Source: Kappaphycus alvarezii
Lineage: Eukaryota; Rhodophyta; Florideophyceae; Gigartinales; Solieriaceae
NCBI GenBank assembly: GCA_002205965.3
Contig: NADL03000544.1
Coordinates: 1-64,000 of the forward strand
Length of the DNA: 64,000 bases
Reading direction: 5' to 3'
Part shown: positions 1-64,000 of the stretch, piece after piece
How positions within the stretch are numbered: position 1 is the stretch's first letter
How the letters are laid out: every line of letters starts with the position of its first letter
Made by a program: the position numbers and the translations under genes
Notes under the pieces: model-generated
What the model saw: only the letters and a program-made list of their open reading frames with translations
What the model was told of the DNA's origin: nothing
The model's database searches: none

Positions 1-804
1 AAACCCCTAAACCCCTAAATCCCTAAATCCCCTAAATCCCCTAAACCCCTAAAACCCCTAATCCCTAAAAACCCCTAAAAACCCCTAAACCCCTAAATCC
101 CCTAATCCCCTAATCCCCTAAATCCCCTAAAACCCCTAATCCCCTAATCCCCTAATCCCCTAAATCCCCTAAAACCCTAATCCCCTAATCCCTAAAACCC
201 CTAAACCCCTAAATCCCCTAAACCCTAAATCCCCTAAACCCCTAAAACCCCTAATCCCCTAAATCCCTAAAAACCCTAAAAAAACCCCTAATCCCCTAAA
301 ACCCCTAAAACCCCTAAAAACCCCTAATCCCCTAATCCCCTAAATCCCCTAAATCCCTAAATCCCTAAATCCCTAATCCCCTAAATCCCCTAAATCCCCT
401 AAATCCCCTAATCCCCTAATAACCCTAAACCCCCTAAAAAACCCCCTAATCCCCTAATCCCCTAAAATCCCCTAAATCCCCTAATCCCCTAAATCCCCTA
501 ATCCCCTAATCCCCTAATCCCCTAAAAACCCCTAATCCCTTAATCCCCTAATCCCCTAATCCCCTAAATCCCCTAATCCCCTAATCCCCTAAATCCCCTA
601 AATCCCCTAATCCCCTAAAAAACCCCTAAATCCCCTAAATCCCCTAATCCCCTAAAACCCTAAACCCCTAAATCCCCTAAATCCCCTAAATCCCCTAATC
701 CCCTAATCCCCTTAATCCCCTAAATCCCCTAAAACCCCTAAAAACCCCTAAATCCCCTAAATCCCCTAATCCCCTAGTCCCCTAAATCCCCTAAACCCCT
801 AAAG
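1..804. repeat. Degenerate telomeric repeat array (left chromosome end)
   Basis: Uninterrupted tandem units of CCCCTAAA, CCCCTAAT, CCCTAAA and CCCCTAAAA run from base 1 to about 804, then stop abruptly. Read on the G-rich strand, the units are GGGG(A)TTA or GGGG(A)TTTA with variable G and T counts. The C-rich strand runs 5' to 3' inward from the left edge, as expected for a left telomere. The heterogeneity is visible throughout rather than growing with distance, so it may reflect an error-prone telomerase template or accumulated decay. Confidence 0.93.
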
Positions 805-1007
805 GTGGGAGTAAAAATTGCAGTGCTCCACACCGCCATGGTGCGGTGCTAAATGAGAAACATGGTGAATGCGCAATATGCAGTCGTCCCGTTCTTTATC
901 AATGCGATGTGGGGCAGAAGTTTCACAGAGACGAAATAAGAAGTCATGGGCACCGCCACCAAGAATATATAGTATGCTGAGAATAGTGCTGGGAGGTGGG
1001 CGCGAAG

Positions 1008-1846
1008 ATGAAGAAAGGGAGGGGTGGGTTTCTTTTGCCGAAAAACCCCATAAATAAGGGAACTGGTAGTGATAGGAAAGTGGGAGATGGGTTGCAAAAG
1101 GATGGCGGTTGTTATAGGAAGGTAGGATCTGAAGGAAATTCGGAATACATACCTTTGTGCACTGGTTCTATGATTGGTGCAAGCAGGAACAGTGGCGATC
1201 TTCATGGAGAACATGTGATGGGTGGGATACAACAGGATTGTGATCGTGATGGAGAAAACGTGAATATTGAAGACGGGAAGTGTAAGGACAGGGACGTTTT
1301 ACCGCTGATAGAAGATGGATCAGACGGCAGAAGAGATGGAAACGATGATGACGTAGTATTCGTATCAGGCAGTAAGGCAATGGACGAGGAGCTGCCGCTG
1401 GAGATGTCGCTGTACGTTATGCGGCAGCTTAAAGCTGAGTTAGACAAGGTGATTGAGCCGCCGAATTGTGCCAGGCCGGTGTCGCAAAGGCAGGTGGAAA
1501 ATCTGCGGACGCCGCTTCTGTGTCGATCCAAAGGGTGGTAAACCATCGAATCCACAAGGCTAGGCTCTCGAAAAGGCCGCGGATGAACACGAACCCGAAG
1601 TATTCTCCGTTCCATTGTCTTCATTGTCAAGTCACCTGCTCCGGTCGCGTTCAGTACTTCGAGCACCTCCGTATCCGTCGTCACATCCGCCGTACAAGCA
1701 AGAAGGAGTACAAATGCAAGGACTGCAATATTGAGTTGTTCATTAAACAAGACCTTGTCCGCCATCAGAACGGGGCTCAGCATCGACTCACAGTCAGAGG
1801 TCACAATAAGTATCTTTGTTTATCATTAAAATTGCTTGTTTTTTGA
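1008..1846 (+). pseudogene. C2H2 zinc-finger protein remnant next to the telomere
   Basis: Two overlapping open frames appear to belong together. The first (from an ATG at 1008 to 1541) encodes an acidic, low-complexity region. The second (about 1466-1846) holds two zinc fingers at about 1616-1680 and 1709-1780. Both fingers have the spacing C-x2-C-x12-H-x5-H, which is typical of U1/JAZ-type fingers. The frames overlap by 75 bases, so either a frameshift or a short intron separates them. The second frame runs into AT-rich sequence after the fingers. DNA or RNA binding is inferred only from the fingers. It could be the N-terminal part of a transposon protein, because the next coding scrap downstream comes from an RT element. 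Confidence 0.5.
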
Positions 1847-2107
1847 GTAACAAAAAGGAAAATAAGCAATAAGTTCGTTTCTCAATCGACTTCGTGTGTG
1901 TGTTGTGTTCACCCTTCCGCTGTGATTGCAAGCTTTCCTCTGCTGCCCCCAGATCCTTGTAGTAGAACTTACAATTGTAAGTCTGTATCGCCATCAGGAC
2001 CTAGACGGGACAACCGCCGCAAAGCAAGAATCGGAAGAAGGGCTACTATAACGCAACGGACGTGACTGACGTCAACCCTTACGTCAGAGAAGGAACTTTT
2101 TGTAAGT

Positions 2108-2180
2108 GCTCCTGGCGGATTTGAACCCGCGACCACCTCATCAGGAGCTGCTTACACTTAACCACTAGGTCACCAAGACC
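2108..2180 (-). tRNA. tRNA-like element (probable SINE head or tRNA pseudogene)
   Basis: On the minus strand there is a good pol III box A (TGACCTAGTGGTTAAG) and box B (GGTTCAAATCC) at tRNA spacing, the latter inside a T-arm-like GCGGGTTCAAATCCGC. The 3' acceptor half CAGGAGC does not pair with the expected 5' end. Instead it pairs perfectly with GCTCCTG found in the anticodon-arm position, giving an alternative hairpin. No convincing anticodon stem forms. This looks like a tRNA-derived SINE head or degenerate tRNA rather than a working tRNA. Confidence 0.5.
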
Positions 2181-2556
2181 GGAATTTGAAGGTGCAAGGA
2201 GAGCCAATCAGGTTATAAATCACAATTTTTTCAAAAATCATTGCACAACACTGGAACGCAACATCGCCCGACGCCTTCCCGCTCCCTCAACTGGTCCATC
2301 TTCTGCGCCTTACACGCCGAACTTCACGTTTCGACCTCTAGCGTTTGATTCCCTAGCTGCCCCTTCCCCTGGAACTATTGCATTTATCGAGGAGTTAGTT
2401 CCGCGGATCGCGTCCAAGTGTCACTCAACAGTTGGCGTTATCCGCCGCCGTATCTACCAGCGACTGAGTTGCACCCTCTGGTCATCCATCGCTGAAGCTA
2501 TCCCGTCGCCAGCCCCGATGCGCATGGACGACGAAGCACACCCGGTTAGATCTTAA
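2161..2556 (+). pseudogene. C-terminal tail of a reverse-transcriptase element (copy 1)
   Basis: An open frame of about 130 codons without a starting ATG ends at a TAA near 2554-2556. Its last third (about 2385-2510) reads FIEELVPRIASKCHS, then IRRRIYQRLSCTLWSSIAEAI. The same segment occurs on the minus strand at 59.88-60.06 kb (FIEHFVPRVASKCHT, IRTLLYQRISCALWSSMATAI). In that copy it follows a region resembling the C-terminal domain of a family of non-LTR-like RTs. I therefore read this as the truncated 3' end of such an element. Family assignment rests on memory of the motif pattern. Confidence 0.5.
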
Positions 2557-2818
2557 CCGTATAGTTAGGACGTGCGCAGTCCCCAGTAGATACTGAACGC
2601 ATTAAACTTCTTTCTTTCTTTCTGGCATTTTGAAAAACCAGCTTGCTGGAGGCTTCGCATCGTAGGTAGTTTGCCCAGGAACCATCTAGGAGACTCTTTG
2701 TTATTCCAGGTGTTACAGAAATCGTGTACAGGTACTACCAAGTGTACACGTGTAAGGTCGGAAACTTCTCTCAGATACCAGGCCAAATACTGTTACTGGC
2801 TTTGTGAACCTAATCGCT

Positions 2819-3553
2819 ATGGATCAGCCGCAAGTCACCCTAGAGTTCCTTACGCAAATGGTACTTCAGTTGCAGCAGAGTCTCGAGCATGCCAATAACC
2901 AGATTGCGGCACACAGATCAGAGCTTTCTATTGCAGCGCAAAAGGTATCCTCCTTAGAATCTGAACTCATAAACGCCCGAAACCAGGCCAGTTCGTCAAG
3001 TAATGTCCCAGTGGATACGTTGGCTGGCCCAAAGAAAAACAAGCCAACTACATTCACTGGGAAAGGATCAATTGGCAGCTGGTGTGTTCAGATGGACAAC
3101 TATCTCTGAGGAAATGATGGCAATGGACCACTACACATAGCGCTCAGCTACTTGGCTGGCAATGGTCATGAATGGTGGATGGTACAATCCAAGACAGCAG
3201 AAGGGAAAGGAATAAATTCCTGGCACACCCTGAAGGATGCTTTGATCCAGCGTTTTGAAACACTGAACAAGGAGAAGATCGCTCGAGACAAACTCGCCCG
3301 CTGGAAACAAGTCAAAGACGTTCCTACCTTCAACGAGGACTTCAACAAAATTATACTCGACATCCCCGATATTGGAGTTAAAGACGAGATAGATCGTTAC
3401 TCTCGCGGTTTAAAGCCCTATATCTGGAAGGCGTTGTGCACCAAAGAATACGTCAACGTCTCCGACCTAATGAGGTATTCTGAGCGAGTGGAGTCGGCCT
3501 ATCGGCGTTCTGAACCCGATACCCTACCAAAGTCTTCTGGAGGAATAGAATAG
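2819..3553 (+). pseudogene. gag: Gypsy element 1 gag
   Basis: The ATG at 2819 opens a glutamine-rich coiled N-terminus. A stop at 3107-3109 breaks the frame, and the Retrotrans_gag domain continues in another frame to 3553. Recognisable parts are the NGHEWWM and WHTLKDALIQRF segments and a downstream RYSRGLKPYIWKAL helix, all characteristic of the capsid region of Ty3/gypsy Gag. The zinc knuckle lies beyond this, near 3685-3750, in yet another frame: WVRCRQKGHMAKNCP. There the first cysteine of the usual C-x2-C-x4-H-x4-C knuckle is replaced by tryptophan. Confidence 0.75.
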
Positions 3554-3679
3554 AAATGGAAGCTCTTTTGCTGGAACCAGAAGTCCACTGCCAATGGAAA
3601 TTGGGAACGTAGAAGTAATATTGGGGTTGGAAAGAAACGCTCCCAACTTACAGAAGCTTGACAAAGAAGAAATTGAAAG

Positions 3680-4946
3680 ATGTATGCGCGAAGGTCTCTG
3701 GGTCAGGTGCAGACAGAAAGGACACATGGCCAAGAACTGCCCAAAAGCCCGGAGGAACTGATTGAAGGTCCACAGTCAGTTCCAGTCATCCAAGAACCAT
3801 TAAAAACCCTTGTGCTGGACAAAGAAAGTCGAGATTTATCATTGAATCAAACAAAAAGGTCCATCGTGTCCACCATCAGATCGAATGCAACGTTCATTGA
3901 AACATTCTCCCCTGCATTGGAGAGAAATCACAAGGTTCTTCTCATTGTTAAGGGTACAATTTCTGGTGGGCGAGCAAAAATCCTCATAGATCCTGGTGGT
4001 GAGATCAACTTCTTGAGTGAACCATTTTGCAAGAAACATCAAATAATGACCAGAGACTCCAGAGAGCTTGCTGAAATGGCCAACAGTGCGGACCAGATAC
4101 TTCAAGAATTGTTAAATGCCGTCAGTGTACATATTAACGCCTATAATGAACCTCTGTACTTTGCCGTAAGCCCATTGAAGCGTTATGATGCAATTATTGG
4201 GAAAGAATGGTGCGCCTCGCATGCGGCAAAAATCAATGGCCTTAATAATGAGGTGAAAAGAGAACATAAGGGAAATTCATTCATATCTATTGCTGATGAT
4301 ACCGTAGTGAGTCCTTTTGTATCTTTTAATACTATAGTTAGTGATTTCGATGAGAAAAAAGAGTTATTTGCAGTTTTACTTAGACCTTTACATTCTAGAG
4401 AACCAAGAGCACCCGTATACCCTCGAGACATACAGAAGGTTCTGAAAACATTTGCTGATGTGTCTCCAGAGAAGCTCCCAAGAGGTTTTCCACCGAGAAG
4501 GAAACAAGACTTTGACATAGAATTAAAGGAAGGAGCAGAACCACAGAAGAAAGGTCTCTATAGACTTTCTGGCAAAGAGATGTCAGAACTCCGAAAACAG
4601 TTTGGACGAGCTACTGGAAGCTGAGTTTATAAGACCAAGTAAGAGCCCCTGGGGGGCGCCTATTCTATTCGTAAGCAAAAAGGATGATAGTCTACGGATA
4701 TGTGTGGATTACAGAGCCTTAAACCGGCTTACTGTAAACAAAAGCTATCCCTTACCACGAATTGACGACATTTTCGACCAGCTTAAACGAGAAAAGTTCT
4801 TCAGCAAACTTGATCTTAGATCTGGTTATCATCAGATTAGACTACACGAATATTCGATTCCATTTACCGCCTTCAGAACACGATACGGGCACTTTGAATT
4901 TCTTGTTCTGCCGTTTGGACTCACTAATGCCCGCCAAATTTTATGA
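3680..4946 (+). pseudogene. pol: Gypsy element 1 protease and N-terminal RT
   Basis: The first frame (3680-4624) starts in the nucleocapsid and contains the retropepsin-like segment ILIDPGGEINFLSEPF near 3980-4030. The usual active-site triplet D-S/T-G reads D-P-G here, so protease activity is doubtful. A frame change at about 4602 leads into the RT fingers and palm: [36 protein letters not shown] and [13 protein letters not shown]. The frame ends at 4944-4946 just before the YLDD motif. These motifs are diagnostic of Ty3/gypsy RT. Confidence 0.82.
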
Positions 4947-6385
4947 ACCTAATGAATAACATTTTTAAGGATCAGCGCGACTTATTTGTGATCGTCTATC
5001 TGGATGATATTCCCATCTACAGTAAGACATGGAAGGATCACTTGGACCATATTCGAACTGTACTCGAAATCCTCAGAAAAGAAACGTTGTTTGGAAAATT
5101 AGCTAAATGTGTTTTTGGAGTTACAGAAGTGGAGTACCTAGGACACACCATTTCTCAAAGTGGTATTTCTGTTGATCCAAATAAGATAAGTGCAGTCATG
5201 GAATGGCCGATACCAAAGAATAAGCAACAAGTACGGTCTTTTCTTGGTTTTGTCAATTATTACCGGAGATTAATAAAAGGCTGTTCAGTTCTTGCGAAAC
5301 CTCTGATAGAATTGACGAAAAACGTGAATTTCCAGTGGAGCCGCTTTCAAGATGATGCCTTCAAAGTACTCAAGCAAACACTTTGTAGCGCACCGGTTCT
5401 CAGAAATTTCGACGCCGCACTGCCTATCTACGTAGCCACAGATGCATCACAGTATGCAATTGGTGCAGTGCTGGAACTGGAAGAATTAGGTTCTAAAAGG
5501 CCGGTCGCTTTTGCGTCCAGGACTCTTAATGATGCGCAACAAAACTATGCGGCCCATGAAAGGGAACTTTTGGCCATTGTAGATTCCCTGAAGTGGTGGA
5601 GATCCTAACTTTATGGTAATTCATTCACCATTCACTTGGACCACTATCCCCTAAGGTACCTAGAAACCCAAGAAAACTTGTCCCTGAGACAAGTGAGGTG
5701 GCTGGAAAGATTAATTAATTTCGACTTCAAGATAATCCCCATCTCAGGAAAATCAAATGTAGTGGCGGACGCACTATCGAGGCAACCACAAGATGTTCCG
5801 TCACCTAATCATCAAAAAAATTCATTACTCCAAGAAGTTATTTCCAAGACATCCTCAGAATCCAATAATATTTCGACCATATCATTCACGAACACTGAGT
5901 TAGTGGGGTTGGCAGAAGAATATGGTAGGGATGAGAACCTCAGAACCCACTATCAAGATCCTAAAGCTCCCTTTGAGCGTCGAGGGGTGCTTCTACTTGT
6001 AAACAAGAAGATCTGTGTACCAGAAGGAAATTTCAGAGTCAAGCTCCTGCATGACTATCATTCCACGCCTAACACGGGACACCTAGGAATAAGCAAAACT
6101 ATCAACAGAATATCACCAAAGTTTTATTGGAAAAAATTAAGTTCAGATGTAATCCGATACGTACGTTCCTGCCAATGCCAGAGAACCAAAGCAACCAATC
6201 AGAAGCCCGCAGGTCTTTTACAACCACTAGAACCACCGAAAACCAAATGGACCCACATAACCATGGATTTCATCACACCTCTCCCAAAGTCGAGAAGTGG
6301 AAACAACGGCGTGTTAACAGTCGTTGACAGACTTTCTAAGATGATCAGAATAATACCAACGAAACCAAACACAGATGCTCCTTAA
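4943..6385 (+). pseudogene. pol: Gypsy element 1 RT palm, RNase H and integrase N-terminus
   Basis: The RT catalytic motif is intact as VYLDDIPIYS near 5000. It is followed by the thumb and connection (VEYLGHTIS, KQQVRSFLGFVNYYRR). RNase H follows (IYVATDASQYAIGAVL, then HERELLAIVDSLKWW) to a stop at 5606-5608. The frame resumes at 5636 with DHYPLRYL and ADALSRQP, then the integrase HHCC zinc finger (HDYHSTPNTGHLG with CQCQRTK) and the first catalytic Asp in MDFITPLPKS. A stop falls at 6383-6385. The decay consists of point stops, with the domain order preserved. Confidence 0.85.
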
Positions 6386-6820
6386 ACAGCACTGCTGTTC
6401 AAGAATCACGTATACCAAAGTCATGGATTACCAGAGAATATCATATGTGACCGAGATCCCATCTTCATGAGCAAGTTTTGGACAAAACTTTTTGCTCTAC
6501 TAGGAACAAATATATCGCCCTCCTCTGCATACCACCCACAAACTGATGGACAATCGGAGATAATGAACAGGAAAATAGAGGAAATGATCCGTGCTTTCGT
6601 TAGCTTCGATAAATCAGATTGGGATAATGACTTGGTAGACTTTGAAGTTGCTTACAACTCCTCTGTGAATGTAACCACAACTTTCTCACCATTTTTCCTC
6701 AATTATGGAATTCAACCACGAACAGTACCCTTAGATGTTTTAGCGTCAGACAATCCAGCGGCAGCGGGTTTCCTAAAAGATATGCAAGAAGCATTAAGGA
6801 AAGCCCAGAATCAGATCTGA
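6386..6820 (+). pseudogene. pol: Gypsy element 1 integrase core
   Basis: The rest of the rve core carries the second catalytic Asp (IICDRDPIFMSKFW, around 6440-6480). The region with the third acidic residue follows: SAYHPQTDGQSEIMNRKIEE. The frame stops at 6818-6820. The residues of the DDE triad are still visible, but stops before and after the core mean no intact integrase can be made from this copy. Confidence 0.82.
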
Positions 6821-6839
6821 AAATCGAATGAGTCCACCG

Positions 6840-7290
6840 CTAAATATGTAAAAAAGAAAAGAAGGCCGTCTACGTTCAAGATTGGTGATATGGTTTGGCT
6901 ATCAACTGAGGACTTATCATTTGAAGATGTGGCTGGATCACGCAAACTGAACCCAAAGTATTGTGGTCCCTTTGAAATAGCTAGGATATTAACGGTGTGA
7001 CGTACCGTCTGCACTTATCTCAACCGATGATTGACAGAGGAATCCATAATGCGTTCCACGCTAGCCTCTTGAAACCGTTCTTTGAAGATGAATTCAACCG
7101 ACAAATTCCACCTCCGCCACCTCTCCAATTTCAAGATGGACATTAGGAATACGAAGTTGAATCTATACTCGCTTATAAGAAAGAACGTGGAAAAAATAAA
7201 TTTCTTATCAAATGGAAAGGGTACGAAGATCATGAAAACTCGTGGCTTCCTGAATCATACCTCAAGAACTCACAAGAACTTTTGAATTAG
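6840..7290 (+). pseudogene. Gypsy element 1 integrase C-terminus with chromodomain
   Basis: After a degenerate integrase C-terminal domain (FKIGDMVWLS-like at about 6880-6905), a chromodomain is read at about 7147-7290: EYEVESILAYKKERGKNKFL, then IKWKGYEDHENSWLPESYL. It ends at a TAG at 7288-7290. This places the element among chromoviruses, whose chromodomain directs integration to modified chromatin (family knowledge). It sits 53 bp upstream of the 3' LTR. Confidence 0.8.
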
Positions 7291-7342
7291 TACAAGCAGA
7301 ACCTCAAGAATCGGGGCGATTCTTCTCTGTAGGGGGGAGTGA

Positions 7343-7859
7343 TGTTGTATTTCACTTCACAGACCTTACAGCTTTACACGAATTCACTGCATCTACTGTA
7401 CTGTAGATTGAAACCGCTGGTAACCTTGCCCAGTGCTACTAGGCACTTTGCTGTCATTACTCCTTCCTTACAGTTCTGAACACAGCGTTTGACCCTATTG
7501 GTACACTTGGAATAGTTACGGGCGATATTCACACTGGAATATTATATCATTGCTTTACCAATCAAAAGTCGCCTTGCTATCCCATGCCACCTGGACCAAT
7601 GTACTTCTTACATCTTGTCAGAGTATGTCACTCATGCCGACTACAATTCTGAAAGCGCTACTTACGATACCGTCAGGGCTGTTTTACGGGAATACCTTTG
7701 AATTCGCTACGATTAGACTGCATTTTCCTTTAGTTTGTAGCTATCTTCAGTTCTATATAAACACTGGTTTAGAGCGGCCGGCCTAACCCAGCCGGCCTCA
7801 ACCAAAAGTTTCGATCACCGTTCTACCTTGATGTGCTCGTGTGGGCTTAACACCCCACA
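7343..7859 (+). repeat. 3' LTR of gypsy element 1 (517 bp)
   Basis: It starts TGTTG right after the polypurine tract and ends CACCCCACA. A TATA box (CTATATAAAC) lies at about 7754-7763, followed by a pyrimidine-rich leader, which fits the LTR promoter. The solo LTR at 62,652-63,168 has the same length, the same ends and the same TATA position. Confidence 0.8.
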
Positions 7860-8280
7860 CAAACATGTCTTTGGGTTAGTTTACAGTTTGCGTTCCATCC
7901 CATCGCTCCTGTTCAATCTCCTCAACAGCTCATGCCTTCCGTAATTCATTGATCCGTTCGCATTACCTTCAAACTCAACTTCCCTCCCCACGTGTCTCCA
8001 GCGCCCCCGAGAATAGGATTTTCTCCCATCACTCCTAACGCAAAAATCCTTAGTCTCCATTCCATGTTTTAGTCACCGAAGTACTTCCGTTCATGGGATC
8101 ATATCTTCGTGTACCCTTTCTGTCATATCCTCACCCCAACTTGTGAACCTCTATACACACCCTTCCATTGTTTCTCCTTTCGCGCTCCACAGATCGGTAC
8201 CTCAAGTTAGCCCAGATCCTTCCCGCAAAAAGCGATAAACTATGACCCAATGCTCTACTCTGTCGCTCATCTGATATGTA
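7860..8280. other. Pyrimidine-rich spacer without recognisable gene
   Basis: A C/T-rich stretch between the gypsy 3' LTR and the telomere-linked gene. No clear domain or start codon is visible. It may hold the 5' end of the downstream gene, since short open segments appear from about 8280. Confidence 0.4.
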
Positions 8281-10690
8281 ATACAACTCTAGCACTAAAG
8301 GAGGCCCTTACTTCTTCAGATCCCAACATATTCTCCCTCCTCGCAAACGTGTTCTCAAAACACCCTTCCAATCCCCCTTTTACTCTCGATTAAATCCTCT
8401 CATATTCCTCTTAGGACCCATTATCGTATCTATTGCCCTGAGTTCTTCCAACAGTTCTCTACCAACCCCCAATATCTCTTTCTGTCCCATAATTTTTCAT
8501 GCAATTTGCAACACTCCCCCCTGCAATAGTGCGCTGAAATTTAGTTCTGTTTCCTGCCATCTTCGAGCTGTTCACTCTGTTAGCGCCGAAACAGCTCAAA
8601 AATTTCAAGCATTCGTCGAAAAAGAGGCTCTACAGGCAAATGAAAGCCCCACTCCGCCATTCGTGATCTCTATCCAGTTGCTGGAGCCACACATGCTGGT
8701 TTCGACAAGCCCCCCCTGCCTGCCGTTCCCAGTTTACCGATCCACAATTGCTTCCAGTGCGCTCACTGTTCCTTCATCTCCAAGGCAATAACTACGCTCA
8801 AGCGCCATGTCAGCGACCACTATAAGAACGTTTCCCCCAATGACTCGCCTCCGATACCCGTGAAGGCTCAAACAATTTTCGGTGGAAATAACACTAATTT
8901 GTTCGCCGTCTTCACCAACACCGATCATTCATCTCAGTTTCTTAACACAGCTAACAAATTGAAACGCTCACGCCCTTCCGCATCTGTCCCCGATGATGTG
9001 AAATACATGGACCTTTACCTCGCAGAACTCCGCTTTGATGAACACCTCTCAAACCTTTCCCTTTCCTTACAAGAAGATTCTGAATATGTCACCTGGATGG
9101 AAACCGACCTTGGTACGGCAATGCGCTCCTCTCTTTCGGACTTCGTGAAACATGCTTGGAAACTCACTCGGAATCATCCGAAAATACGCGTTCACAATTA
9201 CCTCGGTGCAAAACTGGCTCTTTCCGTTGAAGAAGTAACTTTTGCTCGCTATGAGTCCCTTCCGGCTCGACTTTTATTTTTCATCTCCGTATTTCCTCCG
9301 AGCATTGCCATGGAAAACGACGCAAGTGTTTCCCTTCCTCCCTCTCTCAGAAGCTAAGTGAATTTTCCCTCGTCCTTCAGAAGAAAACCAATAAGGATCA
9401 AGCAGCACAATTGCTACACAGCATCCTTTCTGATGTCTTTTTCTTTACCACGGACTCTTGTATTCAAGATATCATTCCTACCTTCCTCTCTTGCTCCGCC
9501 GTCCTAGGGGGAACACAGCAAAAAGCACTCCGTTTCACAAATGCATCCGAACTGTCACCGTTGCTTGCAGCTTTGAAGTAACTCTCAAGGACCTTTGTTG
9601 TCATGGATCTTTACTGCTACGACCCTGCCCAAAAGGGCCAAGAAAACGGAAGGAAGTTCAGGAGGCAACTTCGAAAATGGCGGACACTGGCGTCATGTAA
9701 ATTGAGTTCTGTCTCAAAGTCAGCAATTATCTGCGTTCCGCAAAAACACATAAGATTCGCTTCATTTTTTGCCCCCGCCACCCTTTCTGTGGAGTCTTGG
9801 ATGGCCATGAACTACCCTTCCCAACACTCGGCAAATCTATGAGGGACCTTCAACTCCAAGCATGGAATCTACGCAATGATAAACTGCTGGCTTCACTTCC
9901 CATCACCGCTGATTTCTGGGCCGCCTGCTCCCGAATGCAGGACGCTATGTACGACAGGACCCCTGGATACCGGTTTGGGATGCACTTCGCAAACGAGCAG
10001 ACTTACAATCACTGGCGAAATCGTTCCACTCCGTTGCACTGAAGCTAGCGTCATCCAAATACGAAATACTATCTCAGCTTCCCGCCATACTTTCGTTTCC
10101 AAAGGGAAACGTTTCTTGGCCACAAATTACAACACGACTCGTGCCCTTCAAAAGTGACTCTCAAAACCTATTGCTCGGTTCCCGGATGCCGTCACATCCC
10201 GTATTCTCCTCGTGTACCTCCTCGTCGTTCGACCCGTTGAAAACGCACGCCTGTTGAGAGTTTTCGGTACCACGGAAAGCACAAAAAGTTGTTTGGACAT
10301 ACTCTTCACATCCGGTGGAGCTCCAATAACACCTCATCAGCTGAGGACTAACATCACTTCGGGTCTCAAATCCGCAAACGTCCCCTTCAATTTGAGTCAC
10401 TACCGTTAGTACCACGCCGGAGCCGTGAAAAATTTCGTCGCTCACATCACAGAAGGTGAAGATCAACTCTCCAACATTATCTACTTACAAGCAGGTCACA
10501 GTCACGACACTGCCCACCGAATCTACGATGTTTCCTCTCTAGACAAGCGGCAATTAACCGGATCTCAATTGGAGCAATATCGAAACGGGTCGGAGGCCTG
10601 GCATCGAGACCTAGGGCCGCATTCCTCCCTACTCCACAGATACACCGTCTCCGCAAACATGGACCGCCTTTTGCCCCAAGCAACGCCTCC
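8280..10690 (+). pseudogene. Telomere-linked gene, copy 1: OrsD-like zinc finger and tyrosine-recombinase-like core
   Basis: Coding sequence is read with several frameshifts. At about 8430-8600 lies an OrsD-like degenerate zinc finger (FFQQFSTNPQYLFLSHNF, then CHLRAVHS in a shifted frame). At about 8720-8830 there is a second C2H2 motif (CFQCAHCSFISK..LKRHVSDH), preceded by LPAVPSLPI. Helical sequence follows to 9357. At about 10,200-10,530 comes a tyrosine-recombinase-like core: RILLVYLLVVRPVEN, then SHYR with a stop (TAG, 10,407) right after it, then LQAGHSHDTAHRIY. The H of GHS is at 10,497-10,499 and a possible Tyr nucleophile at 10,524-10,526. The order zinc finger, recombinase-like core, RecQ helicase matches genes I know from fungal subtelomeres. 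Copy 2 lies at 15.9-13.6 kb on the other strand. Confidence 0.65.
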
Positions 10691-10749
10691 CAGTTCTAAC
10701 AGCCAAGCTGTTTCAGCGCCCCAGAGCTTTGCCAATTACAGCTCTTCCG

Positions 10750-12470
10750 CTTGCTGCAAGTGCCTCACCATCGTTATGAGAACCCATGCTTTCGTCGAGA
10801 ACCTTTACAAAAAGATTACCGAACAGGGAACCCTTTCTGCGAAAGAGTCCCTTCATTCAAACCAATGACAAGATCTCTCCTCCGAGCTCCCATGCAAACG
10901 ACGAAAAACGACCGATATCTTCGCCGCCCTCAAGACCTTCCTCAACGACCCCTCCGCAACCTTCCGTACTCCCATGCAGCAACGGGCTGTGGCATTTGCA
11001 AAGCACCAAACGACAGACGCCCTGATCATCCCCCCTACAGGAGGGGGGAAGACACTCACCTTTCTACTTCCAGCGTACGTGCATCCGAACAAAGTAATCG
11101 TCGTCATTGTTCCACTCGTCGCCCTCCAGACAGACCTCATCCGCAGGTGCTCATCCGCTGGATTAGATTGCGCAAGGTGGGGAACTCACCATACCTCAAC
11201 TGCAAGAATAGTCATCTGCAGTGCTGAACACAACTTACGTGACGACTACGCCTCTTTCGTCAGAGAATGGTCTACTCTTGGCAAACTTCACGCTATCTAC
11301 ATCGATGAGTGCCCTATCCTCTCCCTATGGGCTAACTTCCGCACCTCTTTCTTTTTACTGCACCAAAATATTAGACCCGCCGGAGTCACTGCCCCTATCA
11401 TCGCTCTCTCCGCCACAGCACCCCCTTCGGCCACCGAAAACATAGCTGAAGCCGGCGGTCTCAAGAATTACAAGGTCTTCCGCTCACCCACAACTCGGAG
11501 TAACATCCGATAAATTATCAAATATATACCTAGCCGCTCATCTCCCGCACTCAAAACCGCAACAGAAGTCGAACAACTCGTCTCCGAATTTCAACATTCT
11601 CCCGTTCATCTCATTGTTTATGTCAAGACAAGAGATCTTTGCGAGTCCCTCGCAAATCTTTTATCATATTTCATTCCCTCCGCTTCCACTACATATTACC
11701 ATGGAAAATTAGATGAAAAGACCAAGACAGACAACTTCATGCATGGATAGATGTTCATGAATCTCGCGCACATATCATGGTTGCCACTAGTGCATTTGGT
11801 TGCGGTATCGATATTCCAACCATCCAGGCAGTTATTCACGTCGGAAAAACAGACACCCTCGCCGAATTCTGCCAAGAAAGTTGCCGCGCAGGCAGGGACG
11901 GAAAGCCAGCCCACAGCATCCTACCCAACTTTTCCCAGGCAAACGGCAATCACTCCCGCCCTCTTCTCACCCGTACTCAAGAAAACCTTCTATTCGTCCC
12001 AGACAAATCTCTAGACCTCTCCTCTCACGCTCCCCTTAATGATTCTCAGCTCTTCGGCTCAACAAATACATTTATCTGGATCGCACAAACAGTGCCACAA
12101 ATGGTTACTTGACTCTTTTTTCGACGGAGTTATGGACAGGCGAGGTTGCGTTGAACGCCAACTGGAGTGCTGCGACGTATGTACCACCCTTCCTCAAACA
12201 TCAAACGCTTTACCCCTTAATGTACCTCCCCCACCTTCACAACTTTCTCATGCCCCACCTTCCCGACGCAATAGCGAAATTCCCTTCCCTTCCATCCTCA
12301 AAACCGTGTCCCCACTCAAAGCCAATTCAGCTTTCCCCCCTCACTCATCAAAATCAAGCAAGGAGTCTGCCGTCTATCTCCAAAAACTTGCTACAACCTA
12401 CAATCAATGCTGCTCAATTTGCACTATCCGAACTAGAAACATGGTGAGACATCGCTCTTCCCTTTAGCTC
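10750..12470 (+). pseudogene. Telomere-linked gene, copy 1: RecQ-family DNA helicase domain
   Basis: RecQ helicase motifs occur in order. Motif I is PPTGGGKT (about 11,031-11,054), motif Ia VPLVALQTDL, motif II DEC (11,304-11,312; a variant of DExH), and motif III SAT (11,409-11,417). Motif V is ATSAFGCGID (11,783-11,812) and motif VI QESCRAGRDG (11,873-11,902). A RecQ zinc-binding domain with CHKWLL..CVERQLECCDVC follows at about 12,093-12,184. A stop near 11,511 and frame changes between 11,511 and 11,777 break the gene. Family members unwind DNA 3' to 5'. Subtelomeric RecQ genes (telomere-linked helicases) are known from fungi, and the position 11 kb from the telomere fits. It is continuous with the recombinase-like segment upstream. 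Confidence 0.8.
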
Positions 12471-12849
12471 AGGACATGTTTCAAAGGATTCTGCGTCCGC
12501 TGCGCTGGCACAGCACACATGGAAAATTCTTGTCCCAATATCAAAATACCAACCCCAAATGAAGGCTGTTTTAGCTGCTCCATCCAAACTCTCCGAGGAT
12601 TCCATCTCCATCCAAAAGGCGCTTACCGCAACCGTCAATGCCCTCTTCAAGTGCTCGTCCAAATATCCATCATTGCCTGGGAAACTCCTGATCTCAAAAT
12701 CAAGATACAAACCGCAATTCACATAAGAAACACTTTCCAGACGATCTTTCAATATGCTTCTTGGCTAACTGGCTATAGGTATTCAACCTATTTGGGTCTG
12801 GCGGAGGTCTTCCCTTTCTTGCATGAAGCAGTACTTACCTGCACTTGAC

Positions 12850-13600
12850 CCATTCTATCCTATTTTGCCCTCCTTGATTTCAGTCACTCTTTTTTTAATC
12901 CAAAGCACCCATTAAATGGTGTCTTATCACATTTCACTCAAAGCTTTACCTTTCTCTTTATTATCTTAATCATTTATTTATACAGTCCACACCTCCTACC
13001 TTTCCTATACTCTACTCCAAAATTCACGTTCATTGTCCAGTTCCGCAATTTCCCCCGCCACCTCTACCACTACTCCTTCGAAACGGACGCCCGGGCGCAG
13101 GGAATACATTCCACTCCAGAATCTCACGTTCTAGCCTCCCAGTCCTTTTCATTATCTCCCTCACCAATTCATCTCTCCTCTCTCTACTCAAATTCTCCCG
13201 TGATCCAACATCGTTCCCACTCACTTCCTCTTCTTCTCTCGCTTCCTCCCCATCTAGGAATCTTCCCACCACCGGTCCAGACTGTTCTCCACCATTAGAC
13301 TCCCTCCCAATCTCCCTACAAACTCTTCCCTCCATCCGCCTTTTATTCTTTTTCTTGCAATTTCTTCTCGTCCTACTTCCCCTTCCGGACAAGTCCCTCA
13401 CCTCTTTCTCGACCCGCTGAACCCTACGCCGTCTGTTTGATTCCTCGGTAAAATCAGAGTCAGACTCACTAATGTACTCATCCCAGCCTCTCTCCCTTCC
13501 ACGAACACGTCTCTTTATAATAGCTTCCTCTATGACATCCAAATCATCCGAAGTTCCTATTTCACCTCTGCGCAATCCGCTTCTTCCATTCTAGCCGCTT
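12850..13600 (-). other. Purine-rich stretch with a charged open frame, doubtful gene
   Basis: On the minus strand a frame of about 180 codons (13,575 to 13,030) encodes an Arg/Glu-rich, low-complexity sequence with segments such as DSDFTEESNRRRRVQR. It has no in-frame ATG near its start and no recognisable domain. The composition (purine-rich on this strand) can keep a frame open by chance. It lies between the 3' ends of the two convergent telomere-linked copies. Confidence 0.25.
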
Positions 13601-13621
13601 AGAATCCTAAAACACCTAATC

Positions 13622-15899
13622 TCACAAATTCCATACTCCCTTACTCCCATAATCCCCTATATATCTCCTAAGAGAATCTTGATTCCCCAACAATTGCAAC
13701 TTCATCACTGCTCGCATTTCCATCACGACTGTAACAAATATTTTGAAGAGGTTACTGGTAGTAATATCTGTATGATGGCTTACGACTCTTCTTCTTCCGC
13801 CACGCATTGCTCTTGTCTTTTCGAAACCTGGAATACATGTTAATCTCTCGTTGAAAAACATGAAGTTCCGAGGAGAAACCGCCGAGTTGCGAAAAAGATG
13901 CAGTCCTATTTCTGTACCACGCGGGGTTTGCCGCTCGATAAATATATCAATGCTGTCATCAACCTTGATACTTACTCAATGTTCTCGAGCCTCCTTCGTA
14001 TTTCATGGAACTTTTGGGTGGCAGGTATCAGCGATATTGGTTTGAGAGCCCTGGTGACGAGGTTACGATATTCAACGACGAACATGACATTGGCACGGTG
14101 GCCCATGAAGCAATAACCAACTTTCTTCTCAGTCACGTCATCGCACGGATCTCCCAATTGATTCCCAATATCCATTGGAATCATTACACCACCACATATG
14201 CCGCCTACTCCGAACATCAGACTGCGAATATCTTCTTGCATCTTTCTCACACTAAGGCCAACATCTGTTGCAGAAATATCCAGACCAGAAGCCCACCCAC
14301 AGTTGACATGACTCGGATCGGATCATGGCACACAAACAAATCTAGAATTTTCCGCAGATCGTGTTATTTTCGTTTTTGCAAGCATCTCTTGAAAGACATT
14401 GATTCCAAGACCAGAATTCGGACTCTGTTTCGAGCCAACAAGCTCCAGCGCTTTTTATTTTCCAATCGGGCCTTGCCAAAGATCAATTTCCAAAATGCCG
14501 CAACATCCAGCAATATACGCCAGTCCAGCAAGAGTTGGAGAAATTTCTCTCCCTTCAGAGAGACGTGCCTTCTCGCCTCTACCTTGGTAGACTCCAAGGC
14601 ATGCAATGAATACATTGGCTACAGTTGGAGTAACGGAGCTTTCAAGACTGTTCTCCTCATACAGAACACTTTTCATGAGGTCAAAAAGCTCTTTCATGCC
14701 CTCATACTTTTTTTCGGGTCCAATCCCTGGATTTGCTTCGATCGTGCATTTACGGTGTATATTGTCCCTCAAGGAACAATCCTCACCATTAATACTGAAA
14801 GCTTCTTTCAAACTTTGGCAGTCAAGTTTTTTCGGGACCAACGTCTTGAAAAACTGAACAGATGCATTTCTCACGTCTTCCGAAAACTCAAATTGAAACT
14901 TTTTGCATCCATGGAAATCAATGAGTTGGCAAAAACGAAAAACCATTAGGACGAGACGAACACTGTGACGGGTATAACTTTCCTCTGTGCTCTCTTGGAA
15001 GTGCTGAAAGTTCCTTTTCGAGACAATTCCGGGAGCTGAAGCTGCCTGCATTACATCGTTCCGTCGCATGTTGGGTTTTTTTGCGTGGATACGTGAGAGA
15101 CGGAAAAGGTCTTGGAAATAACTTTTGATTTCTCCGGCCAGCTTCATTACTTTCTCCCTCTTGCATATATCATTGGATCCCGCTCCTGGACCAGCGGAAA
15201 GACAGACAGCATTCTCCCAGGTTATTCCAAAGTTCAACAAGTACAAATACAGTCTCTTCATGGCTGCAATGGTGTGCAATTTTCTGACATCTATATCATC
15301 AATACTTGGAAGACCTTGATTTTGTGCATTTCTTACATGACTAAGAGCAACTTCTAGGGAATTACCAGCAGAAAAATCGTTACCTCGTGACCTCCCAATC
15401 ATATCTGTTTCATTATCGTCAATTGAAAAATAGAACCTCTGCTTGGATCCACGCAAAAGCGACTGGCCCTTCAGAATTGGAATATCAGATATGTATACGT
15501 CTCCATCAAACTCATCATGATCTTACTTTCACGAATATGACGAGCTAAAGTTCTGTGACTTTTGCATACATAGTTGCAGAACATGCATTTCTCAACGTTT
15601 GTCACCGGCAGTGCAGGAAGCTTGGGAAGTCTCTGTAATTGCTTGCTCGTTACTTCTTTTTCTTTGTACCGCGCTTCAAACTCAGCATTGATTTTCGACT
15701 CGGAAATTTTGTTCATTACACTTCGAAACAAATTCCGTGCACTAGCAGTACTGAGTCCATGCTCTCTGCGCATGCGGCGTATGAAATTTGGTTCATCTGA
15801 CTCAATTCCACCTTCACATATCCCACAAATTATAACATTTCCATGCGAAACGATGTGTATATTTGACCTTCTTATGAAATCTTCCTGGTCCTCTTTCAA
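13622..15899 (-). pseudogene. Telomere-linked gene, copy 2: OrsD-like N-terminal part, truncated
   Basis: The minus-strand coding order is a zinc finger (CGICEGGIESDEPNFIRRMR, near 15,840-15,780), then LPKLPALPVTNVEKC with a C2H2 motif (CMFCNYVCKSHRTLARHI, near 15,610-15,530). A long helical domain follows (15,456-14,455; segment STEESYTRHSVRLVLMVFRF). More coding sequence runs over 14,250-13,972, then VDDSIDIFIERQTPRGTEIG to a C-terminal piece ending at 13,622. The LPxxPxLPI/V spacing before the C2H2 motif matches copy 1 at 8.72 kb. Frame breaks occur near 15,470, 14,455 and 13,972. The RecQ helicase half is absent, so this copy is truncated at its 3' side. Confidence 0.6.
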
Positions 15900-15949
15900 T
15901 TTTTGTTTTCATTCCTCTTTACACCTGAATCAAAACTGTTGTCCGTTTT

Positions 15950-18450
15950 TACTGTGATTTCAAAGATATTCCGGAGAGCCAATTTTGGTGCAAATATTTC
16001 CCCGAGGACCAAACTACACCAAAGTTTGGAGTATTTTTTTGTTCTGAGACCGTTGAATGTATTGACCAAATGGAGGATTCAGCTTATCGTACGACGCTTC
16101 TCAGCTATTGCAAAACAGTAAGATCCTGAATATGTTTCTTCAAGTGAGCAAAGACAGGATTTTCTAGACTGTTGTGTTCTTCGCAATAATATTGTCTGTG
16201 ATACAAACTTGATCTCTTCTTGAATTGGATTACAGATCTTGATTGCTGTCGATCAACAGTCTCACTTCTCGTTGACCAGAAAAATTACTGTCTCGAACTG
16301 CAGTTCAAAGTTGCAAAGTTCTTCTCAAACGCGTCAAAGCAGAAACCAAGTGAGAAACAGAATAATTGCAACCCGTCAACGTTCGCTTTGTGCAAAGGAA
16401 GAATTGCACAAGCAATCAGTTCCAGCCGAAATGGTGAGAATTTGTGTTTACTTGGAGAACAAAACGGTGAACACCCTCTCTTTTCGGCAGCAGTTCCGTC
16501 ACTCCGTCATTTCCTACATTATGTTTTCGGCGAAATCATTTTATAAGCTTTCAATAAGCTGATCTCCCGGAAGAAGAGGGAAAGAACCAAAAAGAGAATG
16601 TCATTTGCTGTTTTCGAATATTCCCGCCAAAATATGTCTGTGGCTCTACCCTCATTCCAGGTAAATCCAAGAGCTTAAAACTATCATGCGATGAGATCAA
16701 TGATTTGCCAAAAGGATTTAAATAAGATCATGATTGGACCTAACCAAGTTTTTCGGGTATGCTCGAACTATTCATTCGGCGACGTGTGCACCGAAATACT
16801 TCATAGCAGCTCCTTACTAATTTCGGATTTCTTTCAGCCAAGTTCCAAGCAGTTCACATCTGAAGTCTCAACCTCATTCTCAAGCGCCTCTTCAATATCC
16901 AGGATGGCAGGTTTCGGCTCAATTTGATTGCATAGTAGCCAGATTGTCAATGTAAGTCATGACTTGTCAAGTGCACTTGTTGTGTAGCCGTTTTGCAGAA
17001 GAATCATTCTGGTTTTGTTATAATGGTCTTCCCAATCCGCGTGGATACGGCTAACTCCCAATCCACGAGTACGAACATTGGCAATTTCCTCTCTTAGATT
17101 TTTCCAAGCTTTCTCCATTCATTATTTCTCTGTTTCCTCAAAAAAATGGGGTTCAAACAACCAACGGGAATATTTCCAGTGTGTTGAAAAAAGCAAGTTG
17201 GTGCAAATTTTTCCTCGTGGAACAATTTAAGCCAAAATATTCTGTCACCGATTCGATCAGTAATATCCAATGTCGACACAAAGTTATGTTTCCAATGCCT
17301 TAGCAATCTATGGAAACAGATTTGGTGCCAAAGCCGTGTAAAGGTAGCAGATCTTGTGCTTCTAGTTGCTTGAAAACCAAAAGGGAACAAGCAGGGATAG
17401 ATTGGAGAAAAGTGGAAGGAAAAGAGGTCGAAGGAGGATTAGGGACAAGAATATGGGTGACAGCAAACTTTTTTCTACTGAAGAGATGGGAAAGGAGTCG
17501 TATGTCACGCCGATCGATGTGAGCTTAGACTCTGAGAGTTATATTTATGGCAGAAAATTTTCAGAAGTAAGTCTCACTTTTTTCTGTTATTTGGTGTAGG
17601 TTTTTCTGCGTCATGCCAATCGATTGGGTGTAGGGTTTTCTTTGCGATCTCAATAGAGCTCAAAACTAACATCTATTCCGTTGACGCAATCATGTGAATG
17701 GCCAGTAATTTGTAATTTGAGATCACCTTTTTAACCTAAGTGGTACAAGACGTCGTCGGGTTGTGCCACCATACCTTGATTTAGTATCGCTTCCCAAATT
17801 TGGTACCTTGACTGACTCCAACACTCAACGAGAGCTCTTTTGACCTGTATTTACTCGCCTTTACTCAACATTAACCTGCCTATTGGCCACCGAAAGAATT
17901 TAATTTTCAAGGAAACTTCAGTTGATCTGATTTCTTCATGTGCGAAAATCCCCTTATGGTTGATCTCCATGCAAAATTCCTTGACATAATCGGTATGAAT
18001 TTTTTCCCCTCAATTCGAAAACTAGTACTGGCAGCTTTTCGGTTAACTCTATTTCATGGTACACGTTCTGCACCGAAAACTGCAAGCAAAATTCGCTCAG
18101 TAGCCAACCCAAGATGCCTGACTATGAATGTTAAATAAGGCAATCTCGAAGTAAAGAAGAAATATGCGACGAGAAAGTCTAGAGCGGAGAATCCATCTTG
18201 TAAGGATATTTTTACCTTTGGACAAATCATCCCGGTTCCATTTGCGGTATCTCTTCCCTCTATTTGCTCTGAGCGGGTTTCTAACTGTGAAATTCAACAA
18301 CTCCAACTATTTACCAACTTTGGAATGCCAATATGACACAACTTGTAATTCGACTAGTACAGTCCTGACAATACTTGGACTGGTGCCGATTATTCCTCGT
18401 GGAACATTCTGCACCAGGAAAGAAGGTACATAATTCTCATTTGTTTGCCA
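15950..18450. repeat. AT-rich region with a diverged motif repeated three times
   Basis: A ~40-bp motif recurs near 15,988-16,027, 17,190-17,229 and 18,381-18,420. Its core is GGTGCAAAT then TTTCCTCGTGGAAC then a CACCA-like end, with ~70-75% similarity by eye. Translated on the plus strand the three give GANISPRTKL, GANFSSWNNL and GADYSSWNIL, so it may be a scrap of coding sequence from an old element. Otherwise I see no supportable gene here. Confidence 0.35.
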
Positions 18451-21400
18451 TGCAAAGCTTTCTGCGAATGCAAATATGGCTAACCTCTGTTTGAGTTTTA
18501 AAGGAGGTTGAATGTGCAACAAGATTAGTGATGCATTTGTTTGTACATTGAAGGGCTTTTGGAAACATGAAACACTGTGAATGAAATTCTGCCGTGACAT
18601 TGTGAAAATTGTTAAGGATTCGGACTTAAATTATATTGGGAACAGCTACCAACTGAGTTTGCTTAATGCAATGATCTGCAGGGACAAGAAATTCTAACCA
18701 AAAAACTACATGTGATCTGCACGTCCAGTGAAAAATAACAATAAATCATATGCCGTGATTCCAACTCAGAATCATTGACCCTGCAGTTCCGACTGCATTG
18801 ATTTTTCATTATTTTTATGAAGATTGGACGTTCAGATCAAGCGGAATAGCAATAGGTGCCAATGCAGCCGAATTTTGAAGCCAACGTAATACATGAAATT
18901 GCGGTTTTTCGAAAACCTTTGCTCTGTTAGCTAGTGTCCAAAGAACTGTTGTCCTCACATGAGGACTACTTTTAGCACTCCGTTTTAAACACAAATCTTT
19001 TTACTTCAGCGCATTTCTTGTCCCTTCGCATTACTTCAATAGTACATATGGCGAAAGAAACAAAAATTTCAAGATTGTTAACCTCGCTTAGGTATTGATC
19101 AATTTTCCGTCACCAACTTCCGCCCTTCGCAAGAAGTTTTGAAAAAGACTTCATTTTGGAAGGAAATATAGTTCGTGTTATCGTGGGGGTTTCAGAAAAG
19201 AGAGCGAATGTAAGGTAAGAATTACTTTACTGTAACTTAATATACGAATAACTTTTTTGCTGTAAAAAGTTCGGGCTTTCAAAACATTTTCCTTTCCAAA
19301 ATGTAACAGAAACTGTCCCCATATGAGGGCAGACTGTGTCTCATATGAGGACAGTTCTCTGACCTATAGACACTAGGAAGTATTGATTCATTGTAAATTC
19401 ATAAATTTTTGGGCGAATAAGACAGTCATTTGCCATTCGATAGAGATCAGACTCTTGAGTTCGTGATTTCCATATAGTTGTCGATTTTTGTCTGATTTTA
19501 GAAGCTGAAGGAGTGAAGGGCGCTAAATAAGATCGGGGGGTTGGATGCAAAACCATATTGAGTTCAGATCAGCTTCCTTAAAAGTAGTTTTTTAAGAACT
19601 GCCTGATTGCGGAAACAATAAAAGCCATAAAATGTATGTCGGCGGTTTCTGCTTTAATCAAAAGTTTTTTATTAGGTCCATTTTTTGTGATTTTTCAGAT
19701 ATTCAGGACATGATTTGCGTTCTTCACGACATTAGAATGACCACTATGAGCCAATTTTTTGAATTTTTTCCATTGCAACGAATATACAAAGCAACAGTAT
19801 CTGTAATTTTACAACGAATATCTTCGCAGGCTGGAATGAAAAATGCTACATGTGTTTTAAAATTCTTCGTAAGCTTTAATATATTCTTCGTAATGCTCGA
19901 TATACCGTTTCATGTCTTTTGGATTTCCTTCATCATTGCAGCTGAGTACAGATTGTTCTTAGCTGTTTTTTGTGTCTCCAACTCTATGTTTGAAGCCTGA
20001 CTAGTGTCCTGCTTATGAAATGATTCTCGCGAAAATTTTCAGAAACTTATTTAGATATCTACCGGCTTGGGTTCGATATTCTTCCTGATCTGACCATATT
20101 TTTTGATACAGTTGAAAATCACTCCGCTATTCTGGTAACTAACTGAATTTGTAGCTAACCATACTGAACAATTCTGCAAGTTTTCGGTCAAAATGTCTTT
20201 CTTAAGTTATGAAGCATTTTTAAGAGTCATTTTTTTATTTTCAGAAATTTTTAAGGGTCGTTTAACGTACTTTAGATTTTTCAGAATCCAAAGAGTCTAA
20301 AAAGGACAAAAGGGACTCAGCAAGAAGAATTATTTTCCAAAAATTGGGTTACCGTTCCTCAAAGAGGAGGTATCTTCCAAATAATCAAATCACCGTCGTA
20401 TTATGATTGAAATTTCGTGATGGGCAGGCTCGGTAGTCTTTTTGGTAAGATCAATTTTATGTCCCAAATTGAAGAACTTATTTCAATATACGGGCTAATT
20501 TAGCATTTTTCAAGCTCACTGAAGCACCGCCGGTCATAGTCTGACTCGACTGGCAATGTTTAATGAACAATTTTAAAATACCCTTCAATGCAGCTCTGTA
20601 AGCATAATGTCCGACAATATTTTCGGCGTCACTATAAGTCCGCGGTTCCTTTCTTTTATTCTGCCTACGTCAAAAAGTGATAACTCCATATTAAACTGTA
20701 CAGAACTCTACATGTGCCGATGAAATAATTGATTTAGAATAACTCATCCCAATGGGCCTATTTCTCGTCTAGCATAGTCTACTAATGGCTTACGCGTAGG
20801 CACTTGCACGTAAAATATATTATTTTCAGGTGAATGAACCTAGTGTAGTTTTGGGACAGAAATTGTCTACATCAAAAACATTACAGTAATACTAGTATTA
20901 TCTGTGCGCAGAAAACCCCAAGCGAATAAATGTTCCAGTACTCCACATGCCACTATGAGGACTGCTGCTGATGGAACAATGCTCTTTACATAAAACGTGC
21001 TTGAGAAGTAGTATGAGGGAAATATCCATCTCTTTGATTAAAATAGTTTACCTCATCCCGTATGTAATGCAGGTAATAGAAAAATCTCTACAGAAATCAG
21101 AGATTAAATTACTATACATTCGCAGCAGACTGTGAAATTGTTTAAGGAAAAGCTCTGGCACACTTACGAAATGAATACTCCATTTTTTGAAGTATTTACG
21201 TCCCTCTTCCGTATCCCAAATGATGAGGAAACGAATAAAGGTTACTAGCCATTGTTAAACGTTGTCAGTTTCCATGCTATATGTTGTGTACTACATCTGT
21301 TTTTTATGTAATTCTTGGTTAATTTAAGAAAATTTAATCACTTTAAGGTCGATTAGTACCAATTCTTCACAAATCTTTTATGCAGGTTAAAGTGAATTTA

Positions 21401-22870
21401 TGGATACCGTCCTTACATTTTACTTTATTTTGAAGTTACTTTTGGATGACCTGAACTCTTATATCAACACAGCCATGACTTAAATATTTTGCCCCGAATC
21501 CTCAAGAAGCCACTAAATTCTTCCTATTACTGCCATAACAAGTTCTTTGTTTCGCTGGAAATGGTCTTTGCGAACTATTTTTCGGCTGACTGGCTCAAAG
21601 GAAATCATAAAAACCCCTGATTTTCCGAAAATTCCGAATTTCGTGACTTTTACTCCAACTTATACTCGATTTGGACCCCCAGTCTGTTTTCTCTGCTCCA
21701 TGTTACGGCCTCAGTATATTATGCACAGCAGTTGTCCTGTTTACCCTTCTTGTCAACATCTTTCAATTATTGTGAAACGAAAGTTTTGATGAGGGTATTC
21801 ATCGATTTCAGGGCGATGTAACCACCTTTTGGGCTTGGTAACATACTTTATCTATTCTTGGTTTGACACAAGTAAAGTTAATCGGAGTTATATATATGTG
21901 AAGAGATAACGGCCATTGAATATTTATTTACTGTCTTACTAAACCTACTTATCGCAGGTAAGGTTCCAGGGCTGGCTTTAACCTGAGTAAGGGTATGTGC
22001 GCTACGAAACAGTCTAATCAAGCTACAATTGCACTAAATAAAAAATCTGAAAATTTGAAACATATATTTTGAAACGTATGTAATCAGTTATGTACTCAGT
22101 TAGAGGCGGCATGTAAGTGTAAATGTGATAGACAGTACATCGAAAATGAATTAAAAGAGGATGCTTTTATATCTAGAAAAAATTGTAGGATGCGAAGGAC
22201 TTAAAAGCTTGCAGTAATTAACTTCATGATCATAAATGGAATAAGAAATCTATAATAACTTCTTTTTTATCTAAAATGGACATGAAATGGAAACTGCAAC
22301 CACATTGAGAGGTTAAAGCCGATGGATTGACATAGGCAAATAATCAACATTTGAACAACCTGTTTTTTCGAAATTACGGAAGTGACGTTGCTGTAAGCAA
22401 CTGCAGAAATTTTAATTAACCAAGAATCAAAATTGGAGAAAATAATTATTTGAAGGTTCCACTAACCTTGTACCACCTTTAAATGAAAAAAGCATTGAAT
22501 TTAACTAAATTAACTAAATGCATTATCAGAGGTATTGAACTCCCAAATAATCACAATGGACATTAGGAAACATGTAAAAACGCAGAGAATTGGAGAGCTA
22601 ATTCTTTAAATACTTGAGATTACACTGTGATCAATAAGGCTAAGACAAAAGTACTTGAAGTCTTAATAGAGCGTTTCCGCGCTAAAAATTCAGAAATGCG
22701 ATCGAAAATTTTCATAAATGGAATTAAAATCTGCAATACAATAGCAGAATTCTGACATGAACTCATGAGGATATTTTCTGAAATTTGGGTACTTATTGAA
22801 ATGCCATGAGAAACTGTTTTGAGAAATAAAGATAAAGAGATGGAAATTTTCGCGGGAATCCAGCGAGCGG
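18450..22870. other. AT-rich sequence without recognisable genes
   Basis: About 4.4 kb of AT-rich sequence has only short open frames without known motifs (for example a 122-codon frame near 19.63-20.0 kb with hydrophobic composition but no domain). No RNA gene or repeat array stands out. Confidence 0.5.
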
Positions 22871-23099
22871 CTAAGTCATGATAACGAACAAGGCTGAAAC
22901 GACCAATTCTGACCCACTCCCCTTTTTTCCTCACTCCCTCCTTATTCCTCCCATTTATTTGACAACTGACATACTCAAACCACGCTTATGCAGTTTATCC
23001 GTCCCAAAAATGAACACCGCTGAGAAAAAAGGCGCCTCTCCCACTTCACGTCTAAAGAGGACCTGATTTTTTTGCGAAACGTGGCGGTCTTAAAGTTGC

Positions 23100-23770
23100 A
23101 GGTTGCATTATTTGGAGAAACGCGAACGTGATTCAAGGGAACGGCGGCTTTTGTGAACGAAAAAAAGTGCACGAATCAGCGTACCACGTGGCAGAGCGTG
23201 CAGGAACGCTTAAATATTCTGTAGGAGCTATTCTATCCAAAGGGCAGAAGAGATCAGCGAGTATCGGGGGTTGGTGGCTAGGTCGCGGAGATAGACTAGC
23301 TGTAAATAGTAATTTTAGTGGTAGCGAAGCATCGGGACGCGAGGAAGCTTGTGGAGGAAGACACTGTGAAGGGTTTAGAGAACAAGAAGGAGAGGGTCGG
23401 GTTGGATTTAATCAAAATCGCGATGAAGCAAAAGAATGGGGGCAGCAGCGGAAGTGAGATAATAGCGATGCTTTGAATGGAGAGGAGTAACGAGCGCTGA
23501 AGAAGCGATGAGTCGGTCTTGGAGGGACCGACTCCTGGCTTCTTCTTCTTGGAGCGACGGACATGGAAGAAGAGATGAAGCGATCCGGGATGTTTCTACG
23601 AGATGTGGAATTGGCATGTGTGGCTGCAGATCGCAAGTGACTAGCTTTTGAGAAAGATAGTTTAGCAATGACGCGCAAAGAGCTAGAGAAAGACCTTCAG
23701 GAGAGTCAAAAAGAGCAAGAAGAACAGCTAAACCGGAGCTCGAGAAGTTCAGGCAAACGATAGAAGCTTA
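23100..23770 (+). pseudogene. Degenerate coding-like remnant with coiled-coil tail
   Basis: This patch is more GC-rich than its surroundings. It can be read with frame changes as a Gly/Ser-rich N-terminus followed by a coiled-coil stretch (FEKDSLAMTRKELEKDLQES near 23,650-23,710). Stops occur near 23,455, 23,475 and 23,637. No family is recognised. A retrotransposon Gag or host coiled-coil protein are both possible. Confidence 0.3.
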
Positions 23771-24214
23771 CGTAAAAATTTAGTTGGATTACTTCCGGGT
23801 TCGTAGAACTGCGTTTTTTGTGATTACGAGTGGATTAAAACTGATCTCAGTAGAGATGGCACGCCACAACCTGCGGAAACTTTTGCCTTATTCACGGACC
23901 ATTTACTCGCTTTTTGCGCGTCTTGTAACGTGGTCTACTCGAGGAGCGAGTCACATCTTCATTTCTCTACTGTAATGCCGGCATATACTGTTCTAACGAA
24001 GAGGGACAGAAGAAGAAACGGATATCTTGGTTGGATACACGCAGTTGAGCGCATTATTTAGGATCATAGGAGTATTATAAAAACCATCCACGAGACTGAA
24101 ATATTTTTTTAGTTTCCTCTTGAGATCAGCCGTAAAAAATCAATTTAAAACAGGGTTTGTTTTCCTCTACGGTTGATTTCCTCTTGAAATAGAAGGTAGA
24201 GAAAAAAAGCTTGA

Positions 24215-25300
24215 TTTCTTTGAACAACTACTCCTTAGTGACACATCCAGCAGCCATCCCTTTCTTAAAATCTCTTTCAAACTGTCGTATTTTACTCACC
24301 TCATACAGAGTTTACCGAAACAACCTTTGACTGTAACCTGAATTTTCAAAGAGTCAATGCTTGCTCTTTTCAATTTGTAAATTCTCTGGCAGCACTTCCT
24401 CCAAACCTTTCCTCACATAAAATGTCCAATCGTGACTGCATCCATCAACCAGGCGATATGTTTGCAGAAAAAATCTCTCCATTATACTTAAAAACTTTGT
24501 ACTTGAGGCTATGCATTCCGTTTTGACCATTGTAAGCCAACATGCGCATAATCTGCTTCGCAGGTTTCCCGATTCGAACTATCGTAGCATCTATGAACCT
24601 AAAAAAATATCGAATACAATTCGACTTTCCATGTATTGCCTGTGCATGAGTAGATGCCCCCGATTATACAAACTTTTTGCTCAGTCCATTGCTCAACAAA
24701 TGTCCTTTCCTATCAGTAAGTTTCTCTTCGTCTTCCACCAAAAGTTCCCTAAGCTGAGCATGCTTTCTAAACACTACTTCTAGATCAATCTATCCAGAAG
24801 GTGTAGCAAGTCGACGAAGAATAATGAAGGTAACCAACAAGGCGTTGAACGCGTCACGGTTTCTACTCATCACCAATTTTTCAACTGGCCAATCGATAAT
24901 GTTCATAGTTCCCTTCATATTGCACCTCTTAAATGTGAACAGCGACAGACACCCAACCTCACTGAAACTGTCCAAGTTAAACTGAAACTGCGAATTACGG
25001 ATTCTGTTGCTTCTTTCTATGATCCGTGTTAAATCTTTATTAGAATTTACATCATCTGGTGCCATATCGACTGGCGCCCTTGCCACACTGAATTCCGAAC
25101 TAAGAACCTTCTGGCGTTCTTTGCAATAAAATAAGAGCTCTAGGTTATCTGCTCGTTCACTGCGGGCAGAGCTCCGTTGAGGTTTCCTTTTGCCTGGCCA
25201 TGCGCATGATTTTGAGTTCTGTACAACAGCAGTACTCTCAGCCCTTGTGGAGTTAGTATCCCTACTTGATTTTTTATTTGCCAGAGCGAAAACGTCTTTT
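24215..25300 (-). pseudogene. PIF/Harbinger-type DDE transposase remnant
   Basis: On the minus strand the order is a basic N-terminus, then the helical domain with LLVTFIILRRLATPSG followed by WIDLEVVFRKHAQLREL-like sequence. The DDE_Tnp_4-like core follows: FIDATIVRIGKP (near 24,600-24,560, first catalytic Asp), then KYKVFKYNGEIFSANISPG and the GCSHDW motif (near 24,455, second Asp). A C-terminal RQFERDFKKGMAAG near 24,270 matches the usual tail that carries the last acidic residue. Frame breaks at about 24,780 and 24,470 inactivate it. The motif order is what I know from Harbinger/ISL2EU-like transposases. I did not find its terminal repeats. Confidence 0.6.
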
Positions 25301-27311
25301 CAAATTTCAGAAAATAATTTCGTAAATAATTTTCAGAAAATTTATTATTCCACGTATTTCGGAGATTTTTTCAGAATTCTCTTTATGTGTAAAATTACAA
25401 CTGTCCCTGGACACCCAATAGTTTAAATATCATTGAGTCCTCCAAAACTGCTTTATTCAGCTTATCTCAGGAAACTATATGCGAGGGATAGAAGCAATTT
25501 TTTGCATCATCTTAAGTTTTTCAGAGATAATAGGCTAAAGCATTGCAAAAAAGAAGGATATTAACTTTGGAAATCATTATACGAATTTAATTTCAGTAGA
25601 GAGTGATTGAAGTTTAGTGTGGCAGTTTTTTAGTCTCCAGTACAAAATAATTTCCTTTTTTGGTTAATTCGAACATTTAATTTTAATTAAAAGATTAAAT
25701 TTATCTTTTAATCTTGAATTTGACTGTGAAGGTGTGAATTGAAAAATTAAGCCTTTATGTTGGTAAATAACGTCTTATTTATTTTAAAACCAAAATGATT
25801 ACGAGAAAAACACAAATTGAAAAGGTGTGCAAAGCAATATTATTATTCAAACGTTAAAAATTGAGTATTCAAACACAAAAAAATCATCGAAATATTTTTG
25901 GGCTACAGTTTTTTATTTCGTTCACCTCCAGGTTATATTGCGAATATTTATGCAATCTTTTTTAAAGCTCCCGCATGCCTCAAAAAAGGAGCCATGTAAG
26001 TGAAACAATCAAATGAACTCTCAAAAAATCTACTTCTTAAAAATAAGGGAGTTTATACTAATTTTAAATTTTAAACTTCATACAGAAAGCCAAGGGAGGT
26101 TATAATCAGTATCAAGAAATGTGATCGAGATCCAAGCAGCAAAATGTAGCCCAGTCTCATTTCCAAAGACTCAAAATATGAATATCTTCTAGATCAAAAT
26201 TTATCTTTTTTTTTAATTTTTTAGCAACAGTGTTACATGTTCAAGACGTTTTTAGGTTTAGATGAATAAAAATGAAGTTAGTCAGCTTTAACTAGAACGA
26301 TAACTGAAATATTTTCAACCATCATCGTACATATCAGTAGTACGACACGGAAGGATAATGAGAATGGTCATTAGTTGCGTTTTGAAAGTATGTAACTTTT
26401 AAAACAATTCCTATTTAATTCTACTGTAGTAGATTCATAGTTTCAATACTTTGAGCTACTAGTCTCCCATAAAGTTTAGAGACTCAAATTAATTAGTCCA
26501 TAGGAGTTTTATTCGCGTATTGCTGCCTTTTTTGACATTTTAGCTCTGAGAATGAACTTAGAACTATCAAAAATTGTAGTAAAAATTCACCGACCTGGTT
26601 AGAAAAGACACAATACATTTGGGACAATTAACAAATAAATATAATATCACTATGTTTTTATCATATGAATTATTAGACATTATTTTATTCCTATACCATT
26701 CCATGTAAAATAGATTTGGTTTTCAGAATTATACCTTTTATTTTCATAAATGAAGATGTAAAGTTTTAGAGACTGTAATTTAGAGGCTACTTCCTTAATT
26801 TTTCGTCGCTTGGTTAATTTCAAAATATTTAGACTAAAATCATATCCACCTTGAAGCAACAGTTAATAGTGATTCATTGAATTACAACTGACAAATAAAC
26901 CACAATAGCTTAAAAAATTTTTGCGACTCAAAAAATTGTAATTCTATTTCGACTGCGACCGAATTGATTAGGATTCACTTCGACTCTAATATATTTTAAA
27001 ACTACTTAATAAATATATATGCACTGATTCCCAAGGTAATAGATTTATATTTTGCAGTATCTTGTTTATAAAGAAATAGAAATCCATTATTATTCCATTA
27101 GTTTTCAAAATCAAAGAACGCCAGCATAGTAAATAATATAAATATCTCTTAAGCAGAATCTCAAGAGCTAATAGCTCATCTGTCACTCTAAGTATGACTC
27201 TGTTTATGAACATTAGAAAGTTAAGCAGAGATTTTTGTAAATGTTACGAGCAACTGTAACATAAAAGAGATGATTAAGTGATGTACGCATTCATAGTCTA
27301 GTTGTTTAAAC
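25300..27311. other. AT-rich sequence without recognisable genes
   Basis: About 2 kb of AT-rich sequence with homopolymer runs. I see no coding domain, RNA gene or ordered repeat. Confidence 0.5.
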
Positions 27312-30034
27312 AACGTCAATAATTTCTAGTTAGTGGAGCAGCTCTTAAAAATGCATCCATAAACAGACCTTAAACTTCCATTTTGAAATCAATGGAATCG
27401 AAATTTATTGCACTTTGGGATAGAAGATACACGGAGAAAATTCATTCAATTCTCCTATTTATCTTCCAATAGATTTATTTTAGCTTAGCAGCTCAAATAA
27501 TCCACCAAGAAGAGTATTTCACCGCAAAAGAGTAAAATGTTTCCCAAGAGTTGAAAGAAAATTGGTTTATTATTTGAATACTAAAAACAAATTTCACGAA
27601 AATATATTCCCTGATTCTGGCATTCATCTTTTGCAAAAACTGTTGCTACTCAAGAGATATTGAAAGGTTCCCATAAATAAGTTTTCTCTCTCTGCATGAA
27701 AGAAAACGAATAATTTTAGAAGCTCAAAATGGCCCCAATGTCTCTAATAAGTGAAATCTTTGAGACTTCTTTTTTCCGTAGAGATTATCACCTCTTAATT
27801 TTGAGCAAATTAAGAGAATATCTTATATAAAGGGACTTAGTATTGCTCTGAGACTAATGTGCTTCAAATTGGAATATTTGAGGCTTTCGAAACAGTTACT
27901 TTAAAAAAAAACCCAAAGCATGTCCCGTTCATAATTAAAACTATTTCGCTTAAATATTTTTACTCCTGTAGTATCTGTAATGACCGCAATTTTTATTTGA
28001 AGCATTTATTGAACCAAGTGTTTCTATGATTCCTTTTAAATGTACTTCTGTATTCTTATTTCTGCTCTATTATGCATATCAATGGTTACTGTGTCGGTAT
28101 AGTGCGAAAGTACTGAAAACTTGTCTTGCTTACGCATTCATAATATTGTAAATAGAAATAGAGAAACTAGAAAAAGCACTCTGGTCGATATCGGGGGTAA
28201 TTTTAAGAATAACTGAACAAGATACTATTTATACTCGAATATATTATATGTTAATCTCTAAATAATTTGCCTTCTGCGAATACTATTATCCAATCAACGT
28301 AACAGTTTAGAACATAAATATAGCATAAAGTGGGTCTGCAATCAAAATATCTTTGGAGAAAGCCGATATATACAAACATCAACTTTGCGTTTGAGATGTA
28401 CTTGCTACGACACTAATCTCTCTGATGAGAACGTCTGTTTCATTTGGGGACTTTTAGGTATTAATAATGCTTAAAGTGTTTTATTGCAATGCTCCAGATT
28501 TAAAATTCTTTTGAGTGCTTGGAAAAATTATACACGAAAGCATAGAATAGCTCAAATCTCACAACAAATTTATCTTTGTGGCAACTGCCGGAAAAATTTA
28601 TTCAAAGCATTTTTTTTCCAATTTAGTACCGGTGTAAACCCGAAGGAAACCATATCAAGATTGTATCAAATGGCAATCCAATTGCTGAATTTATATTTCT
28701 CGGAAACGTTTGACATGAGTTGTTTGAGATCAATACTTTCTTCTGAGCTGAAATCAAAAACTAAATATCCTTAAATACAAAACCCCACATAATTTTAGAA
28801 TTTCAGTCTTAATTTTAACATTTTACATTGCAATCGGAATAAAAAACTTATGAACGTCCTACTTGTTATTGGAACGATTTAATTACCGAAGATGCCACAG
28901 ATACGTGAGCATAGCTCTTAAGAAATGGAATCGGTAGATCGTATCTCTAAATAGGGTCAGTAAAATATTTGCTGACGTTTGTGAAGGAGCCTGATTTCAG
29001 TAAGCAATGCGATAAGCAAGCAATGGTTCCCTATCCTGCATATCGACGGGAAATAGGATAATGACAAATAAAATTGATATCAGGTCGTGTCATTTCATTC
29101 ATCAATTATGTCAGTTAGTTGTTTCAAAAATAAAAAGTCAAAGATGGGAAATGATGGACATAAAATTATCCATGCAGAACAAGTCAGGTACTTATTTACA
29201 TATTTGCCCAATCGTAAATATTACGACATGGAATGTCTTTTTAGACATTTTAATTGTTCATTTGACGATAAATAAATGGCATTCCTGCGAGCAATAACAT
29301 AATATGGTAAAATGAATATCATTAAATTATTTTTTTCATTTTATATATATATAGAAAGATTAGTATTAATAATAATACATAATGATAAGTATAATAATTG
29401 TATTTGATTGATATCTAATGGGTAGTAAATTTACCTGTTAGCTATCAATTAGGTGCGCATTATCTTTGTGATGTTGGAAAACTAATAAAAATCCGAATAA
29501 ACTTTGAATAGTTCATCAAATACAGACACAGACCGAGGAAATACTTGGGCTTAGTACCACAACCAACTGCAAAAAATCCTTGAGCTTGCCACTGGCGAAA
29601 ATTAAATATCGAGTTCACAGCAGTATTTGTGTAAAATTCGGAAACATGGAAAAATCAAAAGATTTTTATGTAGTGCTTAGCTCCAATACGAGAAAAGGAT
29701 AAAGGAATACAACGGAAGTTTTTCTGTTTTCAAAGTAATCAATTTACAGTAACTAAAGCTAATTAGACCACAAATTGGCAGCTACTCAAATCTTACACAT
29801 AATTTGTAGCTTTCACCCGTACTACTGTTGTTTATTTTAGGGCTTTTATCTATTCCTAATATAAATTTCATATTGATTGAAAAAATAAACACTGAAAGGT
29901 ATAAAAGCAGAAAAGACTAGTATTTCTATTTGATGGTATCAGTTTGTACCAAACTGTGATCAATTCTAGAGGCTCGAGGAACATAATAACGAAAAAGCGT
30001 CTCGAGGTGTCCAGATAGTTTTAGCAAAGGCAGT
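27312..30034 (+). repeat. 2.7-kb direct repeat, copy A
   Basis: This segment recurs at 37,061-39,782 in the same orientation, shifted by 9,749 bases (9,748 at the end because of one base lost from an A run). By eye only about 10-20 differences are seen, most of them clustered in the first ~40 bases. It contains two small identical open frames (28,484-28,774, no ATG start; 29,061-29,297) with no recognisable domain. No terminal inverted repeat, LTR or target duplication is evident at the ends. It is therefore better described as a segmental duplication than a known transposon. Confidence 0.95.
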
Positions 30035-31795
30035 TATCGGATTTTTAACGGCTCATCTCGTGTTGCCTTGGGATACTAGGAAATTAAAAATTTTCAGTTC
30101 AGGGTCAGAAGTTTTTTCAAAATGTGTACTAAGTGCTCAAGTAAGGACAACGGTAGACAATTCAAAATAAAAGAGGAGTCAATTAACTCAAAATTAGCGT
30201 TCAGGTGAATCTTTGGTTTGAGGATTGTAGACGAAACCGTATTGTAGGTCACTATTTCATAAGCATAGATATTGAGGTATCGGTCGTATTTATTTCTTGG
30301 TACTATTATTCTCTCAAATATAAAGGAGGGAAATTTTTCTGGAACTAGTAAATTGTCAATTTACAATCTCACCAATCATCTCAATAAATTAAATGGCGCT
30401 AATCAAAGTTTCAGTTTTCGCTCGGTAATAACTCATTTCAACGCTATAAATTACTGAAAGTTAGTAGTTAAACTAAGAGTACCATTTTTTTACGGTGTTT
30501 TGAGACTTATTTGGTTTCAATTGCCGTTAATTTGTAGAGTATTCAAAACTTATTTATATGGTTACATAAAATCCATAATAGTTCCCACTGTTTAGCGCTT
30601 AACCTCTATTACAAACATTGATATTTGACATTTAATATTTTTTGCAATAGAATTATGTTTTAACAATCAATTGGCAGGAATTGTTTGATTTCCTCTGTAA
30701 ACAATTCCTTTTTGTATGAGAATTGTAGTGTGAATTGGATCTTTTCCCATTTAAACTTCTCAATTTGACAAATGGGCTCACAAAAAACCTCTTGGTTTAG
30801 TGTCATCGTAATTGCAAGTATTCATTTTTGAAGAGCAGTTTTCGATGGAGTTTCGACTTGATCCTAGTTTTATCAATGCTCTCCATCCGGATGAAAAAAT
30901 AGCTAAAGAAATTTTACCTCTACTAATATTCCAAGTCGGACGCCATTTTCGATCGAAAAAGGGGAGCTCTGAGAATGAAAACATTAAAGCTCTATTTTAA
31001 CTTTTAAACATATGTAGAGTAAAGCGAAGAGTAATTAAACCATCAAATCGAATTGAAAATCTTGAATTTAGATACAGAATATTCTAAGGTATCAATAAAG
31101 ACATGAAATTGATCATTATAGAACATTTTTTTACATTTCCGGATTCCTTACTAACCACACTTGTATATGAGAAACTTTTTGAGTAGAATGAAGCGCGAAA
31201 ACTTGGATACGCGTTAAAGCTTCGCACTCAAGAATCTATCTTTGATCATGAAAAAGGACCCAGAAGTACATGAAAGTTGAAACCTATAGCACCTGTATGA
31301 GTGCACTGAACAAATTTATAGTTTCCTATCTTAGTAGAGGCAATCTTTGATGCTACGGAAAGAGCTATAATTATGATATAGCGTAATAGGTAATTCTATT
31401 ATTCAATTAAATGCATTCGAATGCAATAAGTGTTTTTTGGATTTATTTGAATGAATCGATGGTGGTTATAACTAGGGTACCCTATTAATTTATTCTGTAT
31501 CATTTATTTTTTCACATTTTTGGCCACTGCTGCAGTCTTATTGAATTTCCCTGGAAACACCGAGATTAGTATACATTTACTGCATAAAAGTTACAAATTG
31601 CTTAAAATAACGGAAAAGGTAGTCTCGCGACCTCTTTTAACGTTAAAAATCAGTTACATGGCCCTTGACTCTTGAAGAACTTCTCATACGACCCGTAAAA
31701 CATATTTAATGGAGATTGAAGAAATAAAATAATACCCATCTCAATCATTCGAAGTTTTTTTGTCCTACTCCCTGTTTATATTCTAGCATTACATA
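30035..31795. other. AT-rich spacer without recognisable genes
   Basis: AT-rich, with short open frames only (for example 30,812-31,000). No motif, RNA gene or repeat is recognised. It lies between repeat copy A and the inhibitor-like gene. Confidence 0.5.
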
Positions 31796-31806
31796 GGCTA
31801 TATATC
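31796..31806 (+). promoter_or_regulatory. Probable TATA box of the inhibitor-like gene
   Basis: GGCTATATATC lies about 120 bp upstream of the ATG at 31,923. A shorter TATA-to-ATG distance (about 90 bp) is seen for the neighbouring protease gene. Confidence 0.4.
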
Positions 31807-31922
31807 AGGCTTTCTTGTGTCACTTCTAGTACTTCTACACCCAAAATTTTCAAGAAGGTTTATTGCAGTTACTGGCAGCTCCTTCCGTGTCAAGTTCTTA
31901 CTACGTGAAATATTTGAAGATA

Positions 31923-32513
31923 ATGGACGTTAAGCGAAAATTTTCTCTCTCTTTTTTTACGTTTTACATTGTACTTGCGTCATTTAGTACTTTCCCTTCT
32001 GTGTATTCCGCTGCCGTGGTATTATCTCCGAACGTATCCGTCTCACCTATTGCTAGTTTGTCATTGCAAAACGGATTAGATCAAGAGCGTAACTTTGAAA
32101 TGGATGGTTTTTCGGAACGTTCCACGTTTCAAGAAAGTCCTGAGGCAACTTCCGAAGAAGACATGATTGAAACGACTCCTAGTCCGTCTGAACCAACTCC
32201 CGAACAGTTTTCAAATTCACAGACAGGGCAGGGTGAAACAATTCAGAACTCTTTCATCGTTCAAATAAGCAGCCGCTGCCTTGAACCATGTGAAGTAAGC
32301 ATTAATGAGGCGCTTAACAAGGGAGAAGCCACGAAGACATGTTTTCTGCGCGAAGATGTCAACATCGGTAGCCTTCACCAGTTATTTATCGATTGCAGTG
32401 GAATTGAAGGGTCAGTTACAATCGAAAATATTAAAGAATCCATCGAAATGGAGATAGGTTCGTTTGGCATTTCTATTGTTTTGGTAGAAAGGGACGGAAC
32501 TGTTTCAGTATAG
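31923..32513 (+). CDS. Secreted protein with stand-alone subtilisin-propeptide-like (I9-like) domain
   Basis: Predicted 196-residue protein. I chose the ATG at 31,923 because it gives a classic signal peptide (residues 1-30, MDVKRKFSLSFFTFYIVLAS and a small-residue cleavage site). A Ser/Thr/Glu/Pro-rich linker spans about 31-108. The C-terminal domain (109-196) closely parallels the propeptide of the subtilisin encoded 1.76 kb downstream. NSFIVQI matches GSFVVQI. Cysteines 119, 123, 140 and 158 match propeptide cysteines 38, 42, 59 and 78 with spacing C-x3-C-x16-C-x17/18-C. IVLVERDGTVSV matches VQLVRQDYVVTT at the end, where propeptides insert into the protease active site. There is no protease domain. 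Free I9-like inhibitors exist (yeast Pbi2, fungal POIA1; established), so a secreted inhibitor or chaperone of the neighbouring protease is the likely role (inference). No intron is needed. Confidence 0.8.
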   Translation: MDVKRKFSLSFFTFYIVLASFSTFPSVYSAAVVLSPNVSVSPIASLSLQNGLDQERNFEMDGFSERSTFQESPEATSEEDMIETTPSPSEPTPEQFSNSQTGQGETIQNSFIVQISSRCLEPCEVSINEALNKGEATKTCFLREDVNIGSLHQLFIDCSGIEGSVTIENIKESIEMEIGSFGISIVLVERDGTVSV

Positions 32514-34179
32514 TTGATTAGAGTAAGCGGTGGTTTGAGACAGATTGATATAAGAGCTCCACACGTGATCCACATTATGTTGAAAAACTAAATGAGTCTA
32601 TGCGACGTCTACAGTACCTGATAATGGTAGAATGATCTTTCGAAGATGATTCTCAAACTTTTCTATTTTGACGTCTATAAATCATTATCAAAAAAATTCC
32701 AAAACGGTTCCTAAAACTTCTTGAAAGGATGTCGCAATACTGACTGAAAACATTGAAAACAACTTAGTTAATTTTTTTGTAAGAGCCTATAGCATAGATA
32801 AAATACATTTCTGTAATTTTAGGAGCGTTTGTCAAATATTTTTATGCCAAAAATGGATGCCTAATTCCACGAAACAGGAATATTTGACTATTTGCTGAAT
32901 GCCATACTAGATTCTCAAGACGGTTTCCATTAAGACCCCCTAATTGGTACTTTTTATAGCTGAAAAAAATTAAACCTAGTGATCATTCATTAAAATTCGT
33001 CAACGCCTGAATTGTAAATGTTTTCACAAATTATTGTCATGTTTTTATTTGAAAAACAAGTCCAAAAATTTATTTTATTCCTATTCAATAGAATTTAATA
33101 CTAGAATATTTCCAAGGGGAAGCTGTCATCTCGGAATTTCAAGAAAATGGAAATACTGCTCTCACATTTTACCTGAGTTTTGGTTTCTTTTCGTATCAAG
33201 AGCGATATCTAAAATTTTTTGACTTTATTTATTACCAGTGTTCTGTGGAGATTGGCCAGTCGGTTTTCCTGCAACTGCGGTATTTCTTTAATTTTCATTT
33301 GTCTCTTTCGCAAGCAAACTTAGTTTTGGGTATTTCGTTAGTTTATTTAAGTACAAATTTATGTATTTGTGGACGAGTAGGGTATTGTGTAGACGAAATA
33401 ATCTGTCCTGGCGTGTATAGTTCTCACAACTATTTTATGTCATGGGAAACCATATCAGAACCCTTGATAAAATATATAAATCAGTAAGAAAACTATGCCA
33501 AGACCTAAAATTAACTTTGAAAACAAATAATTTTGCCCGGAAGTATCTTGTTGCTGGAAGGTATAGTGATTAATTTTTGATCAGATTAAAGTTAAAAGCA
33601 TGAGGAATATAAGAATTATTCGAAAAATCACATATAAATTGAAACGTAACTAAAAAATTGAAAAAAATTTCGTTGTGTTAATGGCTAAGAAACCGTTAAG
33701 TCAAAATAAACTCTGTGCAAATAATTTAAAATAAATTACAAAAGCATGCACGAAAAATGGTTCATATCTAATACGAGAATGGGGTAAATACGATGAATAT
33801 CTATTTAGCGGTAGGAATATTTTTTGATATACAAAATTTGAAATTAAATTTTCTGCTGTAGTAATATTCTGGGCCGAGGTTTCCTTCCCCGTCAAAAATA
33901 TTTTCTATAATATTTTTTTGTGCTATCAAATCCCATGAATCGGAACAGTTAAAAAATTAAGCCAACCAGGAAACGTAATACGAACCGCATCTATTCTATT
34001 GCTAACGGATATTTTCCCATCTTCCGATCATTTAAGGGGGTTTCGGTTAGGCGAAATTATAGTACGAATACGGCCGAGATTTGAAGGTGTTTTCGGTACA
34101 TCTAAAGGGAAAAATATACAGAGATTAAGCAGTAACCGATAATGCACTAAAAGTTTTCCTGCGACACTGAGAATGTAGT
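32514..34179. other. AT-rich intergenic spacer
   Basis: The space between the inhibitor-like gene and the protease is AT-rich. It has only short open frames without motifs (33,034-33,222 and 33,245-33,487). It should contain the 3' end of the first transcript and the promoter of the second. Confidence 0.5.
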
Positions 34180-34188
34180 CTATAAAAG
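34180..34188 (+). promoter_or_regulatory. TATA box of the subtilisin gene
   Basis: CTATAAAAG at 34,180-34,188, about 85-90 bp before the ATG at 34,271. It is followed by a pyrimidine-containing leader and an A-rich context before the ATG (TTCAAAATGG). This fits a strong TATA-type promoter. Confidence 0.6.
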
Positions 34189-34270
34189 CTCTTCATTCGA
34201 ACTTTTCTCGTACGTCATTCAAGAATACAGCCTACCCATTCTTTTAATTTCAGAACTTACTGTTTTCAAA

Positions 34271-35464
34271 ATGGCTTTCAAATACTCATTTTTTTTATCC
34301 CTTTGTGTCCTTTTGGGTTCCGCTGCCTTCACCTTTGGACAAATTGTCCCAGGTTCTTTCGTTGTTCAAATTCAAGGTGAATGTGGTGATTCCTGTAAAC
34401 AGTCTCTGCAGAGTGCACTAGATTCTAGCACAGAAACAGCTGGCTGTACTCTTGGCGACTCTGGTGCTAAAATTGGAGGCCTTACTTTTGAAAACGTAAT
34501 TTGTCCTACATCTGACGTATCCGTTGCAGGAATTGGAGAGGAAACAGTTGAATCTGTGCTAACTGGCGAAAGCAGCGTTGCATCCAGTGCATCTGTGCAG
34601 CTTGTCAGACAAGATTACGTGGTGACGACCGCTGGAGCTCCAACCAGCCTCTGGGGTGTTGACGAAGCTGATGGTGGTGTTGATAAAGTAAAGAAAGAGC
34701 CAGTAAGAGACGGCCTCCGGACTTGCAGTGACACTAGCAACAATGGCGCTGGTGTCAACGTGTGGGTTCTAGATACTGGCTGCACTCCAGCTAATGGTGG
34801 ACTATGTGATGGATACTACGGTGGATCTAATATCTGCCAGGATAACCATGGTCATGGTAACCACGTCGGAGGAACAGTTTCTGATGCAGAATTTGGAGTA
34901 GCTCCGTCTGCTACTAGAAGCTGCGTCAAAGTTCTATCGGACTCCGGATCGGGAACATACACCAACGTGATTAAGGGTATCTCATTTGCTGCCGAGAATA
35001 GAAAACTTTTGAGTAACGGTGACGTGATCAATATGTCTCTCGGTGGACCAAAGTCCGATGCAGTCAACAATGCTGTCGATGAAGCAAGGAAGCTGGGAAT
35101 GTACTTCACGATTGCTGCTGGGAATAGCGCTGACAATGCATGCAATTACTCACCTGCCTCTGCCAATGGGCGCCGTATCTTCACAGTTCAAGCTCACAAT
35201 GAAAATCTTGAAGCAGCAAGCTTTTCTAACTTTGCCACCAAAGAGCTTTCTTGTACCGATTTGTCCGCACCCGGAGTAGCAATCAGGTCTTTGGGTGGAA
35301 CGAAATCTGGAACATCAATGGCCGCTCCACATGTGGCGGGAGCTTGTGCGATTTTGCTCTCTGACGGCTTGAAACCTACCAAGAAGAGACTTACAGCAAA
35401 CAGTGAGCGCATCAAGATAAAGGGAGCTCGCGGTCGAAAAACTCTCGGTCTCACTTGTGCTTAA
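34271..35464 (+). CDS. Secreted subtilisin-like serine protease (S8, proteinase K-like)
   Basis: Intact single-exon gene, 397 residues. A signal peptide covers residues 1-23. An I9-type propeptide spans about 28-120 (GSFVVQIQGE..., cysteines 38, 42, 59, 78; C-terminal VQLVRQDYVVTT). The mature S8 domain starts around 121-127 (APTSLWGVDEADGG). The triad is complete: Asp168 in VWVLDTGC, His195 in GHGNHVGG and Ser349 in SGTSMAAPHVAG. The substrate-binding MSLGG (255-259) and oxyanion Asn285 in AAGNS are present. Extra cysteines (152, 171, 179, 189, 218, 291, 328, 359, 396) suggest disulfides in a secreted enzyme. The protein ends soon after the domain, so there is no C-terminal extension. It hydrolyses proteins outside the cell after propeptide removal (family knowledge). 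It shares its propeptide fold with the product of the upstream gene, and both sit between the 2.7-kb repeats. Confidence 0.96.
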   Translation: MAFKYSFFLSLCVLLGSAAFTFGQIVPGSFVVQIQGECGDSCKQSLQSALDSSTETAGCTLGDSGAKIGGLTFENVICPTSDVSVAGIGEETVESVLTGESSVASSASVQLVRQDYVVTTAGAPTSLWGVDEADGGVDKVKKEPVRDGLRTCSDTSNNGAGVNVWVLDTGCTPANGGLCDGYYGGSNICQDNHGHGNHVGGTVSDAEFGVAPSATRSCVKVLSDSGSGTYTNVIKGISFAAENRKLLSNGDVINMSLGGPKSDAVNNAVDEARKLGMYFTIAAGNSADNACNYSPASANGRRIFTVQAHNENLEAASFSNFATKELSCTDLSAPGVAIRSLGGTKSGTSMAAPHVAGACAILLSDGLKPTKKRLTANSERIKIKGARGRKTLGLTCA

Positions 35465-37060
35465 TGTTAAATTTTGTACTTCATTTCTCATTGTTGGCAG
35501 CCCGTTTCGAAATTAATACCGGAAAACGTGCAGATTTGCACAGAAAGCTCAAATCCAAAACAATTTTACAAAATATTTTTAAAAGCAGTAATATTTCTTG
35601 CTTGTAATTACCATATATCGCCGTGTCCAAGTTTTTCTGTGTCTTTACTTTAATGATGTATCAAATCTCTTCTTTATGGATGAAATCCCTCTTACTTAAA
35701 AGGATTTTACAATGAAAAATACAGCTAATGCGCAAAGATAGTTTACTGCTAATAAATTTTGAGTACTTTTTTCATTGAACAGAAAAATAAATATAGAAGT
35801 TGTTACCGGAAATAGCGTAAAAATACATAAAGAAATAACCCCTACTTCAAGTGTCTGAACGACAGATTCCCTGCAAAATTAAACTTCCCGAATGATTGAT
35901 AAAAGGCCCATATAAAAGTTGCGGGGTGAAGAATGCTCCTATGTCTAACGATATAGGACAACTTATGAGTATTATACCACCTTTGTTCTCCTACTGGCTT
36001 TGGAACCTCGATTTCGAAATAGATTTCAACGCCGATAAAATATGATTATTTGCGCACGTACACAAATACTATGTTCAGTGCTACATGATGCACGAAAGGA
36101 GACGACTAAAATAAAATAAATAGTTTGAATGATTTAAGGTCCAACTGTATGCAAAAGAAATTGAAAACATGTACTCAACAAAGAATTCCAGTTTTTTTTG
36201 GTAATCATACATTTGCTTCATTGAATACCTTATATTAAGAACTCTATGAAAGTTTGTGAGGGCTCGAAAAAAGAAAAGTTGTGGTTGTAGTGAATTGTAG
36301 TGATATTTTAATTGATTTGTTCGAATTGTTTGGTGATTTAAAGGGTTCATAGTGATTTCAATTCAGTTCAGCAACGATAGTGAATAGCAAGAAAGATCTT
36401 GAAAAGCCCTGCCATCACCTTGCAAATTTTTTTATTCCTGATCATCTATATAACGTTTTCTAGTTAATTTCTCGTGTCAACATGGATGAAATTTTATTTT
36501 CCCTAATGGAAACAGGTAGAGAGCGAAATGGTAAAAAGGAGCAAATGTTTCATAATTTGCGCTCACATTTTTACTCTGTACAAATAATTATATGTAAATA
36601 TCTTTTACATTGTTTTAACTCTCATTTCTATAGCCTCCACAGGACTTTAATTGTGTACTTGCTTAATGTATCGAGAGTAGTTTTCAAGGATTTTACTCTC
36701 CACATGTTTAGAGAATATGTTAATTGTTCTGTGGGCAGCTCTATTGGCTCTCAACTAGAGGAGATCAGGGAATTCATAAAAACAACGATAGTCTGATACT
36801 TGGACAGAACAGTGTATTTTACACGTACAGGTCGATGTATGAAAATAATAGTGAATCATGCCCTTGGGAATTTATTTCATATATTAGTCTTCCTTTTCCT
36901 TTGCAAGTTATCACTTACTTCTCCAAAAATTTCCCTATCTCAGAAATTAAATTATGCACATAAAGTTTTGTCCTATTTGGAAGCAAAATTTTAACATACT
37001 CTGTTTAGTATTTAACAAATATGGTGACCTAGGAATTTCCTTTGACAGGAAACTGTAAAA
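35465..37060. other. AT-rich sequence downstream of the protease
   Basis: It should hold the 3' UTR of the protease. A 104-codon frame beginning at an ATG at 36,482 (to 36,796) has no recognisable motif and may be chance in AT-rich DNA. Nothing else is supported. Confidence 0.45.
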
Positions 37061-39782
37061 AACGTCAGTAATTTTTAATTATTAGACCAGCTCTTAAAAA
37101 TGCATCCATAAACAGACCTTAAACTTCCATTTTGAAATCAATGGAATCGAAATTTATTGCACTTTGGGATAGAAGATACACGGAGAAAATTCATTCAATT
37201 CTCCTATTTATCTTCCAATAGATTTATTTTAGCTTAGCAGCTCAAATAATCCACCAAGAAGAGTATTTCACCGCAAAAGAGTAAAATGTTTCCCAAGAGT
37301 TGAAAGAAAATTGGTTTATTATTTGAATACTAAAAACAAATTTCACGAAAATATATTCCCTGATTCTGGCATTCATCTTTTGCAAAAACTGTTGCTATTC
37401 AAGAGATATTGAAAGGTTCCCATAAATAAGTTTTCTCTCTCTGCATGAAAGAAAACGAATAATTTTAGAAGCTCAAAATGGCCCCAATGTCTCTAATAAG
37501 TGAAATCTTTGAGACTTCTTTTTTCCGTAGAGATTATCACCTCTTAATTTTGAGCAAATTAAGAGAATATCTTATATAAAGGGACTTAGTATTGCTCTGA
37601 GACTAATGTGCTTCAAATTGGAATATTTGAGGCTTTCGAAACAGTTACTTTAAAAAAAAACCCAAAGCATGTCCCGTTCATAATTAAAACTATTTCGCTT
37701 AAATATTTTTACTCCTGTAGTATCTGTAATGACCGCAATTTTTATTTGAAGCATTTATTGAACCAAGTGTTTCTATGATTCCTTTTAAATGTACTTCTGT
37801 ATTCTTATTTCTGCTCTATTATGCATATCAATGGTTACTGTGTCGGTATAGTGCGAAAGTACTGAAAACTTGTCTTGCTTACGCATTCATAATATTGTAA
37901 ATAGAAATAGAGAAACTAGAAAAAGCACTCTGGTCGATATCGGGGGTAATTTTAAGAATAACTGAACAAGATACTATTTATACTCGAATATATTATATGT
38001 TAATCTCTAAATAATTTGCCTTCTGCGAATACTATTATCCAATCAACGTAACAGTTTAGAACATAAATATAGCATAAAGTGGGTCTGCAATCAAAATATC
38101 TTTGGAGAAAGCCGATATATACAAACATCAACTTTGCGTTTGAGATGTACTTGCTACGACACTAATCTCTCTGATGAGAACGTCTGTTTCATTTGGGGAC
38201 TTTTAGGTATTAATAATGCTTAAAGTGTTTTATTGCAATGCTCCAGATTTAAAATTCTTTTGAGTGCTTGGAAAAATTATACACGAAAGCATAGAATAGC
38301 TCAAATCTCACAACAAATTTATCTTTGTGGCAACTGCCGGAAAAATTTATTCAAAGCATTTTTTTTCCAATTTAGTACCGGTGTAAACCCGAAGGAAACC
38401 ATATCAAGATTGTATCAAATGGCAATCCAATTGCTGAATTTATATTTCTCGGAAACGTTTGACATGAGTTGTTTGAGATCAATACTTTCTTCTGAGCTGA
38501 AATCAAAAACTAAATATCCTTAAATACAAAACCCCACATAATTTTAGAATTTCAGTCTTAATTTTAACATTTTACATTGCAATCGGAATAAAAAACTTAT
38601 GAACGTCCTACTTGTTATTGGAACGATTTAATTACCGAAGATGCCACAGATACGTGAGCATAGCTCTTAAGAAATGGAATCGGTAGATCGTATCTCTAAA
38701 TAGGGTCAGTAAAATATTTGCTGACGTTTGTGAAGGAGCCTGATTTCAGTAAGCAATGCGATAAGCAAGCAATGGTTCCCTATCCTGCATATCGACGGGA
38801 AATAGGATAATGACAAATAAAATTGATATCAGGTCGTGTCATTTCATTCATCAATTATGTCAGTTAGTTGTTTCAAAAATAAAAAGTCAAAGATGGGAAA
38901 TGATGGACATAAAATTATCCATGCAGAACAAGTCAGGTACTTATTTACATATTTGCCCAATCGTAAATATTACGACATGGAATGTCTTTTTAGACATTTT
39001 AATTGTTCATTTGACGATAAATAAATGGCATTCCTGCGAGCAATAACATAATATGGTAAAATGAATATCATTAAATTATTTTTTTCATTTTATATATATA
39101 TAGAAAGATTAGTATTAATAATAATACATAATGATAAGTATAATAATTGTATTTGATTGATATCTAATGGGTAGTAAATTTACCTGTTAGCTATCAATTA
39201 GGTGCGCATTATCTTTGTGATGTTGGAAAACTAATAAAAATCCGAATAAACTTTGAATAGTTCATCAAATACAGACACAGACCGAGGAAATACTTGGGCT
39301 TAGTACCACAACCAACTGCAAAAATCCTTGAGCTTGCCACTGGCGAAAATTAAATATCGAGTTCACAGCAGTATTTGTGTAAAATTCGGAAACATGGAAA
39401 AATCAAAAGATTTTTATGTAGTGCTTAGCTCCAATACGAGAAAAGGATAAAGGAATACAACGGAAGTTTTTCTGTTTTCAAAGTAATCAATTTACAGTAA
39501 CTAAAGCTAATTAGACCACAAATTGGCAGCTACTCAAATCTTACACATAATTTGTAGCTTTCACCCGTACTACTGTTGTTTATTTTAGGGCTTTTATCTA
39601 TTCCTAATATAAATTTCATATTGATTGAAAAAATAAACACTGAAAGATATAAAAGCAGAAAAGACTAGTATTTCTATTTGATGGTATCAGTTTGTACCAA
39701 ACTGTGATCAATTCTAGAGGCTCGAGGAACAAAATAACGAAAAAGCGTTTCCAGGTGTCCAGATAGTTTTAGCAAAGGCAGT
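37061..39782 (+). repeat. 2.7-kb direct repeat, copy B
   Basis: Near-identical second copy of 27,312-30,034. Visible differences are C to T in GTTGCTATTC (near 37,396), one A lost in CTGCAAAAATCC (near 39,320), G to A in GAAAGATATA, and three or four changes within the last 60 bases. The very low divergence means a recent duplication or ongoing gene conversion. The sequences to the right of the two copies (30,035 on, 39,783 on) are unrelated. Confidence 0.95.
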
Positions 39783-40050
39783 CGAAAACCCAACTACCTG
39801 GTGTGTGGTCTCTTTAAGAGTCCATATTACTACATCCTCACCTGTTCTCCTAAAACGACGGGCGAAGAACTGGGTGATCTTCTGCATGGTTGGCTTTAGG
39901 AGGTATTCATTCGCATTGGTTGACACGTGGGCGGCGAGTCGAAGGCCATTGATAGGATGGGAAGGGAGATTTTTTGAAATTATCGCATGGGGCTGAAGTG
40001 ATGTCATGTATTTTGGTAAAGGGGTGATCGGGTGGGGATCGTTGGTACAG
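39783..40050 (-). pseudogene. Unrecognised coding-like fragment at the edge of repeat copy B
   Basis: On the minus strand about 90 codons stay open from near 40,050 and run into repeat copy B at 39,782. They include KYMTSLQPHAIISKNLPSHP and TQFFARRFRRTGEDVVIWTL. Base composition is more GC-rich than in the repeat. No family is recognised. The abrupt change at the repeat edge suggests that the duplication cut an older gene or element here. Confidence 0.35.
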
Positions 40051-40749
40051 TGAAAGGAGTGACCAGATTACGGCTTGTTGCTGCCGAGGCGAATATGAAT
40101 TTTGGTCGACATCGAATGGGTTTATCTAGTCCCAGAATCCACAAATAGTTAGGCCTAGTGCTGATAAAATAAGCTGAAATTGAACTTGAAGTTGTGCTTT
40201 ATCGATACATATACTGCTGGAAGCGGATTTGTGTGGTAAAATTATTGTTAGAAACGTTGAAAAAGATATTTGTAGTTTTACAGGCAAAACATCTGCAGAG
40301 GATATGGACCAAATCAATGCCCCGTATCAAGCTCGATTTATAGTGGATACTCATAGTAGAATATGGAAGGAAGGAAGAAGAATAAGCAAAGGTATTTCGC
40401 TACATCGGATAAAAACCAATGTAACATGAAAAAAAAGCAGGAGAATGCTTCTACACGGAAGGGATTTATGGAAAAAATGGACATCTTTATTTTCCCATAT
40501 CAGTGTCCTTGCCACAAGATACTAAGCGTGCCAACGAAGAAGTGAGAATGGTTTCCATTTTTCGAACAAATCCGCACTAGCGGGTTTCATATCACCGAGC
40601 CAACTTTTCGCTGAACTGAATACATTATTAATATTCGGAAAGTCACGGTTCTTTGAGATAACAAGAAGTTTATGTTGACAAAAACTCAAAGATACAGATA
40701 TATCGACCCAAACCCCTGATCTTCTGGATGAGCTGTCGATTTTTTTCGA

Positions 40750-41342
40750 TCATTACAGCAATAAGTTCTCCTCTTGACTTGTCCCTTTCTTTCTTTTTTC
40801 AAATGTCACTGCAGACAGCCATTATCATAACCGCATAAGGCTTATTGGATTGCGTCATCCCATCGCCTTTAAAAGTTTTTGCTTGAATATGCTCCTCCCT
40901 TACCATGCGCATGACTTCGAAGAGTGTAGCTGAAGTCTGCATTTGTACAGTAAGTTCCGCGCCGTAAAATCTACCAGTACGTAAGCGATCTTGAAGGTGG
41001 CTGTCAATATACTTACGAGCAAGGTCTTCACGACCATTGTTACAATCAGCTGATACATTTTAGCGTTGCTGTCGCCATAAAAGATTATCCGAACGACGGG
41101 AATACCTGTAAAATTAGGAAGTTTGTTGGTAGAACAAGGAATAGAAACTGAAAGGTAGGGGTAGAAAGAGGTGTGGAGGGGATAAGAGGAAGAGATATGG
41201 GATTTTGTTGAAAGTTCCTCTTTCGATTTAGGAAGCGATGTGCCGGAAATTTATGAGCAATGAAGGCTGTCATCGCCATTAATTGACGCGTATCATCTCT
41301 CTCTGTTTCCCTTGCGAGCTCGACTGCAACATGTCTGGGCAC
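40750..41342 (-). pseudogene. Unrecognised minus-strand coding remnant
   Basis: Reading from 41,342 down, one frame gives DDTRQLMAMTAFIAHKFPAH. After a pyrimidine-rich tract ending TTTTACAG comes GIPVVRIIFYGDSNAKMYQL, and after a frame change GREDLARKYIDSHLQDRLRT and VMRMVREEHIQAKTFKGDGM, ending near 40,800. The TTTTACAG could be a 3' splice site, but no good GT donor was found. No family is recognised. Old transposon or host gene remnant are both possible. Confidence 0.3.
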
Positions 41343-42236
41343 ATATGTTGAGATCGCAGGGATCTAAATGTGGCAGTAGAGGGGTAGGCGGCACCGGGGG
41401 GATAAGGTAAAGCGAGAATTTCTCAATTTGCAGAGTCTTTTCTATGAGCTGATTTGGTATCTGAAACTATTTTTTGGCCAATAGTTTTTGAGTTATTGAG
41501 TATTGCAAATCCCCAAAATTTGGGAAAATTTAGAAGCATTTTGTTTTCTCCATTTTTATATAATTGGAGTCGAGGAATCGAATGACCATTTTTTAATTTT
41601 TTCAAATATTTTACGTTCGTATTAATATTTTGCGTAAGATTCTATTTTACAGAAAGGGGGTTAACAACGTTTGGCGGTATTCATTATGAACATATCAGGA
41701 TTTTAATGTCCTGTAGATAACCGTTTGGTGACTATTTATTCCTATTATCTAGGTTCACAACTAAAGTACATGTAATAGAGGGCATTAGGGCCCGAAAATA
41801 CGTATTTATTTTTCTGGTGTTGCAGGACGTCTTTTACACGCTAGACGAGCTGGAAAAATTAGTTTTTATGAGTCGTGTTAAGTTTTGAAGATAGAGCAAA
41901 TTTACAGTTTCGGTGAAATACCCAAAAAAGGTTAGTGGATTAAAGATATTTATGTGGCACAATGGTATGCAAAAGGTCTGCTTGCTTTCAAAAAGTCCTT
42001 TCCCATGTTTAAGTAGATCTATTTGACTACTAGAACCAACGCCAGCCCTTACATTTACACTCTTTTCCCCAACCATGCCCTGAACACTTGCCTTCTCACA
42101 TACTAGTCTCTACCAGCTTGCCGATTACCCTTAATTAAGCCTTGCAAAAAGAAGGCAGAAATATGACAAGATTCCCACCAGATCCAACTACAAAAGGGCG
42201 CCACCACCTTGCCGGGATGACTTCGGCGACGACGAG

Positions 42237-42308
42237 ACCAATGTGCGTCTGACACATTGTCAGGGTATGTCAGTCGTGCCGACTACAATTCCGAAAGCGC
42301 TACTTACA
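42237..42308 (+). repeat. LTR fragment of the gypsy element 1 family
   Basis: ACCAATG then TGTCAGGGTATGTCAGTCGT and GCCGACTACAATTCCGAAAG match the 3' LTR at about 7594-7668 with few differences (GTCAGAGTATGTCACTCATG, GCCGACTACAATTCTGAAAG). Similarity fades on both sides, so this is a small internal piece of an LTR. Confidence 0.7.
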
Positions 42309-42498
42309 GATCATCTACCACTAATCGATGGGACGAAATGGAATAGTTTCCGAAGAAAACATATCGTTCTTGTATCTAAACGTTATTCGAAGCGTGTATT
42401 CGTTTCTAAAAGTATCTTTAGGCACACAGAGGCTGTGATTTAACTACTGACACTGAATATAGATAAGTCACATATACTTTTGGGAACCTTACATTTCC

Positions 42499-42714
42499 AT
42501 GCCGCAGAACGTAAGTTCTGCTGAAGGCCAAGATTCTCCCGAGACCTTCATAATGATTCGAGGAGGACTATCCAGTTATCGAAGCAGATCATCAGGAAGG
42601 ATAACCCATCATGAGCGAGAGGAAATATTATCTCCAATCCTGCCCAGTCTCCGAGGGAGAACCTATGGCCCCTTAATTATTGGATGGTTACCAGTTAGAC
42701 GTTGGCTTCGGTAG
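42499..42714 (+). CDS. Small open reading frame, unknown
   Basis: The ATG at 42,499 opens 71 codons with an Arg/Ser-rich middle (SSYRSRSSGRITHHEREEIL) and a hydrophobic end. No motif is recognised, and it starts about 190 bp after an LTR scrap. Chance ORF is quite possible. Confidence 0.2.
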   Translation: MPQNVSSAEGQDSPETFIMIRGGLSSYRSRSSGRITHHEREEILSPILPSLRGRTYGPLIIGWLPVRRWLR

Positions 42715-43044
42715 ATAAAGTAAGTCCCTGTACAAGCTGAGGTAATTTCCTGCTTCTCGATCAGTATATGCATGTACTTCCAATGCATTCACGGGGCGCA
42801 CTTTACCCGTGAAGACTCGATTCTTATGTTGCAAACTTTTTTCTCCTTTAGATAATCCTTTTGGACTCGTTACCAGAGGAGTTCGCGTACTACATCTATT
42901 ATCATACGTTTCGAAGATTTGGATAATTAAACCAAGAGGGGCTCATTAGAGAACACTATAAAACTATACGTATTATCTTTGAAACCCTTGCTTAAGGAAA
43001 AGAGCCGGTAATCGCACGTACAGACTCTCCTGCCGACTCGGAAA

Positions 43045-43385
43045 TTAGCTACTGACATATCTTTTCAGCCAATCATGCACTATCAGTAAGGAATGGCTAG
43101 AGCTACCAGAAGGACACCAAGAAAAATAAAGACGAAACGGATCATTCGATCTAAGTGCAGGGGGGGTGTCAGGTGGGCGCAACACGGGACAAAAAGAATT
43201 TTCGTCGTCGTCATCTACTGACTTTTGATATCCTGTAGTACATTCTCTTGTACAAATTTGCTTGTATTTCTGGTCCTTCCTCGCCCTCTTTAACTCTAAA
43301 CACCTTCCCAGGGAGGATATCTCTCCTTCCTTACCCTTGCTTATACTTTCTGCGATCCTTTCCAAATTCACTGCAATTTTCTCTA
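43045..43385 (-). CDS. Unrecognised open frame, minus strand
   Basis: A frame of about 112 codons without an ATG begins KYIEKIAVNLERIAESISKG and continues with a Lys/Arg-rich stretch and a DDDDEN patch before a Pro-rich part. It could be an exon of a DNA-binding or transposon protein, but there is no clear domain. The upstream side is pyrimidine-rich on the plus strand. Confidence 0.25.
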
Positions 43386-43647
43386 TATATTTTTATACTG
43401 TATGTAAGCCCCTAAATCCATCCTAACTCGAGTTCTTTCCGCCTTTTTAGCTTACAATCTTCTTCAAATTCTCTCTCTCTGTGCACAAAACCTCGAAAAT
43501 ACGCAAAAACGAATTCCGTTTCATATTCTTTAATCTATTTCAATTATACAGAAAGTAGCCTCTCCTGCCTATACAACCCCTTTCAACCCGATCCAGAAGC
43601 CCCTCTAACATTTCCAGTCCTATATCACTCCCCCAGACAAAATCACC

Positions 43648-43824
43648 ATGGCCAACGTTTGCCCTCCCCAGTCCATTTCAAGTATCCACCACCCTCTTTC
43701 CGTTAACTCCGCTTCCCTGCTCCCTCTTGGTCCCACAGAGGGGGACTACTACCTCCGTCGCAAAACGAAGAAGTATAGAATTAATCCGAAGGCTCTTCAA
43801 CGAAGACAAGGAGGAGGAGGTTGA
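43648..43824 (+). CDS. Small ORF with strong translation-start context
   Basis: AATCACCATGG is an excellent eukaryotic start context. The 58 codons (MANVCPPQSISSIHHPLSVN..., ending in a basic KTKKYR stretch) stop at a TGA at 43,822-43,824. In the next frame an acidic stretch (EEEVEK, INEEEEYAGDLFE, DSDEEVR) continues for about 130 bases with in-frame stops. This may be the 5' end of a broken gene whose remainder was lost next to the TAGTA repeats. Confidence 0.3.
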   Translation: MANVCPPQSISSIHHPLSVNSASLLPLGPTEGDYYLRRKTKKYRINPKALQRRQGGGG

Positions 43825-44041
43825 GAAATAGATTAATGAGGAGGAGGAATACGCTGGGGATTTGTTTGAGTAGGGGGTGGCCCCGTAGTTGGTTTATGAA
43901 GCTCAAGATTCGGACGAGGAGGTTCGGTAAGAAGCTTCAGACGAAGAGAGGGTGTGCTGATCTCTATTTTTTGATGTTGGATGACTGCTGTGCGTGTCTT
44001 TTCAGAGGGGACTGTCGAAGTAATGTTGCCTTTGCGTCTGA

Positions 44042-44448
44042 AAATCAGTATCTAGTATATAGTAAGTACTAACGAAACCTACTAGTGCTACCTACTATCT
44101 AGTGGGTACTTCTGGTAGGACTACTCACTATCTAGTAGGTACTAAAGTAGGTTATATATCTACTAGATACTAAGTACTATCTACTATGTAGGAGGTACTA
44201 TCTAGTAGGTACTAAAGTAGGTTGTATTCCTACTACATACTACCTATTATCTAGTAGATACTAGTTACTAAATATTAGGTAATATTTAGTAGGTACTAAA
44301 ATAACCTACTAAAACTTCCTACTATTATCTCGTAACTGAGTACCAGTATCTAATATGTAGTATGTAGTCGGTAATACTATTTATTTAGTATCTTGTAAGT
44401 ACCTACTAGTATCAAGTGTCTAATCCTCATGGCGTTGGCCTCATATGA
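44042..44448. repeat. TAGTA-type degenerate repeat array, left block
   Basis: Dense runs of TAGTA, ACTAGT, GGTACTA and their complements. A ~27-bp unit containing TCTAGTAGGTACTAAAGTAG occurs twice, 70 bp apart (near 44,131 and 44,201). The motif is its own near-complement, so the array is rich in short palindromes. A similar block lies at 47,420-48,010, on the other side of the piggyBac element. Confidence 0.75.
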
Positions 44449-44490
44449 TTAGTAGATACGTACGGGGCGGGACCCGTACGTATCTACTAA
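44449..44490. repeat. Perfect 18-bp inverted repeat (hairpin)
   Basis: TTAGTAGATACGTACGGG (44,449-44,466) is followed by a 6-base loop and its exact complement CCCGTACGTATCTACTAA (44,473-44,490). The TTAGTAG ends resemble the surrounding TAGTA repeats, while the GC-rich centre does not. Confidence 0.9.
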
Positions 44491-44788
44491 GAAAATTCTA
44501 AGCCCCTAGAATTACAGTAAAAGAGGTGCTCAGTGGCTTCAGCTCTACACTATTTCAGCTAAAGCATTCAACTACAACACAAAATGTGGCAAATTGGCAA
44601 TATAATCAACGGTTACATAGATTAAAAAAATATTTCGTACCCTGACTAGCGCTAAAATTACCAAAACGCTTGTTTTAATCAACCTCCGCTACCGTTGAAA
44701 CTATAGGTTAGCGAAAAAACCACAGAAAAAGAACATTATCAATATCATATGATGACAATGGTCCTATCTTAGGTATTACTAGGTACCT

Positions 44789-47419
44789 AGTGTCTATTTC
44801 ACTGAAAATTTCCGTCAATTGACAGCAGATTTACGTCAATTGACAGCAGATTTACGTCAATTGACAGAACTGCCCAATACCTCTCAAGCATTATTTTAAA
44901 ATATGATTATGAAACAGTTTGAGGCTCAATGGTCAGAAACAAAAATCAGATGCACTTCATCTTTACCCATTTGGAAGTTTTGGGACCTCATAAAGCGAAC
45001 AGGTCTTCCAACAAGTCATTGAAGCCCTTCAAATGTATCGCAAAGCAATTCCGCCCAAAAAACGTATGGCAGACCGAGTATTGGCCTTCATTTCTGTCCA
45101 TGCATGTCGAGCAAAGATGAATTGTCCTCCCTTTCTTACAGACTCTGCAGTTGTTCTAGATACTATAGTTTGTCTGAGAACCATCCTTTCTTCTGCGCTT
45201 CTTCGTAGTCGTCAGATGCGGGCCTACGCTAGAGCGCATATTAGGAGACACTATATCTGAATCATAAGAATCCATAGATCTAGATCTCAACCCTGTACTT
45301 TCATAAGTATTTCCCATTTATTTGCAGGCCAACGTCTCGTAGAACTTTCTGTGCGTCATTTTGTTAGCTTCTCCTTTCTCCCCAGAGTACAAAAGCGAAG
45401 CGTAAACAATAAGTACACCAGGAACTGAACAGTTAACACGAAAAGACCAATCAAGAGTATGGAGTTGCCGTTCTAACACCGGGTCTTCCTGCCTGTACCG
45501 ATTGTGCTGATCAATTTTGGCGCAGGCATATCAATAATTTTCAGCAACCTTAGGCTGCTAAAGAGAAAGTTCCACTCTTTGTGCCCGACCGTCAACCTGT
45601 CTCCACCTAATTCGTTCATATGGATGGACTTCTAAACAATTAGAAGTATTGGATATGAGGTAACCTCGTTCACGATCTACCCAAAGTAATGCTATCATAG
45701 AAACAGTGCCGTCGCTGTCTTTTCGAACCACTGACTTCCAAATTCCCTTGACCCAATCTCCAGTTGCGAAAGATAAGCCATTGGGAACCGCCTTGTCGCA
45801 GTTTTAACATTCCCTATAAGCCTCAATCCCATGGCTTTCATTGCCTCAGCGGCTTTCACGCTAGCAAATTATGAATCGGCACAAACAATTCGTCCACCTC
45901 CAGCACATGCAGAAACAACTCTACGAAGTACAGCAGTGCCATGTAGTTCATCACCTTCATACTGTGGACAAGACTGATACTCAGCTGTGGACACAAGTTC
46001 CATATGTGTTTTGTTTTCAAGCTTTCAAGCTGCGTTTTGTATCCCAAAGCCGTTCTTGGGTTTGCGATCAATTGCAACATACATTGGTAGGCCCTTATCT
46101 ATCCAATGTCCCCCGTTCCATAAAACCTGTATATAGACTCGTCTACACAAATGATGTCAGAAGGATTGCCATATTGGGAACGCTGATAGTTGAAGGCGTC
46201 AATCAAATCCTTAACTAAAGCACATCTAAACTATACCGAATCCATGTCGTCATTGGAATCAGGCTGATAACTGAACGTCACCGTGCGTAGCAATGAGTTG
46301 AACCTTTCTCTGCCTAATTCCCGTCTTACCAAGTTCGGCTGCTGGAATATATTTGCATGGTGCAGTGGGTGACCATAGTTGGCTCTTCGACCCAAATTCG
46401 AACCTTGTTATTAGAATCATTACTCCGCAGAACTATAAAACCTACCCAGCAGTAGTTTGATGAAAATGATTTCCCAATCTTTTGATTTTCCGTTTCGTGC
46501 AATGCACGATGTGATAAAGATGCTGTAAAGGGAATATATTCATGAAGTAATCGTATGGTCCGCGCTTGTTAGGCCTACTATTTTCATGAATTTGTTCGCC
46601 ACATTGTGTTGTGACAGACCACTGCCCCTTTGCCACAATACTCCCGATGGGTATGTAGACGTCCTCAGAAAACCACCGCACACCGTTGCATGGTATAACA
46701 GCCGGGCTTTTCTGTCTTGATATATTCAGTTGCGCACTTCCATCAAAAGCGTGCCGGGCGCTACCGCCAGAATTGAAATCTATGTCATTTCCATCGTCGC
46801 TTTCCTGATTCCAAAACTCTTTGGTCCACCAGTTTCTGGCGGGAGGATTTCCCTCCAAACTTCCCGTTCCTATTTCGACTAAAGGTTAGATAGATTTCGG
46901 CACTTCAGTGTCTACGGTAGTTGATACAGCTGGTGTTGTTGGAGACTAGGGAAGATCATCTCGAATGGTGACTAGTTTGAGGGTCTTCAGCTTTGCTGCT
47001 GCGCCAGTCGCTAGTCAACACAAAGCGATATCTGATTCCTCCCGTTTTTTCTCGGTTATTACTTCATGAACCGTCCCTTGGATGTATTTTGTCTTTTCCA
47101 GGGATCCGTAGACTCTAGCACACTCAGCAAGGCCTGAGATGTGCGTAGCTTTGGCGAAATCGATTGCTCCATATGCTCGACGAGGATCTGCTTTTTTGAC
47201 CATGATGTCAGTGGTTAGTGGACGCTCCAAGAGTCTCGTGATCTCATTTCAGTTTGTTTGACTATGTTATAGCACTTCTATGAATGCGCTCCGCGGTTAG
47301 TACTATTGCGCGAGGTATCAGGAGGATAGGACAGTTTCTTCTTTATTTTTAGGAAGCCTCAAAACCTCCCTCAATTGACGGGAAATCCTTCAATTGAGGG
47401 GTTCAGTAAAATAGACACT
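44789..47419 (-). mobile_element. piggyBac-like DNA transposon with terminal inverted repeats
   Basis: The left end reads AGTGTCTATTTCACTGAA (44,789-44,806). The right end, read inward on the minus strand, starts AGTGTCTATTTTACTGAA from 47,419. Subterminal GTCAATTGAC palindromes follow on the left, in a 21-bp unit repeated 2.6 times (44,813-44,866), and TCAATTGA palindromes on the right (47,373-47,397). The transposase lies between them on the minus strand. The element is about 2.63 kb. Target duplications are not clear: CTAG flanks the left and TTAG the right, compared with the TTAA usual for piggyBac. Confidence 0.75.
44988..47230 (-). pseudogene. piggyBac-like transposase (DDE_Tnp_1_7), broken
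   Basis: Read on the minus strand from about 47,230. The N-terminal part (YIQGTVHEVITEKKREESD) is followed by a linker and GPYDYFMNIFPLQHLYHI (46,858-46,442). The catalytic core keeps DES (46,135-46,143), followed after a frame change by GLPMYVAIDRKPKNGFGIQN. Next comes the second Asp in VCADS, where the next codon is a stop (TAA, 45,869-45,871), then FASVKAAEAMKAMGLRLIG. WVDRER lies near 45,675 and KIDQHNRYRQ near 45,510. A C-terminal zinc ribbon (CRVCKKGRTIHLCSTC, about 45,060-45,135) and the tail LEDLFAL end at the stop at 44,988. About 740 codons with several frameshifts. Domain order and acidic residues match the family. Confidence 0.8.
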
Positions 47420-48010
47420 TAGTAGATAGTATCTCGTAACCACATATTCGCATTAGTATCTAGTAGGTATTTCTGGTTATCAAGAAGGTAGTAATAGTAG
47501 GTTGTAAATATTTTATCTCTGACACAAATGGTTCTTTGTACGTAGAAGAACTGATTAAAGCAGTACCCAAAACGTAAAGCAGTCCCTGTACTGTAAGGGC
47601 GTCTTATCTGGACGAACTTGAGGTAGTACTAGCCCTACTATCTACTAGTATGTAGTAGTAGCTAGAAAGGGGTACTTCTAATACTAACGACTGGTATCCA
47701 GTAGATAGTACTATTACAACCCACTTTCATCTAATAGATATAACCTAATGTTATCGAAAGGGTAATAGTTCTAGTGTGTATTATTACTAGCACTAGATAT
47801 CAGTAATTTTTAATAGTTTAACTAACTAGTTACTTGTAGAATTGCTATCATTAGGTAATAAATAGTAGGTGCTACTATGTTATACCAGTAAATACAAATA
47901 GATATTAATAAGTACAAGTACTACCAGTAGTATTTACTAGTACATCGTAGTAGTAGTACTACATACTAGTGTTACTACTACGCCTTAGTAGCTATCAGAT
48001 TCTTACTATT
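47420..48010. repeat. TAGTA-type degenerate repeat array, right block
   Basis: TAGTAG, ACTAGTA and GTAGTAGTA variants recur densely from about 47,420 to 47,560 and again from 47,620 to 48,010, with a less repetitive stretch between. The same kind of sequence occurs at 44,042-44,448, so the piggyBac element lies between two blocks of one repeat family. Confidence 0.65.
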
Positions 48011-48029
48011 GCTTAGGAGGTACTACCTG

Positions 48030-48150
48030 TTCTCTTCCTGTTGTTTGATTGTGTAGGATATGGCATTTCTTGCCTTTTCCCATTGAAAAATTGTGAGCAG
48101 GTCGTCCTGTGATGTGAAGGCGGTCACAAAATGTCTCCCCGACAAGCGGC
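48030..48150 (-). pseudogene. Copia-type gag fragment, inverted copy
   Basis: On the minus strand LSGRHFVTAFTSQDDLLTIF, then WEKARNAISYTIKQQEEN. The plus-strand sequence at about 49,755-49,875 is ~80% similar (LSGRQVVAAFTSNDNLLTIY, then after a frameshift DMARNSISFNAKQQEENQRE). Both belong to the gag region of the copia element that follows. Confidence 0.55.
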
Positions 48151-48273
48151 AGTCATTGCTTTGTCAGAAACCCCTACCAGGAAGACTTCGGATACATATT
48201 GCGAGTCATGATGTACAATCTCATTTGCCAAATCGATTTGGTAAATATTACTGCTATTAGCTTCGAAAAAATT

Positions 48274-48343
48274 AGCTGTATACCTTGAGGTAGACATGGT
48301 GCTGAACGAACTGGTGTGGGGAGATGTAGAGAGGCTTAAAGGG
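48274..48343 (+). repeat. 70-bp direct repeat, copy 1 (copy 2 at 50,493-50,562)
   Basis: AGCTGTATACCTTGAGG...GAACTGGTGTGGGGAGATGT...AAAGGG matches AGCTGTTTACCTTGAGC...GAACTGGTGTGGGGAGAGGT...AAAGGG at 50,493. It encodes YLEVDMVLNELVWGDVERLK and YLELGMVVDELVWGEVKRLK respectively. It is probably another scrap of the same copia family. Confidence 0.6.
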
Positions 48344-48721
48344 TAGAAGAAAGCAAAGAGTGCTGGAAAAAGGTCTGCTAGGGGGAAGAGCAGTGAAGTT
48401 AGGCTGATTAGAGAAGCTGTTGCGGGTGCATAGTGTTGGGTAATAAAACACGGGTAGGGTTGTTAGAGGAGAGGGGTACCATAAAGCAGCCACAAGCGGC
48501 TTTATTTATAATCGTGAAAAACACGACCGTATTCTCCTCAAAGTGTCGTACTCTCATTTCCTGGCATCCATTCATGACTAACTAATAGACCGTTGAGTTA
48601 TTGACAGGGCAAGAGAATGGGAAACTTGCGCAAGGCCTTCAATAGATATTGCAAGTGTATAACCTACAACCACATGTCAAATTTGAGCGGTCTTGCCGAC
48701 AGCAAGGTACAGTGTGACCAG

Positions 48722-49369
48722 CTATAAACAGCCCCTTTTCCAAATCAGAATCTGAAAATTCTCCAGCATTTCAGGGCCGGAATTACATTTTGCTGGTTTT
48801 TCTAAATATTTCTGCGTGTCAACATCCTGACTTACCCTCCGCGAGACCTGAGAAAGTTGCCGCTCATGACAGGCTTCTATTCTTGAGTACTGGGTTATTT
48901 CAATTAATCCAGTAAGCTTTGATTCTTGTCTGTTGCTACCTTCTCTCATCACCCTCACTATTGACCCTTTCTGTTGACCAAAAAAAGTAACTTCACATCT
49001 TCCCACATCCCTTGATCCAGCATGTTTCAGCCTTCTCTCGGAAATGTCAACGCTATCAATAGCCCCAAAAGCGCAAATCCCCACTGCTACATAAGCGATG
49101 ATTGTGAAAAAAACAAGATGGACGCTCAAGCTGGCAGGTCCAGTTATAACAAGGCCAACTATGATGGTGTTCGAATTTTGAAATGCGACTATTGAAAGCG
49201 CATATTGGTCGTGGTTGCTGAGGGTAAAGTAGAACTGTATAATGGTAGCCCGCGTAGGATCAATATCAGGAAAAAAAACGAAGCAGAAGGCACAAAAAGG
49301 GTTGCTTCTGCTTTCAGAACCGCTAGGAAGAACAGGAGAAGAAGAACAATGAACTTCTCGTTGTTGACG
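48722..49369 (-). CDS. Hydrophobic open frame, possible membrane protein exon
   Basis: A 216-codon frame without any stop runs on the minus strand. It has no ATG near its start, so it would need an upstream exon. Two hydrophobic stretches are visible: NPFCAFCFVFFP, and IIVGLVITGPASLSVHLVFF continuing into TIIAYVAVGICAFGAI. A soluble, charged C-terminal part of about 110 residues follows (to IWKRGCL and the stop at 48,722). No family is recognised. It is one of the longer non-transposon frames here but lacks confirmation. Confidence 0.3.
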   Translation of the reverse strand, partial: RQQREVHCSSSPVLPSGSESRSNPFCAFCFVFFPDIDPTRATIIQFYFTLSNHDQYALSIVAFQNSNTIIVGLVITGPASLSVHLVFFTIIAYVAVGICAFGAIDSVDISERRLKHAGSRDVGRCEVTFFGQQKGSIVRVMREGSNRQESKLTGLIEITQYSRIEACHERQLSQVSRRVSQDVDTQKYLEKPAKCNSGPEMLENFQILIWKRGCL

Positions 49370-49753
49370 TTACATTAACGTTGGACGGGCCTGATCAAAA
49401 TTACTCGATAGCTGCCGCTTCCTCCCTGAGCGGGCGCTTCCTTTGACTTTCACCCGCCTATCGGATGATCTGGTTTATTAGTGATTTAGTGATATGCGTT
49501 TTTATGAGGTAAACTTGTTGTGCTTTTATTGTGCTTAAACTGTTCATTGCGAAACGAATGGTATACGTAAAATAGAACCTTCAGCCGCTTGAACATGGTA
49601 ACTAAAGGCGATGCATCTAACCATCGCCCATGCAGAAACAAGGTTTATTCAAGCAACAATTATATAATAAAAGGGCAGCGAACCTCTTTCGACACGTTAA
49701 GCATGGAGCAGCAGTTTAAGAAAACGTTCAGGGGCGGCTAGTGTCCCTGGATC

Positions 49754-50290
49754 TTGTCGGGGAGACAGGTTGTGGCTGCCTTTACATCAAACGACAACCT
49801 GCTCACAATCTACAAAGGGATATGGCGAGAAATTCCATATCATTCAATGCCAAACAACAGGAAGAGAACCAAAGAGAGCTTCATTGACAATACCGCAGCT
49901 AAAAACATTAGTCGGAACGGGAGGAGCGGCGGCGAGAGCTGGAAGTGCCGTTGGAGCCATCAGATGCATGGGTAGAGCGGAGAGAGCGGCGGTCCGACGT
50001 GCAGCGAGAACGCGGGCCAGAACTGGAAGTGCCGTTAGAGCCATTAGGGGCACGCGGAGAGCGTGCATGGCCGTTAAGGGCACGCAGAGAGGGTCAAAAG
50101 CGGCGGTCAGAGGTGCGACGAGAACGGGGGCCAGAATTGGAAGGGGCGTTAGGGCTGGCAGAGCGACGAGAGCGGGGCCCAAACCTGGAAAGACCGTTAG
50201 AGCGGTCAGAACTGAAAGGCTTGGAAGACCTGTCAATTTCTCTGACGCGAATAACTTGGATACTATGATGTTCGTGTCGCCGTTGAATTG
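49754..50290 (+). pseudogene. Copia gag region with RERGPELE tandem repeats
   Basis: The N-terminal part is LSGRQVVAAFTSNDNLLTIY. After a frameshift come KQQEENQRE and an Arg/Glu-rich block with three imperfect copies of RERGPELExPLEP (about 49,945-50,200). The GC-rich repeat keeps all three plus frames and one minus frame open, so the long frames seen here are not evidence of separate genes. The coiled, charged character suits a Gag C-terminal part. Confidence 0.45.
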
Positions 50291-50589
50291 CCAGGTCAAT
50301 GTCCTCTTAAAGGGTATTTTTAATAGGCACCCTATATACCAGATCCAAGAATTCTCTTTTTGTACTATCTGGTCTTCCATCATTCCCCGCAAAGTAAACT
50401 GTGATGCGCCGGTCCTCAGTTAAGTATCTTGCAATTGAATTCCCCCAATCTGTAGAGGATGGTTTGTGACCCCCTTCAGCAACGAAGATAAGAGCTGTTT
50501 ACCTTGAGCTTGGCATGGTGGTGGACGAACTGGTGTGGGGAGAGGTAAAGAGGCTAAAAGGGACGAAGATCAAGTTCGATCTGGAGATC

Positions 50590-52527
50590 GAGTAGACATG
50601 GTTGGCACTTCATTTAATCACAGAATTGCTGAATTAGGTGGGGTGAAAGAAGACCCAACAAGTAAGGTGCTACTAGCAACGAATGTCGGAAGTGTAATGG
50701 AGTTAACGTCCATCTCCTCCATCGTAGGCTCACTGATGTTAACTGTGAAGTTATCAAGGACATGATCAGGAACAATGCTGTTTAGGGCTTGCTTGATGAA
50801 AAGTCACAAAAGGTGAAATACGAGATTCGCAACGAATGCAAAGCAGGCACGGCCACTGCCACGCCACACAAACCTGTGGGAACAAAAGAAACAGAAGCTG
50901 GAGAGCTTTTGCATGCAGATCTGGTGGGAAAGATCTCACCGCCCTCGCTTGGAAAAGCAGGGTATATTTTGCCAACATAAGGATCTTCGACTCAAGCGTA
51001 AATGTCATGTTGCCAAAGAAATACAAAAGAGGGAAGTTTGATCCCAAAGTGGTCAGGTCGATGGCTTTCATCTAGGTTCTGATGCTGGAAATGCTTACCG
51101 CATCTACCTACCGACTACAGACCAAGTAATTGTAAGTCGTGATTTAACATTAGCACAGAAGTGACGACACGCATAGCAGTCGTGATGGGTATTGCTGCTG
51201 TTCATAATTATATTTTTGATCATATAGATATTAAAACGGCATTTATTCGTTCAGACCTTGAAGATGATATTTATATGACGCTACCCGAACTAAGAAAAGA
51301 GCTAAAAGTTGAGTTCAGCGCAGAAAAGTGGCATGGAAAGGCATGGAAGCATCTTAAAGCACTCTATGGGCTGAAGCAGGCTTCGCACGCATGGTAAAAG
51401 GAATTGGACAGTTATTTTATTTCTCTTGATTTTATACCATCCAGATCATACTTAAGTTTGTACAGGCTTGCGGATGGCGATATTCTGTTACTATTGCTAG
51501 TGCTAGTGTAAGTTAGTGACATCTTAATTATATCGAAAAGGCAGACAGATTCTGATGAAGACCGGTACTGCTTGGAGAAATAAATTGAGATCCGTGACTT
51601 TAGACATGCTGATTTATTCCTAAGAATTAAGATTGATCAATCGAAGGTTAATAAGTGCGAGATCATTCTGAGTCAGGAATAATACATTGAGTAATTTATT
51701 GTTTCAAATGGAATGACGAATGCAAAGCCGTTGCCAACACAAATCAGACCCAAGAAACTATCAACACTCTTCGAGGGCTGTAAAAGACAGGGCAACCAAC
51801 CAGATGTGCCGTTTAGGGAATTAGTCGGGTCACTCACTACTTGGGAATGAAAACTCGGCTAGATATTTGTTTTGCTGTGTCCATACTGGCTAGGTACATG
51901 AATAACTATGGTAAGGTACATTGGACTGTATCAAAGAACTTTTAAGTTATGTAAGTGGTACTCGGTTTCAGGGATTACTATACTCTGGAAATTCAACTTT
52001 GTATGGTACTCAGACTCAGACTGGGATGGTGGCTTAATAATTCGTGAGTCTACTAGCGTATAATGTTGTGTGGTTGGCCCTGCAGCGTTTTATTGAAGGT
52101 CATAACTGCAGTCAATTGTTGCTGCGTCATCAGTAGAAGCTGAGTATGTTGCAATGGCTGCTGCTGTGAAAGAAGCCTTGTGGGTCCGAAAATTTTGCAC
52201 TAAGCTTGGTATTCACGGACCAGACGATCCGTGAGGCATCTTCGCAAACAACTTGGGAGCAATCTTAATATCTCAGCATCGGATTGTTCACCGAGAACAA
52301 AGCACATAGGCATTAATGTTCATTTGGTCCAGGACTACTCAGAGAAGTACATAGTCAACATCAGTCTTGTTCCAACTTCTGAGATGGCAGCGGACATGTT
52401 CACGAAGCCTGTTCAAAGACGGAAACTGGAAGTTAATCGCACTGCTAAGAATGCCTTGAAAAAAGGGGGCATGTTGGAATATTCGGACGAACTTGGGACC
52501 GTTCTTCATTTGTCATTCTGTGTTTAG
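50590..52527 (+). pseudogene. pol: Copia pol: integrase, RT and RNase H remnants
   Basis: The pre-integrase/integrase N-terminus reads FNHRIAELGG, then CKAGTATATPHKP and GELLHADLVGKISPPSLGKA (50,780-50,960). A piece from the integrase C-terminal side reads GNAYRIYLPTTDQVIVSRDL (about 51,080-51,150). RT begins IFDHIDIKTAFIRSDLEDDI (51,210) and continues to ALYGLKQASHAW (51,397). Where YVDD should be, the sequence reads V-stop-V-S-D (about 51,507-51,521), so the catalytic site is destroyed. RNase H leaves EAEYVAMAAAVKEALWVRK-like sequence (52,140-52,190). The typical tail TSEMAADMFTKPVQRRKL lies at 52,380-52,435. The integrase catalytic core appears deleted. Confidence 0.75.
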
Positions 52528-52749
52528 GAGTACCTATCTTTACGAGAAACACTTCTCCTCTCTCTTTTTAATTTCGCAGACTTAAGAGAGGACAGAAGGA
52601 TCATTTCATATTATGGAGTTTGTGTGGTCCGCGTCAACCGAGTAGTATTGTGTTGTATTTGTGTCTGATAAAGGCCGTTAGTATATGATGGGATTGAATG
52701 GGTAATAAAAGGATGTTTGAGTCTCGGAGGTAACTGTAGTTTCCCAATG

Positions 52750-54208
52750 CGCAGAGGCCGACAAACTGTTTCATTCTGGAAAGTCGCTGTTGCCACAAGA
52801 CATCTTTCGACATAACCACCATAACCTACACACCTGTTCAGAGCCAATAATGATGGCCGCATATGACGCCAAATTCAGCGTCGCCACGGGGTTGAGTCCG
52901 TTTCTGGCGTATAGCGGTTAAAGAGTCACTTGCTGGCGGACTGCGTTTGTCATCAGCAGATTGTTTGACCATGAGCAGTATTCCAGCTGCTCTTCGTCAA
53001 AAAATCATTTCAATAGAAACTATGGCGCTCTGCGGCGTTATCTTCATCACATGATGTACATTGTTTGCATGCCGGACCACACACCCGATGAAAATGGAAC
53101 CGACAACGGGCGTCTTCAATCCTGTCGACCAACAACACCGTATTTTTGCAACTCCCTCCCTCTCTAGCAATAGCTCTTGCATAGGTGCCAAACCTGGGCC
53201 TCTTCCGATAACATGCTATGGGCACGACAGAAATGTTCCTTCCTCTCCCCGTGCCCCCTATGTCCAATCTAAATATGAACACTCGCTGTTCATCCTTACC
53301 CCGTGTCAAAATCAGCGGTCTACATTGGGATCAAACTTGGTTCCATTGAGATCAAGCCAAGCGAAACCATTCGCCGTGCGACAGCATGCGCCACTGCCTC
53401 GACCTAATCCTTCCCCTCTTCTACAATCTCCTCCGATTCCTGCTCTATCCACGCCAACTACGCCCTACAAGCATTTGTTCTAAGCAGATACTTATATGCT
53501 GCGTTACTATTGCGTGATATCACGGCTCTCTCAATTGCTGATGTAAATGTACAACGACGGCTGTTTGCTTCAATGCTCCGAACACGAGGCAACATACACC
53601 AAACACATCTTGCCCGCCTCCTTTTTTGTACCAAAATCTAGATCTCCCAACAATACTTCTCTACCACGCCCATAGCTTCACCACCAAACTCCCCCAGCTG
53701 AGCACCTCTCCTAATAGCTCCTGTCACCACCCAGCTGTTAACTCCCTCCAGCACCTCTCCACCTTCGGGGCTGGTACCAATGTCCGCCGTGCCATGAACA
53801 TCCAGCTCGACCGGACCACCTGGTCGAAATACTTTCGTCAATTCTGGAGCCCCCCTCCTTTCACCCTCTCACTCCAGCCCACTTGCCGCCATCCGCCGCC
53901 CTTATCTACAATCGGCGACTTTCTCACCTTCTTAATCTCATTGGCTTCATGGCCACCGTAGAAGACTCCTTCTTCAGTGGTTCCTGCACTGGTTCCCGTT
54001 CTACCGTCGTCGCTCAAGCACCCCACAAAGCGAGCCCCATCATCTACACAACTCTCTCAAACTGCTTCGCATTTCAATTTTCTCTCATCGACAATTCCAA
54101 ACGCTTTACAATGTCCTCAATTCTATTGTTACATATTAGCAACTTCGACGCTTAGCCCTTCGGGGCAGCCCCCAATTGTACGGCCCACTTCGGCCCCTTT
54201 TGAATGGT
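52750..54208 (+). pseudogene. Coding-like remnants of unknown type before gypsy element 2
   Basis: At 53,318-53,640 the plus strand reads VYIGIKLGSIEIKPSETIRR, one stop, then YALQAFVLSRYLYAALLLRD and LASMLRTRGNIHQTHLARLL-like sequence. At 53,715-53,870 it gives LSTFGAGTNVRRAMNIQLDR and WSKYFRQFW. The first segment is reminiscent of sequence behind the RT domain of non-LTR elements, but I cannot assign it. The rest of the interval shows no recognisable gene. Confidence 0.3.
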
Positions 54209-54453
54209 TCTCAACCAGCCCCGCACGGTTATTGTTGTCCACGCGGTTCTGTAGTTCGAAATAAAGCCATTATTGTATTCCAAGGAACCCTTTACTTTAT
54301 CCGAATTGTTTTTTGACAAATCAATTTTCCGCCTTTCACAGCAAAACGTGTAACCGTGGACAGGTATAGTATCTTAGGTTGCACTTCATCTCCAAACCGA
54401 TTTACTCTTCAAAGGACCACCCTCGTCATCAATAAACACGCCCTTTTGGGTGT
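54209..54453 (+). repeat. 5' LTR of gypsy element 2
   Basis: It shares with 59,211-59,452 the blocks GGAACCCTTTACTTTATCCG, GACAAATCAATTTTCCGCC and ACACGCCCTTTTGGGT. The exact start is uncertain by a few bases because the first ~30 bp have diverged. Confidence 0.75.
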
Positions 54454-54576
54454 TCGCCCGGCCTCGTCGTAGTGATCACTGTTAAAGCTTGGTCCTTAAC
54501 TTTCGTGCCTAGGCAATTTACAGCCACTTAGGTCAACTGATAGCCCTTTACACCGATCGGAAACAAGACATTCAAG

Positions 54577-55565
54577 ATGTCAGAAGAATATTCTTCCCTG
54601 ACCGGTTCTCCGACGCACAGCGCGCCATTCTTAAAGACATCAGTCAACCACCCGCACCTTCTCCGTTCGGACGCGCAATTAATCAAGATCTTCCTGTGCC
54701 TGTACGACCAGTACAGGAACGAAGTTCCCGCTCGGTCACAGCAACTCACCGCAACGGATAGAACTGCAGGGGGGCATGTCTGCCCAGTTAATCTCAAGTT
54801 CTGTGTTGACCCCGAGTATCTGTAATCGGCCATCGCCCTCAAACACATCCACAACGTTTCCAGTTATGATGAGCTTACCGATTCGGAATTGAGAAACTTT
54901 CTCAATTAGAATGCTAAAGATTCGAAACAGACCGTCACCCTAGAGATACTGGACTGTCTGGTCCAGTAAGAACTCCGAATGGACATTTCAGAAAAGAACG
55001 CCCGATCACGGATTGATGCCCTCTTTGCTTCCTGCATTACTTTGCTACGCCGAAACGCTTTATCCTGGGTCACTCAGGCCAACCAGAAGGTTGCTACTGA
55101 CCACGTTCTCTCCGCAATTTGGCCGAAATCTCTCCGAGAACGGTTAGAGTCCGACCTTGGGCTCGCCTACGTCGACCTCAAGGCTGAATTCAATAGTTTC
55201 ATGAAGTATGCCCTTACGGGATCAGAAGCCTTCCAGGTCGTGGATGTTGGCCCTAAATGGAAGAGGAACAAAAAAAACCGTGACTGCAAGACCAATAACA
55301 AGAACCTATCCGGAGGTAATGGTGACAACTCTAAACTGTCCGGAAATTAGTCTACGACCTCCACCAGTGGAAGGGGTCGCAGAAACTCGCGTCCGCTTCA
55401 GCCTTGTCCGCATGTTCGGTGCAAGAGTCAGGGACTAAGCCATCTTATTAAGTATTTTCCTATCTCAACGGACGACGAGAAGAAGCACTATCTGGCAGAA
55501 CTCGCTGCCAAGAAGGACGCCGAAGGCCCGGCTAGCTCCATCCGTAGTCGGACTGATGAGCCGAT
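54577..55565 (+). pseudogene. gag: Gypsy element 2 gag
   Basis: Three open segments separated by stops: 54,577-54,825, a middle part with LTDSELRNFLN, and 54,979-55,350 with the capsid-like SWVTQANQKVATDHVLSAIW and RLESDLGLAYVDLKAEFNSF. In a shifted frame the zinc-knuckle-like CPHVRCKSQGLSH follows (about 55,400-55,440), then AELAAKKDAEGPAS. This order fits Gag with a C-terminal nucleocapsid. Several stops prevent expression. Confidence 0.6.
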
Positions 55566-55689
55566 CTAGAGCATTACAGATCGGAATTTAGGAAGTAGAG
55601 TCGCCGGAAGGATTTACAAGAAGGAGAAAATGTCCGCAACTGAAAAATAACATGACCAAACCCTTCCTGTCACAACACAGTGTCTGATG

Positions 55690-57264
55690 GGCAGGCTTCC
55701 ATTGATTATTCCGGTTGGTGTGATGGTGGAAGTAACGACAATATTGTGTCACTCGTACTCGACCAACGAGTTGTCGTCCGTGGAGTCGGAAAATGACAGC
55801 TATCCGCCCGGTCAAGCTAAGCGTTGGGCTCAAGTCCGGAACGGATCCCCAAACATTTACCTTCTCCCAACCGTGCAGTTTTGGATTTGTCTGACTGTTC
55901 CAGAACTGGAAACCCAACTACTCTATTCCGAGACGTTGCAGTCAGCAGGATAATGGTTGCCCGCATCAACCATGTTCAGGATCTGGCCGGAGACTCTGAG
56001 ACCAGTACCCGACTGTACTCAAACCGGCCAAGGATAAAATAACATACCCATTTCCCGATCGGTCATTGTTTGACACACTGGATGTGGAACAAGAGCCCAA
56101 AATCCGTAGTGGTAATAAATTAATGAGAAACACCGCGAGGAAAAATGGTTTACCAAAAGGAGACAAGAAGGAACTCTCCGATCTTATCGAAAGTCACATA
56201 AACATTTTCCGCACCGGATTTTCGGCAGGACCAGCGTCCAACTTCAAGCTCATGTGCATTGACCTGGGTCCTGATGTCTTTCCGGTCAAATTTTGCCTCC
56301 TTAATCACTCGGAAGAGCAACGCGAGTTCCTGAAGAAATTCGCTGATGATCTCGTCCGAACCGGAATTTCATATCCAAACCCAACCTCTATACGTGGGCT
56401 TTTGCACCTTTGGTCGTCCCGAAACCGGGACCGGCCAAAATCAATTTCATTGTTGACCTCCACCCGGTCAACACATTTACTGTTGGGCATCAGTACCCGA
56501 TGCCCAACTTGGAACACGAGATTTATAAGCTTTCCAAATAACTTTATTGCGACACTTTTGACCTTTCTCACACTTACTGGCAATTGGCCCTTGAGAAACA
56601 GTTTCTGAATCTGCAATAGTTTATCACACCGGACGGAGTCTATTCACCTACCGGAGTCCTTCATGGGACTACCAATGCGGTCACGCACATGCATTCATTT
56701 ATTTCCGTATCGGTCCCATCAGAGTTGGCAAAGTCCTTCCTTCATTTTTTGGATGACATTCTGCTAAGCCACTGTAATTTCGAAGGTTTACTGGATACCG
56801 TTCGGAAGTTCTTCGAATTCTGCGCCGCGTTCAAAATCAAGTTGCATAACGGTAAATGCACCCTTTTTGGCACTAGAGTACGTTGGTGTGGTCGTTTAAT
56901 CTCTGAAGAAGGTATTCTTTATGATCCGAGACGGATCGATGGACTACTCGCAATGGAACCTCCGACAACGGGCGCGCACTTGCAGCAATTCCTTTGCGCG
57001 CTTCAGTGGGTGCGAGACGGTATTCCTCAGTTTTCCGAACTGATCCAGCCATTGAAGGACTTCATAGAACAATTCTATGACCGAGCCGGAAAGCACACGA
57101 AATGCACTGCGGTACGTATCCAACTCTCAGCTGTTGGATGGAGCAACACTGCAACGGAAGCTTTCAAGGCATGCAAACATGCCTTGGAGCATCACGTCAC
57201 CATTTCTCACTGTGACGAAACCAAGAGTCTTTCGTTCTATACTGCGTCTTTCGTTCTATACTGA
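55690..57264 (+). pseudogene. pol: Gypsy element 2 protease region and RT
   Basis: A degenerate protease region (about 55,690-56,040) leads into RT. The frame from 56,066 holds ELSDLIESHINIFRTGFSAG and VFPVKFCLLNHSEEQREFLK before breaking near 56,400. RT resumes near 56,689 with FLDDILLS (catalytic Asp pair at 56,752-56,757), then VRWCGRLISEEGILYDPRRI and LQQFLCALQWVRDGIPQFSE. The catalytic pair survives, but the finger and palm segment between 56,400 and 56,690 is shifted and broken. Confidence 0.75.
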
Positions 57265-58818
57265 CGCTTACGTTACGGTATGGTCTGGGATTGTTACTCA
57301 AATACCCACTGAAGACCTCTCGGAACCTCACTTGAGTAAACTTCACGAGCCGCTTGCCCTTTCATCCAGTCGGTTTAACACTACCCAACTCGGGTGGTCA
57401 ACCCCCGAGAAGAAGGCCTACGCATTGCACGCGTCACTTTAGCGCATGCAATGGCTCGCTGCGACACTGACCGGCTTTGATCTACACAGAGATCATAACA
57501 ATTTGATATTCCTCTTTGATCCACTTTCGGTTGTTCCTGATCTTTCTCAGACGTCCCTCTGTAAGTTACGTCGTTGGATCGTACGGTTGAGCACGTGCAA
57601 ATACACATGCTTCCAAATTAAGGGGACCGACAACGTCTTGGCAGATCTCCTGGTAGGTTGGTCTACACCCCGCACGGCAAGAAGACTCGTCCACATTCCC
57701 AAGCTACCTTCTTCGTCCGATCTGGAATTTGAATGGCCGTCGCACACGGTCCTCGTTGCTACACAAACGCAACACGCGAATGACCGTCCGCCGCAACCTA
57801 CCGAACGGGATCACCTTTGGCGCAATCTAAACAGTGCTATCTGGATCTCCGATGCAGACTCTGAAATGCAACTTCGTCTTTGCATCATCCCCTACGCCGG
57901 TTGGAGCGGTCATCGAGGTCACAAATCTACCGAGATTATTTTACGGAAGTCCTTCTTTCGGACTAATATATCATCCGATGTACTGTCCTTCGTTCGCGCC
58001 TGCCTACATTGTCTATCGACAATTTGAGGGGGAAGGTACCGCGATCGTTCGGACTTGCAATTCACGGGACATTTCCCAACGACCTCGTCCATTTTGACTA
58101 CATCGAGAAAAGGCTGAGTCTTAGTGGCGAAAAATACATCCTTATCCTCAGGGATGACCATTCGGATTAGACTTGGCTTTTCCCCTTGGCGGACACTTTG
58201 GCTGAAAACGCAGAGAAATCCCTTATCGACTGTGCAGCTGAATTGGGAGTTCCGAACAGATTGATGTCTGATGGGCCTACCCATCTCCGCAATGAGACCG
58301 TACCGTTATTAGCTAAAGGCTTCAAAAAGCCACACTATGTTACGCTTCCTTACTGTCCGTTTAGCAACGGTGCTTTCGACAGGATGGGCAAGGAGTTGCT
58401 GCCCGTATTCCGTTGGGTTGCATTTGAGATCCGTTTACGGTTTGGAGAGAGGCCAGACATACTGCCGCTGGTTCAGAGTGCCCTCAACAACTGTCTTTCT
58501 CCGCAACGGAAGAACATCGCTCCGATACCTGCATTTATGGGCAAGGAGCCTATGTCCCCTATCGCGGCATTTCTACATATCAAAACGGCAACACCGATCA
58601 TGTTTGATGGTGAAATGCTTGATATATTGCTGGAAATATCCAAGCTTCAGCAATCCGTTGCGGAACTGTACCCTGTGGTCCAAGATTCCGTTCTGTCTGA
58701 GCGCGAGCGCAAGCGAAATTCAGCATCGCGTGGAGAGCTTGCAAACTTCACTGACGAGGAATACGTATTGGTTGCCCGCGAGGACTTCTTTGCTGGGGAT
58801 AAACTAGCGCTACGCTAG
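57265..58818 (+). pseudogene. pol: Gypsy element 2 RNase H and integrase
   Basis: RNase H remnants appear as GWSTPEKKAYALHASL, then HRDHNNLIFLFDPLS (57,495-57,535) and FQIKGTDNVLADLLVGWSTP (57,610-57,670). The integrase zinc finger is GWSGHRGHKSTEII with FVRACLHCLS (57,900-58,020). A core Asp lies in LVHFDYIEKRL (about 58,085-58,110). The next segments are VPNRLMSDGPTHLRN and LPYCPFSNGAFDRMGKELL (58,240-58,400), followed by LVQSALNNCLSPQR. An Asn-Gly-Ala occupies the place where NG followed by an acidic-rich stretch is usual. A stop at 58,168-58,170 and frame changes inactivate the region. Confidence 0.75.
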
Positions 58819-58859
58819 CGCGAATCGAGACGGATTTTGAAAGAGCCAAATAACTACGT

Positions 58860-59200
58860 CTTTTAGGTGGAAGATCTCCGAAACGGTAATCTAGAAGAAG
58901 TCCACGGGACAAGGCTTAAATTCTACCGATGGATCGCTGAAGGCAAAGGCAATCATGGCGCATGTTCTATCATCCGAAACGTGAATGCCAGTCGCGCGCT
59001 TGATGCGACTGGTTGATGATCAGAAAGGCACTGGCCTGATGGTGTTTGTGCGCTGGAAGTTACTTTCCGATACGGAAGACACCGTTGATCCCTTGCTCCA
59101 GGTCTATGAAGTCGTACCGCAAATGGTCTTGCGCTTGTTGCAGCGCAAGAGCACACCTCCCAATCTCGCTGAAAAATCAAATAGCATCCTTGCTCTTTAA
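58860..59200 (+). pseudogene. Gypsy element 2 C-terminal chromodomain-like tail
   Basis: VEDLRNGNLEEVHGTRLKFY (about 58,867-58,926) is followed in another frame by RLMRLVDDQKGTGLMVFVRW, then LLSDTEDTVDPLLQVYEVVP and VLRLLQRK to a stop at 59,198-59,200. The spacing and the WxxxxxxxDTxxPLxxxYExxP pattern resemble the chromodomain-like end of oomycete-type gypsy integrases. It ends ten bases before the 3' LTR. Confidence 0.6.
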
Positions 59201-59210
59201 GAAGGGGTAG

Positions 59211-59452
59211 TGTAACCTGCTTCACACGTTTATAGTTGCCCACGTGGTTCCGTAGTTCGAAGAAAAACCGGTATGGTCTTCATAGGAACCCTTTACTTTA
59301 TCCGAATGGTTTTTTGACAAATCAATTTTCCGCCCTCCACGGCAAAACGTGTAACCGTGTACAGGTATAGTATTTTAAATCGTAGTTCATCTCCGAACCG
59401 ATTTATCCTCTAAAGGACCACCAGGGTCATCGGTAAACACGCCCTTTTGGGT
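59211..59452 (+). repeat. 3' LTR of gypsy element 2
   Basis: It starts TGTAACCTGC directly after the purine tract AAGAAGGGGTAG and ends TTTTGGGT. It matches the 5' LTR except for scattered substitutions. Confidence 0.8.
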
Positions 59453-59469
59453 ACCTAAGTTGTAAAGCA

Positions 59470-59700
59470 ACCTTCCTCCGCCCAGCTTTGCCATAGGGCC
59501 CCTTCTTCAATACACTTTCAACCCAACTCTCAGTTTTCGCATGAAGAAATTTCTTCATATATTTAGGCGAACCAACTGGGGCATCAAGGAAGCCAAAGAA
59601 GATATTGCAGTAATCATTCTTTGGAACGGGATGCGAAATATATACTAAAGCTATTTCTACTCAGTTCTTAAGCATGTCTAGCATACACCGGGGGATATCC
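59470..59700 (-). pseudogene. Reverse-transcriptase element fragment
   Basis: The minus strand reads ALVYISHPVPKNDYCNIFFG, then FLDAPVGSPKYMKKFLHAKT and ESWVESVLKKGPYGKAG. The LGAPIGS...V...K...WV pattern is what I know from RTs of a non-LTR-like family found in many protists and animals. It directly abuts the gypsy 2 LTR, so gypsy 2 may have inserted into this element. The continuation was not recognised on the other side, at 54.2 kb. Confidence 0.5.
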
Positions 59701-59879
59701 GAACCGCACTTTTCAAAAATTAAAGAACCAAATCAATTCATCATTCGTAGAGTTGTTTCCATAAACTAAATTTTCCTGGCACCCATCAAATGGGGGGAGG
59801 TAATTTGGGGTGCTTTACTGATTAGATTTAGGATACCTCTTATGTAGAGTGTGCACTGACTGACCAAATACTCAGTTCA

Positions 59880-60900
59880 GAGCTAACTTGATGGATCAAC
59901 TCGTTCATATGCTGTGGAGCTCCGATATGATGGCCGTGGCCATCGACGACCACAAGGCGCAACTAATACGCTGGTATAGGAGCGTCCGAATGGCAGCGTC
60001 CGAGGTGTGGCATTTACTGGCAACACGGGGTACGAAGTGTTCGATGAACAGTCTCTGGAGAAGGGGTACCGAGGGAATCGAAAACCAGGGGCTGGGATCG
60101 GAAACCCTGGCCGCCGGAGGGTTGGGAGCCGGGAAGCAGGCCCCTTTACATGTTTTTTTATAGTCTTGAACCGTGCGGTGGTGTGTGAGGGTGGCAGGCC
60201 TTACGTACCCGGCGGCGGCTTGCGTCGCCTTCGTGAGTACTGCTTCAATGGGGACGTCAAGGCGACGTCACATGCGATGGGCTGATCCGGGAGCCCGGCT
60301 TCAGGGTCATGTGGGATTGCACGAGGAGGATTTCGGTAGGCCTAAGTTCCGTACCGCGGACGAAATTTTTTTCGACTTCAAACTCATAATCCAGGCCAAC
60401 GGAGTGGTAAAGGTGCCTCGAAAACTCATTGCGGACGGATTTGTGGCGGTCACTGCGCCCAGAATCTGAGGGGTAGCGGTCTGCGTCATGGTCACGGAGG
60501 ACACTAGGTAAAGCTTGCAGTGATGGTATCTCAAGGGCAACGAGTTTTTGTAGACTGAGAGACCGAGGTGCCTGCTCAGCATGATACTACAGTGCTCCGA
60601 TGACACCGTCGCAGTGGTGAGATTCGCAAATAGGAAAGCGGCGTCCGCGCTGTGATGAAAGGACAGGCCGCGTATGAGATGACGGGTGGCTTCCTCGCAG
60701 TGGCGGCTGGGACGGGGAACCCTCATCCGTAGGTCATCTTGGCATAACACCTTTGCCTTGGCCTCTTGGTGTGCTCGATTTAGATGAGATTGAAGGTTGA
60801 TGGGGATGTCATCTAGGGAGGGAGGGTCAAAGACGCCTAGGTCGGTTACGAACGGATCGCCACGGATCCGACGAAGTAAGTTGAGCAGAGGTGAGTGTTT
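59880..60900 (-). pseudogene. C-terminal part of a reverse-transcriptase element (copy 2)
   Basis: Read from ~60,900 downward with frame changes: LGVFDPPSLDDIPINLQSHL, LIRGLSFHHSADAAFLFANL, then in another frame RHKSVRNEFSRHLYHSVGLD and GTELRPTEILL (about 60,450-60,340). Next come DVALTSPLKQY and, after a further frame change, a long open stretch to LFIEHFVPRVASKCHT and YQRISCALWSSMATAI (60,060-59,890). The RHN..R.....G......E....RPADI......DV.VTSP order is the C-terminal signature of the RT family named above. The last segment is shared with 2.39-2.51 kb on the plus strand. Confidence 0.5.
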
Positions 60901-61390
60901 GCTTTACCAGGCAAGATCTATAGCCACAATCGCGTTTAGCAAGTACGGAGACGGGGCGCACAAAGGATAGGGTGAAAATGGCGCCGATGGAAAAGGGAAT
61001 AACTAACTACCCGAAGTGAGAGTCGTTGCAAGCGACTAAAGTGCTACGGTTGAAGTTAACGGGTGGTAGGGAGGAGTGGGCGTGAAAGCTGAGTGACTGC
61101 TCTAGTAGCCAAATTTAAAGGGGCAGCCTCTACCAACTATGCTCTGCGACTTGCTTAAAGAAAAAGTTCTTGGGTCTGAAGTTGGTTCTCAACTTGCTAT
61201 CTGTTTGGTACTATACCTTAATTTTTCTGCTAACTTGCTTTCCGTCTCATGGAGGAAGCAATTTACTTAGCTTATATAGAATTTTTTCCCAAACTAAAAT
61301 ATATATAAAAATAATAGAAACACAAAAAAAAAAGTAGGAGAAGACTTCATGTGGAGGGAAAGAGTTTGACGAAAGATACTTGAAAGAAAC
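60900..61390. other. Intergenic sequence without recognisable gene
   Basis: GC-moderate on the left, turning AT-rich by 61.26 kb. No motif is recognised beyond the start of the RT remnant. Confidence 0.4.
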
Positions 61391-61399
61391 TAAATAAAT

Positions 61400-61940
61400 T
61401 TACTCCTCAAAATTTTCATCCTCTAGATCAGAATCTAGAAATTCCCTTAAGTCGTCATAAGTGCCCATGTACTCCCCACATATATCCGCGGATGGCCCAC
61501 AATTGTTCACCCCTTCCTGCAAAGAAAACAGCCCACCTGAACCCCCCCAACCAGGTCCATGGATGGGACCACCTGTTCCAACCAGTTCATTCCTTTTTGT
61601 CTTATATGACCCGGTTCGAGGCCCCTTTCTTCGTCCGCGGACTCCTCGTCTTCCTCTCCTTCCTCCCCGGCCTCCTCTTTGGTCTCGTCCTCGTCCTAAT
61701 CTTGTTCCATCTCGTAGAAGAGCTCGGGGGCCACGCACTCCTCGAAGCACTCCTCTGCTTTACCATCCTCCTCCCCAGAGTCCCCATCGCTATTTCTGTG
61801 CTTCGATATCCACCAGGTGATGAACAACCAGCTCCGTCAAGCGTTTCCTGGTTTGGCGACAGAGTTAGTCCTCGATGTCGGCTGGGCCAGATGGAATAAA
61901 GGAGAGACAATGATGGGACGAGGGTGACGGGTTTTGGCAA
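61400..61940 (-). CDS. RG-rich open frame with acidic C-terminus, uncertain gene
   Basis: The minus-strand frame from 61,750 to 61,400 (116 codons) has an Arg/Gly repeat region (GRGRDQRGGRGGRRGRRGVR), a Gly/Pro-rich middle and an acidic tail ending DSDLEDENFEE before the stop. A second minus frame (61,940-61,602) overlaps it and has an ATG-context start and Arg-rich end. The two could be joined by splicing. RG repeats are common in RNA-binding proteins, but low-complexity sequence also keeps frames open by chance (the plus strand is open here too). Confidence 0.35.
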
Positions 61941-62651
61941 TGGGACGAGAAGGAGGGAGTCGGTGCATAGAGGCTGCCAAGATGGTGTGATTTGTCGAGC
62001 TTTTGTTGTTGTTGGGACGAAGATAAATTTTTGGCGGCGTTCGACGTGTTTAAATAGCGCCAGCCGATTCAGATTGAAAGGCCCGCTGAATCAAAAAAGT
62101 AGGCAAATTGGTCTTGTAGTGTAATTTAGTGAAAACGCGTCAAAAAGGGTGATTTATGACGAAAATTATGTGTACAAATATTGGTTCAGGAAAAAATATT
62201 TAGATGCGACGAAGATCAAATAAACGGAGAAGAATAAAAGAAAAACCATCAGAGGAAGTTAATCGCTCATAAGAAGAGAAGCGAGAAAAAGGAAAGAATA
62301 TAAAGAAATGTAAAATTCGTGACGCAAAAGAAAAGGAAACTAGAGGTAGAAACCAGAGCTGTGTGGGCATGTTTGTTCGGACATGTATCGGAGGACAAGG
62401 TACATGACTTACATTTTTAAGTAATGACCCGTTCTGGGACAACGGGCTTTCACCTATCACGCCACGTTTCGTGACGGCAGCAGGGGCATTTCTAGAAGCA
62501 GAAAATAATGTCGCCCAGGGCAAGGGCAGGGCATCTTGATACAAAATTACACTTGCCACATCGGGAATAGTACAGTCAGAATTAGAGGTATCCCATTTTA
62601 TGACATCGGGACAAGGACAATAAAAAATTAATTACAGAAGCTCTCTGCGGG
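61941..62651. other. AT-rich sequence without recognisable gene
   Basis: No coding domain or RNA gene is seen. Open frames here are short and without motifs. Confidence 0.4.
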
Positions 62652-63168
62652 TGTTGCGATTATGCCCATAAATCACCAAATACCCTGACAGTATCCCTCC
62701 GGTAACCTGTACCAAGGATTTACACTGTAAGAAGGCATCATTGCAACTTGTGCACTGTACTCACGCACCAGTGCAAATGCATAATATCATGCCTCTTTGT
62801 ACCTAGCCAATGACATGGATCCATTATGGCTATCTCGCGTGGTTCTCGAAACATTTCGCACCCACCAATCAGCAACTACTTTATGCCTCCTTGCCAATTG
62901 GACCAATGGGACTTTGCCATGATGTTTGTTGCTGTCTGTTATACTGATGGATGCTACATGAGCCTTCAGAACCTTGTAGTTTGATACCTCTAGGGGTCGC
63001 TCTTTCTAGAATACCTTTGAATTCAGTACCGTTTAGTTACAATTTATCTCTGCTGGTGTTGAGTACTTTTTTCTATATAAACCCTGGTCTGATGTTCCGG
63101 CCTGTTTACCGGAAGCATCAACCAACAGTTCAACCATCGATTACCTTTTGTGCGCTCAACACCCCACA
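62652..63168 (+). repeat. Solo LTR of the gypsy element 1 family (517 bp)
   Basis: It starts TGTTG and ends ACCCCACA, like the LTR at 7343-7859, and has the identical length. Shared internal blocks are AATACCTTTGAATTC, a TATA box CTATATAAACCCTGG at about 63,075-63,089 and CTCAACACCCCACA at the end. The flanks GCGGG and GTGGG may be a 5-bp target duplication with one change. No internal element sequence is present, so it is a recombined solo LTR, diverged from the 3' LTR of element 1. Confidence 0.75.
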
Positions 63169-63352
63169 GTGGGTATCGAACATGCCCAGAAAAATATTTT
63201 GCCACTGACGGTCATGGGTACAGTGGGCAGCTCTTCTAAATGGTAAATGACATAAATTACAGGTACATGGAACAGGTACAAGTAAAAGAAATAAAACAAT
63301 TTGCAAACCCGTCCGGATATTCTGTAAATTAATCTAATTTATAATCCCAGTC

Positions 63353-63420
63353 GTGACCTCGTGGCGCAATAGTTAAGCGAGGGCACTCTGCAGGTGAGCG
63401 CGGGTTCGTTTCCTACCAGC
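63353..63420 (+). tRNA. tRNA-like element (probable SINE head)
   Basis: Box A (TGGCGCAATAGTTAAGCG) and box B (GGTTCGTTTCC) lie at tRNA-like spacing. The T-stem is imperfect (GCGGG against CCTAC), the acceptor ends do not pair and no proper anticodon stem is seen. It is therefore not a working tRNA. A SINE head or degenerate tRNA is likely. Confidence 0.45.
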
Positions 63421-64000
63421 TAAAATCGGTGTAATCATGGAGTCAGTGTCGCACAAGGGGCTGTAGTTTGGAGTGTAAATCTCTTCTGATAATCCAACAA
63501 AGTTTCAGTACCGGGGCTTTTCTAAGCAATGCTGAAGCCCCTCCTGGCTCAGTATCGGGAAGGATTTGATTCGGAAGTCACTCGTTGCTCGATAAGAACA
63601 GCGTCCAATCAACAGCACCGGGAATGATGAAATCAGGAGCGCACTGGCGGCAATATATTTTTCGTGGTGACCTCGAATTTTGGTGACAATATATCAGTTG
63701 CCTCTCTCACTCTGCCCAATTCTTTACGCTATATCAGAACTGCGATCTTTCGTTGTTTGATTTTGTCTGTGCTTTTGTCGGATAAGAAGCCATAGCTGAA
63801 CATTCAACTAAGTACATTAATATTTTATGAGATTATGGATACTCCAAGGAGTACTGTAGATACTGAACCAATATTTCCACTTCAAGTGACCAGTTTTCGA
63901 TATTGTCTATTTTTATGTTTTCATCCGAGTATTGGGCGAACTCTAAGAACCGCAAGTACTCCGCGCTCCCCACATTTCATTAAAACTTCCAAATTAATAG
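63421..64000. other. Sequence without recognisable gene at the right edge
   Basis: It may be the body of a SINE that starts at 63,353. Otherwise nothing is recognised. Confidence 0.35.

Follow-up and report, generated by a model that had tools for sequence, protein, structure and literature searches.

A candidate secreted, stand-alone propeptide-type inhibitor encoded beside a proteinase K-type subtilisin in the red alga Kappaphycus alvarezii

Free inhibitors of the I9 type, such as POIA1, Pbi2 and SPI-1, are small proteins, Pbi2 being cytosolic, in which a free-standing propeptide fold inhibits subtilisin-like proteases; in the literature covered, no linkage to a protease gene is reported for them. 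A closer parallel to the locus described here comes from Plasmodium, where SUB1-ProM (PF3D7_0507400), a free-standing propeptide mimic that carries a signal peptide and comes from a single exon, inhibits SUB1; its gene adjoins SUB1 in the same direction, an arrangement that is syntenic across the genus (PMC6993865). According to the main text of the same paper, E69 and D71 of the BPN' propeptide cap helices of the protease, the equivalent residues of SUB1-ProM are E146 and N148, and Toxoplasma TgMIC5 is another stand-alone mimic of a subtilisin propeptide that regulates a subtilase.

We compared with these systems a gene pair in a 64,000-nucleotide stretch (the window) of contig NADL03000544.1 of Kappaphycus alvarezii. 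As the earlier note on this DNA had read it, two real and intact ORFs lie on the + strand: a free-standing propeptide-like gene (31923..32513, 196 aa) and, 1.76 kb downstream of it, a subtilisin gene (34271..35464, 397 aa), each a single exon with an ATG start. That note had also said that a disulfide-bearing, secreted, genetically linked version looks new; for a secreted, linked version this does not hold, SUB1-ProM being already such a case (PMC6993865). The likeness to SUB1-ProM is one of apparent working, set by the description in that paper rather than by sequence comparison: in both, a stand-alone single-exon gene adjoins one for a subtilisin and runs the same way, similarity to the propeptide of the target (in the window, the presumed target) is low, a Glu is retained at the capping position and the tail is shorter than that of the propeptide by one residue, in the window by about one. 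In contrast, SUB1-ProM is an apicomplexan protein of 153 aa with genus-wide synteny, and SUB1 is another kind of subtilase, whereas the window protein, a candidate inhibitor, has four conserved cysteines and a long acidic Ser/Thr/Pro linker; the main text of PMC6993865 contains no word beginning with "disul-". TgMIC5, as described there, is likewise a stand-alone mimic but belongs to a different lineage.

The upstream protein is probably secreted via a signal peptide (residues 1–29, end approximate; 31923..32009), judging by its N-terminal hydrophobicity: a 13-residue hydrophobic stretch from residue 9 has a mean Kyte-Doolittle value of 1.98, almost equalled by a rival stretch at residue 176, within the C-terminal domain (1.88). 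An acidic, Ser/Thr/Pro-rich linker follows (residues 30–107; 32010..32243), containing 13 Ser, 7 Thr, 7 Pro, 14 Asp plus Glu and 2 Arg but neither Lys nor Cys, with a single N-glycosylation sequon at N37; AlphaFold2 (AF2) gives its residues 76–105 block-mean pLDDT values of 53–63. The propeptide-like domain (residues 108–196; 32244..32510) carries cysteines at 119, 123, 140 and 158, an E-x-D pair (E189-x-D191) and the C-terminal tail GTVSV, after which the TAG stop falls about one residue ahead of the aligned pro/mature junction. At 196 aa, the ORF exceeds every ATG ORF (at most 172 aa) in a set of 2000 random 5.2-kb sequences built on a model of its AT-rich surroundings. Codon preference supports the gene mildly, two reverse frames scoring nearly as high as the real frame.

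By its motifs the neighbouring gene product is a proteinase K-type S8 subtilisin, made as a secreted-type precursor. PF00082 spans residues 159–365 (E 1.7e-27), and the Asp/His/Ser triad and the oxyanion Asn are all found (DTG 168, HGHG 193, AAGN 282 and GTSMA 347). The propeptide covers about residues 26–121 (34346..34633), with the same four cysteines at 38, 42, 59 and 78, and the mature catalytic domain about residues 122–397 (34634..35461). A phmmer search spanning the pro/mature boundary did not find proteinase K, so we placed the exact junction by the alignment with relatives together with what we take to be the corresponding position in proteinase K. Among the matches listed, the best named homologue is a Gracilariopsis chorda "Proteinase K" (62%) and the named near relatives are red-algal, which leaves the earlier suggestion of a virulence protease unsupported. 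In NCBIfam the protease had seven matches, all sub-threshold, and the free protein had none; searches of prokaryote and viral contigs for relatives of the protease gave pattern matches, none of which tblastn confirmed.

Residues 108–196 are, by profile comparison, homologous to red-algal subtilisin propeptides, with a match well above chance. Profiles of 14 and 22 propeptides, all from other proteases and including neither window gene, scored the free frame at 40.4 bits (E 1.7e-11) and 48.5 bits (E 5.2e-14), respectively, among 1571 stop-to-stop frames of the window, and residues 104–196 alone at 39.8 and 46.2 bits. None of 100,000 shuffles of residues 104–196 (50,000 plain and 50,000 with Cys, Gly and Pro held fixed) reached the real score, the best giving 28.0 and 25.8 bits. 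In a separate shuffle test, for which the alignment behind the profile columns included the query, the domain scored 32.7 and 40.0 bits against 29.0 and 27.4 for the best shuffle. With the 14-sequence profile, third place among the window frames went to the one antisense to the neighbour's propeptide, at 13.8 bits. The relatives used (P0001–P0022 and P0026) came from the best 120 of 6652 matches; P0015, whose junction pattern was unmatched, was left out of the profiles, and both P0015 and P0017 were left out of the tree described below.

Direct similarity between the two window proteins is modest: BLASTP gives 35% identity over 49 aa (E 3e-6, as the E value of one comparison), and 30 of 90 positions are identical in a global alignment of the free domain with the neighbour's propeptide. 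The shared features reported earlier nevertheless hold up, namely the SFxVQI opening (SFIVQI and SFVVQI), the spacing C-x3-C-x16-C-x17/18-C and the similar ends (LVERDGTVSV-stop in the free protein, LVRQDYVVTT in the protease propeptide). A loose form of the four-cysteine spacing occurs in the window protein, in all 14 closest proteases among the matches listed (P0001–P0014) and in 21 of the 23 propeptides examined, P0015 and P0016 lacking it; in P0021 the pattern takes an out-of-register cysteine, the aligned third position being Ser. Propeptides of red-algal proteases named "Proteinase K" or "Cerevisin" (Gracilariopsis chorda P0002 and P0013; Agarophyton chilense P0005 and P0006) have a homologous domain with four cysteines and a similar end, but in them the domain stands at the N-terminus of a protease precursor, whereas in the window it is a separate gene. 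The Glu of E-x-D is present in 3 of the 14 closest propeptides (among the matches listed) and in 9 of the 23 overall; the neighbour's propeptide has Arg at this position.

Unlike POIA1, Pbi2 and SPI-1, the free protein has no Pfam I9 match: PF05922 (Inhibitor_I9) matched neither whole proteins at E 1 nor domains at E 10. As the neighbour's own propeptide is also unmatched, and P0001–P0024 carry PF00082 only, the PF05922 profile misses this lineage, and the free protein is therefore not filed under it. Sequence search with the free domain matched no solved structure.

The earlier note had proposed structure prediction of the free domain as a check. With seven alignment rows, AF2 gave block-mean pLDDT values of 85–94 across the domain and the order E30-40 H46-58 E66-73 E76-82 H92-106 E110-118, but the single-sequence model of the free protein was poor (pLDDT 41), so the predicted fold depends on the propeptide rows. 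In the model all four cysteines lie along one edge of the sheet; the first follows strand 1, the second is within the first turn of helix 1, the third precedes strand 2 and the fourth follows strand 3. A fold search did not single out prodomains.

Taken with the E-x-D pair, the tail end and the linkage, the homology and the four cysteines lead us to think it likely, though well short of assured, that the product of 31923–32513 is a secreted, free-standing inhibitor whose fold is that of the propeptide of red-algal four-cysteine proteinase K-type subtilisins, a clade to which the neighbour belongs. From the linkage and the shared family we infer that the neighbour would be the main target, although its propeptide does not come out nearest to the free domain by alignment score or in the tree described below. 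How might such an inhibitor act? The signal peptide would bring the free protein to the wall or extracellular space, where the linker could serve as a spacer compatible with the wall. The beta sheet of the domain would pack onto the mature protease at two surface helices, capped by E189 and D191, and the tail GTVSV would occupy the non-prime subsites and stop just short of the scissile bond, blocking the enzyme. Two disulfides formed from the four cysteines could lock the domain together and make it slower to digest, giving a longer-lived brake than a transient propeptide. The tail argument is weak on its own, since, as described for Plasmodium, the SUB1 propeptide tail is dispensable for inhibition and C-terminal truncation of SUB1-ProM has no effect on parasite growth (PMC6993865).

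It is also conceivable, but unlikely, that the protein is a defence against foreign proteinase K-type subtilisins of marine bacteria, fungi or grazers and that its location beside a subtilisin is incidental. Subtilisin propeptides sometimes inhibit heterologous subtilisins (PMC6993865), bacterial aqualysin and further extracellular enzymes resembling proteinase K are among the nearest solved relatives of the mature protease, and the neighbour's propeptide and the free domain have diverged widely. However, the free domain keeps the red-algal four-cysteine pattern, scores well against red-algal propeptides and is linked on the same strand to an endogenous protease.

How did the free gene arise? 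The neighbour's propeptide ranks only sixth of 23 by alignment score to the free domain, and the free domain forms a long branch in the tree, apart from the 18 rows among which the neighbour's propeptide falls and not as its sister, although the support of this split (86/81) is under the tool's own threshold and the long-branch placement is flagged as unsure. This branch and the 30/90 identity led us to reject the idea that the free gene is a truncated tandem copy made recently from the neighbour; as far as alignment and tree can tell, the free domain is strongly diverged. Fast evolution after duplication may account for it.

An unexpressed or decaying remnant, a subtilisin gene copy cut short by loss of its catalytic part, also seems rather unlikely. 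The setting would suit such a remnant, being rich in repeats and close to a telomere-like array, with pieces of retroelements and a 2.7-kb repeat in two copies, as would the mild codon-preference support. Searches that depend on 5-residue words in common gave no relative of the free protein at or below E 10, either among 126 single-sequence candidates or among 1910 candidates of an alignment search, and none was found in viral contigs. Against a remnant, the frame is open across 196 codons and includes an N-terminal linker with no counterpart in the neighbouring protease, and a catalytic remnant between the two genes was sought and rejected: with both window proteins and 22 relatives as tblastn queries, no catalytic-domain match in the intergenic 1757 bases (32514–34270) was better than E 0.056. 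The four cysteines, E-x-D and tail are also kept at about 30% identity, which drift rarely does: in simulations of neutral drift from the neighbour's propeptide, 0 of 4000 runs were still open with four cysteines at 33% identity and 19 of 4000 at 50%. Young drift is harder to exclude, as 202 of 4000 were open with four cysteines at 70%.

Subtilisin propeptides help folding (PMC6993865). The earlier note had raised a trans-acting chaperone; we regard such a role, for the neighbour or another subtilisin, as improbable because the neighbouring protease carries its own complete propeptide; the 14 closest relatives among the matches listed also have their own four-cysteine propeptides, and the long linker would be unneeded for that role. 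Most improbable is an alternative first exon, in which a transcript from 31.9 kb would splice past the TAG into the protease gene to give a second precursor form. The two genes share a strand, the free domain ends near the same point as the propeptide and a GT lies just ahead of the stop, but each ORF is a complete single exon with its own ATG. By eye, each also has an upstream TATA-like stretch, and the junction shows no fitting in-frame acceptor.

If the free protein is a secreted inhibitor, what would be new? Within the open-licence literature searched, where we found no red-algal or four-cysteine case of a stand-alone propeptide, the new features appear to be the red-algal lineage, the four cysteines and the long acidic Ser/Thr/Pro linker. 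Little work seems to have been done on extracellular proteolysis in seaweeds: among the open-licence titles found for subtilisins in red algae, Gracilaria or Gracilariopsis, none deals with these proteases. If this reading is right, protease-linked stand-alone propeptide inhibitors would have arisen both in apicomplexans and in red algae, which would suggest that splitting off a propeptide is a repeatable route to a matched inhibitor, and the four-cysteine form could be an unusually stable subtilisin inhibitor.

The gene pair lies about 31 kb from a telomere-like array and is flanked by two direct repeats of 2.73 kb on the + strand (27307..30034 and 37056..39782) that are 99.5% identical, their mismatches falling mostly near the edges. 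We offer tentatively, as a doubtful extension, that a red alga independently evolved a linked protease and disulfide-stapled secreted brake, and that the pair, between homogenised repeats near a chromosome end, could be amplified or lost as one cassette, keeping brake and enzyme balanced. An LTR retrotransposon carrying the pair was rejected: the repeats start TAAA and finish CAGT rather than having TG...CA ends, and there is no target-site duplication, no 5–8-mer being shared within 10 bases of the two outer repeat ends. Two 5-base matches (TTTAA and AAAAC) flank single repeat copies, as expected by chance. No RNA feature or tRNA was found in the window. The region as a whole is rich in repeats, with pieces of retroelements.

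Two intact ORFs lie on the + strand of the window, one encoding the 196-aa free protein (31923-32513), whose residues 108-196 resemble a propeptide, and the other its neighbor, a 397-aa product (34271-35464). The latter, a proteinase K-type subtilisin precursor of secreted type, matches PF00082 (E 1.7e-27) and contains the triad and oxyanion motifs; among solved structures its best relatives are proteinase K itself, aqualysin and further extracellular enzymes resembling proteinase K. As the nearest named relatives among the matches listed are red-algal (Gracilariopsis chorda 'Proteinase K', 62%; Agarophyton chilense, 59% and 61% identity; one further relative is at 69%), the window is probably nuclear sequence from a red alga close to Gracilaria/Gracilariopsis.

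In a single BLASTP comparison the free protein and the protease shared only 35% identity across a 49-residue stretch (E 3e-6). Two profiles made from other proteases' propeptides (14 and 22 sequences), excluding both window genes, gave the free protein frame 40.4 bits (E 1.7e-11) and 48.5 bits (E 5.2e-14), respectively. This frame was second of 1571 stop-to-stop frames, behind the protease's own; the third, with the 14-sequence profile, was the protease's propeptide read in antisense (13.8 bits). Residues 104-196 alone scored 39.8 and 46.2 bits, above all 100,000 shuffles, half of them with C, G and P held in place (maxima 28.0 and 25.8 bits), which bears out the earlier note's proposal that the domain matches a subtilisin propeptide. 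The Pfam I9 profile matched neither the free protein, which is thus kept out of that family, nor the neighbor's true propeptide.

The four cysteines that the note described as shared with the propeptide fit a pattern present in 14/14 of the closest proteases among the matches listed. Propeptides of more distant subtilisins (P0018, P0020, P0021, P0022 and P0026) retain three or four of them, and the cysteine-bearing propeptide therefore extends beyond the closest red-algal set. The C-terminal ends are likewise similar, as had been claimed: the free protein ends ...LVERDGTVSV-stop and the neighbor has ...LVRQDYVVTTAGAPTSLWG at this point, placing the stop about one residue short of the pro/mature junction, as set by alignment and by the proteinase K junction. 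E189-x-D191 of the free protein is the counterpart of the helix-capping pair described for BPN' (E69/D71) and for SUB1-ProM, a Plasmodium stand-alone propeptide mimic whose tail is one residue shorter than the propeptide's (PMC6993865). With the neighbor, which has R-x-D, counted, the first position is E in 9/23 aligned propeptides, only 3/14 of the closest among listed relatives, and the third is D in 19/23.

Could the ORF be an unexpressed remnant? We regard this as rather improbable. The longest ATG ORF in 2000 random 5.2-kb sequences modeled on the AT-rich surroundings was 172 aa, and when the neighbor's propeptide DNA drifted neutrally (substitutions only; 4000 runs per level), the frame stayed open with four cysteines 202, 60, 19 and 0 times at 70, 60, 50 and 33% identity. 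No catalytic-domain match better than E 0.056 occurs in the 1757 bases after the ORF. Counting against gene status, codon preference gives the frame mild support, two frames on the reverse strand scoring almost as high, and searches requiring shared short words or exact patterns found no relatives of the free protein. That the ORF serves as an alternative first exon is highly improbable.

A recent truncated duplication of the neighbor was rejected: when 23 propeptide domains were placed in a tree, the free domain sat on a long branch, apart from a set of 18 rows to which the neighbor's propeptide belongs (support 86/81; 2/20 inner branches reach the tool's threshold), and that propeptide is sixth of 23 in pairwise alignment score. 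The free domain appears to be an old or fast-evolving offshoot.

We think it fairly probable that the free protein is a secreted stand-alone inhibitor of this four-cysteine, proteinase K-type clade. It would work like a propeptide without cleavage from a precursor, and disulfides could perhaps make it durable. Defense against foreign subtilisins is an unlikely alternative role, and a trans chaperone is very improbable, because the neighbor carries its own propeptide and would not need one. The note's suggestion that a secreted, gene-linked propeptide inhibitor looked new does not hold, since SUB1-ProM is reported to be a single-exon, signal peptide-bearing mimic that adjoins SUB1 in the same direction, is syntenic throughout Plasmodium and potently inhibits SUB1 (PMC6993865). 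The same source names stand-alone inhibitors from Pleurotus, yeast and Arabidopsis, and TgMIC5. It also describes in vitro growth as unaffected by C-terminal truncation of SUB1-ProM (PMC6993865), a caution that the role of such an inhibitor can be subtle. What appears new, within the open-licence literature searched, and differs from SUB1-ProM, is the lineage, proteinase K type, four cysteines and long linker.

A 2.73-kb direct repeat encloses the pair, with one copy on each side (27307-30034 and 37056-39782; 99.5% identity), and neither copy has a long ORF. Of the 12 mismatches between the copies, 7 lie within the first 32 bases and 4 within the last 136, and the interior shows just one, plus one gap. 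This pattern suggests an older duplication homogenized by gene conversion. Neither a target-site duplication around the whole repeat-flanked unit nor a TG...CA end was found. Genes and repeats lie in an AT-rich block (25000-39782): GC is ~29-34% per kb across 25-40 kb except in the two genes (up to 45%), compared with 33-47% in the 9 kb on the left and 36-56% on the right. Positions 1-803 are an 803-base telomere-type tandem array of CCCTAAAT-like units, which puts a probable chromosome end at the start of the window. On either side of the pair, at 3680-6385 and 56689-58027, ORFs carry domains of LTR retroelements (aspartyl protease, reverse transcriptase, RNase H, integrase zinc-binding), the matches of the latter set being slightly under curated cut-offs. 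An ORF at 10974-11513 matches a DEAD/DEAH helicase domain (E 2.4e-12), and 44120-44408 holds an ACTAGT-rich tandem-repeat cluster of 70-bp and shorter units, which at the same time forms a long imperfect palindrome.
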